DNA of 64,000 nt from Nematopogon swammerdamellus (taxonomy: Eukaryota > Arthropoda > Insecta > Lepidoptera > Adelidae): the NCBI GenBank assembly GCA_946902875.1, contig OX336349.1, positions 14,221,891-14,285,890 on the forward strand, read 5' to 3'. Made by a program: the position numbers and the translations under genes. Below are positions 1 through 64,000 of the stretch, in pieces; within the stretch, counting starts at the first letter, position 1, and each line of letters starts with the position of its first letter. A model generated the notes under the pieces. It ran no database searches, was not told the origin of the DNA, and worked only from the letters and a program-made list of their open reading frames with translations.

Positions 1-489
1 AGTGGTTTTAAAAGTATATTCGACTCGAACTCAGTTCAAAGGAAAATTTGAGATCAAATGTAGTAAATTCCTGTGAAATTATTTTGTTGGGTCGCGTAAA
101 AGAATTCAAAAGGATGTAGTAACTAAGTTTGTCATACATTGCGTACAAAACTACCTACGTCCCCAACATAATCTGAAAATGCACACACAATTTGCACCAG
201 ACCGCTTGCAATGTGAATCAGCGTTGTGACAAAGACACTAGTTCACACGCATGAGTTTGTTGACATATTTGAAATTTCGTCTTTATGCCCATCATTTATA
301 ACCACTTTTCTCCTGCTCTGTGAGTTTACGCCTTTTCTATGCAATTTACTTGTTTGAGTCGCGTTGTAAGTTTTTAGAAGTTTCCTTTTGAGGTTTGCCC
401 GCGTAAGCCGGGTGGAATAACGTTGCCGATTTTAGCTCACACTTTAGCTCCAGGTCGTATGTGGTTTTGATCGTTTTATGAATCATTGG
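1..489. other. No gene recognised
   Basis: AT-rich sequence with no long open frame and no repeat I could match elsewhere in the window. The 5' junction of the truncated LINE that follows lies somewhere around 490-560. Confidence 0.5.
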
Positions 490-561
490 TAAACATGTTT
501 TTGAAATAAGTTGGGAACGACCAACAAACTCTTTACATGTGACTTATAAGATAGAATAAAG

Positions 562-2231
562 ATGGATATTATTACAAAGCATAGGCTAAATAAAGACTTT
601 TCAAAATTTTGGAAATCTACAAGGCTAAACGGCAAGGGAGCGCTGCCCCTATCTGTAAATGGCAAAGAAAATAAAAATGACATAGCTAACATGTTTAGAC
701 AACACTTTCAGGTGAATGGCGCCCCGCTGCCGCCCCCGTCTCCGCCGCCTCTCCCGCCAGCACCGCCGCCGTGTGCTTGTACGGCCGTTGCGATGTCGGA
801 GACCGGTCCGACCGTGAGTCGGGGGGGAGCCGCCCCGCCTCCCGCACCCGCAGGTGCGGAAGGGCGGCGGCGTTGCCTCCGCTTCACGGCGGAGCAGGTC
901 GCCCTGGCCGTGCACGCCATGAAGCGGGGCAAGTCCCCGGGTCACGACGCGTTAAGTCTCGAGCACTTGCTTCACGCCGGACCAGAATTGGCATATATAC
1001 TTGCTCACCTTTATAATATGTGCATGGCGCACGGATACCTACCGGACCGCCTCATGAAAACGGTAGTAGTGCCTGTTGTGAAGAACAGGACCGGTGATGC
1101 ATCCGCCCTGTCGAATTACCGCCCGATCTCGCTCGCGACGGTAATATCTAAAGTATTCGAAAGACTGCTCCAACCCGAACTCTGTAAATATTTAAATTTA
1201 CACGATGCGCAGTTTGGTTTCCGTCCCGGTCTCTCAACGGATATGGCGATATTATCATTGAAACGTACAGTCAAGTACTATTTAAATAAAAAAACGACTG
1301 TGTACGGGTGCTTCTTGGACCTCAGCCGGGCATTTGATACAATAAATTATGACATTCTGTGGAATAAAATGAAAGCGGCTGAGGTCCCGGAGGATATCGT
1401 CAGTCTGTTCAGATTCTGGTACGGAAATCAAAATAATTCAGTGCGGTGGGGTGGTGAGCTGTCCGACGAGTACCGATTGAGTTGCGGGGTGAGACAGGGG
1501 GGACTGACATCACCGGACCTGTTCAACCTCTACGTCAATACTACGGCCTCATAGAGGAGCTCAGCAGCGCCGGTGTCGGCTGCCACCTGGGTAGCGTATG
1601 CATGAATAATCTTAGCTACGCAGACGACATGGTGCTGCTGAGCCCCTCTGTGAAGGGTCTGCGGAAACTGGTTGGTATCTGCGAGCGATATGCCGAGGCA
1701 CACGACTTAACATATAATGTCAAAAAGACGGAGGTCGTCATGTTCAGACACGGCGCCGGACCAGATCACGTGCCCCCTATAACTTTGCGTAATTCTCAAT
1801 TGATAATCGCTACAAAGTTTAGGTATCTAGGGCACGTGATCACGGACAGGTTGAGAGATGACGAGGACATGGAGCGGCAGAGGAGAGTTATCGCTATGAA
1901 GAGCAACATGTTGGCTCGCAGGTTTGCGCAGTGCTCCGAAGAGGTCAAACTAACCCTGTTTAGGGCGTACTGCCAGCCGTTCTACACCGGACACTTGTGG
2001 TGCAGCTACACGCAGCGAGCGTTTAACTCGCTGCGTGTGCAGTATAACAATGCTCTGCGTTGCATGTTGGGACTGCCGTGGCGGTGTAGCGCGTCTGGCA
2101 TGTTCGCCGAGAGCGGGTTGGATGACTTCTTTGGTGTGCTGCGCAAACAAAAGGCAGCGTTCCTTTATCGAATAAATAAAACAGAAAACGCCATAGTTGT
2201 CTACGCGATCTGTTTTATAAAGACTTTATAG
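562..2231 (+). pseudogene. Non-LTR retrotransposon reverse transcriptase, 5'-truncated and frameshifted
   Basis: This is the reverse transcriptase part of a LINE ORF2. The first frame (562-1554, 330 residues) begins in the linker before the RT domain (KDFSKFWKS). It continues with KRGKSPGHDALSLEH, NYRPISLATVISKVFERL, QFGFRPGLSTD, the catalytic FLDLSRAFD (about 1311-1338) and GVRQGGLTSP (about 1486-1515). The frame is then lost near 1537-1548 and resumes in another frame (GLIEELSS) with the catalytic YADD at 1617-1628 and a C-terminal region typical of LINE ORF2 (RVQYNNALRCMLGLPW). The endonuclease end is missing. Bases 718-960 are strikingly GC-rich and encode a proline-rich stretch that looks like an expansion in the linker. 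The protein resembles jockey/CR1-group LINEs; the clade is not certain. It is dead, and its 3' end is interrupted by the element starting at 2238. Confidence 0.88.
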
Positions 2232-2237
2232 ATATAC

Positions 2238-4937
2238 TAGCTGAGCCCGCGGCTCCGCTCGCGTGAAATTCGTATTTCAAAGAAGACAGTAAGTAACTAT
2301 GGGCGAGGCCGAAGGCCGAGCTGCGTTCAGAAAGTCGATAAACCATATCTAAGAAAGTAAGTACGAGTAAGGGCGAGGCCGAAGGCAAGCTGCGTTAAAG
2401 TAAACGATAAACCTTGTTAAATAAAGTAAGTAAGTAACGGCGAGGCTTCAGGCTAAACTGTATTCTAGAAAGAAAATAAACCTTCTCGAAGAAAGTAAGT
2501 AACTGAGGGCGAGGCCGAAGGCCGAGCTGCGTTCAGAAAGACCATGAACCTTCACGAAGACAGTAAGTAACTGAGGGCGAGGCCGAAGGCCGAGCTGCGT
2601 TCAGGAAGACTATAAACCTTATCGAAGACAGTAAGTAACTGAGGGCGAGGCCGAAGGCCGAGCTGCGTTCAGGAAGACTATAAACCTTATCGAAGAAAGT
2701 AAGTAACTAAGGGCGAGGCCGAAGGCCGAGCTGCGTTCAGAAAGACCATGAACCTTCACGAAGACAGTAAGCAACTGAGGGCGAGGCCAAAGGCCGAGCT
2801 GCGTTCAGAAAGACCATGAACCTTCACGAAGACAGTAAGTAACTGAGGGCGAGGCCGAAGGCCGAGCTGCGTTCAGGAAGACTATAAACCTTATCGAAGA
2901 AAGTAAGTAACTAAGGGCGAGGCCGAAGGCCGAGCTGCGTTCAGAAAGACCATGAACCTTTACGAAGACAGTAAGTAACTGAGGGCGAGGCCAAAGGCCG
3001 AGCTGCGTTCAGGAAGGCGATAAACCTTATCTAAGAATGTATGTAACTAAGGGCGAGGCCGAAGGCCGAGCTGCGTTCAGAAAAACTATAAACCTTCTCG
3101 AAGAAAGTAAGTAACTGAAAGCGAGGCCGAAGGCCGAGCTACGTTCAGGAATACCATAAACCTTCTCAAAGAAAGTAAGTAACTAAGGGCAAGGCCGAAG
3201 GCCGAGCTGCGTTCAGGAAGACTATAAACTTTCTTAAAGAAAGTAAGTAATTAAGGGCGAGGCCGAAGGCCGAGCTGCGTTCAGGAAGACTATAAACCTT
3301 ATCGAAGAAAGTATGTAACTAAGGGCGAGGCCGAAGGCCGAGCTGCATTCAGAAAGACTATAAACCTTCTCAAAGAAAGTAAGTAACAAAGGGCGAAGCT
3401 GAAGGCCGAGCTGCGTTCAGGAAAACGATAAACCTTATCTAAGAAAGTAAGTAATTAAGGGCGAGGCCGAAGGCCGAGCTACGTTCAGGAAGACCATAAA
3501 CCTTCTCGAAGAAAGTAAGTAACTGAGGGCGAGGCCGAAGGCCTAGCTGCGTTCAGGAAGACTATAAACCTTCTCGAAGAAAGTAAGTAATTAAGGGCGA
3601 GGCCGAAGGCCGAGCTGCGTTCAGGAAGGCGATAAACCTTATCTAAGAAAGTATGTAACTAAGGGCGAGGCCGAAGGCCGAGCTGCGTTCAGAAAAACTA
3701 TACACCTTCTCGAAGAAAGTAAGTAACTGAAAGCGAGGCCGAAGGCCGAGCTACGTTCAGGAATACCATAAACCTTCTCAAAGAAAGTAAGTAACTAAGG
3801 GCAAGGCCGAAGGCCGAGCTGCGTTCAGAAAGGCTATAAACTTTCTCAAAGAAAGTAAGTAATTAAGGGCGAGGCCGAAAGCCGAGCTGCGTTCAGGAAG
3901 ACGATAAACCTTATCTAAGAAAGTAAGTAATTAAGGGCGAGGCCGAAGGCCGAGCTACGTTCAGGAAGACCATAAACCTTCTCGAAGAAAGAAAGTAACT
4001 GAGGGCGAGGCCGAAGGCCGAGCTGCGTTCAGGAAGACTATAAAACTTCTCGAAGAAAATAAGTAACTGAGGGCGAGGCCGAAGGCCGAGCGGCGTTCAG
4101 GAAGACGATAAACCTTCTCGAAAAAGTAAGTAACTGAGGGCGAGGCAGATTACCGACCTGCGTTCAGAAAGACTATAAACCTTCTCAAAGTAAGTAAGTA
4201 ACTAAGGGCGAGGCCGAAGGCCGAGCTGCGTTCAGGAAGACCATGAACCTTCTCGAAAAAGTAAGTAACTGAGGGCGAGGCAGAATACCGACCTGCGTTC
4301 AGAAAGACTATAAACCTTCTCAAAGTAAGTAAGTAACTAAGGGCGAGGCCGAAGGCCGAGCTGCGTTCAGAAAGACCATGAACCTTCACGAAGACAGTAA
4401 GTAACTGAGGGCGAGGCCGAAGGCCGAGCTGCGTTCAGTAAGGCGATAAACCTTATCTAAGAATGTATGTAACTAAGGGCGAGGCCGAAGGCCGAGCTGC
4501 GTTCAGAAAAACTATAAACCTTCTCGAAGAAAGTAAGTAACTGAAAGCGAGGCCGAAGGCCGAGCTACGTTCAGGAATACCATAAACCTTCTCAAAGAAA
4601 ATAAGTAACTAAGGGCAAGGCCGAAGGCCGAGCTGCGTTCAGAAAGACTATAAACTTTCTCAAAGAAAGTAAGTAATTAAGGGCGAGGCCGAAGGCCGAG
4701 CTACGTTCAGGAAGACCATAAGACCATAATATTACATAAAAAAAACAAAAACTTTCATACAAAGTCGTCGTCCCCATTTCCCCCCTTAAAGTTGTAATTT
4801 CCAAAAAATCCTTCTATCGGATTCTTACGTTATGAAATAAACCTATGTTCCAAATTTCAGCTTTCTAGACTTAGTAGTTTCGGCTGTGCGTTAATAGATC
4901 AGTCAGTCAGGACAAACAATTTTATAAGTATAGATAT
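2238..4937 (+). mobile_element. Short retroposon-like element with an internal satellite expansion
   Basis: The left end (actagctgagcccgcggct, ctcgcgtgaaattcg) and the right end (ttcagctttctagacttagta, then ttataagtatagat) have the form of a common insect short repeat. Here its middle is filled by the 68-bp tandem array. The string tatagatat occurs on both sides and may be the target duplication within the preceding LINE. The same type of left end (gcccgcggct, cgctcgcg) appears without an array near 12195 and 52355. The assignment to an RTE or SINE tail is inference. Confidence 0.6.
2289..4720 (+). repeat. 68-bp satellite, 36 copies
   Basis: The unit carries the near-palindromic core gaggccgaaggccgag followed by ctgcgttcag and a variable tataaacctt segment. 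The core starts at 2307 in the first unit and 4687 in the last, exactly 35 periods of 68 bp. Variant units recur in blocks, indicating higher-order repetition. The open frames on the minus strand through the array are by-products of the repeat. Confidence 0.95.
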
Positions 4938-5019
4938 CTACTCTTTATTCTACTCGTATCTTCTACCAAAAGCATCTATCTACACTACACCAACGCAACG
5001 CAACAGAATTGCTAACGCC

Positions 5020-5250
5020 ATATATTACGACCATTCGACACTAAATTCCGTTTTCTTTGATACTGCTCAACCCTAAGGCTATTTAACTTTATGGTATATA
5101 GCCTACTATAGTGAGCCTGAAGAACTACTCTTTACATTGGTGTAAACCGCATAAAAATCTGTTAAGTGGTTCCGAGTTTACCTCAAACATACATACATAC
5201 ATGCAAACAGACGTTTCCTTTTATAAGAAGTAGAGATAGAGAAAAGAAGA
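5020..5250 (+). repeat. Dispersed repeat, family with 'ggtatatagcc ... gtttacctcaaac' core
   Basis: Shares an ordered set of blocks (cattcgacactaaatt, tactgctcaa, ggtatatagcc, ctactctttacattggtg, gtttacctcaaacatacat, ccttttataag) with copies at 10425-10630 (minus), 12055-12185 and 12370-12580. It looks like the 3' part of a retroposon ending in a short tetranucleotide run. Confidence 0.7.
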
Positions 5251-5339
5251 TAGAGATTAAATTATCCTCCCTTTCCCTCTCCCCGCGGACTCCTCCCCCG
5301 TACCTCAACCCCACTCTTCAAAACCACCCCCAGTATGGA

Positions 5340-5907
5340 TAAAATTATTTAAAATCATTTAAAATCCTAAAACCTAATTTTGAAATCACCCCTATTTTAA
5401 TTTAAGGGTTGATTTAGAAAAAACGCTGAAACACGTAATTCTTTATTTTATACCAAAAGCCTAAATATGAATTTTCATATCCCTAACTTGAGAAATGATG
5501 GGTTCCCCATACATTCTTACATCCCCTATTTCACCGCGTTAAGGGTTGTTTTTTTGAGACAAAAGGTAGCCTATGTTCTTCCTCAGGATGCAATTCAGCT
5601 CCGTACAAAATTTCCTAAAATCCTAAAATCTAATTTTGAAATCAACCCCTATTTTAATTTAAGGGTTGATTTAGCAAAAACGCTGAAACACGTATTTCTT
5701 TATTTCATACCAAAAGCCCAAATATAAATTGTCATATCCCTAACTTAAGAAATGCTGAGTTCCCCATACAAACTTTCATCCCCTATTTCACCCCCTTAAG
5801 GGTTGTTTTTTGAGACAAAAAGTAGCCTATGTCCGTCCTCGGGATGCAATTCATCTCCGTGCAATATTTTATCGAAATCTGTTCAGCGGCTTAGGCGTGA
5901 AAAGGTA

Positions 5908-5943
<36 letters not shown>

Positions 5944-5985
5944 CAGAGTTACTTTCGAATTTATAATATTAGTATGGATAATTTG
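5340..5985 (+). repeat. Retroposon 3' end with a 257-bp internal tandem duplication
   Basis: The segment around aatttaagggttgatttag is present twice (5399 and 5656), and the blocks after it (acgctgaaacacgta, cataccaaaagcc, atccctaact, gacaaaa-gtagcctatg) follow in the same order in both copies. Only the second copy continues into the terminal part: a CAGA run at about 5908-5943, then ttcgaatttataatattagta, an end seen on many insect short repeats. Confidence 0.75.
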
Positions 5986-6325
5986 TGTTTGTATTTTAGA
6001 CTGCAATTTATTGACGGCAAGTTTTAAATGACTTGTATTTCATTTTATTTTTACTATTTTTATTTTTTATTTATAGTTAGAATTGCACCTATTTTATAAT
6101 CTTTTTATCATTTATCATCTGTTTTTAAACGTGTTCATTTCAGATTTTTGTCTGTTTATATTTTATTGCGAGATAATGTTTATCTATTATCTAGATATTA
6201 TATTATAGAATTGTATCATTTTAATGCTAGTTTTAAGGTTTTATCATCTGACTATAGTATAACGATGTACATATTGTTTATATAATGTGTGGGACTTGTA
6301 CCTGAAAATAATCGTTATTATTATT
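5986..6325 (+). repeat. Probable LINE 3' tail ending in (TTA)n
   Basis: AT-rich sequence ending in aaaataatcg followed by TTA repeats, comparable to the 3' end of the LINE on the minus strand at 25440-25470 (aataaacgg then TTA repeats). The Dong-like fragments that follow start in this TTA tract. Confidence 0.45.
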
Positions 6326-6540
6326 ATTATTTTTTCTTTATTAAACATTTTTATATATACATTCATATTAATTTTACATATATTATAACTATAAAAAGTA
6401 ATAAAAATACACAAAATTAATACAAACATTAAAAATAAAAATGGTAATACCGCCGGTGGCGGGAGGCAGGCCTCCAAGCACGCCGGCGGGTGCAGGCCGT
6501 GGCTACGGAGCTCTCCGGGACGACGCGAGGCAAGCTACTT
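6308..6540 (-). mobile_element. Dong/R4-like retrotransposon 3' fragment (minus)
   Basis: Bounded on both sides by TTA repeats. It contains the block ttaattttacatatattata with aaaagtaataaaaatacaca that recurs at 7906-8003, and the ccgccggtggcgg block that corresponds to the caccggcggcggggcga part of the larger copy at 6541-7890. It is 5'-truncated to untranslated sequence. Confidence 0.65.
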
Positions 6541-7890
6541 ATTATTATTATTATTTATTCGTTTATTGACACATTTCTTTTTTATATTAATTTTACATAA
6601 AAAACTTAAATCTAATAAAATAACAAAATGGAATTTCCACCACCGGCGGCGGGGCGAACCTAGACTACCGATGGTCGGACCCGAGAGAGAGAAACCTTCG
6701 GACAATTCGAGCGGTGTCGAGCAAGACCGCCTTCTGCATCTGACCCTTGATCCAAGCGAGTGGCTCTAGTGAGAGCCTCTTGAGATGATGGTCGAGGCTC
6801 CTCGCTATCAGCCCATGCGCAGACAAGACTATGGGCACAACGATCGTCGAGTCCACGGGCCACATGTCGGTAACCTCATGAGACAGATCGATGTATTTTA
6901 ACATCTTGTCTTTTTCTGCCTTCACAAGGTTCTCGTCATGCGGCACCGTGATGTCGACGAGCGCTGCGCGCCGCGCCTCCCGGTCGATTATCACTATGTC
7001 AGGTCTATTAGCCATAATAGTCCTATCAGTGATAATCGACCGGTCCCAGTAGAGCGTGATGTGAGCATTTTCGAGAACTGGCTGTGGGTTATACTTGTAG
7101 TAAGGCACCTCCGAGCCGACAAGGTTGAACTTCAAAGCAAGTTGCTGATGGATGATCCTGGCTACTAGGTTGTGCCTGTGCAAATACTCGGAGTTGGCAA
7201 GTTGCGAACAACCGGAGATTACATGTCTGAGGGATTCGCCAGGTTTGTGGCAGGCGCGGCAGATGTCAATGGTGCCATCCTTCATAATGAATCTCCTGTA
7301 ATTGTTGGTCTTGACAACTTCGTCTTGTATTGCACAGACAAAACCCTCGGTTTCCCCAAAGAGGTCCCCGAAGCGTAGCCAGTGCACGGAGGCGAGTTGA
7401 TCTACATCCGGCCCCGTGAGAGACCGGAAGTACCTACCGTGCAGCGCCTTGCCTTTCCATACTTCCAGGCGGTCCTCGGTGCTCAGTACAACTGGCTTCC
7501 GCCAGTCCTCTTTTCCCATGTCCAACGGGGTAAGGCCTTTATCACTGACGACGACATCGCGGTGCATCTCACAAACATGAGTCTTTTCCATAAAATACTG
7601 ACGGAGATTGCATACCTCGCGGTTGTGTAGGTTTTTGGCATTTAGCATACCTCTACCCCCACACTTCCGCGGGATATACAATCTCATGAATGACCGATGA
7701 TCGTGGGTGATGCATCCGGGACGTCGTCATCAGCGTTCTGACCTCCAGTCCAGGGCGTCCAGCTCAGTCTGAGACCATTTGAGTATGCCAAAGGTGTATA
7801 TAAGAACGGGCATGACCCAACCGTTGTAGGCTCTGATTTTATTACCGCCCGACAATAGACTTTTCAGTACTATTGTGAGAAATATAGAAT
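6541..7890 (-). mobile_element. Dong/R4-like non-LTR retrotransposon, 5'-truncated
   Basis: The 3' end lies in a TTA tract at about 6538-6555 and the 5' truncation reaches a TTA tract near 7890. The coding relic is described separately. The Bombyx element Dong is known for insertion in TAA repeats and belongs to the R4 clade with a restriction-like endonuclease; the fit in both target and domain is the reason for the name. A sequence search would be needed to fix the clade. Confidence 0.72.
6665..7875 (-). pseudogene. C-terminal end of a restriction-like-endonuclease LINE ORF
   Basis: A 340-residue open frame (7687-6665) shows the C-terminal domains in order: the R-L-Y-I-P-R-K-C-G-G-R-G block; the zinc-binding CRACHKPGESLRHVISGC, with C-x2-C-xn-H-x4-C spacing as in R2/R4-type elements; and the nuclease signature RPDIVI followed by AALVDITVP, which fits the PD-(D/E)XK fold. 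The ATG at 7687 is not the true start. Reading the same frame upstream gives recognisable RT-tail sequence (AYNGWVMPVLIYTFGILKW) back to about 7875, interrupted by two adjacent TGA stops at 7728-7733. The reverse transcriptase core is absent, so the copy is dead. In intact relatives this protein cuts the target and primes reverse transcription. Confidence 0.82.
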
Positions 7891-7892
7891 TT

Positions 7893-8016
7893 TCAGTATT
7901 ATTATGTCCTTTATTTCACATTCTTAAAATTTTACATTAATTTTACATATATATTATACAAAAAAGTAATAAAAATACACAAAATTAATATAAAAATTAA
8001 AATCAGTATTATTATA
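7893..8016 (-). mobile_element. Very short Dong/R4-like 3' end with 13-bp target duplication
   Basis: About 98 bp of the same 3' untranslated sequence as at 6308-6540 is flanked by a perfect direct repeat, tcagtattattat at 7893-7905 and 8003-8015. The duplication contains the TTATTA target. Confidence 0.7.
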
Positions 8017-8361
8017 AGTATTAGTTTCATTTCTTAAGGTCCTTCCGACTGTTATAATCCTGTGAAAGACGTCATTATCCCTCTGTCTCATATAAGTTTT
8101 TTTTCTTATATCTTGTCTGCCATACGATCAGCCTTTGATTTAAGCAGGTATTGTGTCGGTTAGGTAACGTCTACGATCAGTCCTCCATTGACGATTGCTC
8201 CTTCACAGTTGAGATGCTTCACAGCCTGTTGGCGAGGGCTTCATAGATTATTTTAAGGTAAGGCATAGGTTTATTTTTCGAATCAGCAGCATTTTTTCCA
8301 GCGATAGCCGATTTGACAGCTGACTGTTGATTTGTGTTCAGTTTAGTTTGTGCATTAAACC
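8017..8361. other. No gene recognised
   Basis: No open frame or repeat match was seen beyond low-complexity T runs. Confidence 0.4.
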
Positions 8362-8592
8362 ATGTAGGCTCAAATTGTAGCCGACTGGGTTGGTACCACC
8401 GTACTGGATGTAAGATGCCCGCATAGCAGCATCGGTTGTGTTCTCCTTTAGTTCAGTAAAACCAGCAATCCAAGGAAAAGTCTCCGGTATGGCACCTACC
8501 TTCTCGGAGGTGATATTGGCTGGTCGGAGCATGCACTTTGGCCCCTCCAACTCAGCCACCCATACCGGATGACATAAAAAAAATGCGTCCAT
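8362..8592 (+). mobile_element. SINE, family B (tail ending cggat-acataaaa)
   Basis: Body blocks ttggtaccaccgtactg, cagcaatccaagg, ggcacctaccttctcggagg and ggtgatattggct, then ctcagccacccatacc and a terminal A run. Other copies are at 13250-13490, 20198-20330 (minus), 53480-53555 and 58093-58353. The tail resembles the 3' end of the jockey relic at 49570-49660 (cacctaac, ggtgattttggct, cagccacccatgctgg, cacataaaa), which suggests this LINE type as its mobiliser. Confidence 0.75.
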
Positions 8593-9500
8593 ATGTCCGC
8601 AACGTACAGATCGCACGCATCGTCGGCATTACCGACGACGACAATCCCATCCGTACGATGCGTGTCGTCCGTCCGATGTGCATGAGTGAACGCACTTCTA
8701 TGGCAAACCATTTAAAGAAAACTAAAATCCTATTCCGCCGATTCGGGGTTTTCGCCCGTTCCTATTGTGGACGCTTATCTTTAAGGGCCTTTTACTACGT
8801 ATCTAACGTATTCAGTTCGTCGCCAAAGTCAGACCGTCTCCGAAGCACTATGGCAGATTTTTCATTTTCGATAGTTATAAAATTACCTTCATTTATCTAT
8901 CTTTAAGTTTTAGTGTTCTTCTTAGGTACGCTTATTTCGTATAATTTATCCCTAAAACCAAAAGGTTACATTTAGATAATTAGAATATTGTAACAACAAT
9001 TCAGGTAAGTCAAAATATTCGTCCACAAGAGACAGTGCCGATGGCATGGCAGATTTCCAGAATAAGATCATGAAAAATATGTCCTTTTACTTCCAAGACA
9101 AATGGCTCTCCAACCATCAGTCCCTAGCTATTAAGGGTCGGCAGAGCCATCGATCTCGGCTCGGAACGCTTGGAACTCCGCGTCGAGGCTGAAATGAATA
9201 ATGCTGGCTATTTGTAGCCGATACCCAATCTGTACGCAGTCGGACCTTGGAATCGATGTCATCTGCTAAGTAAAAAGCTGGCGATCGGTGGCTGAGCTAC
9301 TCTTGAGATAGTGTGGAGTTTTCTTGTATGGGCTTGCTGCTATGGTCGATGTATATGCTCGCAAACAGCTCGTTACGGCCCCGTCATCGCGAGGATTTAA
9401 TTAGTTTAATTTTTTGTTTGTTTTATTTTATTTTAATACTTATATTTTAAATACAAGTAGTTTCCCAGACCACTCGGCCAACCCGTCGTCGCTCAGACTT
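8593..9500. other. No gene recognised
   Basis: Contains an imperfect inverted pair around 8610-8670 (gcacgcatcgtcgg versus cgatgcgtgtcgtc) but no supported coding sequence. Confidence 0.4.
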
Positions 9501-9524
9501 GAATTTAGAACAAAAATGCATACA

Positions 9525-9830
9525 TACACACCACACTCTGTATCCCGACTGTCGGGATAAGCAGAGTAATCGGTGTTGTCCTGCAAGTACTCTTGTTAAT
9601 TACAGCACAACACCGACCACCACATTTAGCAAAGTATTGAACAAGACAACTATCAAGCAGTAAGTAAGGCACGAGGACCCACCTGCTACACAACTCCGTG
9701 GAAGGACCGTCCCAAGGTGAGAGGTGGCTATCCTGTCGCCCTTATGCACGGCATCTTGTTCTTATCCCTTAGTCGCCTTTTACGACATGCACGGGGAGAG
9801 ATGCAGTGGGGCTATTATTTTTAGGTATCG
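9525..9830. repeat. Dispersed repeat C (cgtttag / ctaagggat family)
   Basis: Contains the ordered blocks gtatcccga, aagcagagtaatcggt, acagcacaacaccga, cgaggacccacctgct, ggaaggaccgt, cccttagtcgccttttacg and gggagagatgcagtggggct. A second partial copy follows at 9885-10085; others are at 13493-13790 and 51356-51560. Right-end fragments in the opposite orientation lie at 20148-20186, 23217-23295 and 44567-44618. No coding capacity was seen. Confidence 0.75.
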
Positions 9831-9884
9831 ACCCCAAAATACCAAAAATGCATTTACATTCATATACAAACATACATAACACAC

Positions 9885-10085
9885 GCTGTATCCCGACAAT
9901 GAGGGTAAGCAGAGTAATCGGTGTTGTGCTATAAGGACTCTGGTAAATTACAGCACAACACCGGCCACCACGTTTAGCACAGTATAGTTGTCTTGTCCGT
10001 ATACGGACAAGACAACTTTATTCAAGAAAGCTGACCACATGAAGACGTGTCGATGCTCTCACAACTAGTGCAAGGTCTTTACCAC
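9885..10085. repeat. Dispersed repeat C, partial copy
   Basis: The same blocks as the copy at 9525-9830 (gtatcccgac, gcagagtaatcggtgttgtg, acagcacaacaccgg, cacgtttagcacagtat), losing similarity after about 10070. Confidence 0.65.
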
Positions 10086-10424
10086 ATGGACACGAACTGT
10101 TCGATGCACTCTTGTCTAGATGTTTGTGTTTTAGATCGATAGTTAATTTTCAACAAAGAAGAAGCATGAAGCCGGAAGAGACTCACGCACAAACATCCTC
10201 GCAGGAAGTTTCGAGAAATATGTCTCAGGAGCCCAGTAGAGCTTGGATTATCCCGTATTAGGGCTACCCTCAAGATCCACCAGACAGATTCAACAATAAA
10301 TAATGTTATGTGAGGTGTCGTCGACGCCTCGGGCGTACAATGTTGTGGCTTGACGGGGAAAAATGAGAAGGTTTTTTTGAACGGCGGCAGTGCAAACAAA
10401 TTCATCTCTACTCTCTGCTTTTTA

Positions 10425-10630
10425 TAAAAGGGAACGTCTGTCTGTATGTATGTATGTTTGAGGTAAACTCCAGAAACACTCAACAGATTTTGATGCGGTT
10501 TGCACCAATGTAGATCTTGAGGCTGAATATGGGGTATATACCGTCACGCTAAATAGCTATTAGTTGAGCAGTATCAAAGAAAGTATAATATGACCGGAAT
10601 TTAGTTTCGAATGGTCGTATTTTTTTTTAT
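10425..10630 (-). repeat. Dispersed repeat, 'gtttacctcaaac' family (minus)
   Basis: Reverse complement of the family at 5020-5250. It reads aaaagggaacgtctg, tgaggtaaactcc, ttgatgcggtttgcacc, ggtatataccgt and gagcagtatcaaag. Confidence 0.7.
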
Positions 10631-10631
10631 A

Positions 10632-10745
10632 GACAGCGCGACATGTGGCGCCCTGCCACGCATAAGCTCTCTAACAACGCTCCTGGATATTCGGCCATAT
10701 GCGGTGGTTGCGAATGCCATGCCGGCCTGACAGGTGGGCATCTCA
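10632..10745 (-). mobile_element. Jockey-type LINE 3' end, 5'-truncated (minus)
   Basis: Starts with a T run and reads gcgcgacatgtggcg ... gaatgccatgccggcctgac, the reverse complement of the 3' end that terminates the jockey relic at 24100-24745. Confidence 0.65.
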
Positions 10746-12050
10746 AAAAAGTGTTTATTAATTTATTAATCAGGCACATGTAAATAGGTTACAACAACAG
10801 GTATACATAAAAAACAATGCATGAAGATGGTACTAATACTGTGCCCGCGAGATCGTGTATTTATTAAACACTATCGCATAAACTGGCTCATAGGCGACAT
10901 AGCTTGGTCAAACCACTTTTGATTATTTTCGGGTATCTAATCTACTTGATATGGTATGATATTAAATCTAATAAACGAATTTATAATAGAACACTTATTT
11001 TAGTTTGTGCGCCATGTGTGAATGTGAGAGGGTGAGGATGTGTGGGGTGTGCTAGTGTGTTGTGTACGTGTATTGTGTACATGTATGTGTGCATGTGATG
11101 TGTATGTAGGCTGTGTGAGGGTGTTTATATGTTAAAAAATGAGAGAGTGTGTGTGATAATATAAATAATAAAAGAGAAATTATGTAATAAATACCTACAA
11201 TGGAACGTACAATGGACCGTCTTGAGGTCTCAGTGCGGAGAATGGCCCACCCGCCTTCCCAAGAGGCTGGGCAGCAAACAACAACAACAACAACAACAAC
11301 AACCTACAATGGAATAGTTAGATACACGGGAATTGATAAAGTAAAATGTGAATGAAATTTATTTTAATCTATATTAAAATCTGTCAGGCCCCTCTTGAAG
11401 GGGCACGCACCTCTTGAAGGACCCGAGACTCCACTTGTACCACTTAATGGTTTCGAACTAAAAACAATAAAATAAAAAATAATCAGATGATACGTGAGTA
11501 AGCAAGTGTGACAAAACAGATATTGTAATTTTATATTTGTCCACTTTTATTTCATAACCTCGACCAGTTCACGATTCTTCTATCCATTATTTTCGCCAGA
11601 GAAAATGCTACACCAGAAACTTCCCTTTGGATTGCTAGCTATACTGGACTAGAGAAGTTTCTTTCTTTTTGGGGTTGCTGTAAAAAGTACCTATATTATT
11701 GAAAATACCAACCCAACCAACATTTCTAACTGTTTAAAGTTTCACCGAAGCAAGAGAGTCAATAGGATAGAATATTGCACAAGGTCGCGACACTCCATCA
11801 AGGTCTATTCAACACCGCGGAACTGGCAGGCCGCAAGTTGTGAGCGCCGCCAAGTTGGAAGATCGTGCAATTTCCCACAAGCTGCAAGCTACTTCCGCAC
11901 TGATGAACTCAATCAAAGCCGGCGGAGAGACACTTGTGCGGAATGCGGCTCGGCACTCCCGGGACCAAAGGACTTGTCATGAAATATCGACGATTCGAAA
12001 ATCTGCTCTAGCGGTAAAGTAACGGTTGTTATCTAGAACAACTGTTATTT
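10746..12050. other. No supported gene; low-complexity tracts
   Basis: Holds a GT-rich purine-pyrimidine tract at 11020-11125, an (AAC)n microsatellite at 11276-11303 and a possible scrap of jockey 3' sequence at 11385-11440 (cttgaaggacccgaga). A 60-codon open frame at 11840-12022 has no recognisable feature. Confidence 0.5.
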
Positions 12051-12054
12051 TACA

Positions 12055-12580
12055 TATAGCCTATAGTGAGCCCCAAGAACTACTCCTTATCTTGTTGGTG
12101 CAAACCGCATAAAGATCTGTTCACTGGGTTCGGAGTTTATCTCAAGCACACATGCAGACACGCTCCCTTTTATAAGCAGTACAGTATCTAAACTAGGTTT
12201 TTGCCCGCGGCTTCGCTCGCGGTAGACTCGGTTTAATAGCAAACGCAAAACGCAAATATAATAAATGATCGCTTCTCTTATAATCTCTATCCTCTCCCTT
12301 CCTCCCTCGCTCCCCTTCCTTCCCCTACCTCCCTCCTCTCCTTCCTGCCCTCGCCTCTGCATGTTCCACACCTACCATTCGACACTAAATTACGTTCATA
12401 CTATACTTTATTTGATGCTGCTCAGCCGTATTGCTATTTAGCGTGATGGTATATAGCCTATAGTGAACCTCGAGAACTACTCTTTACATTGGTTCAAACC
12501 ACATCAAAATATGTTCAGTGGTTCCGGAGTTTACCTCAAACGTACATACAGACACTTTCCCTTTTATAAGACGTAGAAGA
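12055..12580 (+). repeat. Two copies of the 'gtttacctcaaac' repeat around a retroposon scrap
   Basis: One copy at 12055-12185 and one at 12370-12580 lie in the same orientation. Between them, from about 12195, is a fragment starting tttgcccgcggcttcgctcg, like the left end of the element at 2238. Confidence 0.65.
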
Positions 12581-12599
12581 TAGTAGAGAAGTTATAGAA

Positions 12600-12830
12600 G
12601 ATAAATAAAACGAAGTCTCTTCGGGCGACCGGCTGTGTAACGTACCTACGCCAATATATTCATATATCCTTATAACTCGAGAACGACTTTATCAATTTGC
12701 ATACTGTTACATTCTATCACTTCTCAAGATGATTTTAGGCTATAAATTATATATAACGCTACGCCATTGGCGGCCTGAGCTGTTAGCATAAAGCCACGCG
12801 AAGCAAAGCCGCGGGCATAAGCTAGTTATT
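12600..12830 (+). mobile_element. Short non-autonomous RTE-like element
   Basis: The left part (cgaagt-tct-cgggcgaccggc, tataactcgagaac, atttgcatactgttaca) and right part (aacgctacgccat-ggcggcc-gagctg, aaaagccacgcg-like, aagccgcgggcataagcta) match the two ends of the longer element at 18050-18845. The reverse transcriptase segment is missing. Confidence 0.65.
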
Positions 12831-13249
12831 TAATACATGATTGAAAATCAAATTAAAATAAATAATTTCAAATGCCATAATTTATTATATCAGAAATATA
12901 ATAGATAGGATAGGACAACCTGTCGACCTTTCATGAATCCCTCTCCCTTCACACTTCTCAGTGTGATGAAGAGTGTGAAGAAGTGTGAAGACTGTGCAGT
13001 ATAGTACTCGTATATACAACCGACAGATGGCACGTGGACTAACAACACCGTCATATTCTGTTCAAGGCCCGGCCTCGTGTTGTTTTATAACGGGCCTCGT
13101 GAGAGCTTCGCACGAGTCCGACGTCAACTGCAGGCGGCCTCGTACTGATTGGAGCTTTTGTGAGTGCACAATGGCGTTTGTGGCGTCCAAATGTACCTTT
13201 GAAGACGCACTCGCGACTTGTTCATTAAAACATGTGATAATACATACAT
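12831..13249. other. No gene recognised
   Basis: Contains short direct repeats of gaagtgtgaag near 12965-12995 and a 100-codon open frame (12985-13287) that runs into the SINE and is not supported as a gene. Confidence 0.4.
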
Positions 13250-13490
13250 TCTCTTGTCCCTTAGTAGGTGGTAGGCTCAAATTGTAGCCGACTGGGTTGG
13301 TACCACCGTACTGGATGTAAGATGGCCGCATAGCAGCCTCGGCTGTGTTCTCCTCTAGTCCAGTATAGCTAGCAATCCAGTGAAGTCTCCGTTATGGCAC
13401 CTACCTTCTCGGAGGTGATATTGGCTGGTCGGAGCATGCGCTTTGGCCCCTCCGACTCAGCCACTCATACCGGATTAAATTAAAAAAAAT
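13250..13490 (+). mobile_element. SINE, family B
   Basis: Same blocks as at 8362-8592, including gtaggctcaaattgtagcc, ttggtaccaccgtactgg, ggcacctaccttctcggagg and tcagccactcataccgg. The 3' A run is preceded by cggattaaatt. Confidence 0.75.
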
Positions 13491-13492
13491 AC

Positions 13493-13790
13493 CAGTAATC
13501 GGTATTGTGCTGCAAGAACTCTTGTAAATTACAGCACAATACCGACCATACCGACCATCACGTTTAGCAAAATAGTAGGTAGTACAAGATAACTATCAAG
13601 AAACAAGTAAGGAGCAAAGACCCACCTGCTGCATGATTCAGTGGAACGACCGTGCCAAAATGAGAAGTATCTATCCTTTCGCCCTTTAGCGCGGCATATT
13701 GTCCTTATCCCTTAGTCGCCTTTTACGACATTCACGGGGAGAGATGCAGTGTGGTTATTCTTTTTAATTTCCGACCCCGCACGCTACCTC
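13493..13790. repeat. Dispersed repeat C
   Basis: Matches the 9525-9830 copy: atcggtattgtgctgcaag, acagcacaataccgacc, agacccacctgctgc, cccttagtcgcctttta and gggagagatgcagtg. Confidence 0.75.
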
Positions 13791-13859
13791 CGGTAAAACA
13801 TGCGATAAATGTGCGTTTACAAACATTTTGTGATTTGATTTATTATTTTAAAAGATTGT

Positions 13860-14130
13860 TTTATAAAAAAAAAAACCGCATGAAAATCGGCCCACTTTTT
13901 AAGATAATTATTTTTTTTATTACTTAATTACTTGATTACTTGATTACAAACATAGCTAAGAACCATCTCGATTAAACAAGCTTCCTAATAAAAAAACCCG
14001 CATCCAAATCGGTCCATCCGTTTGGGAGCTACGATGCCACAGACAGACACACACACTCACACACACACCCTCACACACACGTCAAACTTATAACACCCCT
14101 CTGTTTTTTTCGTCGGGGGTTAAAAATAAC
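13860..14130 (-). mobile_element. Foldback-type element, partial (minus)
   Basis: Reverse complement of the element type at 48760-49273. It reads ccgcatgaaaatcggcccac, ttacttgattacttgatt, gattaaacaagcttcctaat, ggagctacgatgccacagac, a CA-rich tract and the terminal cgtcgggggttaaaa at about 14112-14126. Confidence 0.75.
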
Positions 14131-14390
14131 CAGCATGGGTCGCCGTGTTCAATAAAACGTTGGGTGGAGACAACCAAACAGAAAATAACACCACTGCCCG
14201 CGTAAACACTCTCAGTGAGGTGCCAGCTAATGAGATGGGGGAAAATATATCTTCCAATTGATTTACACGCCTTTTGAAGAACCTCTGGACCTAGGGGATA
14301 CGCTGGCTGGAAAGTCTTTTTGGCAGATACAGCGTTTACCGCATTAAATAAAATAAAATAAATTCGTTATTTTGCACACAGTTCGACTGC
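14131..14390. other. No gene recognised
   Basis: Spacer between two foldback-family copies. No supported frame or repeat was seen. Confidence 0.4.
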
Positions 14391-14394
14391 AACC

Positions 14395-14885
14395 AGTTCC
14401 TTTTTTTTATTATTTCCAGTCGCATTTTTGTGTGTATGTGTGTATGGGTGTGTCTGTCTGTGGCATCGTAGCTCCGAAATGAATGGACCGATTTTGATGC
14501 GGTTTTCTTTTTATTAGAAAGCTTGTTTAATCGGGATGGTTCTTAGCTTGAGTTTGTAATCAAGTAATCAAGTAATCAAGTAATTAAGAAATAAAAAAAA
14601 TTATTCTCTTAAAAAGTGGACCGATTTGCAAGCGAGTTTTTTTTAAAAGCTTGAAATAAAAGTTTAATCACAAAATAAATAGAAAACTCCGACCCTTAAA
14701 AAGTCAAAAATGGAAATTATTTTTGTTTACATACTTAAAGAGACGGGGGACCGCTGAGTAAATAAAATATAAAAACTCAGATCTGCGCGGGTATTTACTT
14801 AGCTAGCGGTCCTCCGACTCCTTTAAGTTTAACGGAATTTTTTTTTTACTTTTTAAGGGTAGGGGGTTTTAGATTAAAACCCCGC
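14395..14885 (+). mobile_element. Foldback-type element (plus)
   Basis: Carries the GT-rich tract, tggcatcgtagctcc, gaaagcttgtttaatcggga, aatcaagtaatcaagtaat and then an inverted repeat. The left arm is near 14690-14765 (ccttaaaaagtcaaaaatgg, cgggggaccgct). The right arm is near 14790-14875 (agcggtcctccgactccttt, tactttttaagggt). It lies inverted relative to 13860-14130, so the pair can form long complementary arms. Confidence 0.75.
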
Positions 14886-14980
14886 CAGTACCTACGAAAT
14901 GCTGATAACAGTCTCGGCTAAGGTCGGTGCGCTCATTAGCGGGTGTCGACTCACCGCTTCAGCCGCGTTATGTGGAAAGT

Positions 14981-15371
14981 TTTTTTTTTTTATGGAAACT
15001 GACACGGTTGGCTACATCACCTACAACGTCCGTGATGTGAGCCCATAACACCGGGTGAACTAGGTGCCATGTCAGTGCTTCCCCTTTTCATCGTGCCGGC
15101 TACACTGAACTGGTCGGAAAACACAAACTATTTATTACATAGCCGTTTCGACCGACGTTTCATTCAGTGCGGTGGTACCAACCCGGGCGGGCTAAACCCT
15201 ACCACCAAGTAAGATTAGGAGGGAAGGGACCTACAGTTTTACGAGGATTCCGAACCTCGGTCAGCCTCCAACGGTCAGCGGTCACCCATCCAAGTACTGA
15301 CCGCACCCAGCGTTGCTTAACATTCAATAGCGACAGTTGACTGTCTGCGCCACTGAGCTATCGAGGCTGAC
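14981..15371 (-). mobile_element. 5S-headed SINE, full length (minus)
   Basis: Reading the minus strand, it begins gtcagcctcgatagctcag. It passes through a 5S rRNA-like segment (gttaagcaacgctgggtgcg, acttggatgggtgaccgc), the body (aaaactgtaggtccc, ttggtaccaccgcactgaa, cagttcagtgtagccgg) and the tail (gatgtagccaaccgtgtcag, tttccataaaaa). This is the most complete copy in the window. Confidence 0.85.
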
Positions 15372-15507
15372 AGAGAGTTTCAGGCGTTTCAGACTCAGTA
15401 CGGGCGGGTGTGAGCTGAAATGAGGTTTGACGAAAGAATTCAGAAGTATAGAACGGCCGTCGTCATACTGCGTACAAATTACTTCGTTACTGACGTAATA
15501 ATTTTTT

Positions 15508-15660
15508 TTTTACAGAAAGCGTGCCACTTTGCGCCGAGCCACCCTATAAGGTATCTAACGACGCCAATGGACAATTAGGTCGAATGCGGGGGTTGCTAAT
15601 GCCATGCCGGCCTGACAGGTGCCCGTTCACACCTGTCTTGAAGGAGCCGAGACGGTTAGT
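15508..15660 (-). mobile_element. Jockey-type LINE 3' end, 5'-truncated (minus)
   Basis: Starts with a T run, then gcgtgccactttgcgccgag ... atgccatgccggcctgacag and cttgaaggagccgagac. It is the same 3' end as at 10632-10745 and 24600-24745. Confidence 0.65.
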
Positions 15661-15679
15661 CGGTCGTCGACTGTATTTG

Positions 15680-15917
15680 CCAGCTCTGTGGAGAAAAGGT
15701 GGTAGGGTTTAACCACGTCCGGGTTGGTACCACCGCACTGAATGAAAGGTCGGTCAAAACGGCTATGTAAATAGTTTGTGTTTTCCGTCCAGTTCAGTGT
15801 AGCCGGCACGACCGAAGGGAAGCACTGACGTGGCACCAAGTTCACCCGGTGTTATGGGCAAACATCACGGATGTTGTAGGTGATGTAGCCAACCGTGTCG
15901 GTTCCATAAAAAAAAAT
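15680..15917 (+). mobile_element. 5S-SINE body and tail without head
   Basis: Begins near ggtggtagggtttaacc and runs through ttggtaccaccgcactgaat, aacggctatgtaaatagt, cagttcagtgtagccggc, ggtgttatgggc and gatgtagccaaccgtgtcgg to an A run. The 5S-like head is missing. It faces the full copy at 14981-15371. Confidence 0.8.
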
Positions 15918-16309
15918 CTACAGAACCGATCCTGGTTAGTCTATTGATGAAACATGTTTAACTGTCGGTAACAAGTGTGCGTGCCTTCACATACAACTGT
16001 CATCACGAGTAAGTACATTCGAAGAATCGCATTGCTGGCGATCTCATGCTATGTGCTAACGCTCCTCATGTATTTGCAGACATTAGAAAATGGTGTGAGT
16101 CAAGCATACAAGCATCAGTCATCATTTGAACTCAGCTTAGAAGCTGATTTGATCGGTGACATGTTATTTCGAGAGTGATGTATGAGAAAGGCTCATCTAG
16201 TACTATAAATCATTGCAGAAAATACAGTAATTTTTGTAATATGAGGCGCGATCTTATGGGTAAATGTGGAAGAGAAAGCACCATCAACCGAATCATCATT
16301 TAACTAACA
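15918..16309. other. No gene recognised
   Basis: A 67-codon open frame (15975-16178) has no recognisable motif. Confidence 0.35.
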
Positions 16310-16485
16310 TTTTAACTAAAAAATTATGATAATATCCGCTATAATAACGCATACTCTGTGAAAATTTCAACCGGCTACCTATTACGGCTCAAAATATACA
16401 TCCCTCGGATGGACGAAGAGACAGACAGAAGGTGTAGGCTTAGTAATAGGCTTCCGTATGGATACGGAACCCTAAAAATCAAACT
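16310..16485 (+). repeat. Dispersed repeat D ('gggttccgta' family), partial
   Basis: Shares aatatccgctataataacgc, gtgaaaatttcaaccggcta, cagacagaaggtgtaggctt, aataggcttccgtatgga and gaaccctaaaaa with copies at 17058-17467 (minus) and 54930-55345. Confidence 0.7.
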
Positions 16486-17057
16486 ATAAAATACTTAAAG
16501 GTCCTATAAGCGCATTTAAGACTTACATAATTATTAGGTTCCTAGAAAATGCCAGGAAGAGTAAATTTGGCTTCTCTGAAAGAGCTATAGATGCCCCTTG
16601 TTACTGTCAGTGAAAACGCAGCAAATTTATTGAGTCGAAAGAGCACGTTCCAAATTTAAATTGCCACTAGAGATGGTCGCATGCTCCACGGCTCGGAGCG
16701 GAAGTGGTACCAGGGAATAAAGACAAAATATATGGATGAATGGAAAGGTTAAATGAGTGGCCTAGTATGATATTTACATACATATTAGGTAGAAATATTT
16801 GATTGCTCTGCAAACTTCACAGAATTTTACAGTAACAAACGCAAAATAATAGTTTGCATGAGTTGCACAAACTGACTGATTTTTGCATTTCACTAAAACA
16901 AATTATCTTATAAATATTTGGGTTTAACCCAAATTTGTACACGAACGTTAAATTTTGTTGTCTTTCCTTATCTTTAATTATATTATAGTATTTATATTTT
17001 GTTCTTTTGAACAGAGTCATAATTACGTTTTCAAAGCATTGGCAAAGTGATATACTA
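16486..17057. other. No gene recognised
   Basis: AT-rich, with no supported frame and no match to the families listed here. Confidence 0.35.
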
Positions 17058-17116
17058 GTAATCCATGGTTTTTAGGGTTCCGTATCCGGTACGGGACCCT
17101 ATTACTAAGCCTACGC

Positions 17117-17151
<35 letters not shown>

Positions 17152-17467
17152 CCAAGGGCTGTATCTCTTGAACCGTAATAGGTAGCCCGATGAAATGTTC
17201 ACAGAATATGTGTTATTTATTATGGCCGATATAACAACAAATAATAAAACATAAGAAAAAGTAAAAAATTCACGGGGGTTCCCATAGAGGAAACCAAAAA
17301 GTGCCATCTACCGGATAGTGTGAATCATTTTAACTAATCATGACATTTAACTAATATAAACCATTTCATAACACACCATAGATGGCGTGAGTGGCGCTAA
17401 CCCTGACATGGCGATAAGGATTAAGGAACCCTCGGTGTGCGAGTTCGACTCGCACTTGGCCGGGTTT
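17058..17467 (-). repeat. Dispersed repeat D, long copy (minus)
   Basis: From ttttagggttccgtatccgg through a GTCT-rich tract, ttgaaccgtaataggtagcc and ggccgatataacaac to gagttcgactcgcacttggc. The terminal gttcgactcgc resembles a Pol III B box, so an origin as a SINE is possible. It lies inverted relative to 16310-16485. Confidence 0.7.
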
Positions 17468-18049
17468 TTACTTTTTATGTGCAATAGAGTTCGTATTTAT
17501 TTTAAGAGTTGTTCTACCTAGCCAATACAGCAAAAGGTCGCCTTCATTAGTATAAAAGTTCAAATCGCAAAGTTCCACTTCAGGACTGTAAAATTCAAGA
17601 GCGCCTTAGATCCCTCATATAAAACAATCGCGAACTCACATTAAACCACCTCAACTTCCTGCAAACTGTAAAATCCCGTTAAACAATTTTACGAACACCT
17701 CATTCGGCGAGTGCAAGTGCAATAAAACTCCCACACCCCTCCCTCCTCAAACTCCCCCTCGCACTGAAAGTGCATCTCTTCCCCCCTAAAAGTCCTCCCT
17801 TTCCCCCCTCACTTGCCACAATAAGGAAAATGAAATGGCGCTGCCGCGATGCCGTTACCATACTTGAAGCTCGCAGAAGAGCGTTTTCACAGTAATTTTT
17901 AAATTATCAAAATCGGGCTGCTCAGAACTGGATCGGCTGTTTGCATCAACACTTTTATAATTTGGCGAAATATACCAATAAACCTAGTTTAGATTACTAC
18001 AGACGAGTCAGATATATTCTGAGTCGGTTCAAAAAAAGCATAAACAAAG
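17468..18049. other. No gene recognised
   Basis: Contains a C-rich tract (17705-17815). The short phrase gcaaaaggtcgcctt (17530-17545) also occurs near 52226. Confidence 0.35.
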
Positions 18050-18845
18050 CATAAAAACGCAATAAATAAAGCGAAGTTTCTACGGGCGACCGGCGGCAGC
18101 CGTGTAATCCAGTATCCTTGTAACTCGAGAACCATTTTATCGATTTAGATAATGTTACATTGTGTAAGGTCTGAAGATGGTTTCACGCGGGATGGAAAAT
18201 TTGAAGCAGATGTAGAAAAGAGAGTGAAAGCCGGCAACCAAGTGAATAGGGCGTTGCGCGCTATTATGAGCAGCCAAAGAATGTCAACTAGGGCACGTTT
18301 GGCTGTCCATGGTGGAGTGCTGGCCCCTACACTTATGTACGGGAGTGAAAGTAGGGCCATGGCAGACGAAGCATGAAAGCAGGATTAATGCTGTGGAAAT
18401 GCGCGCGTTGAGGAGTATGTGTGGAGTTACAATGAAAGATAGATTGAGAAATAGTTTAGTGCGAGAGCGCTGTGAGCTGAAAGAAGATATAGTGACAAGG
18501 ATTGAGAAAGGAATGCTTCGGTGGTTCGGTCATGTTGGAAGAATGGATGATAAGAGACTAACGAAAGAAATTTATAAAGCAAATATGAGTGGAAGAGTCG
18601 GGAAGGGTCGCCATGGAAGCACGTACCTGGACCAGATCGGGCATGTGCTCAAAAAGGGTCAAGTGCGTAGTACCCGTAACCGACGAGCATGCATGACAGA
18701 TCCGTTGTCTCTGCCTACCCCACCGGGAAACAGGCATGACGCTATGTATGTATTTATGTATGGTTTTATGCGACAAATCATAACGCCACATCATCGGCAG
18801 CTTGAGCTGTGAGCAAAAAGTCACGCGAAACGAAGTCGCTGGATA
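18050..18845 (+). pseudogene. RTE-like retrotransposon relic with RT C-terminus
   Basis: Two overlapping frames (18152-18376 and 18309-18812) encode the C-terminal part of a LINE polyprotein: RARLAVHGGVLAPTLMYGSE, then after a frameshift near 18365 HESRINAVEMRALRSMCGV, GMLRWFGHVGRMDD and YKANMSGRVGKGR. This tail is typical of RTE-group proteins. The frame is flanked by the left end (cgaagtttctacgggcgacc, taactcgagaacc) and right end (aacgccacatcatcggcagc, aagtcacgcgaaacgaagt) also seen in the short element at 12600-12830. The frameshift and missing catalytic core make it non-functional. Confidence 0.8.
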
Positions 18846-19645
18846 TTAAGACAAATACACTTATGTGTATTGTGTATGGAGCACAAAACCTTTTTACATT
18901 TTTTTATATAAAAAAATCAGGAATCTTGCAGTGAGTCAACGCGTTATTATTTTGTATTGTTTCTTGTTTATTTAGCCTCTATTAGCAGTACACTGCGCTC
19001 AGATTTGTCATTTGTAACATTCCGCCAGTTCGATTAACTATCACAGAGAAGAAGAACTTACAAGAAACTTCACTGGGATTTTTGTTTTCAATGTGCACTT
19101 AGTCTACTAAAAATGTTTACCACTACCTAAACACGCATGTGCTGATTTATGACAGATGCAGCAATTGATGACAAAGTGAAAAAAAGCAGCTGATCTTTTT
19201 AGATCAGCTGCTTTGAGTGGATTTTAAAAATTATAGACGATCACCAACCCCAAATATATGAGGGCTGTTCCAAACAAAAAAAAACAGGTTTTTTAAACCG
19301 AGATGCCCGGGGCCCAGTCTATGCGCTTCTAGCGAGTACCTAAGTAGGTACTACGAAGCGTGATCATTGCAACGCCAGTTACAAAGAGTCCCACTGTCAA
19401 ACGGAAGCCGAGATACATACATTCCGCACTGCGCCACTGCGACTGCACTCGCGCGGACGGAACTGTCGCGCGAGCCATTTTACGTCGAGAACGCTCATCT
19501 TGCGCTTCAGGATTTATGTGACTTGAAGTTGCCGTGCATCGGTTGTGCATTTGATAAAAGCAATTTTACAAATAAACGTTTAAAGGGATTTTCAATTGAT
19601 CCTCTCCCGTGGGATAGATCGCGGCATGGTGGGTTACCACGTGTA
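18846..19645. other. No gene recognised; includes a perfect hairpin
   Basis: A 32-bp perfect hairpin lies at 19183-19214. Near 19020-19075 is a fragment (ccgccagttcgattaac, gaagaagaacttac) resembling the repeat at 25075-25240. A 110-codon frame at 19367-19699 runs into the Dong-like fragment and is not supported. Confidence 0.4.
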
Positions 19646-20092
19646 AAATTATTATTATTATTGTTTTATATCTTTATTTACACGTTTTTCTTATATTGAT
19701 TTTACTATTTACATATTTACTTAAAATCTAAAATAAATATAAACATAAACGAAGTTTCCACCACCGGCGGCGGGGCGAACACAGGCTACCATTGGTCGGG
19801 TCCCAAAGAAAGAAACCTCCGGTCCGGACTATGCGCGCAGTGTCCAGCAGGGCTGCCTTCTGGATCAGGGCCTTGACCCAACCACTCAGCGAGAGCCTCT
19901 CAAGGTGGTCGTCGAGGCTCTTCGCTATCAATCCATGCGCCGAGAAGACTATGGATGGGCACAACAATCGTCGAGTCGACGGGGCACATTTTGGTAACCT
20001 CGTGCTGCAGATCCAGATACTTTAAAACATCTCCTCTGCTTCCTTACTGACGAGGTTACCATCATGCGGCACGGCGCATTATTATTAATATT
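19646..20092 (-). mobile_element. Dong/R4-like retrotransposon 3' fragment (minus)
   Basis: Flanked by TTA repeats on both sides (attattattattattg near 19650 and attattattaat near 20082). The minus frame 19967-19728 reads SAHGLIAKSLDDHLERLSL and QKAALLDTARIVR, matching the C-terminus of the larger copy (SAHGLIARSLDHHLKRLSL). It is 5'-truncated to about 0.45 kb. Confidence 0.75.
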
Positions 20093-20147
20093 TATTTATA
20101 AACATTAGCAGCTTGTAAAGATTAACAAATATCATTTTGTAAAGAGA

Positions 20148-20186
20148 TCAGTACTGTGTGGTGCCGGTACTTAAAAAGAATAGCCC
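20148..20186 (+). repeat. Dispersed repeat C, end fragment
   Basis: Reads ggtacttaaaaagaatagcc and ccactgcatc, the terminal segment of family C in the opposite orientation to 9525-9830. It is cut by the SINE that follows. Confidence 0.6.
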
Positions 20187-20197
20187 CACTGCATCCT

Positions 20198-20330
20198 TTT
20201 TTTTTATGTAATCCGGTATGGGCGGCTGAGTGAGAGGGGCCAAAGCACATGCTCTGACTAGCCAATATCACCTCCGAGAAGGTAGGTGCCATACCGGAGA
20301 CTTCCCTGGATAGCTGGCTGATCTATGGTG
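20198..20330 (-). mobile_element. SINE, family B, 5'-truncated (minus)
   Basis: A T run, then atgtaatccggtatgggcgg, cacctccgagaaggtaggtg and ccataccggagacttccct, the reverse complement of the family B tail. Confidence 0.7.
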
Positions 20331-20352
20331 TTATGGGCTACTATAAGATAGG

Positions 20353-20465
20353 CCTTTTTTTTATGGAAACTGACACGGTTGGCTACATCACCTACAACAT
20401 CCGTGATGTCAGCCCATAACACCTGGTGAACTAGGTGCCATGTCAGTGCTTCCCTTCGGTTCCTA
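20353..20465 (-). mobile_element. 5S-SINE tail, 5'-truncated (minus)
   Basis: A T run, then atggaaactgacacggttgg, ctacatcacctacaacatcc and ccataacacctggtgaac, the reverse complement of the 5S-SINE tail. Confidence 0.75.
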
Positions 20466-20879
20466 TATTCCCATGTTTATTTTTTTCAAAATTTTAGACT
20501 CTGTAGTTTCGAATAAGGGATGTTGCTCCCCCTGCTCGATGCTCAATTTTCGTATATCTTCTTTAATATCTTTTAAACTATGCATTTTAAAATTATAATT
20601 ACTTATAAAGTGCCGTTTCCGTTGATAAGTCACATGATGCACTTGAAAAAAAAATTAACTTTCTAACTGAACTCCAAAATAAAAAGTCGTTCATTTACGC
20701 TATACGCTATACTATATATCAGGGGTGGCCAACCGGTCGATCGCGATCGACCGGTCGATCGCGGCTGCTGTGCTGGTCGATCGCGGCGAGGCCAGAGGCC
20801 AGAGGCCATAATGGACAACTGGTTGAAAAGAAACGTTCCAGGAGGATCTTCAAATGAATAATAAAATTTCTTGAAGAGA

Positions 20880-21191
20880 GGGGTGATGACTATCATCAAC
20901 TGCGCGACTTGGACTGGCTGTCTGATTTAGCTTTCTTAGCAGATTTCCCAGGACAACTCAGCACATTAAATCTTGAATGCAAGAACAAAACTGTATTAGA
21001 GATGATGAATTCTGTTGCAGCGTTAAAAAATCAGGCAGCATCTTTGATAATTGATCTTGAAAAGAATAGAGAGAGGCGTGAATGGGCACCTGTCAGGCCG
21101 GCATGGCATTCGCAGCCACCGCCTGCGTCCGAATGTCCATGGGCGTCGCTAGACACCTTATGGGTGACTCGGCGCCACATGTCGCGCTTAG

Positions 21192-21226
<35 letters not shown>

Positions 21227-21700
21227 GGTTCCAGCGATTTAAAAACCTCAAAGATCATTTAGAAAAGTATCCTAACTACGTTTTCATGCCTGAGAAATAC
21301 ACAGCAGAGATAAAGGCAGTGTTATCATATCAGATTTCGACAACAGATTTAGTGAATTTAAAACATTATAAAAGTTGGTAGAATTTATCAGTTATCCATT
21401 CAATATCAACACTGACGTGAACGACTCATACAAGATGTCTAATAAATTTGCAGAGATGTTCCAAATGGACCATATTTCACTAGAAAATGAAATTAATACT
21501 CTGGTAGCGATGTATAGCTGAAAGCAAGGTCAAACTCTTGTCTAGATTTTTGGAAATTGGTTTCAAAGGAGAAATATTCAAATGTAAAAAAATGTGCCGA
21601 ACAACTGCACTCGTGTTTTGGTTGGACATATTTATGTGAATCAACATTTTCCTACGTACAAACGAAAAGCTCCGTTCATGCTTGACAGACGCTCACACAT
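20880..21700 (+). pseudogene. hAT transposase remnants
   Basis: The N-proximal piece (20909-21075) reads WLSDLAFLADFPGQLSTLNL with NKTVLEMMNSVAALK, like the hAT transposases related to vertebrate GTF2IRD2/ZBED-type genes (recognised by pattern). It is broken at 21083-21223 by a jockey 3' end. It resumes with FQRFKNLKDHLEKY (about 21227-21275) and ISYPFNINTDVNDSYKMSNK (about 21385-21445). It ends with the dimerisation-domain segment FGWTYLCESTFSYVQTKSS (about 21620-21678). The middle, with most catalytic residues, is missing. Not functional. Confidence 0.82.
21083..21223 (+). mobile_element. Jockey-type LINE 3' end nested in the hAT relic
   Basis: Reads gggcacctgtcaggccggca, ccatgggcgtcgctagacac and ggcgccacatgtcgcgctta, ending in a run of about 30 A. 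The hAT coding pieces lie on both sides, so this copy is younger than the hAT insertion. Confidence 0.85.
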
Positions 21701-22009
21701 CGGATTATTTAAGATTAGCAATTTCCAACCCAACTACACACCTGACTTTGCGTTGAATGTACTAAGTATTATTTAAAACGATCTTATGTGTATCTGTCAT
21801 TCTATAAAATATACAAATTATAATTTTTTTTTTCATTTTCTTAGTTCCCGAAAATAAAATAAAATTTTCAATAAAGTTTATGGTACGAAATTCTGTAACA
21901 TTCTGAGGAGTTATGAAGTAGATCGCCAGGAGTCAGGAAAATAAAAAGTAGATCTTAGGCTTCATCAACTTGGCCACCCCTGCTATATATTATGTACCAA
22001 AATGCAACT

Positions 22010-22115
22010 TTTTTCGTTCAGTAGATTCGGAGAAAATAAGCTGTGACAGACAGACACTAGAATGATGCTATAAAGTTCGGTTTTTTCCACCTTTGAGGTG
22101 CGGAACCCTAAAAAC
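22010..22115 (+). repeat. Dispersed repeat D, terminal fragment
   Basis: Contains a cagacagacact tract and ends in aggtgcggaaccctaaaaac, like the ends of the copies at 16310-16485 and 54930-55345. Confidence 0.5.
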
Positions 22116-22529
22116 CGAGCAAGGAACTTTATTTTATTACAAATCTACGTTGTAAACTTCTTTTCGAAACATTTTTTTTTTTGCCAAACCTGATGTACGC
22201 GCGCTCCCGTGATCGCTTGCACGCTCCCAAACATCAAACACGCTCCAGACAGATTCAACCCCCGTGGCTCCGAGTACGGTAATACATCATTCACTAAACC
22301 ACCCCCCGTACTGCTGGATGTAAATGTGAAGAAATTCCTGTAAGACCTTGTCAAATTCACTCGCTTGCGTGGCGCCTCAATAAAATGTCGTGACAGCGAG
22401 TGAGTGTATCTATGACAAAGTTCCAAATGCACAACTTATGTTTCAGAAACAGCACATAATGGAAAAGTTCCATTACCCATTGACATGTGCGGTCAGTGAG
22501 AATTACAAGCGTCATTGCCCCTTTTTTAC
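22116..22529. other. No gene recognised
   Basis: Minus-strand frame 22432-22145 (95 codons) has no recognisable motif. Confidence 0.35.
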
Positions 22530-22830
22530 CCGACTACGGCGAAGCCAAAAAAGGAAGGGTTATGAGTTTGGCGTGTATGTATGTATGTATGTATGTATGT
22601 ATGTATGTATGTATGTATGTATGTATGTATGTGACTATCTATATTCCACTCTACAGCCTAAAGTACTGGGCCGATTTGAAAAATTCTTGTGCCAGTGGAT
22701 ATGTCTTATTCACGGGAGTGTCATAGGCTATATAACAATTTTCAAAATTCAAAATGGCGGACGCACGGCCTCAAAATGTCAAATTAGTTTTTCAAAATAT
22801 ATTGAGTGGGGTATCAAATTAAAGATAATT
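22530..22830 (+). repeat. Dispersed repeat E with (GTAT)n microsatellite
   Basis: Begins acccgactacggcgaagcc and gggttatgagtttggcgt, followed by about 15 GTAT units (22574-22632), gcctaaagtactgggccgat and aaaatggcgg. A related copy is at 53188-53400 (ccgactgtagcgaagcc, ccttatgattttgtcagcg). Confidence 0.7.
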
Positions 22831-22831
22831 A

Positions 22832-23216
22832 AATTATGATTCTGAAAATATATACTTTGCTATCTATGAAACTTATGTGTACAGAGAAATAGAGCAAAAT
22901 GTGTGGCGCATGTATGAATCGCTATTATTCGCGATGAAGCGTGGTCGGTCGCCCGCGCACCGCGCCGCGCGCCCCCGCGGTTTCGGTACGTTACATAGGT
23001 ACACCTATGACGCGCTACGACACGCGACGACGCGACGCGAAGAAGCGACATGGTATTGTTGGTAATATACCTACATACTTACTCACTGATCTACCGCAAA
23101 TTTTGTATAGATATATAATATTATTATTAGATACAGTACCTACTATGCTAAAATAAATTGGTATTAAATGTCCATGTAGGTACCTAGTGTAAGCATAATA
23201 TGTAGTGTAGGTGTAC
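22832..23216. other. No gene recognised
   Basis: Includes a very GC-rich patch at 22945-23045 (gcgcaccgcgccgcgcgc). No supported frame. Confidence 0.35.
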
Positions 23217-23295
23217 CGTGTGGGGTCGGTACTTAAAAAGAATAGCCCCACTGCATCTCTCCCCGTCGCATGTCGTAAAAGTCGACTAAGGGATC
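23217..23295 (+). repeat. Dispersed repeat C, end fragment joined to a SINE
   Basis: Reads cggtacttaaaaagaatagc, cactgcatctctccccgt and gtcgactaagggat, and stops exactly where the 5S-SINE starts. Confidence 0.65.
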
Positions 23296-23711
23296 GTCAG
23301 CCTCGGCAGCTTAATGGTGCGGTCAGTTATTGGATGGATAACCGCCCGACTGTTGGAGGCTGACCGTGGTTCAGATACCACGTTAAACTGTAGGTCCCTT
23401 CCCTTCTTACCTTACTAGGTGGTAGGGTTTATCCCGGCCGGGTTGGTACCACCGCACTGAGCGAAACGTCCGTCGAAACGGCTATGTAAATAGTTCGTGT
23501 TTTCCGTCCAGTTCAGTGTAGCCGGCGCGAAATGAAGGGAAGCACTGACATGGCACCTAGTTCACCCGGTGTTATGGGCTGACATCACGGATGTTGTAGG
23601 TGATGTAGCCAACCGTGTCAAGTTTCCATAAAAAAAACCGGTGTTATGGGCTGACATCACGGATGTTGTAGGTGATGTAGCCAACCGTGTCAAGTTTCCA
23701 TAAAAAAAAAA
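23296..23711 (+). mobile_element. 5S-SINE variant with duplicated tail
   Basis: The head is altered relative to the full copies (gcagcttaatggtgcggtca, ttattggatggataaccgc). Body and tail are standard. The terminal 72 bp, from ccggtgttatgggctgacat to the A run, occurs twice in tandem (23566 and 23638). Confidence 0.8.
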
Positions 23712-23756
23712 GGTAGGTACATTAAATATACCTAATACCTACAATATTTTCGGATG

Positions 23757-24035
23757 CAAGTTACCCTTCAGCTAAGCGGAATATTGTGGAAGAGAAGAAC
23801 CGCCGATTGCGGAAAAGTATTCCCAATTTTCTGGGTGCAGTTTTAGCCCTAGACTCGATTAGTTGCCGGAAACCTACGTCTTTGGAAATGGCGGTGCCCA
23901 GGAGGTTCAGGTGCTTCCAGACAGGTATGACGCTGACTTAGAAACTGGCTTGGAAAGCAAAAGGACCTTCAAAATGACCTTCGCAGATAATGCGCAGCAC
24001 TGATCCTTGCTAACGTTGAAGGCGTGGACGTAGCA
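23757..24035 (-). pseudogene. Jockey-type RT fragment (minus)
   Basis: The reverse complement matches the RT C-terminal region of the jockey relic at 48310-48570: gagaagaaccgccgattgcg, agactcgattagttgccgg and cacctggaagcac-type blocks. The frame is disrupted. It lies head-on to the plus-strand fragment that follows. Confidence 0.7.
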
Positions 24036-24099
24036 TTCAGGGAGCAACATATCATTGTTATACATACGAGAGTACGGAACACGGGTTCTACACCAGTTA

Positions 24100-24745
24100 C
24101 CCTTCAACTAGGCGGGATGTGGATGAGAAGAGCCGAAGACTTGTGTCTGAACTTGAGCAAACACTCGGCTCTATTTCCGAATGGGCCGTAACAAGTTGGT
24201 CAAGTTCAATACCTCCAAGATACAAGTTTGCGCGTTCAGTGCGAAGAGAGCGGCGTTCACACCAGCTCCTTCCTACCAAGGCACGTCACTTAAATTTTGC
24301 GACCACCTCGGGGTCCTCCGAGTCGAATTTTCGCACGATCTAAACTTCCGGCGTGACATCGAGGGCAAGGCCGTATAAATCGCAGATTCGGTACTGCTCG
24401 CACCTATGGGATGGCTCAGTCAAATACCAGCTGGCGCCTCTGGACTCGATCCAGCGTCGAGCCGTGCGAATAGTAGGTGACTCCCAAATGTCCCGCGATC
24501 TAAAACCACTGCAACTCCGTAGGAATACATAGCTAAATCAGAGCCTGTTGAAATACAAACAGAAAGAAATATTTTCCCCCAAGTACAGTCTCGGGTCCCT
24601 CAACCTGGGCACCTGTCAGGCCGGCATGGCATTCGCAGCCTCCGCATGCTACCGAATGTCCATGGGCATCGCTAGACACCTTATGTCCATGGGCATCGCT
24701 AGACACCTTATGGGTGGCTCAGCCCCACATGTCGTGCTTACTATA
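24100..24745 (+). pseudogene. Jockey-type LINE 3' portion (plus)
   Basis: Translated pieces read NKLVKFNTSKIQVCAFSAKR, SYQGTSLKFCDHLGVLRVEF and LNFRRDIEGKA. A frameshifted stretch follows (cacctatgggatggctcag, ctggactcgatccagcgtcg) that corresponds to the LDSIQRRA motif of the 48300 copy. The 3' untranslated end is gggcacctgtcaggccggca ... catgtcgtgcttactataaa. Within it a roughly 29-bp block ending ctagacaccttatg is duplicated. It is heavily decayed. Confidence 0.75.
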
Positions 24746-25060
24746 AAAATAATATCAGTAGCTTTGGCCTCGCCTTAGTGGCTTACCTGCTTCGAGTGAG
24801 TACATTATTCAACTATGTACAACCTGAAACCTCCCTCGGTCTTCGGCCTTGAACTGATTGGTTTACTTACTTCCCGAATCCGCTCCACCCCAGCCAGATA
24901 TATTTACTTACATAGACAAAGAAAATCGTGTACCTACACAGCTCAGTCTTCGGTCTTGCTCTGACTGACTTTTCATTTTACTTCAAGACTATACATCGTT
25001 CAACTATACATAATTTGTATTTATATGTAGGTACTCACTCATGCGCTATTTGCAGAAAAC
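24746..25060. other. Degenerate sequence with satellite-like phrases
   Basis: Phrases such as tttggcctcgccttag, ctcggtcttcggccttg and cagtcttcggtcttgctc, each followed by acttac, resemble the reverse complement of the 68-bp satellite core. No gene was seen. Confidence 0.35.
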
Positions 25061-25074
25061 TTTAGTTTCAAATA

Positions 25075-25240
25075 TTGTTTATTGTTTATTGTATAATTTC
25101 ATTCATAGGTAGGTAACCTACGCTTGGACATGTCGAAAATTATGCCAGTTCTAAATTCAATGCGAAGAAGAACTGACAAACAAACTTCGCAAGTCACAAT
25201 GTTTTGTTAGTACCTTATATATAAGTATTATAATTCTCTA
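25075..25240 (+). repeat. Dispersed repeat F
   Basis: Near-identical to 56045-56200: tgtttattgtataatttcat, cataggtaggtaacctacgc, gccagttctaaattcaatgc, aactgacaaacaaacttcgc and aatgttttgttagtacctta. Confidence 0.8.
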
Positions 25241-25309
25241 GAAAACAGTAGTATAATAAAATAGAGATCACGACAAATAAACGGACGGATAGTATCAAGC
25301 CGGTACTTA

Positions 25310-25455
25310 TATAAAATAATAATAATAATACCGCTGCCGGTGGTGGAAACTCCATTTTTTTAAGGTTAATTTTGTATATGTTTTTTATGTTAGGTTTTGA
25401 ATATGTACAAAATTAGTTTTAAGAATATGTGTTAATAAAGGAATAATAATAATAA
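25310..25455 (+). mobile_element. Dong/R4-like 3' end, tiny copy (plus)
   Basis: Flanked by AAT repeats on both sides. The interior begins ccgctgccggtggtggaaac, the complement of the 3' end seen at 19745 and 6635. The right AAT tract doubles as the (TTA)n tail of the minus-strand LINE that begins here. Confidence 0.7.
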
Positions 25456-25827
25456 TATAACCGTTTATTGGATGAAAAGAAGACATAAAAACAATATAAC
25501 AAAACACACAGAAATAATAAAACTAGATAATAACTAAAAACAATAACAAATAAATAACAATTTTGAAGAAAAAATCTAGCTAAATAACATTTTATAGATA
25601 AGTACATAGTTTCTTTTGCTTTCCTTCATCCAATGGGTGAGGTTATTGCCCTATGGCAATCTCTTCCAGCTCACCCATTAGATTTAAGGGCACTAATAAT
25701 AATGGGGCACAGCGAACAAGTCCCAAATTGTACGCACCTACAGAAAACAGAAAAGTAAAAGCAATAAAAACCCTTTTTGAATCAATAAAACAATGGCAAC
25801 CGTGGACGGGGATCGAAGGAGAACAAA

Positions 25828-28823
25828 TTACTGTTGCGACAGGTAATGTTCCCTCAGGCGTGATTTGAAAATGTGCACACTCTGTGCACTGCGTATGGGC
25901 TCAGGCAATGCATTCCAGAGCCGCGGAGCATGAACAGAGAATGAGCGAGACATAAATTCAGACCTGTGTTCCGGGATTAATAATAAGTTGGTTGATGTTG
26001 ACCTCAGAGGGACTCCATGGCCAGCAAGAAGAGAGAACATATTTTTTATGTACGTGGGTGTCACGGGATTCGTTAGAGATTTGTACAGAAAAGTTAATAT
26101 GTGTAGATTGCGTCGATCCCGTATTTTAAGCCACTTGAGTTCCTTCCGGTAGACTGAGACATGGTCATATTTTCTTAGATTAAAGATATATCGAATGCAG
26201 GCATTCTGCATCCGTTCTAATTTATCAACTAATTCGCTCTTTAGATCTAAATAACATATGTCTGCATAATCAAGAAGGGGGAGTATATATGCTTGAGCAA
26301 GTTGAATTTTGATATGTTTGGGTAAGAACCTTTTCATTTTACGTAGCGAGTGTAAGCTGTAGTAAACCTTTTTGCTAACATTATTAATATGTTCCTGCCA
26401 CGTAAGATTTTCATCCATGAAAAGACCCAGGTTTTTTACAGATTTTGAGTAGGGAATTGGTGTGCAGTCAACCAGGAGTGATGGTAGGGCGGATTTGTCA
26501 ATCTTTTTTGTTAACTTTCGACTGCCAAGAATTATTGCTTGTGACTTTATCGGATTTATCAACACACCAAACCGCCTAGACCAATCACAGATGCAACGCA
26601 AGTCTCGGTTCAATTATTCTATGGCGGCACTAATCGCATCTGGCCTTGTGTGAATGTATATTTGCATGTCGTCGGCATACATGTGGTACTTAGAGAGCAG
26701 AGTTGTCGTAATCGTTTTAATAAAAATGCAAAAAAGTAGTGGGGACAAAACTCCTCCCTGCGGCACCCCAGAGGTCAGATCATGCCAAACCGACTGTTCA
26801 GCGCCATTCTTTACTGCCTGGTTACGACCAACAAGGTAGGTAGAAAACCAGGACAATACGACATCACACATCTTGAGAGAGCGTAGACGAGCCAGCAGTA
26901 TAGAAAAGTCAACCGTGTTAAATGCATTGCTGAAGTCAACCATTACTGTAACCTTTCTATCATTCATGGCAGCTCGCACGTCATCACTTATTTTCAGCAA
27001 AGCGGAAGTCGTACTGTGTCCTGGTTTGAAACCGGATTGAAGCGGATCATGCAAATTATTAGATGTAATAAATTGCGCCACCTGAGTCTGTACCAAACGC
27101 TCTAGCACCTTGGATAATACGGGCAGAATGGAGATAGGACGATAGTCTTTAGGCACTGAAGGCTTGCTATTTTTAGGCAGTGGTATGATCAGGGCTCTCT
27201 TCCAGATAGTTGGAAACGTTCCAGTGGACAGCGATGCATTAAATATATGAGTTAATATGGGCAGTATAACGTTAATAATCAGCATGAGCATTGTGATGCT
27301 GACTCCATCTCCACCAACCGATTTAGATTTAACTGCAGTGATGGCGTCATTGACTTGTTTAGAGGAAACAGGCATAAACTCAAATACCTCTATATTGGGT
27401 AGGTCTTCATTGTGAATAGTCTCGACGGCTTCAGTCCTAGATGCCTCGCTTAGGGCTGCTGGTGGAGTAGCAAAATGACGATTGAGATCGTTTATATCAA
27501 GATCTATCTTGTGCTCACCTTTTTTGTCTTCACAAGCACCCACAGATCTTAGAAAAGTCCACAGATTTGTATCATTATTTTCGGTAATGTGCTTGTAAAT
27601 ATGGGAGCATTTAGCGTTTCTACAAGACTGAACGCATCGATTACGCAATACTTTGTAACTGTCCCAGAGTTCAGCGGTAGGGTTTTTGTTGTGTTTTGCC
27701 TTTGCGTCATCTCTGGCAGCCATTTCACTGCGTATCTTGTCCGTAATCCAAGGTGCCGGAAGCTGCCTCAGCCTCATGCACCTAATGGGAGCGTGTATAT
27801 CGAACAGATCTATCAGCATCCTGTTAAAGGCATCGACCTTGTCATCAATGTTGTCCATACTACGTAACTGTTCCAATCAGTTGTGGCTGCATCCTTAAGC
27901 AGTTTTTCTGGTTCAATCTTTTTAAAATTTCTCCGGTAAACAATTCGAGGCTTTGCCTTAGGAGTTTTAATTTTATAAGAAACATGTATCAAGTCGTGAT
28001 GAGAAAAAGCAGGTGCTGCGAGACGGCCAAAGTTAGAGACGTGTTCCTTTGATGTGACCAAGGCCACATCCAGGTGTGAATGTGTGGTGTGTAAATGGTA
28101 AGTAGGACCTAATTCTAGACGGTTGAGATTAAGTGAGGCAATAATATTAAGGAGTTTGGACGTACGCGCGTCACCTTTAGCCAGGCAGGTGTTTAAATCA
28201 CCCAGTAGGACAGTGTGTGCATAATTAGTAACATGTGTAGATAAGACTGTTTCCAGTTCAGAAAAATAGTTAGTTTTTGGGGGACAGTAAATCACAACCA
28301 AAAGCATCTTTACGTAATTCACCTGTGCTTCCATCACAATATACTCCGCGCCTTTGTAATGAGGGTCAGAAAGAGCTAGAATTTTGTGCTTAAAATCCTC
28401 CCGTAGGTAAACTGCTACCCCTCCACCGTGACACCTCAGCCTGTCGTGTCTGATTAGTGCATACCCCGGCAGCGAGAGAGACTTTGATGACAATGAGGGC
28501 TTGAGCCACGTTTCGCTAATCGCTATCGCGTGCACTGGGAGATTTACAAAAGAGGCCAGGAACTCATCCTTGTGGGCGTCCAGGCTCTGGGCATTGATGT
28601 GCACCGCTTGAAAATGCTTTGCGTCATTTTGAGATAAAATGTGCTTAAGTTTGCAGTTTAAATCAGCCTGTCTCCCTGCGGGAGAAACTGAACTAGCCGG
28701 AGACGAAGACGCCAGTATAAACCCGCCGTCCTCACTCGATATGTCAGAAACATATTCGTCAGAGGAATCATCGCCTGCCGCAGAGTAAAATGTCTCGTCG
28801 GAATCTCCACCATCACTTGCCAT
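25828..28823 (-). pseudogene. LINE ORF2: AP-type endonuclease and reverse transcriptase
   Basis: The frame starts at the ATG at 28821-28823 (MASDGGDSDETFYSAAGDD), preferred over an in-frame ATG 12 codons upstream that adds only a Phe-rich run. The endonuclease shows HINAQSL, AISETWL, GGGVAVYLRED, LLGDLNTCL and SHLDVALVT. The reverse transcriptase (about 27876-26614) shows PKDYRPISILPVLSKVLERL, SGFKPGHSTTSALLK, VMVDFSNAFNTVDF, SGVPQGGVLSPLLF and the catalytic YADD. The C-terminal part (26613-25828) has KNLGLFMDENLTWQEHI and PLLDYADICYLD. There are two lesions: a one-base frameshift within 27813-27876, and a single in-frame TAA at 26614-26616 after the YADD. Otherwise the roughly 1000-residue protein is complete, so it was active until fairly recently. 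Confidence 0.9.
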
Positions 28824-28859
28824 TGTAAAACAAGAAAAAGAAAAAAAAAACAACAACAA

Positions 28860-29253
28860 AAGAATGATAAAATAATCTAATAAAAAAGAAACCTAAACAA
28901 AAACTAAAAACAATATAAAAGAAAAACAAAATTTAATCACAATAAAGAGACAAAATCTCTAAACAAATAAACAGAAAAAAAAATTTCAACAAGATTTTAA
29001 ATAAATATGAGATTTCAGTAAAGACCTGCTGTATTTTTAATATGCTTACATTTAGATCATTTAGTTGTCATGAACTCATGAGAAGTTAATGAAAATAGAC
29101 ATTCAACTAGGTAGGTATGTATGTTTCTATATGTGTTCATAGTTTATAGGTATGATAGAAAGTACTGAAGTAGGTACCTTCCTAGATATCCATAAACACT
29201 GTCGACATAGTTGAGAGACCAATAAAGAAATAGAATTAATGCAACTTTGCGTT
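28860..29253 (-). other. LINE inter-ORF sequence, 3' part
   Basis: A-rich on the plus strand just outside ORF2 (28825-29000), then unremarkable. It ends at cgtt, the target duplication of the LTR element. Confidence 0.45.
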
Positions 29254-31602
29254 TGCGACGAACTTGCCTCCCACCAAAGTATATTTTGTATTTATACTTC
29301 ACCTGATAGGTGTTGTCGAATAATTATTCCGAAATTCCACGCTTCCGCGAGTAACCTCTAAAATAAAACATGGCCTGCTTTTAGCATTCAAGTGATCTCT
29401 AGGTAAACTCAAGCAATGTATACATACGTATACACTGAATTAAGTGTAGATGGACCCTGTATCTTCCTCTCTTCGAGGAAGCGTTGTGTAACCGTATAAC
29501 CCAGAGTACTAACTCAATCCCTAGCTTTCTATCCTAACCTTTGTTCTTCGAATAATATTCTAAATACATATGTAATTTTCTGCCTAAGTCCGCCTCTCCT
29601 ATATCACTGTGTCTCTTCCATCACATTGTAATTGTCTGTATTCTCTCCTCCCAGAAATTGTGTTAACCAGTAATTTTCAAATTATTCGAACAATTTCCCC
29701 CCGGAGGGGGAAGTAAGGAGCTCCACGAGTCCGGGTTTCCTCACCCGGGCTCTCCACGCTCCTCACAGTGGCCATCATCCATATAGGGCTGCTTTACTAC
29801 CAGCAGCTCTATTTTGTATACCTAATGGCCCCCTTTGATTCCTATCCTGTGAAGAAACTGTTTCTCTTAGGAAGAGATTTAAAATGAAATTCGTGGTGTA
29901 ATGTGGATGATTTAGGGCCCCTACGGACCCCAAATCCTAAAGGCGTGCGTGTGTGTGTAAGTGTGTGTGTGGTCCCTATCCTAACCTCGTAGTACTTCGT
30001 CCGACGGGCTCCGCCTATCGAAAGAAGGCTACCACAGGTTTCCTCCTCAGACGGTCAGCTCAGCTTGCACCGGTCCTTAGAGTACCGCCACCTCTTCGCC
30101 AGATAGAATAGGTATCGCTCTAACAGATCATAACACTTTGGACCTCTCCCCCTAGCAGGACTAAGGAGAACCACTGTGGGGTATTTACCTGGCCTTCCTA
30201 GTACCTAACCTCAATAAATACTACACACTATGGTACTACTCACTCCCACGAAGCGAACCCTCTCTCCCTTGCAGAACTAAGGAGAATCAATTCACACAGC
30301 TACATGGCTAACCTACCAATATGAATTTAGTGTTTGAAGAACCTAACTACCCACGTTATAATTTGATAGTTTAGCCAGAATTCCAGTTGCTCTTCGACCT
30401 TATGTTACGTCTTCTTACCACGAGGCATTTTCTCGTGATATCATAGAGAATGAACTGAATCTTGTGCAAACAAGCGTGTATGCTTATTCAGCATAGCTAG
30501 CGTTGCCACCCAACATTCCATCGAAAGGAAAAGAACCTCGCATGAGTGCGCGCGCATGCATATTTCAGCGTACCCGCAACCCACATACAACGTTCCAAGG
30601 AAGAACCCTGTGAGATCGTGCGTGCATGCATATTTCAGCGTACCCGCTTCCCTCACAACATTCCATGAAAGAACTCTGCGTGAGTGGGCGTGCATGCATA
30701 TTTCAGCGTACCCGCTCCCTCACCCAGTGCTCCAAAAGGGAAAGAGCCCTGTAATAGTATGCATGTATGCATATTTCAGCATAGCTAGCATCCCACACAG
30801 TGCTCCAGTGATGGTCCATATAAAAATATTTCACATCCCTAATACTAGCAAATAATTTCTGAAAAGCCAGTATTGTTTCCAAAACTAGCCCAGCCACCAA
30901 AAGAAGACTTCAAGACAATGCAATTTAATAGAACTGGTCGAATTGCAACTAGAAAACTCCAAAAATATCGCGCGGCGTCCGAGACTCACCGAAGCGTTGA
31001 TGCCGAAAAACAATGGCGCTCGATGCGACTTAGAGATGACCGGGGCTCAGGCACGTTGTTCCCTCGAGGCTCGCAGCTGCAGAAAAAGTGCTCCTACCGT
31101 GTTACACGCCCTTAAATAGCCTCGCTTTCTTACTCCCACTCTTACCCCCATGACCAATCGGAAATCATCCCTAACATCGTTTCCGCGTCTCCCATTGGTC
31201 GACCAATCACAATGCCTGAAGCAATTTTCCCTTAAAAATGCGTTCCATATTTCCCTAAAACCTTCAGTAACTAATCTCTGAAAAATGCTACGAATTCACA
31301 AAAGTAGATGTAATACAGTCAATTCGTCCTATATCTTACTGCACGCCGACGTATAATACTTATCTATCATCATCTGTCGCTTATACGGTGTTGCTAGCTA
31401 TTCCTGTTCAAAATGTATGCAAGTTGTATTATCTGCGCCTGATTACATGCCACCCGCTACAATTTATACGCAACGCGGTCTCTTTGCTATACTCACTACC
31501 CAGGCGCTAAACTAACTCCTACGCCTTATAACATTTTACCAGCCAGCCTTCATACGTCCTATTGCTAGCTATTTTCATTGAGGTAGGTTGTGATTCGTCA
31601 CA
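29254..31602. repeat. Left long terminal repeat, 2349 bp
   Basis: Contains a microsatellite (gtgtgtgtaagtgtgtgtgt, about 29948-29971). An internal minisatellite has four copies of gcatgcatatttcagcgtac at 30554, 30624, 30692 and about 30765. It also has CCAAT boxes at 31153-31157 and in the palindrome ATTGGTCGACCAAT at 31194-31207. A TCAGT at 31264-31268 could act as an insect initiator. The open frames here are shadows of the minisatellite. Confidence 0.92.
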
Positions 31603-34600
31603 GTCGCCCGCCTAGAGGCGATTTTCGCGGCATGGGAAAGAATCTATTTTCTCCTTCCATGATCGCGACTAGCGTCTCTACACCATACTATAGTCTATGT
31701 CTGTCTGTCGCCAACATATATTAATGCTATGGCTGCAGTACTGCTTTTCGTAGATGTGCCTCTGTTAGGGTGTTCGTTCCCTCTCCAGAAGGTCCGTAGT
31801 ACCAACAACTTCTTCTAATAGGGTGTTTGTCCCCTTACCAGAATGATTGTGGCATTTTATTTTGGGTGCTAAGCAGTCCCGACCACACAACACAACATAT
31901 GGGCATTCGTCCTAGTATAGTCAGGTTAGACTCATCAGAAGCTCAAAATGAAATTACTAAACACTTAATACCCTGTTTCATGCCATAGAAAGATTTCCCA
32001 CCAGCTCAGGAAACCTGTAGTCTTACCCCTCGCTGGTAGGGCAGGATCAGTACTTCTCTCCAGGGAGAGCGCACAACATACCTTGCCACCTCCGGTTTAG
32101 ACACGCCGCACATTCCAACACCTTAACCTTTCTAGTTATAGACAGGAAAACTGGGAAATTATTTCTGAGAAAATTTTAAATTGACTTTGCTTCTTCCGAA
32201 TCATAACCTTTGCTAACTAACTCACCCGTTGACAAATGGATGGGCCCAGTCTGATTGTACACGACTCTACTTTAATCTCATCCAACATTGCTCCGGTCAA
32301 TGGTTCAAATTGCTATGTTCTATCACTTTCCATAGACCGGAAAATGTCACCACTAACTTTAAACGCTCCCTTTTTGCTTAGTGTAGAACGCCCTCGGTAC
32401 ATGATAACATTTTCCCTCCCGAGTGAGAACAAATTAAGGTCTCGATGAAATGTAAAGTTCTGCACTATGGCTTTGTTCACCTCACATTTTTCAAGTCCCA
32501 TTCGTGTGTTCAACGCACTGAGTTTACGTTCACATTCTTTTCGGAGCAATGTATGGGAAATGCAATAAAAATCGAAACCAAAGTGTCCTGATTCATTGTA
32601 AAAGTCCCTTCAGGTCAGAGCTCTGCTCTCATTAGAAGGAAGTTTCACTACCGAGTACAGACACTATAATACCCAATGGTTTACTCGCGTATTTCTGTAT
32701 TTACACAATCATCCAAACCCAGCATCTACCAACAAGTCTATTCTAAGTCTTAAAACCTTTTGCTCATAATTATCAATAACTCAACTCCCCCACGCCGAAC
32801 AGGATTCATTCCTATTTGTCCGTAGCGGGTATTATTCATTAGAGCTTTCTATTTCCTAGCTATATATATGCTATAGTTTCTACTGTTTCCGTCCTTTAAT
32901 TAACCCCAGAATAATACTAAGAATCTATATCTACAACTGTACCTCCTAACTCGTCCTTACTTCAGGACAGCATAATTTAACTCGCCAACCTACACACGAT
33001 CCGCGGCTACGTTCGATGCCCTAATTACCAATTTTACTTCATTTTCATACTCTATTCGCCCGCCTGACTATGTAAAATCCGTGATTAATCTATGAACACC
33101 GTATTAACTGACTGTTTTAACTGATATTTTATCCGAAATATACCCTTTGTACACGCTCTATTTATCCCTATATAAACCATGACCCCAATCCCTAGTCTGT
33201 CGCTCAAGACTCCCTTCTACCTACTCCTCTTGTACCAGGTGGACGGAACCCTGTCGTTAGTAATATTTCACCGTCCCCTTCCTATAGTACCTTTTGAACG
33301 GAACCCCATCAATAGTAATATTTTTCTATAACCTTTATTCCAAACTCCTCTCTTATCCTATTTTACTATATTCTATCTACGTAACAGCCCAAGCAATACG
33401 CCCGCCAGACTATGTTTACTCTATAGCTCGTCCAACAAATGTCGATCGTTCCTTAATGTGTTCCCTGCCTATATTGCATATAAGAAATATAAATAACCTA
33501 CCTAGTGACCTACCTCGCCCGCCGGACTCTATCCTATCCTATGACAACTACGTGGCTTTGTAATCTCATGGGGCTAACCTCTAACCTAACCTTACTGCTC
33601 TATTATCGCTCACTCCTTCGTTATCACCCGGCATTCCTTACTCAGGTTCCTGCTCCCTTTGTTCCTGCTTATTTATCCTTGTTATGTTGCTCTACTCTCA
33701 CCAAATTCCTAAGCCATTACCTATGACCAATCGGTTCAGTAGACCAAACGTTACCTTCTCCACATCTATCTTCATGTACCCGATTTTACTAAATTGTGGC
33801 ATCTCATACCAAACTTACCGAATTTTACCAAACGGAGTCAAATCGTACCACCTTACCGGATTTTACCAAACTGAATCAGTTTCAATTCTGAAATTTCAGT
33901 AGTGAACAGTGAATAAATCATTATTCTACTACTGCTCTAAGTTAAACAGTATCGCACTGTAGCAATACTAACTTAACAACGTAGGGTCCTACCAACTAGA
34001 CGATCACGGCCCTCCCTAAACCTATGTTCTACACGTACAGATTCGCATTCCTTTAAGACTGCGATAAGAAGGTAGTTTTTATCCTTGATCATTGCCATAC
34101 CTATTTTATTCTATAACATTTATTTTATTTTCTATCTAATTTTAACCTATTCCATTTTCTCGCCCGCCTAAACATATGCATTCCGTAACCCTAAAGACAA
34201 CAAGTATGCTCTTGTTACGGCACAATATGATGCGCGTACGCCGTAAAGGAGTCGTCCTTTCAGTTACCAGATAAATAGGAAATCTCTACTGTACGTCAAA
34301 CCAAACTTATCCCAATTCTTCGCCTTCCAAATTCCGCGTTCTAAATAATAGTATACATGCATAACATAAAGGTTAGTACGATTGTTGAAGACTCACCGTT
34401 CGCCCGCCAGATTCGTCGTATCCTCCATTGCTCATCCTCCCATAAAATTAATGTATCATCCCCAACCCCAACCTCTCCTAAATAACTCACCACCCAAAAC
34501 AAATGCATAAAGATCCGCTCAACATTACCCGCCTTCAGCTAGCACGATGATAAAACTTTTTTACACAACACTCGTCAACTCATACAGCATTTATCAACCC

Positions 34601-36369
34601 GACGTACAATACTTTAAACAGTTTGAGATACTTATAAAATACCCCGCAATGTCAAGGCGATGTGTGTAACAGTATTCTGCTTCACACAACCCGAACAATA
34701 AAACCAGATTCTTATTTTATAAGTAATTTTATATATAACTTGAAACATTTTACCACCTGTTCGATCATAATATGAGACAATAGGACCTTCTAATAAGAAT
34801 AGATACAGGGCACCGTTTAAATGGTCCAGTGTACCTAATAAAACGCCAAGTTTAATTCGTATATATATATTTTTTTTCGATCTTGATTACAAATTAATAA
34901 TAATAATGCAATATTGCCCTGCAATATTGCAATCCGCATGTGCATCGAAGAATATTCGTTGATTTTGGTATGCGTAGACTTATGTAAACCCCACTATAAA
35001 TAAAACGTTAACATTAACCGCACTCAAGTACCTATTTATTCAAAGACGAATAAGTATTTTCCTGAAAAAGAAAAATCACAATTAAAACAATATTCAAATC
35101 CTCTACCTCTTATTTGGTCTAATAATTAATTATAGAATTGATATTTAAAAAAAATATATATATAGTTAAGTCCATGTAAGTATACACCCTATAAACACGT
35201 GATTAGTCTATGTAAATATGTGATTTAGTATTCATCCACGAAAATAAATTATTTAACATAAATAGATAAATAATAATTCCCGACCGTTCGGACACATCTC
35301 ACAGAAACATGCACGGTACATAATTTACCTGAGGCGTAAAGGCGGACTTATCCCATTATAGGAATTTCTTCCTGTCAATCCCTGGATGGTTGAGAGTAGT
35401 AGCAAAATATTTCATCAGCATCTTATTTAACTATAAGTCCCTGTTCTATCATTTTAAAATATAATATTGCGAGATACACTTACCATTTGTTATTCTTTTG
35501 GCAATTTTTTTTTTCTTTTCTCTTCTTACTCTTTTTTTTCAGTAGGATATTATTAAGATGTACTCAGCTCACTCACAAATACTTAGCCAGATCATAAACC
35601 GAAGAGTGACGAACCACCCGTAGTCCGGGGTTCGAAGCCTGTCCCCGCGCATCCACAACAATCCCTACCGACGCAGGTAACCACGTAATATGCATGTACG
35701 CACGGATACGCAAGCATAATCATACCATTCAGCAAGTATGCACACAATTACATATGCGCACGAACGCCTGCACGCATCCACGCATGTACGCACGCAATTA
35801 GATATGTAAGTAAACAATTAAATATACGCTCACGCACCCAAATACCAATGTATTCGCGATTGCAAAAAGCTGGTCTACACAAACAAACATATCCCTAAGT
35901 ACGCAAGTATCATTCGTGCACGCGAACAGACATGCCTGTGCTTGTGAGGAAAAATGTCCTCTATGCAAGAGCAGAAGTTCAAAGATAAGAAAGTAAATTA
36001 CTAAAAATAACTAATAATTAACACAATAAATCACATCCAATTCATGATAGTCTATCCAATAATCAAACCTCGAGTTGAACCTGTCACACAATATTTGATA
36101 TTTTGTTTGACCGTGTGTATTGGTGTTTATAAGAATAAAGTTTCTCCTTTTTTCTTCCCTTTTAAATCGTGGGAATCAAACGAATAGCGAATTCGTTCAC
36201 TACTGCCAGCATCGAGTGACAGCGCTGCACGGTATAAATTTATAATTACTTACAATATCTCTAATAGCCTATTACCGTGTCCTTGATTCGCGTTAGGTGC
36301 AATATACATAACACACTTCCCTTACATTCCGAAAGAATAAAGGCATTACTAGAGTATAGACCCCTGAAA

Positions 36370-37250
36370 TATTCAAAATCCGAAACACTTTGAAAGTTGG
36401 GAACTCCTGAACTCAAAACATATTGAAAGTCGGACTCCTCCCTAAACATTCCTAAAATTAAAATATTTCTAAAGTCGAGAACCCTAAACCATTCCAAATT
36501 TGGCACTATTCTCGAAAGTCTGAGGACCGCTTAATCCAAAATACTTGGAATTTGAAACCTCCCTTAATAATCTGGAAAATGAAAGTAATTTTCTAAATTT
36601 GAGAACCCTAAACATTCAAGATTTGAAAATAATTTTGAAAGTTTAGAATGTCTGACCTCAAAATATTTTTGGAAGTTGAGACCTCCTTTAAATATCCTGG
36701 AAGAATAAAATATTTTTTAAAAAATTGAGAACCCTAAGATGTTTAAAATTTGAAAATATTTTTCAAAAATAAGAACCGGTAAGTTCAAAATTTTTTTTTT
36801 TTTTTTTGAAGTTAAGACCTCCCTTAAATATCCTGAGGAAAATAAAATAATTTTCTAAAGTTGAGAACCCTAGACTTTCAAAATTTGAAAATATTTTTGA
36901 AAATTAAGAACCGCTAAGTTCAAATATGTTTGGAAGTTAAGACCTCCCTTAAATATCCTAAGGAAAAATAAAATATTTTTCTAAAGTTGAGACCCTAGAA
37001 TTTCAAAATTTGAAGATATTTTTGAAATTAAAAACCGCTAAGTTCAAACTATTTTTGGAAGCTGAGACCTCCCTTAAATATTCCGGAAAAGTAAAAGTAT
37101 TTCTTAAAGTTGAGAACCCTAAAATATTTAAAATTAGAAAATATTCCGAAAGTTGAGAACCCCTGACTCCGAAATATTCTTGGGATGTTGAGGCCTCCCT
37201 TAAATCAAAAATATTTTTGTAAATAAAGTTGTAAACCCCTGACATGTCAC
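36370..37250. repeat. Degenerate tandem array, unit about 120-126 bp
   Basis: Recurring phrases ctaaagttgagaacccta, aatttgaaaatatttttgaa, aaccgctaagttcaaa and gacctcccttaaatatcct. The ctaaagttgag phrase recurs about every 123-126 bp between 36851 and 37100. Confidence 0.8.
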
Positions 37251-37690
37251 GATTTTGAAATGGTTCGAAATCCCTGACACTAACTTAATTTGGAAACCTT
37301 TGAGAACCCCTGACTCATCATGAATTTGAAAAAGTTCGAAATCCCTGACAATATAAATTTGAAAAAGTTTGAGCACCACTGGCTTATCGTGAATTTGAAA
37401 AGTTCGAAATCCCTGACAATCTAAATTTGTAAAAGTTTGAGCACCCCTGGCTTATCGTGAACTTGAAAAGTTCGAAATCCCTGACAATCTAAATTTGGAA
37501 AAGTTTGAGCACCCCTGACTTATCATGAATTTGAAAAAGTTCGAAATCCCTGACAATATAAATTTGGAAAAGTTTGAGCACCCCTGACTTATCATGAATT
37601 TGGAAAAGTTCGAAATCCCTGACAATATAAATTTGGAAAAGTTTGAGCACCCCTGACTTATCATGAATTTGAAAAGGCTTACAACCTAAA
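37250..37690. repeat. Tandem array, unit 68-71 bp
   Basis: The phrase gttcgaaatccctgaca starts at about 37263, 37334, 37402, 37470, 37539 and 37608 (spacings 71, 68, 68, 69, 69), alternating with aaatttggaaaagtttgagc and cacccctgacttatcatgaa. Weaker copies continue to about 38035. Confidence 0.88.
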
Positions 37691-40512
37691 TTTGGAAAAG
37701 GTTGAGAACTCCTGATATAATACCAATTCGAAAATATATCGAAAGTCTAGACCTCTGAATCATTGCGAAATTCAAAAATGTTCTAAGAACCACTACTCTT
37801 TTCCAAAGTTGAAAGGTTTGGAAACCCCTGACTTATCGTGCCCTTGTAAAATGTTTACAACCCCCTACATATCATGAATTCGAAAGGCATGACACTTACC
37901 AAGCCTAAAAGTTTGGAAACTGCTTATATATATGTATCTGAAAAAGTTTAAAATCCCTGACCTATAAATTTGGAAAAAGGTTTGTAACCCCTGACACTTC
38001 CCTTTAGAAAAGTTAGAAACCCCTGACACCACCTTGTAGCCCGCACAATAACCAAACTTAGTTATAAAATAATTTGCAAAACGTGGTGATCGGCGTTGTG
38101 CTGCAATTCACCAGAGCTCCCACCGCACAACATCAATCACTCCGCCCACCCCGACTGTTTTCTTTCAACGCGTGCAACATGTACACATGTATCAAATATT
38201 ATTTATAAATTAGTCTAATTAATTAAACAAACACATTTATGGGCAAATCTAAAACCACTCACTCGATATGGATCACAAATCGACAGGCTTAATTCGACCT
38301 CCAATCGCATCAACACTCACCAACTGGCCCTCTCACCTTTTGACACCTATACATACGACCGCAACCTAAAATCGAAACCTGGACCTCTGTCATGGCACCT
38401 AATTCCTATACTCTTTATAATCCATTCCTTCCGCATTCCGCACGGACAACAATCATGCACGACCGATAAAAATTAAATATCTCGATCGGCACGTTCTCCG
38501 ACATTGCACTTGCTCCCTCCTAACCGTTTTAACTCTTACATTCCCCGCACGCATTCCTTGAGCAACTGGAATCCCCATTCCTCATACCAACCAATCAGTT
38601 CCAAAATAAACAAACTTAACAATCCATTCCCTATCCTATCAATAAACAAACACTACATTCAAGCCCAAAACCACTCACTCGAAATGAACCACGTATTCGG
38701 CATGTTCACTAAGAGCCTCTATTCGCCACACACACACAAAAATCTGACCAAGACTCAACCTCACGACCTAACCAACATTGTACATGGCACCTAATTACTT
38801 CCACTGGTCAACTTGTACACCATGACCTTCGTTTACCACTAACCTAATCTAGTAAGTACCATATCGCCCACACACGCAAAGTCAGACCTAGACACAACTT
38901 TACAACTAACCTTCACTTGTACATGGCACCTAATTAGTCACATCAATTAACTGGGATCCCCTAACCTTAACCTACCATCACCTACTAGTAGGTGCCATAC
39001 CGTCGCTCGCTACTAATTCGCGAAATACCTACTTTGGAGCCTAAAATGCACACCTTATCACTACTACACAAATCATTAACTAAACATCCATTATACATTT
39101 TCAAAATGCTATGTTTCGTTCTTCTCGCATTCCTCTAAAATGAAATAAAGATTCGAATCTTTTTATTCCTCGGCGACAATCTCAACCAAAATTAAATGAG
39201 TCTGTTGGAACCCGGTCAAACATAACCACTCTTTTCAAACACACATATTTTACGGTTTTTTTATTTTACAAAGGAAGCTTACACCCCAACTAACTTCTTT
39301 TCCACAAAAACAACTAGAAAATTCCCTTTATTGACCTCAAACTGGCCCCGATAAACTATTTCGCGCGCGAGTGTACCTAATTATTACACATGACAAGATT
39401 ATTTTCGAACATAACTTCAGTGTTTTAGGTATGAAGCCCTCCGCGCTCAGTTGGCGTGCCTTAACTTAAATAGAATGGCTATCCAATTTTACAACTAAGG
39501 TTTTCATAGAATATTCTTACTACAATATTGTTGATTTTAGTACATTCTAGGATTCTAAATTAATTGGCTTTTGGGCTTATAGCACAATTTTTCCGATAAC
39601 TCATATAAAAAAATTTTTCCTCTTCCTGCTATATCTCGGTGTACCCGGAATAAATTATTGATTTTAGTTTCACAATCTCTGGATAAAATATTTCCCTTTG
39701 GCCCCACCTTACTTCTACGAAGTTGCTAACATTCCGCTTAAAAATATGCCTCACACCATTCATACATACCATTCCCCTAACTTCCACTTTGTTTAGTCTA
39801 TCACCTCTCAACCCGACTACATTCTTCGTGCAAACAGTTTTTTTTTCTATCACGGCGCTGCTCATTCTAGCCAATAGCGAACGCCATACCGCACCGGCGC
39901 TCACATCCCATTGGTCAAAATTGGTTTTCACTTAAATATTTCTAGATGTCCGCAGAACAATGATAATGAACTTCCTAGAAGGAAATGTAAGCAATTTTCT
40001 TTTACGAACTCAAAGATGAATCTCTAGTCGACTTTCTGGTGACAATTTGTTCACGTTAAAATCGGTTTGCTAGCAACATTGTCGGCAAATTGTAGACAAT
40101 ATTCCTGTAAATTAACTAATTGTACACAGACTGCACTCGCGCCGGAAAATGAAATATGTACTCACTCTCAGCTTCAAGCGGCGAAACCTCCCGCCTCGTA
40201 GGCGGGAGTCCAAATCTCTTCTCTCGCGAAACTGCCAGTCAGCATCGCGTTCCACGAACCACTTTTCACGCATTTCCTCACCGAATTCCACACTTAATCA
40301 CTTTCCCGGTATCACTTCCTATAACGCTATTTACTTATATCGCTACTCCCTATGAGTTGGATTTTTTCCTATCGCTTTTGAGTATATAAGACCCCTATTA
40401 TTGTCCTGAACTACCGCAACGAACTACATTTTTCTTCCATTTTTCCCTCTTTTTTTTCTGAACCCTAGGTATCCTAGATTTAGGTAGGAACTATCCTGGA
40501 CTTAGGCACCAC

Positions 40513-42863
40513 TGCGACGAACTTGCCTCCCACCAAAGTATATTTTGTATTTATACTTCACCTGATAGGTGTTGTCGAATAATTATTCCGAAATTCCACG
40601 CTTCCGCGAGTAACCTCTAAAATAAAACATGGCCTGCTTTTAGCATTCAAGTGATCTCTAGGTAAACTCAAGCAATGTATACATACGTATACACTGAATT
40701 AAGTGTAGATGGACCCTGTATCTTCCTCTCTTCGAGGAAGCGTTGTGTAACCGTATAACCCAGAGTACTAACTCAATCCCTAGCTTTCTATCCTAACCTT
40801 TGTTCTTCGAATAATATTCTAAATACATATGTAATTTTCTGCCTAAGTCCGCCTCTCCTATATCACTGTGTCTCTTCCATCACATTGTAATTGTCTGTAT
40901 TCTCTCCTCCCAGAAATTGTGTTAACCAGTAATTTTCAAATTATTCGAACAATTTCCCCCCGGAGGGGGAAGTAAGGAGCTCCACGAGTCCGGGTTTCCT
41001 CACCCGGGCTCTCCACGCTCCTCACAGTGGCCATCATCCATATAGGGCTGCTTTACTACCAGCAGCTCTATTTTGTATACCTAATGGCCCCCTTTGATTC
41101 CTATCCTGTGAAGAAACTGTTTCTCTTAGGAAGAGATTTAAAATGAAATTCGTGGTGTAATGTGGATGATTTAGGGCCCCTACGGACCCCAAATCCTAAA
41201 GGCGTGCGTGTGTGTGTAAGTGTGTGTGTGTGGTCCCTATCCTAACCTCGTAGTACTTCGTCCGACGGGCTCCGCCTATCGAAAGAAGGCTACCACAGGT
41301 TTCCTCCTCAGACGGTCAGCTCAGCTTGCACCGGTCCTTAGAGTACCGCCACCTCTTCGCCAGATAGAATAGGTATCGCTCTAACAGATCATAACACTTT
41401 GGACCTCTCCCCCTAGCAGGACTAAGGAGAACCACTGTGGGGTATTTACCTGGCCTTCCTAGTACCTAACCTCAATAAATACTACACACTATGGTACTAC
41501 TCACTCCCACGAAGCGAACCCTCTCTCCCTTGCAGAACTAAGGAGAATCAATTCACACAGCTACATGGCTAACCTACCAATATGAATTTAGTGTTTGAAG
41601 AACCTAACTACCCACGTTATAATTTGATAGTTTAGCCAGAATTCCAGTTGCTCTTCGACCTTATGTTACGTCTTCTTACCACGAGGCATTTTCTCGTGAT
41701 ATCATAGAGAATGAACTGAATCTTGTGCAAACAAGCGTGTATGCTTATTCAGCATAGCTAGCGTTGCCACCCAACATTCCATCGAAAGGAAAAGAACCTC
41801 GCATGAGTGCGCGCGCATGCATATTTCAGCGTACCCGCAACCCACATACAACGTTCCAAGGAAGAACCCTGTGAGATCGTGCGTGCATGCATATTTCAGC
41901 GTACCCGCTTCCCTCACAACATTCCATGAAAGAACTCTGCGTGAGTGGGCGTGCATGCATATTTCAGCGTACCCGCTCCCTCACCCAGTGCTCCAAAAGG
42001 GAAAGAGCCCTGTAATAGTATGCATGTATGCATATTTCAGCATAGCTAGCATCCCACACAGTGCTCCAGTGATGGTCCATATAAAAATATTTCACATCCC
42101 TAATACTAGCAAATAATTTCTGAAAAGCCAGTATTGTTTCCAAAACTAGCCCAGCCACCAAAAGAAGACTTCAAGACAATGCAATTTAATAGAACTGGTC
42201 GAATTGCAACTAGAAAACTCCAAAAATATCGCGCGGCGTCCGAGACTCACCGAAGCGTTGATGCCGAAAAACAATGGCGCTCGATGCGACTTAGAGATGA
42301 CCGGGGCTCAGGCACGTTGTTCCCTCGAGGCTCGCAGCTGCAGAAAAAGTGCTCCTACCGTGTTACACGCCCTTAAATAGCCTCGCTTTCTTACTCCCAC
42401 TCTTACCCCCATGACCAATCGGAAATCATCCCTAACATCGTTTCCGCGTCTCCCATTGGTCGACCAATCACAATGCCTGAAGCAATTTTCCCTTAAAAAT
42501 GCGTTCCATATTTCCCTAAAACCTTCAGTAACTAATCTCTGAAAAATGCTACGAATTCACAAAAGTAGATGTAATACAGTCAATTCGTCCTATATCTTAC
42601 TGCACGCCGACGTATAATACTTATCTATCATCATCTGTCGCTTATACGGTGTTGCTAGCTATTCCTGTTCAAAATGTATGCAAGTTGTATTATCTGCGCC
42701 TGATTACATGCCACCCGCTACAATTTATACGCAACGCGGTCTCTTTGCTATACTCACTACCCAGGCGCTAAACTAACTCCTACGCCTTATAACATTTTAC
42801 CAGCCAGCCTTCATACGTCCTATTGCTAGCTATTTTCATTGAGGTAGGTTGTGATTCGTCACA
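40513..42863. repeat. Right long terminal repeat, 2351 bp
   Basis: Matches the left repeat throughout. The only difference I saw is one extra GT in the GT microsatellite near 41220, and the open frames in the two copies translate identically. Confidence 0.92.
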
Positions 42864-42867
42864 CGTT

Positions 42868-43468
42868 GATAAGTTGATATGATAGATAACACATAAAATA
42901 CCTCAAAACAATATTTCACAACATTGCACTGTCAATATAGATAGGTAACACAATAGGTAGGTATGCAAATTCATATAATAATTCCCATGCACTCATGTCA
43001 TGCACTCACCATCGTCTTTACAAAGTGAAGTAGGTACCTCGGTAGGTACCTAAATGCATCTCATTCCTGCCACGAATCTACTTAGGTACTTACTGAACAA
43101 TAGGTTTGTTTACTAAAATGTTAGCCTCTTTTGCGTTAAACATGGTTTTATTTTACGAGTAATACAAATAATGTATTATGTATGTTTACAGTATTAACCG
43201 ATCAGTCAACATTAATTATTTTTCGGAGAGGATATATGTTGGAAGTGCATACTTAGTGATTTTGTAGAAAAAAAAAAACATACATAACGCGCCATGTACC
43301 TACCAGTAATGCTATGCACCTACTTACATATTAATTTCAGATTTTAGATCATAAAATAATATTTATATAAGTATCTAACCTGAGTATCCACACGCACACC
43401 ACACATACACATAACATACCTACCTAGGGAGCACTGTCAACTTAGTTTACATATATAAATAGTGACAC
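42868..43468 (-). other. LINE inter-ORF sequence, 5' part
   Basis: AT-rich, with several ggtacctaggt-like phrases. No frame. It follows ORF1 on the minus strand. Confidence 0.4.
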
Positions 43469-44299
43469 TTAGGCGCGATGAGAAAGAGCTCCTTTCCCAG
43501 AGCGGGGCGGTTGTTTGCGGGGTCCTGTGGGCTTGGGGAGTGAGACCGCAACCGGTGTGGACGAGTTTAGCTTAATAGCTTCCTGCAGGTCCTCTAGCGT
43601 GTAGATCCTCCTCCTCGCGCCGTCTCGCAGCAGCACATGAACGACGCCGTTGTTAGTCCAGCGGCTGCCGACGTCGAACGATTCTCGCACCTTCGCGTAC
43701 ACCTCCTGTCGCTTCTGCGTGAGGGCCTCGGTGAGCAGGAGGCCGCTTCCCTTCAGCTTGGCCTTGCTGCTCCACACTGAGCCGCGCGCCTCCGACGAGT
43801 CGAAGTTGATGACGATGGGCCGTGGCCGCGCGTCGCCGCCGCCGTCGGTAGGTTTCAATTTGCCGAGGCGGAAACTGCTGTGCACTGCCGAGGTCTCGAG
43901 GGTCAGTGCCAGGCGCTCCTTCACTGTTGTCACAGCGACGGTTTTGGTGTCCTCGCCGGGCGACTCGGGCACCCCGTGTAGCATGAGCGTGTTCTTCTTG
44001 GTGATGGCCTCCAGGTGATCCACTCTCCGGTCGACCTCCCGAAGATGCGCCTGAAGCGAAGCGAGCATGGATAGGATGGCAGATTTGAATGTGTAGAACT
44101 CGTTCGCCAGTCCGTCTAGACTCAGAGAGACCGCTCGCGCCGGCGTCGGCGGGCCGGAGCGAGGCGCGGCGGGCCGGCCGTGCACGCCGGGCGCCGCCGC
44201 GACCGCCGCCTGCGCCTCCTTCAGCTTGTCCTCAAACTGAGACATCATGCTCACACACAGCTGCTGCACGTCTTGAGGGTTTATTTGTTGAGACATCAC
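43469..44299 (-). CDS. LINE ORF1 protein (RNA-binding, L1-ORF1p-like organisation)
   Basis: An intact 276-residue frame starting MMSQQINPQDVQQLC. Residues about 60-100 form a likely coiled coil (FYTFKSAILSMLASLQAHL, VDRRVDHLEAITKKN). This is followed by an RRM-like start (NTLMLHGVPESPGED, about 103-117) and a C-terminal block with RPRPIVINFDSSEARGSVW and TEALTQKRQEVYAKVRESF, then a basic, proline-rich tail. This layout is typical of LINE ORF1 proteins that coat the element's RNA. The coding strand is GC-rich (up to about 44250), unlike its AT-rich surroundings. It lies upstream of ORF2 in the same orientation, separated from it by the LTR insertion. No zinc knuckle was seen. It could be an orphan ORF1 from another copy. 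Confidence 0.82.
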   Translation of the reverse strand: MMSQQINPQDVQQLCVSMMSQFEDKLKEAQAAVAAAPGVHGRPAAPRSGPPTPARAVSLSLDGLANEFYTFKSAILSMLASLQAHLREVDRRVDHLEAITKKNTLMLHGVPESPGEDTKTVAVTTVKERLALTLETSAVHSSFRLGKLKPTDGGGDARPRPIVINFDSSEARGSVWSSKAKLKGSGLLLTEALTQKRQEVYAKVRESFDVGSRWTNNGVVHVLLRDGARRRIYTLEDLQEAIKLNSSTPVAVSLPKPTGPRKQPPRSGKGALSHRA

Positions 44300-44560
44300 G
44301 TGATTACTACTTACGTACGCAAGTACTAATTAATCACAGACCGACACAACACTGTCTATGATTATAATATTATAGACGACAGGTATAGTTTTGTCAACTA
44401 ATGTAGACTTAGGGGGAATACTGCAGGTCTTACGACGAAATTATTGTTTTTCCATTATCAAAATCCAGGAATTAACACAAATAAATACTTTATTTTATTT
44501 AAAAATCAATTAATCGGCAGAGCGCACAATTCTACGTCCGTTCGCTGCCTACCCGCCTAA
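44300..44560. other. Possible LINE 5' region, nothing else recognised
   Basis: No frame. Contains the inverted phrase gtctatgattataatattatagac (44354-44377). Confidence 0.35.
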
Positions 44561-44566
44561 AATAAT

Positions 44567-44618
44567 AGCCCCACTGTATCTCTCCCCGTGTATGTCGTAA
44601 AAGGCGACTAAGGGATAT
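44567..44618 (+). repeat. Dispersed repeat C, end fragment joined to a SINE
   Basis: Reads aatagccccactgtatctct, ccccgtgtatgtcgtaaaag and gcgactaagggata, then switches into the 5S-SINE body. Confidence 0.65.
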
Positions 44619-44838
44619 GACTTCCTTCTTATATTACTAGGTGGTAGGGTTTAACCCGCCCGTGTTGGTACCACCGCACCGCACTGAATGAAAGGTCGGT
44701 AGAAACGGCTATGTATTTAGTGTAGCCGGTACGACCGAAGGGAAGCACTGACGTGGCACCAAGTTGACCCGGTGTTATGGGCTGACATCACGGATGTTGT
44801 AGGCTGTAGGTGATGTGTCAGATTCCATAAAAAAAATC
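44619..44838 (+). mobile_element. 5S-SINE body and tail, headless, with internal deletion
   Basis: From tgacttccttcttatattac through ggtagggtttaacccgcc, ggctatgtatttagtgtagc (about 30 bp lost relative to full copies) and cggtgttatgggctgacatc to an A run. Confidence 0.75.
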
Positions 44839-44884
44839 AATATACGAGTTACATACAACATTTAAAGTAGGCAAACAGTTTTTA

Positions 44885-45060
44885 AAAAAGCCTAAAATAA
44901 AAAAAAATAAGTTATAAAAACTAAAACCCGACTACGTAAAAGCTAATTATGAAAATCGTTTAAATAAAAAAAAAATAGTTATAAAAAACTAAAACCCGTC
45001 TACGAAAAAGCAAATTATGAAAATAGTTTAACTATAACTAAAAATAACAAAATAATGTTT
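44885..45060. repeat. Imperfect tandem duplication, about 68 bp
   Basis: The block agttataaaaa-ctaaaacccg, ctacg-aaaagc, aattatgaaaat and gtttaa occurs twice, from about 44908 and 44976. Confidence 0.65.
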
Positions 45061-45500
45061 TCCATATAATTTATCAGATACAGCAATTCTCTTTTTATAT
45101 TGATTTTACCTTAGCACTAACTCTATAAATTTTGATAAATTTATTATTTTTATACATTTAATGATTTGCGGAAATGTGGGTCGACCACCAAACCCACATC
45201 ATTGTATTTTCGCGATGCGTGCAAGTTAGGTATATTTATTAAAGGTTTTGTGCGCGAATTTGAATCGGCAGCACGCAGTTCAAAACTATAGAAGCAACTG
45301 GTCGAGCAGGCGAAAATAAATGGTGTGATACAAATAAGAAATTACTAATATGTATTTATTTCTACCGCACTTATGAACTCCTCTAATTATAAACACTCAT
45401 GTAACGAGCCGTCTCGAGCAAAGTATGTCATTTATACATTTAGTCACACTTGCACATTGTGCAAATAATGTACGTTCAAATACACGTATTCTGGCAGAAG
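45061..45500. other. No gene recognised
   Basis: AT-rich. No repeat match was seen before the jockey relic. Confidence 0.35.
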
Positions 45501-46280
45501 TGGCAGAGCTAAGTCCGCGTAAGGGGGTAGATAACCACCCAAACTCTGCACCTGGATCGCCAGCTTTTTGGCGGGTCGTTCCATCTTCGTTACCATCGAT
45601 GGCTCGAAATCGGACGACTTTCCATTCAACGCTGGTGTTCCGCAGGGCTCTGTGCTGTCGCCTACGCTTTTCTTAATCTTTATAATCTACTGTCCTTGGA
45701 CATGATACACAGCTATGCAGACGACAGCACGGAGCACGAGGGCTATGTTAAGGAATGGAAGAAAGAGTAGAGATTCGCGGCACAGGGAGGCTCAACGCCC
45801 AATTGTTGATAAGGTCGATAACGTTCTCGGAAAACCGACTTCCTAAAAAAAGTAAAACTAAAAAAACTATTTAAAATAAAAATATAAAAACCGCCTTCAA
45901 AAATATATGAAATAAAAACCTAAAAAAAAAAACGAACCCTAGAGTTGAAGGCGGTGCTAAAAAGGCTACACAAATCACAAAGGATATTATCATCCACTCA
46001 TGTTTTCTTTCATGCATCATTTTTGCTTGCTTTAGCACCGCCTTCAACTCTAGGGTTCGTTTTTTTTTTAGGTTTTTATTTCATATATTTTTGAAGGCGG
46101 TTTTTATATTTTTATTTTAAATAGTTTTTAGTTTTACTTTTTTTAGGAAGTCGGTTTTATGTTTTTTAAAACTTTTTTTTTTATTTCACAGTTTTTTTAG
46201 TAATTTTTTGCTATTAATGTACTCGGCGGAATTCCGCCTCGCGTTCCAATCCGATCTTGACCCAATTAAAATAGGACCAC

Positions 46281-46636
46281 GTCAGCTTCGATAGCTCAGT
46301 GGTGCAGACAGTCAACTGTCGCTATTGAATGTTAAGCAACGCTGGGTGCGGTCAGTACTTGGATGGGTGACCGCTGACCGTGGGAGGCTGACCGAGGTTC
46401 GGATTCCTCGTAAAACTGTAAGTCCCTTCCCTCCTAATCTTACTTGGTGGTAGGGTTTAACCTGCCCGGGTTGGTACCACCGCACTGAATTAAACGTCGG
46501 TCGAAACGGCTATGTAAATAGTTTGTGTTTTCCGACCAGTTCAGTGTAGTCAGCACGATCAAAGGGGGAAGCACTGACATGGCACTTAGTTTACCCGGTG
46601 TTATGGGCTGACATCACGGACGTTGTAGGTGATGTT
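46281..46636 (+). mobile_element. 5S-SINE captured in composite copy A (tail missing)
   Basis: The head reads gtcagcttcgatagctcagt, then gttaagcaacgctgggtgcg and acttggatgggtgaccgc (5S rRNA-like). The body is normal, but the terminal gccaaccgtgtcag-type tail is replaced at gtgatgt by the tandem array, exactly as in copy B. Confidence 0.85.
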
Positions 46637-47205
46637 GCAGAACTTAGTAGAATGGACAGACATAAACGTGTTACGGAACCCTACTTTTATTATAAAATAA
46701 CCGTCGGAGGACCTTGGTTGAAAATTGTGAAATTTAGTAGAACGGACAGATATACATTTGTTACGGAACCCTACTTTTATTATAAATAACCGTCGGAGGG
46801 CCTTGGTTGAAAATTGTAAAACTTTGTAGAACGGACAGACATACATTTGTTACGGAACCCTACATTCATTTTGAAATAAATGTTAAATTTTGTAGAACGG
46901 ACAGACATGCATTTGTTACGGAACCCTACATTCATCTTGCAGAACTTAGTAGAATGGACAGACATAAACGTGTTACGGAACCCTACTTTTATTATAAAAT
47001 AACCGTCGGAGGACCTTGGTTGAAAATTGTAAAATTTAGTAGAACGGATAGACATGCATTTGTTACGGAACCCTACATTCATTTTGAAATAAATGTTAAA
47101 TTTAGTAGAAAAGACAGACATGCATTTGTTACGGAACCCTACATTCATTTTGCAGAACTTAGTAGAATGGACAGACATAAACGTGTTACCGAACCCTACT
47201 TAACA
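46637..47205 (+). repeat. Tandem array with 'gttacggaaccctac' units
   Basis: At least eight copies of the phrase, each preceded by agtagaa-ggacagacat, in short (about 60 bp) and long (about 115 bp, with ccgtcggagg-ccttggttga) versions. Copy B has only three. The frames here (e.g. 46807-47271) are by-products. Confidence 0.88.
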
Positions 47206-48759
47206 GTTGCACTCCGGGAGTGCCGGCAGATCCCGTGCCACTCTAACTTAACCCTTAATGCAATGACTTAAGGTTTCATTTTAAAAATGACGCTGACGCG
47301 ATGTCGCGAATTATACATTTTTTACCCACCTAAAAAAGTGCCAAGCGCCGCTAAAGAAGTTTTCACTTCAACAACCTCAGGGTTATCCCCTTTCAAATAA
47401 AAAAAAAGAGAATTTTCAAAATCGGCCCACAATTGACGGAGTAATCGCGTAACAAACATCCAAAAAAAGAAAACATACCGTCGAATTGAGAATCTCTTAG
47501 GTCTAAAGTAAATTGCTCGTGAAGACAAATGCAACGAGCCCAAACACGATGGGTTTGTCATGTGTAGTTTAGGAGTTCCTATGGCCACCTTCTGTCTCCA
47601 TCATCAGACCAGCTCGATGGTACTCGTACCATAATAAATTAAGCGCACCTGGCCGGTCGGAAAAGATAAAAAATTTCAAATTTAGAATATTCATGAAACA
47701 AGGGTCCGAATATGTATCACTAGTATATCGATTCATGTATTTCAACAGGACAGAGAAAATTTCAAAATATTAGGTATTTAATACTTTTTAGTTCTTTTTT
47801 TTTTTGTTTTTTGGAAATCGGTTTAATATTTTTTAAAACAGTTTTTATTTCATTCTTTTTAATAATATTACATAAAAAAGAATAATCGAAATCGAATAAT
47901 CGAAATCGATTGAAGTGGTACAGAATTATTCGCCATATGTGTCAGACTGCAAATTGCTGAATAAGTCCACATCACAAAAGTTTTGCTGAAGGTAACCACA
48001 CACCATACTAATTTATCAAACTGAAAATTGCCGAAAACGACCACATCACAAGTTTTGCTGAAGGTAACCACACACCATAGTATTATGCTGATTTTTCGAA
48101 AACCACTGAACCAATTTCAATAAAATTGAAATGGGACCACCTCGGAAGTATGACCTAGCTAATAAAAAAATAATTTTCTAAATCGGCCCTCAATTGACGG
48201 AGAAATCGCGTAACAAACATACAAAAAAAAAAAAAAAAAAAAAAACATACAGACGAATTGAGAACCTCCTCCTTTTTTGGAAGTCGGTTAAAAAAGTAGC
48301 TATATGGGGCCAGGAGAACCTTGTCGCCTTCAACGTTAGCAAGACTCAGTGCTGCGCATTATCTGCTGAGGTCGATCCCTTTCCTTTCCAAGCTAGTTTC
48401 CATGGCAGCGTCGTACCTGTCTCGGAACACCTGGACCTCCTGGGCACCACTATTTCCAAAGACGTGGGTTTCCGGCAACTAATCGAGTCTAAGGCCAAAA
48501 CTGCATCCAGAAAATTGGGAGTACTTTTCCGCAATCGGCGGTTCTTCTCACCGGCACAACTATTCCCGCTGTACAAAACGCAGATTAGGCCGGTGATGGA
48601 GTACTGCAGTCACATCTGGGAGGGTAGTCCCCATTATCTGCTAGCATCCTTGGACTCGATACAGCGCCGAGCCATCCGTCTTGTTGGTGACCCAAAACTT
48701 GCAGATGGTCTGGAGTCCCTGAGTCACAGACGATTTGTGTGTTCGCTTAGTCTGTTTTT

Positions 48760-48834
48760 AACCCCCGACGAAAAAAAAGGAGGGGTGTTATTTATTAACC
48801 CCCGACGAAAAAAAAAGGAGGGGTGTTATAAGTT

Positions 48835-48872
<38 letters not shown>

Positions 48873-49273
48873 GTGTGTCTGTCTGTGGCATCGTAGCTCC
48901 CAAACGGATGGACCGATTTGGATGCGTTTTTTTTTATTAGGAAGCTTGTTTAATCGGGATGCTTCTTAGCTATGTTTTTAATCAAGTAATCAAGTAATTA
49001 AGTAATAAAAAGAAATTTTATCTCAAAAAGTGGACCGATTTTCATGCGGTTTTTTTTAAAAAAGCTTAAAATAAAAGTTAAATTACAAATTTAAAAAACC
49101 CCGACCCTTAAAAAGTCAAAAATAATTTCCGTTTACTTAATTAAAGGAGTCGGGGGACCGCTAAGTAAATAAAATATAAAAACTCAGAGCTGCGCGGGAA
49201 TTTACTTAGCGGTCTCCCGACTCCTTTAATTAAGTAAACGGAAATTATTTTTGACTTTTTAAGGGTCAGGGGT
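48760..49273 (+). mobile_element. Foldback element inserted in the jockey gene
   Basis: The termini are inverted (aacccccgac and gtcaggggtt). The left 35 bp is present in a tandem duplicate (two aacccccgacg ... ggaggggtgttat blocks). Then come a GT microsatellite, tggcatcgtagctccc and aatcaagtaatcaagtaatt. A long inverted repeat follows: arm 49095-49165 (ccttaaaaagtcaaaaataa, ttaattaaaggagtcggggg) and arm 49200-49270 (tctcccgactcctttaatta, ttatttttgactttttaagg). It has no coding capacity. Confidence 0.85.
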
Positions 49274-49670
49274 TTTTACAGATACTATCACGGACGCTGC
49301 TCTGCGGAACTAGCATCCCTTATTCCCTGCCACCCGTCCTATCTCTGCATGACTCGTCGCAGAGAGACTCAGCACCCTTTTGTTGTTGACATTGGGCTTT
49401 TGAGAACCCATCGGTTCTCTAAATCGTTTCTTTGTCGCACCGCTAGAGTATGGAACTGTCTTCCGGCGAGTGTATTTCCTGAATCCTTTAACCTGGGTGT
49501 CTTCAAACGTCGTATTAACGGGCTAGACAGCCTAGCAGCAGTCCGCAAATCTGCTGGCATGGCACCTAACTGAGCGTGGTTTCGCGAGAAGAGGTGATTT
49601 TGGCTCTGTCCACTGCACCATTGGTCTCTCGGCACAGCCACCCATGCTGGTTCACATAAAAAAAAAAGAT

Positions 49671-50652
49671 AAGATAACAATAAGATAGTTGTATTTGTTT
49701 CTCAAATCATAGAAATATCAACAGGCAGAGTGACAGATAACTTACATACTATGCTCTGCGTCCAGATCACGCGGAAAAAAGGGCATTGACCTTTGAACGT
49801 TCCCTCGCACAGGCGTGGCACGCGAAGCTCTATCTCTCACTTGCGCCTGTGTTTGCGGCGGAAACGGCGCAAGAGATGGCGCAAGAGAGGGCACAAGGGA
49901 GCAATCAAAAGTCAATGTCCTTTTACCATGTGGACTAGAAACAGAATTTACTATTAAACATTGCGAAAGTAAATTTTTTGAGGGGTAATAGATATCGCTC
50001 TTAGGCTTGTCAAATCTCGTGTTGAGGATGAAGTAAATTGTTACAATGTGTGACAATAGCAATTATATATTTTTGAAATCTTTGATTTTCGCATATTTAC
50101 TCAAATTTATGTGCGTGAATTTGAATCAACGGCCAATTAGTGTACGCGGTTTTATAATATACGAGATAATAATTATTTTATGATAACACTTTAACAATAG
50201 TAAGGCAAATATTTCTGAATACGTACAATAAATAAACTGGCTGGCATGCAGTTCAGGCAAGTATTTCGTACTTAAACATTCGATCTTGTATGCCCTACCC
50301 TAACAATACTTGCCTTGCTTGAATAAATCGGGACGATTTCATTGTCGTGAAGAAAAATTATTTTCGAGAAAAAAGAAACACTTCTATAACAAAGAGTATA
50401 TTCCGTTTCAGAAATAAGTTTCAGAACGCAGAGATTGTTTACTTGCATTGCAACGAGAAATTTTTCGGACTTTAATTAAAAATTACTCTTGGCGAATTTC
50501 TCGTCAAGAGATAAAAAAATACTTAGTAACATTTTCCATGTTTCAACACTCATACATAAACAATAACTGCGGTGATTTTTTGTTGAAATAAGCATTTCAA
50601 ATTACCACCCCCTCCCCTCTTAATTTCTCTTGTCTCTTTGAGCGCTAAGTAC
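49671..50652. other. No supported gene
   Basis: A 106-codon minus frame (50062-49742) has no recognisable domain. It includes a short tandem ggcgcaagag repeat (49866-49890). The rest is AT-rich. Confidence 0.4.
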
Positions 50653-50661
50653 GGTACGACT

Positions 50662-50961
50662 CACAGAGCATCGAATGCCGACCGCGCGCGCCCCTCCTAG
50701 AGGCGCCCTGAGCGCGATTTTCCTACAACGCCGTTGAAGCCTGTGGGCGTGGCCTATGACTTACATATGCGTGTTGTGCGTGTGCATTTGTTTTGTGCGT
50801 GTGCCTAACTTGCTCCTCTTTATGTCTAGTGTCGATACTAGCACACACACACACATACGAAGCGCTAGCAGCACTGCGTGTAGTTTTTGGGTTTCAAATA
50901 TTATCGCTTAGGGCGTCTCTAGTAGGGGGCGCGAGCAGGCGCGCGCATTCGATACTCTGTG
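50662..50961. mobile_element. 300-bp inverted-repeat element (MITE) with 9-bp target duplication
   Basis: The termini cacagagcatcgaatg (left) and cattcgatactctgtg (right) are inverted with one mismatch, and similarity extends inwards through cgcgcgcccct and agaggcgccct-type sequence. The flanks ggtacgact at 50653-50661 and 50962-50970 are identical. A 9-bp duplication is characteristic of Mutator-like elements; family assignment from the length alone is inference. Confidence 0.85.
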
Positions 50962-50970
50962 GGTACGACT

Positions 50971-51355
50971 GCTAGTGAAAACTCGTCATTGTCTATCATC
51001 TTATTAATGTGAAAAATAAAATACTATAGGTCTTCGATAGAACACGCTCTGAGCGCTACAATATAGGTTGCTGAAACGCTGAACTAAACTCTTCCAAATT
51101 TAAATTCTTTACCCAGTTCACCCCAATTTCATCTCCAACAGCCAAACCGTTTACACAAGGTGGCAGGGGTGTGACGTTCGCGTGTTGCCAAAGAGAGCCG
51201 GTTACTGGGTGAATAATGGCGTTAATATACGGGCTGACTTTTGCTATTCAGTACATTCAGTACCCAGTGCTCCTGTCATGAGGAAATTTGTCGGTAGTTA
51301 ATTTACATTAGTAAATGTATTTGTTTCAATTTAGCTAGGACTACATACATACATA
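50971..51355. other. No gene recognised
   Basis: No repeat match or supported frame. Confidence 0.35.
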
Positions 51356-51560
51356 CATACCGCACGCTGTATCTCGACAATCGGGGTAAGCAGAATAATC
51401 GGTATTGTGCTGCAAGTACTCTTCTAAATTACAGCTCAAGGCCGATCACCACGTTTAGTAAAGTATTAGGACAAGATAACCTATCGAGCTGCAAACAAGG
51501 CACGAAGACCTACCTGCTGCACGGAACGACTCGACGGAAGGACCGTGCAAAGGTGAGAGT
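51356..51560. repeat. Dispersed repeat C
   Basis: Preceded by a CATA run, then acgctgtatctcgacaatcg, ggtattgtgctgcaagtact, caccacgtttagtaaagtat and cggaaggaccgtgcaaaggt, as in the other copies. The ctaagggat end is missing. Confidence 0.7.
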
Positions 51561-52350
51561 TATGTATGTCCCTTCTTCCTATGTACAGCATAACATTGCA
51601 CAAGATCAGGGATAGAAAAGAACCCAATCTTTCACACATTTCTAAGAGAAGCACACGCTGTTGGCTTTATTGTTTCCGCGCTTCGTTAAAGATTTTCATG
51701 CTCAGCTCATCACAGAAATATGGTGTACATAACACCATCATCGATCGACATCGAACAACCGCAACACTAGGTATGTGACTCCCCTAATACCCCTCTGTAA
51801 CAGTATTTACGCCACTATACGAAATGTAGGGTTGTGATTGATCGATCGATGCATAGTCTCAATCTAAAACCATCTCAAGATATGCAAGAATCCAATAGAG
51901 AATACTGCAAATAGATCAATTCAGCCGTTTTCGAGTTCACCCATTACAAAGGGACAGAAGTTACTTTTCAAAATGTAGTAAAGTTGAGAAGACAATTGAA
52001 TTACAACCGCTGCCGTGTTGCTGTAAAACCAACATTAGAAATGAGAAGCCAAGAGAGATTAGTGAAGATTAGATTATCGCGCGCGCATCTGTCAGTGTTG
52101 CCTACAATGTGAAGTAAAGTTCTAATGAGAGAGAGCATGAACGAGTTAAATTGAGTTTCGTCGCGATGTGTTACATTAACATTCTTAAATACGTTATAAC
52201 TTGGATGGAGTGTATGTAAGTAGGGCAAAAGGTCGCCTTTAACATTTTAATGTTGTTATCCCTACTAATGGTAATGTTGTGATAAGTCCGCGTTTGTGCG
52301 CTATTGTTCTTTTTATGTCTCTCTGCACTCTCGAATGTTTATATTATTTT
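51561..52350. other. No gene recognised
   Basis: Two short frames (51566-51778 plus, 52228-52001 minus) without motifs. Confidence 0.35.
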
Positions 52351-52351
52351 A

Positions 52352-52612
52352 CTAGCTTTTGCCTGCGGCTTCCCTCGCGTCAAATTCGTATTTAAAAAGA
52401 AAAAAGTAAGCAAGCCCGCTGTACCGTACCTTTATTTCGGTGCGCGGAACAATTCGTTTTGTATTAGAGCCACAACTTAGCTTAACCGGAACTGAATTTT
52501 ATTTAGCCTATCCTGTGTCCCGTATAATTAAATGTGCTTCTACTATGTATCATAGAATTCGGATGATCGGTTTAAGAGTTATGGAGGAACATACATACAT
52601 ACATACAGAAAA
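52352..52612 (+). repeat. Short retroposon-like element
   Basis: Left end actagcttttgcctgcggct and ccctcgcgtcaaattcgtat, as in the element at 2238. It continues with tagcctatcctgtgtcccg and ggatgatcggtttaagagtt and ends in a CATA run. No satellite here. Confidence 0.6.
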
Positions 52613-52724
52613 GATTTCTAAAAATCGTCAATTTAGTTTTAGTATCATACATAGAGTCTACAAACGCAATATCTCATAAAACAAAGTAACTTACTCCATA
52701 ACCATCCCTTACAGATTTATTATT

Positions 52725-52802
52725 AGTATTGATGATTGATTGATTGATGATTGATGATGATGATATTGATTGATTGATTGATGATATTGATATTGATGAT
52801 TC
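52725..52802 (+). repeat. (GATT)n/(GAT)n microsatellite
   Basis: Alternating gattgattgatg and gatgatgatatt runs. Confidence 0.9.
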
Positions 52803-53187
52803 TATAAATGTTTCCTCCTTGTATTATTGTTTTTGTTTTGGTGTATAATTTCTATCGCCAAAGTCGGAATATGTAGTATATATTATTAATCAAACATGCG
52901 ACCACTATAATATCTAATAATATATATATGTATAATAATAACTCGGCAGCTTTGATAAATAAATATTTCGTCACGATTCTATTCAATTCATTCTAGAATC
53001 GAGCATTATGGAATTGACAATTCAAAAAAATGTCATTTCAAAACTGATCTGAATATTTTAAGTACTTTGGTACTGTTTGTTATACATTCCCTCAACAGCA
53101 ATACATACATACACGCTTCTTTCGCCCTTACTTTGTTCTTTTGTAACTTATGCTGAAACCAATTTATTGTTAGTTTTTTACTTTTTT
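52803..53187. other. No gene recognised
   Basis: AT-rich sequence only. Confidence 0.35.
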
Positions 53188-53555
53188 TTATCCGACTGTA
53201 GCGAAGCCAAAAGGAGCCTTATGATTTTGTCAGCGTAGGTACGAATGTATGTCTGTTCGTTTGTTCCGTCACAGAGCCTAAACTACTAACCGATTTCAAA
53301 ATAATTGTACGAGGCATTGTTGAATTCGTCTATACAGTCCACGTAAATGAGCGGTGCCAGCCGCCAGCCGCCATATTGTCAAACATTGAAAATTATTTTT
53401 TTCCTCAAACCCAGTGAGTGGGTGGGATCAAGATCCTGAAGCTCGGTGTCCTGAAACGACCATTATCAAAATTATACCACATTCATCTACCTTTCTGAGC
53501 ATTTGCTTTGGCCCCTCCGACTCAACCACACCCATTCCGGCTTACATACAAAAAA
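53188..53555 (+). repeat. Dispersed repeat E followed by SINE B tail
   Basis: 53188-53400 matches the 22530 family (ccgactgtagcgaagcc, aaactactaaccgatttcaa). 53495-53555 is a SINE B tail (gagcatttgctttggcccct, ccgactcaaccacaccca, cttacatacaaaaaa). Confidence 0.6.
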
Positions 53556-53604
53556 ATTTTTAAGAACTAAAAGGAATTAAATAACAATAAAATAATTATT
53601 TTAT

Positions 53605-53762
53605 CAAACCCGCCCGACTAAGGAAAACTTATCAAATAACATCGAAAGAGGATCGAGGTCGGGCTTGTAGAAAGTTTCGAATAGGATTCGACTACAGCAT
53701 TTTCGATCCACTTTCCTTGTTATTCGATTCATTTTTCGTAGTCGGGTTTTATAAAAATTTTA
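53605..53762. mobile_element. Small inverted-repeat element
   Basis: The left end aaacccgcccgactaaggaa and right end tttttcgtagtcgggtttta form imperfect inverted ends about 150 bp apart, with further internal pairing (gaaagaggatcgaggtcggg, ttttcgatccactttcctt). Confidence 0.5.
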
Positions 53763-54523
53763 TTGTATTCCTGAAATGTGTGAAGAAAGTAACATTTATT
53801 TACCTCAGCATAAAAAGTCTTAGAACAAAAGTTGTTCAGTTTTATATCGGTATCACCCTCTTAACATAATATTATATTCATGAGACACTGATATAAAACA
53901 AAAGAAATAAAGAACAAAGACAAAGTAAGAAAATGTCTAAAATGCTCGATGGCCCGCGTGTTAGTAAAGATGATTATTTTATTCCAGTCAAAACTTCAGT
54001 CAAAGAAAGTTTTTCTCTTCGGCCGAGATTGCGCTGCTCAAGAGGAAAGTTCTGAGCAAAACCTTGCAATTTATCGAAACTTTTCGCATTCTTGCACGGT
54101 TATCTCGCCCACATAGTTGCTAACTGGTAAGATAATCGTATACTTACCGTATGCAATAAGGCGTAGCTTGGTGCTTCTTTGTTTATTCACTTCAAACATG
54201 TTTGTATGTACAGTTCCTGGCAGCAAATAATGCGTGTCGAGCTTTAGAAAGTTTCAGATTCAGATATTTATTTCGCCATAAAGAACACGCAACATTAACA
54301 ATATTTGATTGAGACATAATATGCATATTCTGTATGGTTCGTCATGATTTATTTTTTTGTCATGTCCCGTTCAGCAATACTATCTATGACGAAGAACCGG
54401 GTAAGAAGCCTTATAGAGCTTTATTTTCTTAATATAACTTAAGAGACCATCCGGTTGTAGAGCGTCGTCTCTTTCGCACGAACTCGTACGTCTCTGTGCG
54501 TTATTAATGTGCAATTATAATCC
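53763..54523. other. No gene recognised
   Basis: AT-rich. No supported frame or repeat. Confidence 0.35.
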
Positions 54524-54929
54524 GTGTTTTATAAATCCAAGAAAGCTTTTTACCTTTTAGCCACGATCCCCTGGAAACGTTGTTCGACAGACAGAAATTC
54601 GGTTCCATCATTTGTAGACATAATATCTATGCGTAGCGCCGAGTGTAGGGTTCCGAACTCGCGCAGTGCAAGCCATGCAATGTACATAGTATGCCGTCGA
54701 TGTTCATTCCAACAACACTGCCTCTTTGCAATATTGAACGGACGCGAATGCGGGGAGACCGCCTCTGTGACGTCACTAGCCTCTCTGTTGCTGCGGGTCT
54801 ATGCCAAGTATGATATTCGTTTCGTTATCGTTATCGTTAAATTTATATGTAATACTGTAATAATGGTGTGTGACGAAATGTACATACGTGTGTCTGAAAC
54901 GACAGCAGCATGTTTAATAAAAAAAACAC
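54524..54929 (+). other. Unassigned 142-codon open frame, doubtful
   Basis: The open frame at 54524-54952 is Cys-rich (for example CRRCSFQQHCLFAILNGREC). I recognise no family, and it runs into dispersed repeat D at its 3' end. A perfect TGACGTCA (cAMP-response-element type) lies at 54768-54775. It could be chance, or an old exon or promoter region. Confidence 0.25.
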
Positions 54930-55345
54930 TAGCCAAGTGCGAATCGGACTAGCGCAATGTGGTGTGGTAATCGCACCACAAAAAAAAAATCGGTCAAGCG
55001 CGAGTTTTACTCACGCATGGAGGGTTCCGTAGATCCGCTATTATACTATACCTGTCAAAAACCATCTATATTTTGTCTATCGCAATGTAAACTACCTGTG
55101 GCGTCATCTATCGTGAACATGTGATTCATAGCACAATTTCCTAGTATGGGGACCCCCTTATTTGTAAAATTTTTGCTTTTTTATCATTTATATCCGCCAT
55201 AATAACACATATTTTGTGAAAATTTAAACCGGCTACCTATCACGGATCCAAAGATACAGCCATAGGACGGACGAATGGACAGACAGACAGACGGCGTAGG
55301 CTAATTAACAGGCTTCCGTACCGGGTACAGAAACCTAAAAAAATA
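54930..55345 (+). repeat. Dispersed repeat D, long copy
   Basis: From actagccaagtgcgaatcgg through a second ggtcaagcgcgagttttact, ggagggttccgtagatccgc, gtgaaaatttaaaccggcta and a GACA tract to cttccgtaccgggtacagaa. It is the same family as 17058-17467. The head appears duplicated. Confidence 0.7.
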
Positions 55346-56040
55346 TTATAGTTTTGGCACTTGCAATACAACAACAAATAAACTAAATAATAAAAAATTG
55401 TTAAGTATATTTTTAACGACCGTTAAAATATAACGTAGACCTGGGAACTACGTGCACTAAAAACTACGTGAAACTGTTTGTACGTAGTTCCCAGTTTAAC
55501 AAGCTTAAGTAACACGACCTAAGTAGACATTGAATAATTTTACAAAGGCAACCCGTCCGATCTCCCAAACCAACCGACACTCGACAATTCCCTACCACTT
55601 CCACTTCCAATTCCACAATTCCATAAATTCCCGCGCATGCATTACTGTCGTTATCGTCAGCATGACAAACGATTTCGTTTCAACGACATGACGATAAAAT
55701 TAACTTGAATTCACTTGGAATCGAGCTCTGGGACGCTGTCACGATCAGTTGTTGTATAGGAATAAATTCGATGGCTGCAATCTGCGCAGGGCAGTCTGTT
55801 TTGCGCATACAGTGGGCACACACACACATACAGTGGCCAGCTGCCGCTTCCAACCTCTGTTCTGTAGAATCGACTGCCCATTTTGTTATTGTCATGTATG
55901 TAGGTACTTATACGTCCAGTAGACCACAAGGACCAAAATGCGTTTTATTTTAAAATCTGCTAATTATATAGGAATAAAAATATACAACCACTTGAACAAT
56001 CACATTAGAAATAGTGTATACTTAAGCTATATGACCGGTA
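55346..56040. other. No supported gene; hairpin at 55441-55494
   Basis: Perfect 13-bp inverted pair ctgggaactacgt / acgtagttcccag. Open frames at 55705-55953 (plus) and 55929-55711 (minus) overlap without motifs. A CA run lies at about 55817-55830. Confidence 0.4.
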
Positions 56041-56044
56041 TTGT

Positions 56045-56200
56045 TTATTTATTGTTTATTGTATAATTTCATCCATAGGTAGGTAACCTACGCTTGGACT
56101 TGTCGAAAATTCCGCCAGTTCTAAATTCAATGCGAAGAAAAACTGACAAACAAACTTCGCAAGTCACAATGTTTTGTTAGTACCTTATAAGTATTATATT
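56045..56200 (+). repeat. Dispersed repeat F
   Basis: Near-identical to 25075-25240, differing by a few substitutions and small indels (for example cttggacttgtcgaaaattc). Confidence 0.8.
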
Positions 56201-56985
56201 ATAGTAACATACAAATAATTAACCCATACTACCGCTCACAAGAGCATTAATATTTACAGCATAAACATGAATACTGAAGAATCTGACCGCACTGCCTATT
56301 TAAATTACCTATATCTGGTGTATAGTGGCATCGTCAATTTTGATATTTCATATTATATCAAGTCAAATAAAACGTTTACGTTTATTACAAAGAAATGTAA
56401 TAAGTCATATTAAAAATCAAATGATACAAAGTGTATCGAATTGTAAACATTTGTTAGTGGGAAAAACAGTAGTCAGACTCTTAGATAAAATTACGGTCAG
56501 TTAATGCATCCTTAATACTGTAATAATTCTTTTCAATTAACATTATTTTAATCCGTCGTTTAAAATTATTGTCATCTAATTGTTTTATGTATTAAAATTA
56601 AAAGAAAGGTTATTTATTAAGTCAGGTATTTTGTACAATCAGCTTCACGGGATAAAAAAGTCTCTCGTCCACGACCGTCCAGAATAGACTGATTCTTTGC
56701 CCACCTAAAGGTGGGTCAAGAAGGAATTCCCACTATTATGTGATCTATACCTACATATAGACGTAATTAGCAACTTTGTACGGAGGAGTTCAATTTAATT
56801 GATCCTCCTCCTAACTCGAAATAACTTTACAAGATAGTCAAAAAGGAGACTACCTTTATTTTTCTTGCACGTACTATATAATATTACCTATATTAATTTA
56901 TTGAATTCGATTTTTTTTTCTTTTTTTCGTCTATACAAGCAGTTTTGGAGATAATGTGAGTTTTGCTTTATTGACCATGAAAATA
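56201..56985 (-). other. Probable potassium-channel intron, nothing recognised
   Basis: AT-rich. No repeat match was seen. Confidence 0.35.
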
Positions 56986-57500
56986 GGTTTGTGGTAAAAT
57001 ACTATTCTAAAGTTGCGTCCATGTATACGACATTTTTGAGTAATACATTTTTGTCCAAAAATGTTTGCAATGAGCATTTACATAATTTATACTTCAAAAA
57101 ATTTAAAGATATCATATATTATGTTACATTAGGATTTGTACTGTAACCGTAACGTGTTTGTTCTCTGTGGTAGTGTCCTTTCCTACATCGTGGTATTACC
57201 GAATAAACACTTGTGAAGATGTCAAGAAGAACTGTCACTGACAATAGATTTGTCGTAAAATAGTTTTATAAAGTTGCGTCCATGTATACCAAAGTTTAAA
57301 GAAATACACATTGTGCAAAAATACCTGCAATGAGCATTTTAGTAAATACTACAACACATTAAAAAGTTAATATTAAAATGTTACATTAAGATTTATACTA
57401 TAACCGGAACGTAGCTGAACGTAGTACCTACTACCGGACGTAACCCCTTGTGAACAATTATGTTATAAGTTGAAAGGAGGTAGATAGGTTATCTGAGCTC
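56986..57500. repeat. Diverged direct duplication, about 261 bp
   Basis: Two copies, starting near 56986 and 57247, share aagttgcgtccatgtatac, gcaatgagcattt, atgttacatta-gattt and gtaacc-gtaacg-type blocks in the same order. It lies beside the channel exon. Confidence 0.75.
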
Positions 57501-57759
57501 CCAAGCGGCACATTAAATACGAGCAAGACCACAGTCCTGTCTGAAGTTAGTCGCCCACCAACTACGCACGCGTTCGGACCGCTAACCACGAGCCGCTAAC
57601 ACATCGAAAATGCCGTCGTTTGTAATAATGAGATTCTGCACTAAGTCTAATAATTGGAATAAGACTATTCGAGTCGGCGCATCACTTTATAGTTGTTCCT
57701 CTCAACTTTTCAAGGACGTGCCATGTGTGAGCAAGATGTCAAGAAGAACTCTCACTGAC

Positions 57760-57969
57760 CTGAGTGTGCGAGTAGAACATGGAGAAGTTGGAAACGATGA
57801 CCGGAACGGGGAGGGCTATAGTCAGCACGCCGGCCAGGGCACAGAGCGCCCCCACGAACATTCCCACGTAGGTCTTGGGCGCCATGTCGCCGTAGCCAAC
57901 CGTGGTCATGGTGACAATGGCCCACCACAGCCCGAGCGGAATGGACTTGAACTGGTTGTCTGGGTTGTC
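57760..57969 (-). CDS. Shaw: Shaw-type (Kv3) voltage-gated K+ channel, pore/S6 exon
   Basis: The minus strand encodes exactly 70 codons (210 bp, phase 0 at both ends). They carry the pore helix ([10 protein letters not shown]), the selectivity filter TTVGYGD, the turret-to-S6 segment [20 protein letters not shown] and the S6 gate [10 protein letters not shown], ending FYSHTQ. The exon starts after ttctctttcag (acceptor) and ends at CAG followed by gtcagt (donor). The sequence forms the K+-selective pore of the tetrameric plasma-membrane channel in excitable cells. The wording fits the Shaw (Kv3) subfamily; the paralogue Shawl is an alternative. It is the only conserved host coding sequence found, and the remaining exons must lie outside the window or be too short to see. 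Intact, GC-richer than its surroundings, with no sign of decay. Confidence 0.93.
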
Positions 57970-58092
57970 CTGAAAGAGAATCCAGCGTTTGGACGTTAGA
58001 AAATTTTTTTAGCCTTTATTCTAAACCACTGAATACATAATATTAACTGATTTGATCTTACTGATTTAATCTAAACCAGAGATTTTTTTCAG

Positions 58093-58353
58093 GTGTAAAA
58101 CTGTAGGTCCCTTCCCTTGCCCTTTGCTAGGTGGTAGGCTCAAATTGTAGCCAACTGTGTTGGTACAACCATACTGAATGTAAGATGGCCGCATGGCGGC
58201 CTCGGCTGTGTTCTCCTCTAGTCCAGTATAGCCAGCACTCCAAAGGGAAGTCTCCGATATGGCACCTACCTTCTCGGAGGTGATATTGGCTCGTCGGAGC
58301 ATGTACTTTGGCCCCTCTGACTCAGCCACCTACAACGGATTACATAAAAAATA
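58093..58353 (+). mobile_element. SINE, family B, most complete copy
   Basis: Begins aaaactgtaggtcccttccc, the same body start as the 5S-SINE. It continues ctaggtggtaggctcaaatt, ttggtacaaccatactgaat, gtccagtatagccagcactc, ggtgatattggctcgtcgg and gactcagccacctacaacgg to an A run. It lies in the intron just upstream of the channel exon, in the opposite orientation to the gene. Confidence 0.8.
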
Positions 58354-58406
58354 ATAATAATAGCAATATCAGTTCTGTTCTTTTGAATTCTTGGCCGATA
58401 CATCAA

Positions 58407-60622
58407 TTTTTAACCGACTTCCAAAAAAGGAGGAGGTTCTCAATTCGTCTGTATGTTTTTTTTTATTTTTTTTTTATTTTTTTTTTTTTTATTTTTTTGT
58501 ATGTTTGTTACGCGATTTCTCCGTCAATTGAGGGCCGATTTAGAAAATTCTTTTTTTGTTAGTTAGGTCATACTTCCGAGGTGGTCCCATTTCAATTTTA
58601 TCGAAATTGGTTCAGTGGTTTTCGAAAAATCAGCATAATACTATGGTGTGTGGTTACCTTCAGCAAAACTTGTGATGTGGTCGTTTTCGGCAATTTTCAG
58701 TTTGATAAATTAGTATGGTGTGTGGTTACCTTCAGCAAAACATTTGTGATGTGGACTTATTCAGCAATTTGCAGTCTGACACATATGGCGAATAATTCTG
58801 TACCACTTCAATCGATTTCGATTATTCGATTTCGATTATTCTTTTTTATGTAATATTACTAAAAAGAATGAAATAAAAACTGTTTTAAAAAATATTAAAC
58901 CGATTTCCAAAAAACAAAAAAAAAAAAACTAAAAAGTATTAAATACCTAATATTTTGAAATTTTCTCTGTCCTGTTGAAATACATGAATCGATATACTAG
59001 TGATACATATTCGGACCCTTGTTTCATGAATATTCTAAATTTGAAATTTTTTTATCTTTTCCGACCGGCGTTTAATTTATTATGGTACCTGGCCAGTACC
59101 TACTGTACCGAGTACCATCGAGCTGGTTTGATGATGGAGACAGAAGGTGGCCATAGGAACTCCTAAACTACACATGATAAACCCATCGTGTTTGGGCTCG
59201 TTGCATTTGTCTTCACGAGAAATTTACTTTAGACCTAAAAGATTCTCAATTCGACGGTATGTTTTCTTTTTTTGGATGTTTGTTACGCGATTACTCCGTC
59301 AATTGTGGGCCGATTTTGAAAATTCTTTTTTTTTTATTTGAAAGGGGATAACCCTGAGGTTTTTGAAGTGAAAACTTCTTTAGCGGCTCTTGGCACTTTT
59401 TTAGGTGGGTAAAAATGTATAACTCGCGACATCGCGTCAGCGTCATTTTTAAAATGAAACCTTAAGTCATTGCGTTAAGGGTTAAGTTAGAGTGGCACGG
59501 GATCTGCCGGCACTCCCGGAGTGCAACTGTTAAGTAGGGTTCCGTAACACGTTTATGTCTGTCCATTCTACTAAGTTCTGCAAAATGAATGTAGGGTTCC
59601 GTAACATATGCATGTCTATCCGTTCTACTAAATTTTACAATTTTCAACCAAGGTCCTCCGACGGTTATTTTATAATAAAAGTAGGCTTCCGTAACACGTT
59701 TATGTCTGTCCATTCTACTAAGTTCTGCAACATCACCTACAACGTCTGTGATGTCAGCCCATAACACCAGTGCCATGTCAGTGCTTCCCCCTTTGATCGT
59801 GCTGACTACACTGAACTGGTCGGAAAACACAAACTATTTACATAGCCGTTTCGACCGACGTTTAATTCAGTGCGGTGGTACCAACCCGGGAAGGTTAAAC
59901 CCTACCACCAAGTAAAATTACGAGGGAAGGGACTTACAGTTTTACGAGGAATCCGAACCTTGGTCAGCCTCCAACGGTCAGCGGTCACCCATCTAAGTAC
60001 TGACCGCACCCAGCGTTGCTTAAAATTCAATAGCGACAGTTGACTGTCTGCACCACTGAGCTATCGAAGCTGACGTGGTCCTATTTTAATTGGGTCAAGA
60101 TCGGATTGGAAAGCGAGGCGGAATCGCGAGGCCGAAGGCCGAGCGATTCCGCCGAGTACATTTAGCAAAAAATTACTAAAAAAAACTGTGAAATAAAAAA
60201 AAAGTTTTAAAAAACATAAAACCGACTTCCTAAAAAAAGGAAAACTAAAAAACTATTCAAAATAAAAATATAAAAACCGCCTTCAAAAATATATGAAATA
60301 AAAACCTAAAAAAAAAAAAACGAACCCTAGAGTTGAAGGCGGTGCTAAAGCAAGCAAAAATTATGCATGAAAGAAAACATGAGTGGATGATAATATCCTT
60401 TGTGATTTGTAAAGCAAGCAAAAATGATGCATGAAAGAAAACATGAGTGGATGATAATATCCTTTGTGATTTGTGTAGCCTTTTTAGCACCGCCTTCAAC
60501 TCTAGGGTTCGTTTTTTTTTTTTTAGGTTTTTATTTCATATATTTTTGAAGGCGGTTTTTATATTTTTATTTTGAATAGTTTTTTAGTTTTCCTTTTTTT
60601 AGGAAGTCGGTTTTATGTTTTT
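58407..60622 (-). mobile_element. Composite element, copy B (inverted relative to copy A)
   Basis: Reverse complement of 45831-48294 with the same order: non-coding part (58407-59520), shortened tandem array (59530-59730), 5S-SINE (59731-60077), gcggaatcgc-type segment and foldback hairpin (about 60215-60620). Copy B has a 66-bp duplication in the hairpin loop (agcaagcaaaaa-tatgcatgaa twice) and an extra ggccgaaggccgagcg near 60125. It lies in the probable channel intron. Confidence 0.82.
59731..60077 (-). mobile_element. 5S-SINE captured in composite copy B
   Basis: The minus strand reads gtcagcttcgatagctcagt, the 5S-like segment and the body, then switches to the tandem array at gtgatgt, the same junction as in copy A. 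Confidence 0.85.
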
Positions 60623-61796
60623 TAAAACTTTTTTTTTTTGTTTGTACATTCTTTCGAAAGTCGATGACGGGCAGCGACCGAATAATACGCGAAGACGAGG
60701 AAAAGGCGACACTTTAGCACAAAAATATTCAACTTCGCGCATTAACAAACTTCGCTTTCTTCCCGCTGCGAAGCGTTTTTCACGCTTCGACAGTGAAAAT
60801 AAAATTTAACGAGGGACATAAGAGTGTTGCTAACACACATTTGTGGACCGACGAAAGTGGGCGGTGTCTTGCGGGCAAGGGTTCATAGTTGAACCGACTT
60901 TTGTTGTATACATTTTTAGAGACGTCAACAAGGCCGAGCTGTTATGATCGGTACTTTTTTCTATTATACCTACAGATTTTTAATATTTTAATTTATTTTA
61001 ATATAAAATTAAAAAACATTGGTACATATATTGATTAAATCGTAATGCAACTCAAAATAAATTTTTACCTCTATAAAGAACATCAGGTTGTAAATAATTG
61101 TATTTTCGAAACAACTGTTTTATGTGCGCAAATTGTGAAAATTTAGAATTTACATGAAGTTATTTAAATTGTATATTATGGTTATTATATTGATATATTT
61201 TTATTGAATATCTGGATGGTATTACAAGATCGTTTGAAAACTCGCCTGCTCTAATAAATTATTCTAATAATATTACTCGATTTCTTGAAAATAAATTATT
61301 CCAATAATATTATTCTATATTATCGATTCTTTTTTATGTATTCATCAGTGAAGAGAACAAAATAAAAAGACTGCCAATATAGAGAACACGCCGCGTTCAA
61401 TTAGGAAAATCTATTTTTGTTCCGCTAAATGTATCGAATATTATTTCATCATTCCCGTAATCACCATCTTTTTGGTCCAATCTCTTCAGAGGCAATTCTA
61501 ATAAAGATCAGTTTATGGTTCCGTACTGAAATAAGAAATCGAAGCGGGAGAGAACATTTCACTACGGTGTCTGTGTGACCGTTTGCCATATGCACCACAC
61601 TTTGGTCGTTTTTAATAAATAAAAACGATTTATATAATCATAGTTACGAAATTTAAATGTAGATAAGTACAATTTGTATTTTTGTGTATTTATGTTTTTA
61701 TGTTGGTACTAACTAAGTATGTGCTCGCTTTATATTTAGCAGGAGATTGCGTCATATCTACTATAGAAAGTGCAACTGTTCTTTTAGAGAGAATAC
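60623..61796. other. No gene recognised
   Basis: Contains a small hairpin cgaagcg-tttttca-cgcttcg at 60769-60789. Otherwise AT-rich. Confidence 0.35.
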
Positions 61797-62020
61797 GTCA
61801 TCGACCCGATGGCGAAATGGTAACGCGCTGGCGGCTCAAGCCGGAGTTCCAGGTTGTAATCCTGGTGGGGACGTATTTTCTCTCTTAATTTTTAATAGCT
61901 TCCAAGCTGAGGTCACAATGACTTATGCTTGTGTTCAACGAGCAAAAAAAGCTTGTGTTGAGCCAACTTATCGTCTAACTAATATTTCATATAGCCAACC
62001 GTGTCAGTTTCCATAAAAAA
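61797..62020 (+). mobile_element. tRNA-headed SINE with 5S-SINE tail
   Basis: The head resembles a tRNA gene: A-box-like gatggcgaaatggtaacgcg and B-box-like caggttgtaatcctgg, about 35 bp apart. The end, tatagccaaccgtgtcagtt and tccataaaaaa, is the tail of the 5S-SINE, while the middle is unrelated. Confidence 0.65.
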
Positions 62021-63335
62021 AAAATTATGTAGGCAAAAACGCGCATGACGACCCCTCATGGCATGACATGCATTTTAATGCGATTCTTAAATTTTGTGGC
62101 TGAAAAAGTATTTTAAATATTTTCCCTGATGTAAAGAACCTTTAACAATCAGAAGAAGTTAACAACAAACATCAGAAAAGGTAAGAAGAAGGTAGGTAAG
62201 TAAAACACTGAAACTGCTTCAAAATTGCATTGTAGGTCTTTTCGAGTGGATGTACCATCTAACTACTAATCATAATAATAACCCCCTATTTTTGAAGTCG
62301 GTTAAAAATATTGGCCTAAACGAAATGAAATATAACCCTCTTGCGAACAAAGTTCACACTTGAGCGAGTTTTTTTTTTTACTCGAATCGCCTCCAGCTCC
62401 TTATATTCCCAATTAGGATATTTCGCCTTTATTTCGGTTAGTCCATTTTCAAGGCAAACTCCGAACAAGTGCTCTCATAAATATGAGCACGAACTTCTTT
62501 ACAAGTTATTAAGTATCTTATTATCTGAAAGATCTCGGCTCGCCTGAGAGTAACTTAACGAACCGGAAACATTAAATTCTAAATAATTCATCGATGTAAC
62601 ATAGAAATGTACATCGCACGCAGAGCAGTGTAGTTTTATGTGCAGAGAATAAATTCTGTTGTGAGTGGGACTACCAGTACTGCGATAAATTATCAAATGA
62701 TGATAAAATACTTTAAAAAGATAAAAAAAGGCTTGAAAGTTTTCCTCTGGAAAATTGGTAAGACACTCAAGGAATTTTGTATAATATCAAACTGTTAATT
62801 TAGAAAGTTTAGAAGGCTTCAGTTTCCCGTCAATGAAAATAATTATAAAATTAAGGAACCGCAGACGGAGATAATCAGAGAATATTTTATCGTTATACTT
62901 CAACGGAAGCGGAGTCTCAAGTAGGTATAATCCAGTATGTAATCATATAAAACAAAGAACCAATATCATCTCCATAAAACAAGCTCAGTATATCAATTCA
63001 ATACGAATCCAATAAGACTGAAAATACGATTTTTACGCCAAATTGCTACCTCTGTGTTGATTCGGCTCAATTTGGACGCCAGCTGTAAATCGAGATCTAT
63101 GAAGTGCTGTCGGACGGAATATTCAACTTGGCTTATGCTAATTCAGCTGAAGCTTTCAAGCTGAAAACATGAATTATTGTTTTATACTTAACAACCCCGG
63201 CCGTTGTCGAAACGTAGGCCCCTTATTGTGTTAGACAGTTGGCGCAGTTTGGGACAGATGTTAGACATATTTTATTTATGAACAAAAGATATGCAAATAC
63301 ACTTGTACTACGGTATTACGCGTTACTATGCTATA
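62021..63335. other. No gene recognised
   Basis: AT-rich, with open frames at 62341-62547 (plus) and 62696-62499 (minus) lacking motifs. There is no splice-bounded match to the channel. Confidence 0.35.
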
Positions 63336-63570
63336 CTTGAGGTTTCACTGAGGCTAAAGTCAGATTTCACAGATCCCGGCATAATACCCGCTGTGGTTGA
63401 GGATTTGCTCATGCTAAAGTCAGACTTCACAGAATATCTGATAATCTCCGATTGTGACAGGGAACCGTAAACTTTGCCCCTCATGTAAATTACTTATCGT
63501 TTGTTTCTGTAAAATGATTTTTAATATAGCAATAAAGTATTTCTATCTATCTATCTATCTAACTTTCATT
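63336..63570 (+). repeat. Probable LINE 3' end with internal duplication and (TATC)n tail
   Basis: A roughly 59-bp block (gctaaagtcaga-ttcacaga) occurs at about 63351 and 63414. The sequence ends aatatagcaataaagtattt followed by TATC repeats (63541-63562), a LINE-like AATAAA-plus-microsatellite end. Confidence 0.55.
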
Positions 63571-63684
63571 CGCCTCAATTTAAGTAAACTTATAAGCCCG
63601 CGCGACTCTAAAACCATAAATTAGATTCTTCAGATCCGATCAAACTCAATGTAGGTGAGAAAATAGAATTCGCAGTAAGAATCA

Positions 63685-63762
63685 CAGAATGCCCATGGGC
63701 ATCGGTAGTCACCTATTCGTAAATGAAACGATGCCAAAAGTCGCGCTTTCCATAAAAAAAAA
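63685..63762 (+). mobile_element. Jockey-type LINE 3' end, truncated
   Basis: Reads aatgcccatgggcatcggta, gtcacctattcgt, gccaaaagtcgcgctttcca and an A run, a diverged version of the 24600-24745 end. Confidence 0.6.
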
Positions 63763-64000
63763 AAACAAAACCAATCAAAAAACATTCTAACTTGCCTTCA
63801 GTATTATTTAGCACTTTGCACCACTAAATATTTATATATGATCAACTCGGTAAAAGACGTTTTACTGTATTTTAATTACTTCTTAACAGCTGTTGTGCAA
63901 ACTTGGGTAATCTTTTTGTAAGAGAAAAGTTTTCAAGCCAAACAAATCCTCACGAAAAAACAAAAACTGTTTCTACGTGTTCCCCCAAAAATATTACTAC
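63763..64000. other. No gene recognised
   Basis: AT-rich sequence to the window edge. Confidence 0.3.

What the first reader, a model, noticed from the sequence alone, without database searches (positions are those of the whole stretch)
29254..42863. A 13.6-kb, apparently very young LTR element with no coding capacity
Seen: two 2.35-kb direct repeats of TG...CA form with inverted tips (TGCGACGAA / TTCGTCACA), a CGTT target duplication on both sides, and an 8.9-kb interior without recognisable gag or pol. The repeats read as identical except for one GT in a microsatellite. Known: LTRs are identical at insertion, and large non-coding LTR derivatives (LARDs) are described mainly from plants. Inference: this is a recently mobilised, trans-dependent giant element in an insect, with an active autonomous partner elsewhere in the genome.
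Basis: partly seen in the sequence, partly recalled or inferred. Interest (0 to 1): 0.9.

Follow-up and report, generated by a model that had tools for sequence, protein, structure and literature searches.

The report
Giant noncoding retroelement with recombining partner
In an insect genome, probably of a moth or butterfly, a very recently inserted 13.6-kb jumping element with no genes of its own belongs to a young family, and its sequence shows that it has swapped pieces with a longer gene-bearing relative, the likely supplier of its copying enzymes.

Summary
Window 29254-42863 is an LTR element with 2.35-kb LTRs (0 substitutions, one 2-bp gap), a CGTT target duplication and no coding capacity above chance. 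The own genome holds relatives: the 40 LTR matches scored (of 678 candidates) include 19 pairs, all 19 with perfect 4-bp duplications. Sixteen carry the non-coding body (six read in full, nine by a 600-base probe, one heavily deleted). The element reads on the minus strand. It is not a simple deletion: about 2.4 kb without detected homology replaces the partner's ~8-kb coding block. The strongest result is mosaicism: at 45 fixed LARD/partner differences the window LTR reads 26 LARD-type then 19 partner-type, one switch, near an initiator-like motif; leader and tail show more switches, apparently both ways. Template switching between co-packaged RNAs would leave this. Trans-mobilisation itself is inferred. 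LARDs and LARD/partner pairs (rice Dasheng/RIRE2) are known; Culex has non-coding LTR elements with tandem repeats but no known master. New to the papers I could search: an animal pair, its exchange, and the BTB capture.

The parts
40513..42863 (-). 5' LTR in coding orientation (2351 bp)
   Evidence: orientation from the partner's ORFs
29254..31602 (-). 3' LTR in coding orientation (2349 bp)
29250..29253 (.). target site duplication CGTT (left)
42864..42867 (.). target site duplication CGTT (right)
40494..40511 (-). primer binding site region, TGGTGCC + 5 variant bases + CCAGGAT, one base from the 5' LTR; the partner on C1 has an 18-nt perfect complement of tRNA-His here
   Evidence: tRNA-His sequence recalled, then typed as tRNA-His by ARAGORN
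31603..31612 (-). G-rich GGCGGGCGAC at the 3' LTR edge, PPT-like, identical in 10 of 10 elements; not a classical purine run
30369..30468 (-). switch point inside the LTR: LARD-type sites on the low-coordinate side, partner-type on the high side; contains initiator-like TCAGTTC at 30458 (U3/R boundary inferred)
41630..41729 (-). same switch point in the 5' LTR copy (coordinates carried over by offset)
37680..40493 (-). leader, shared with the partner; LARD-type at 38122-40116; at 40228-40505 it carries the variants of partners C1 and C6 (partner C12 has the LARD variants there)
37235..37675 (-). 69-bp tandem array, shared with the partner
36454..37205 (-). 125-bp tandem array, shared with the partner
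33880..36256 (-). LARD-specific segment in place of the partner's ~8-kb coding block; limits approximate
   Evidence: no match to the fetched partner pieces except one 19-bp blastn match and a weak tblastx extension at 36227-36295; present in 9 of 9 further pairs probed
33976..34010 (-). 35-nt match (33 of 35) to the 5' half of tRNA-His inside the LARD-specific segment; deletion junction of the C9 copy
33804..33871 (-). stretch of a short repeat (spacing about 38 bp) that the partner carries as an array
31613..33803 (-). 3' tail, shared with the partner up to about 33555 (33556-33776 has no match in it)

Best explanation
This is a recently inserted member of a large retrotransposon derivative (LARD) family. 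An ancestral copy of a ~20-kb Ty3/gypsy element lost its gag-pol-BTB block and received ~2.4 kb of other DNA, keeping LTRs, leader with two tandem arrays, PBS region and 3' tail. Its RNA is packaged into particles made by the gene-bearing relatives, primed by a host tRNA (tRNA-His likely), reverse transcribed and integrated with 4-bp duplications. Because both RNAs share particles, reverse transcriptase switches between them, giving LARDs with partner LTR pieces and a partner with LARD leader. Shown: structure, youth, copies, partner ORFs, mosaics. Inferred: transcription, co-packaging, mobilisation in trans, the tRNA, the direction of each exchange.
For: LTR pairs of the 10 elements read in full (window included): 8 substitutions over 23,496 sites, 0-2 each. 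Perfect 4-bp TSDs in 19 of 19 pairs plus one solo LTR. Of 19 pairs: 15 LARD (6 in full; 9 by one 600-base probe each), 1 LARD deletion derivative, 3 partner. Partner pol matches RVP, RVT_1, RNase H, H2C2, rve and G-patch; its BTB ORF E=1.6e-23. Pol of C6 against C1, 1161 codons: 14 synonymous, 6 nonsynonymous; P=3e-5 if one change in four were synonymous. The gag-like/pol overlap holds GGGAAAC directly before the stop, a -1 frameshift site. Mosaics: at 45 LTR sites fixed between 5 LARDs (window and C6-8.31M left out) and 3 partners, the window reads 26 L then 19 A; 0 of 100,000 shuffles gave as few runs. C6-8.31M has the LARD body with partner-type LTRs at 45 of 45 sites, and its LTRs fall among the partners in the tree (100/100). 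Partner C12 has LARD-type leader sites from 38688 to the PBS.
Against: No expression, particle or transposition data. Only 40 of 678 candidates were scored, the best by likeness to this LTR. The gag-like ORF has no curated gag match and no match among solved structures. This copy's PBS fits tRNA-His only in its first 7 bases and, past a 5-base variant, in CCAGGAT. No AATAAA in the LTR coding strand. The BTB ORF shows no purifying selection in three copies: 0 synonymous, 1-3 nonsynonymous differences, too few to tell. Gene conversion between genomic copies could also make mosaics. In the leader and tail the partners themselves are not uniform, so 'LARD-type' and 'partner-type' are majority labels there. 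C12's pol is interrupted.
Confidence: 0.87

Rival explanations
1. The LARD and partner were homogenised by gene conversion or ectopic recombination between integrated copies, not by template switching during reverse transcription.
For: Mosaics exist in LTR, leader and tail, and any recombination process would leave mosaics.
Against: The window LTR switch is the same in both LTRs, which differ by 0 substitutions; it lies near an initiator-like motif, where strand transfer would place it (weak); TSDs are intact and flanks dissimilar. Conversion before the last transposition is not excluded.
Confidence: 0.1
2. An ordinary internally deleted copy of the gypsy element, amplified passively.
For: LTRs, leader and tail are shared with the partner at about 88-99%.
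Against: The middle is not a recognisable remnant: about 2.4 kb shows no homology to the coding block beyond a 19-bp match, and the middle is present in all 15 LARD pairs examined (6 in full; 9 by probe).
Confidence: 0.08
3. The element is mobilised by a different, unseen gypsy element and the long copies are only recombinants or relics.
For: Only three long copies were seen; one has an interrupted pol.
Against: C6 has open gag-like and pol frames, C1 too as far as its pol was read; pol shows purifying selection between them; the LTR pairs of C6, C12 and C1 differ by 1, 0 and 0 substitutions; they have exchanged sequence with LARDs.
Confidence: 0.05
4. Assembly artefact or segmental duplication mimicking LTRs.
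For: Near-identical long repeats are a classic artefact source.
Against: 19 pairs on many contigs with matching 4-bp TSDs; no similarity among 20 flanks.
Confidence: 0.01

Closest known systems
Dasheng / RIRE2 of rice
   Same: Large non-autonomous LTR element whose termini match an autonomous gypsy partner (passages of the review PMC9033089).
   Different: Plant; here an animal, the partner also carries a BTB gene, and mosaics are read base by base.
cqUNK non-coding LTR elements of Culex quinquefasciatus
   Same: Insect LTR elements without coding sequence, LTRs >98% identical, PBS, TSD, tandem arrays inside, up to 14.6 kb (PMC3286476: passages; section 14).
   Different: There no master copy could be found and LTRs are at most 931 bp in its Table 2; here a partner is identified and LTRs are 2.35 kb.
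Onsen intra-family recombination, Arabidopsis
   Same: Pairwise recombinants from co-packaged RNAs, with recombinant LTRs (PMC5668417: abstract; section 7).
   Different: Copia-type (recalled), burst induced by heat; recombination among family members, not between a non-coding derivative and its helper.
Non-autonomous pararetroviruses of grasses
   Same: Non-autonomous form shares non-coding sequences with an autonomous partner, homogenised by recombination (PMC5491270, abstract only).
   Different: Viruses of plants without LTRs (recalled).
Tramtrack-group BTB proteins of arthropods
   Same: The partner's third ORF has a BTB that aligns with tramtrack/fruitless isoforms, 47-48% over about half the query.
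   Different: The N-terminal FxLRWN motif (PMC11426971, passages) is degenerate, only L and W kept; Pfam finds no DNA-binding domain.
Endogenous retroviruses of insects
   Same: An ORF downstream of pol, where env would stand.
   Different: The third ORF is BTB, and no env match was found.

Membership tests
LARD (large retrotransposon derivative) | LTRs with TSD around an interior over 4 kb without coding capacity | tested here: met
   8.9-kb interior, no ORF above chance, no retroelement match in 19 of 19 interior frames of 70 aa or more, no partner protein match
LARD (large retrotransposon derivative) | PBS and PPT present for reverse transcription | tested here: inconclusive
   PBS-like TGGTGCC on the minus strand, perfect tRNA-His PBS in one partner copy of 10 elements; PPT place G-rich but not a purine run
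LARD (large retrotransposon derivative) | termini shared with an autonomous element | tested here: met
   three long elements with pol, LTRs 1.6-1.8% from the window's
LARD (large retrotransposon derivative) | mobilised in trans | not testable with these tools
   inferred from youth, copy number and mosaics
Ty3/gypsy (partner element) | pol order protease-RT-RNase H-integrase | tested here: met
   Pfam order on the 1200-aa frame of C6
Ty3/gypsy (partner element) | recognisable gag | tested here: inconclusive
   318-aa ORF upstream of pol with -1 overlap, no curated gag domain
TRIM | interior under 4 kb | tested here: not met
   8.9-kb interior
TTK-type BTB (partner's third ORF) | BTB domain with N-terminal FxLRWN motif | tested here: inconclusive
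   BTB clear; in the motif's place SSLSWG (motif)
Insect endogenous retrovirus | env ORF | tested here: not met
   third ORF is BTB; the 143-aa ORF has no Pfam match

The most novel reading that the evidence does not exclude
The partner's captured Tramtrack-like BTB protein is a retrotransposon-encoded chromatin factor that works on the tandem arrays in the leader (as the Drosophila gypsy insulator works through the host BTB protein Mod(mdg4)), and the LARD keeps those arrays as cis targets while dispensing with the gene: a parasite of a parasite that borrows both the copying machinery and a private insulator or expression switch.
Probability: 0.1. Interest if true: 0.85.

Novelty: new variant of a known kind. 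Interest (0 to 1): 0.6.

Why it matters
In the Culex study the non-coding LTR elements had no known helper. Here helper and parasite are both young, both in one assembly, and their exchanges can be read base by base, so the cis sequences needed for packaging and priming can be narrowed to what the two still share. The helper also carries a host-type chromatin domain; paper searches pairing BTB with retroelement terms (listings only, plus one paper searched for 'BTB') showed no LTR element with a BTB gene.

Tried and rejected
Plus-strand reading: rejected, because the plus-strand LTR edges show no PBS or PPT by eye and the partner's ORFs run the other way. Hidden decayed pol: not found. Structured RNA in the element: no Rfam match at E<=0.5. 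A simple deletion origin: not supported. Source of the 2.4-kb segment, genome-wide copy count, the host tramtrack gene and the genomic tRNA-His gene: not resolved, because the genome search answered once and was busy 25 times. AATAAA in the LTR coding strand: none, one ATTAAA at 30929, so R/U5 is not placed. The initiator match is weak: 3 TCAKTY sites in the LTR, 2 of them in the switch interval. BTB selection: too few differences. Gag-like ORF against solved structures: no match at E<=0.1. A paper search on LARDs in Lepidoptera was swamped; a narrower one gave 8 papers, two of them genome papers of moths, seen in listing only, so LARD as a term does occur in moth genome papers.
Full report
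What is there. Window 29254-42863 is bounded by two LTRs of 2349 and 2351 bp that differ by no substitution and one gap event, with CGTT on both sides. The 8.9-kb interior holds two tandem arrays, 69 bp x 6.4 and 125 bp x 5.9. Its longest stop-free frame is 105 aa; 300 mononucleotide shuffles give a median of 114. One search lists 19 interior frames of 70 aa or more; all were run against Pfam (9, 10) and gave three sub-threshold matches at E 0.011-0.096, none to a retroelement protein. The partner's proteins (E<=1) and 58 related pol proteins (E<=0.01) found nothing in the element.

Orientation. Next to the high-coordinate LTR the minus strand reads TTCGTCGCA-G-TGGTGCC..., a PBS-like start. 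Next to the low LTR it reads GGCGGGCGAC, G-rich and identical in 10 of 10 elements. The coding frames of related long elements run the same way. So the 5' LTR is 40513-42863.

The family. The own genome (699 Mb, 39 contigs) gave 678 LTR candidates, of which 40 were scored. By position these are 19 pairs, one LTR flanked by its own TTAG duplication (a solo LTR) and one 3' LTR whose other LTR is not among the 40. All 19 pairs have perfect 4-bp duplications (10 with the window, 9). The 10 elements read in full carry 8 substitutions between their LTRs over 23,496 sites. With 2.9e-9 per site per generation for a butterfly (recalled, not looked up) this is a mean near 60,000 generations, and below about 220,000 for this copy. 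Flanks show no similarity (0 hits among 20).

The partner. Three pairs, on C6 (20.9 kb), C12 (23.2 kb) and C1 (19.7 kb), share LTRs, leader, arrays and tail but have about 8 kb (more on C12) in place of window 33555-36257. All three have an open 318-aa ORF. Pol is open over 1200 aa in C6; in C1 it is open over 1162 aa, where the fetched piece ends, and the rest was not checked; in C12 it is interrupted by roughly 2.5 kb. Pol of C6 carries G-patch, aspartic protease, RT, RNase H, zinc-binding and integrase domains. The 318-aa ORF has no curated gag domain and is called gag-like by place. The two overlap in the -1 frame with GGGAAAC directly before the stop. Pol of C6 and C1 differs by 14 synonymous and 6 nonsynonymous codons of 1161 (P=3e-5 if one in four were synonymous). 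About 1.4 kb downstream of pol lies a BTB/POZ ORF (E=1.6e-23), whose best matches are tramtrack and fruitless isoforms of Lepidoptera, 47-48% over about half the query (167 proteins passed, 120 listed). The BTB ORF differs between copies by 0 synonymous and 1-3 nonsynonymous codons, which says nothing for selection. Its N-terminus aligns with theirs, but the FxLRWN motif is degenerate. Pol's best database match is 49%; Heliothis, Parnassius, Plutella and Helicoverpa are the named matches at 42-49%, other named ones are 33% or less (7992 candidates scored, 120 of 123 listed). From these I infer a lepidopteran host.

Not a simple deletion. Window 33880-36256 has no blastn or tblastx match to the fetched partner pieces, except one 19-bp match and a weak tblastx extension at 36227-36295. 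The six LARDs read in full (window included) carry this segment, nine further pairs carry it at 94-99.8% where probed with 600 bases, and C9 keeps about 130 bases of it. So among 19 pairs there are 15 LARDs, one deleted LARD and three partners. The sample is biased to LTRs like the window's.

The exchange. Five LARDs (window and C6-8.31M left out) and three partners differ at 45 fixed LTR sites. The window copy reads 26 LARD-type sites (29564-30369), then 19 partner-type (30468-31064): two runs, reached by 0 of 100,000 shuffles. Tiles show the same in its other LTR. In coding direction this is partner U3 joined to LARD R-U5, as expected if minus-strand strong-stop DNA made on LARD RNA jumped to partner RNA. 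The interval holds TCAGTTC, an initiator-like motif (recalled consensus), though such motifs occur three times in the LTR. In the tail the window differs from LARD C15 at 19 of 23 informative sites and from partner C6 at 4 of 23. In the leader (76 sites) it equals the LARDs at 38122-40116 but carries the variants of partners C1 and C6 at its last 13 sites, 40228-40505. The LARD C6-8.31M has partner-type LTRs at 45 of 45 sites and a partner C1-type leader end; partner C12 has LARD-type leader sites from 38688 to the PBS. Exchange therefore appears to have run both ways; in leader and tail the labels go by majority, since the partners differ among themselves.

Primer. The C1 partner's PBS is an 18-nt perfect complement of tRNA-His. 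Of the other nine elements, seven (the window included) have TGGTGCC followed by a 5-base variant, C25 has TAGTGCC, and C9 continues as TGGTGCCGTGA. The LARD-specific segment also holds 35 nt (33 identical) of the 5' half of tRNA-His at 34010-33976. In the 7-kb C9 copy the PBS is fused to this place at GCCGTGA, which looks like a plus-strand transfer that landed on the wrong site (inference). The tRNA letters are recalled; ARAGORN types them as tRNA-His; the genome's own gene could not be fetched.

Compared with what is known. Dasheng/RIRE2 is the model pair (passages). Culex has 38 non-coding LTR families with arrays but no master. Recombination of co-packaged RNAs is reported for Onsen. A BTB protein, Mod(mdg4), serves the Su(Hw) insulator of Drosophila (abstract in the listing). 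In the paper searches run (listings) I saw no report of a LARD with an identified partner in an insect and no BTB gene in an LTR element; most subscription papers and all bioRxiv preprints are outside that library.

Noticed in passing
L018:1150-2112 (also L021, L022): The autonomous partner carries a captured Tramtrack-like BTB/POZ gene downstream of pol; Pfam found no DNA-binding domain in it.
   Followed up: partly
L011 (C9:16621854-16629238): A 7-kb deletion derivative whose PBS is fused to the internal tRNA-His-like site at GCCGTGA.
   Followed up: partly
window 31605, 33057, 33399, 33516, 34161, 34401: CGCCCGCC occurs six times on the plus strand of the element, once at the PPT place; the three partners show four sites each in the fetched pieces. 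Possible extra plus-strand start sites.
   Followed up: partly
L017:3221-3227: GGGAAAC slippery site directly before the stop of the gag-like ORF, fitting a -1 frameshift into pol.
   Followed up: partly
window 2282-4725: A long tandem array of about 68-bp units by self-alignment offsets, copies about 82-90% alike.
   Followed up: no
window 26614-28892: Endonuclease and RT frames of a non-LTR retrotransposon on the minus strand, about 360 bp from the insertion.
   Followed up: no
window 45970-48294 and 58407-60410: Inverted copies, 93-94% alike, with short internal repeats.
   Followed up: no
window 61802-61874: tRNA-Glu (ctc) called by ARAGORN.
   Followed up: no
G000:C18:15334438-15336788: Solo LTR of the same family with TTAG duplication.
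   Followed up: yes
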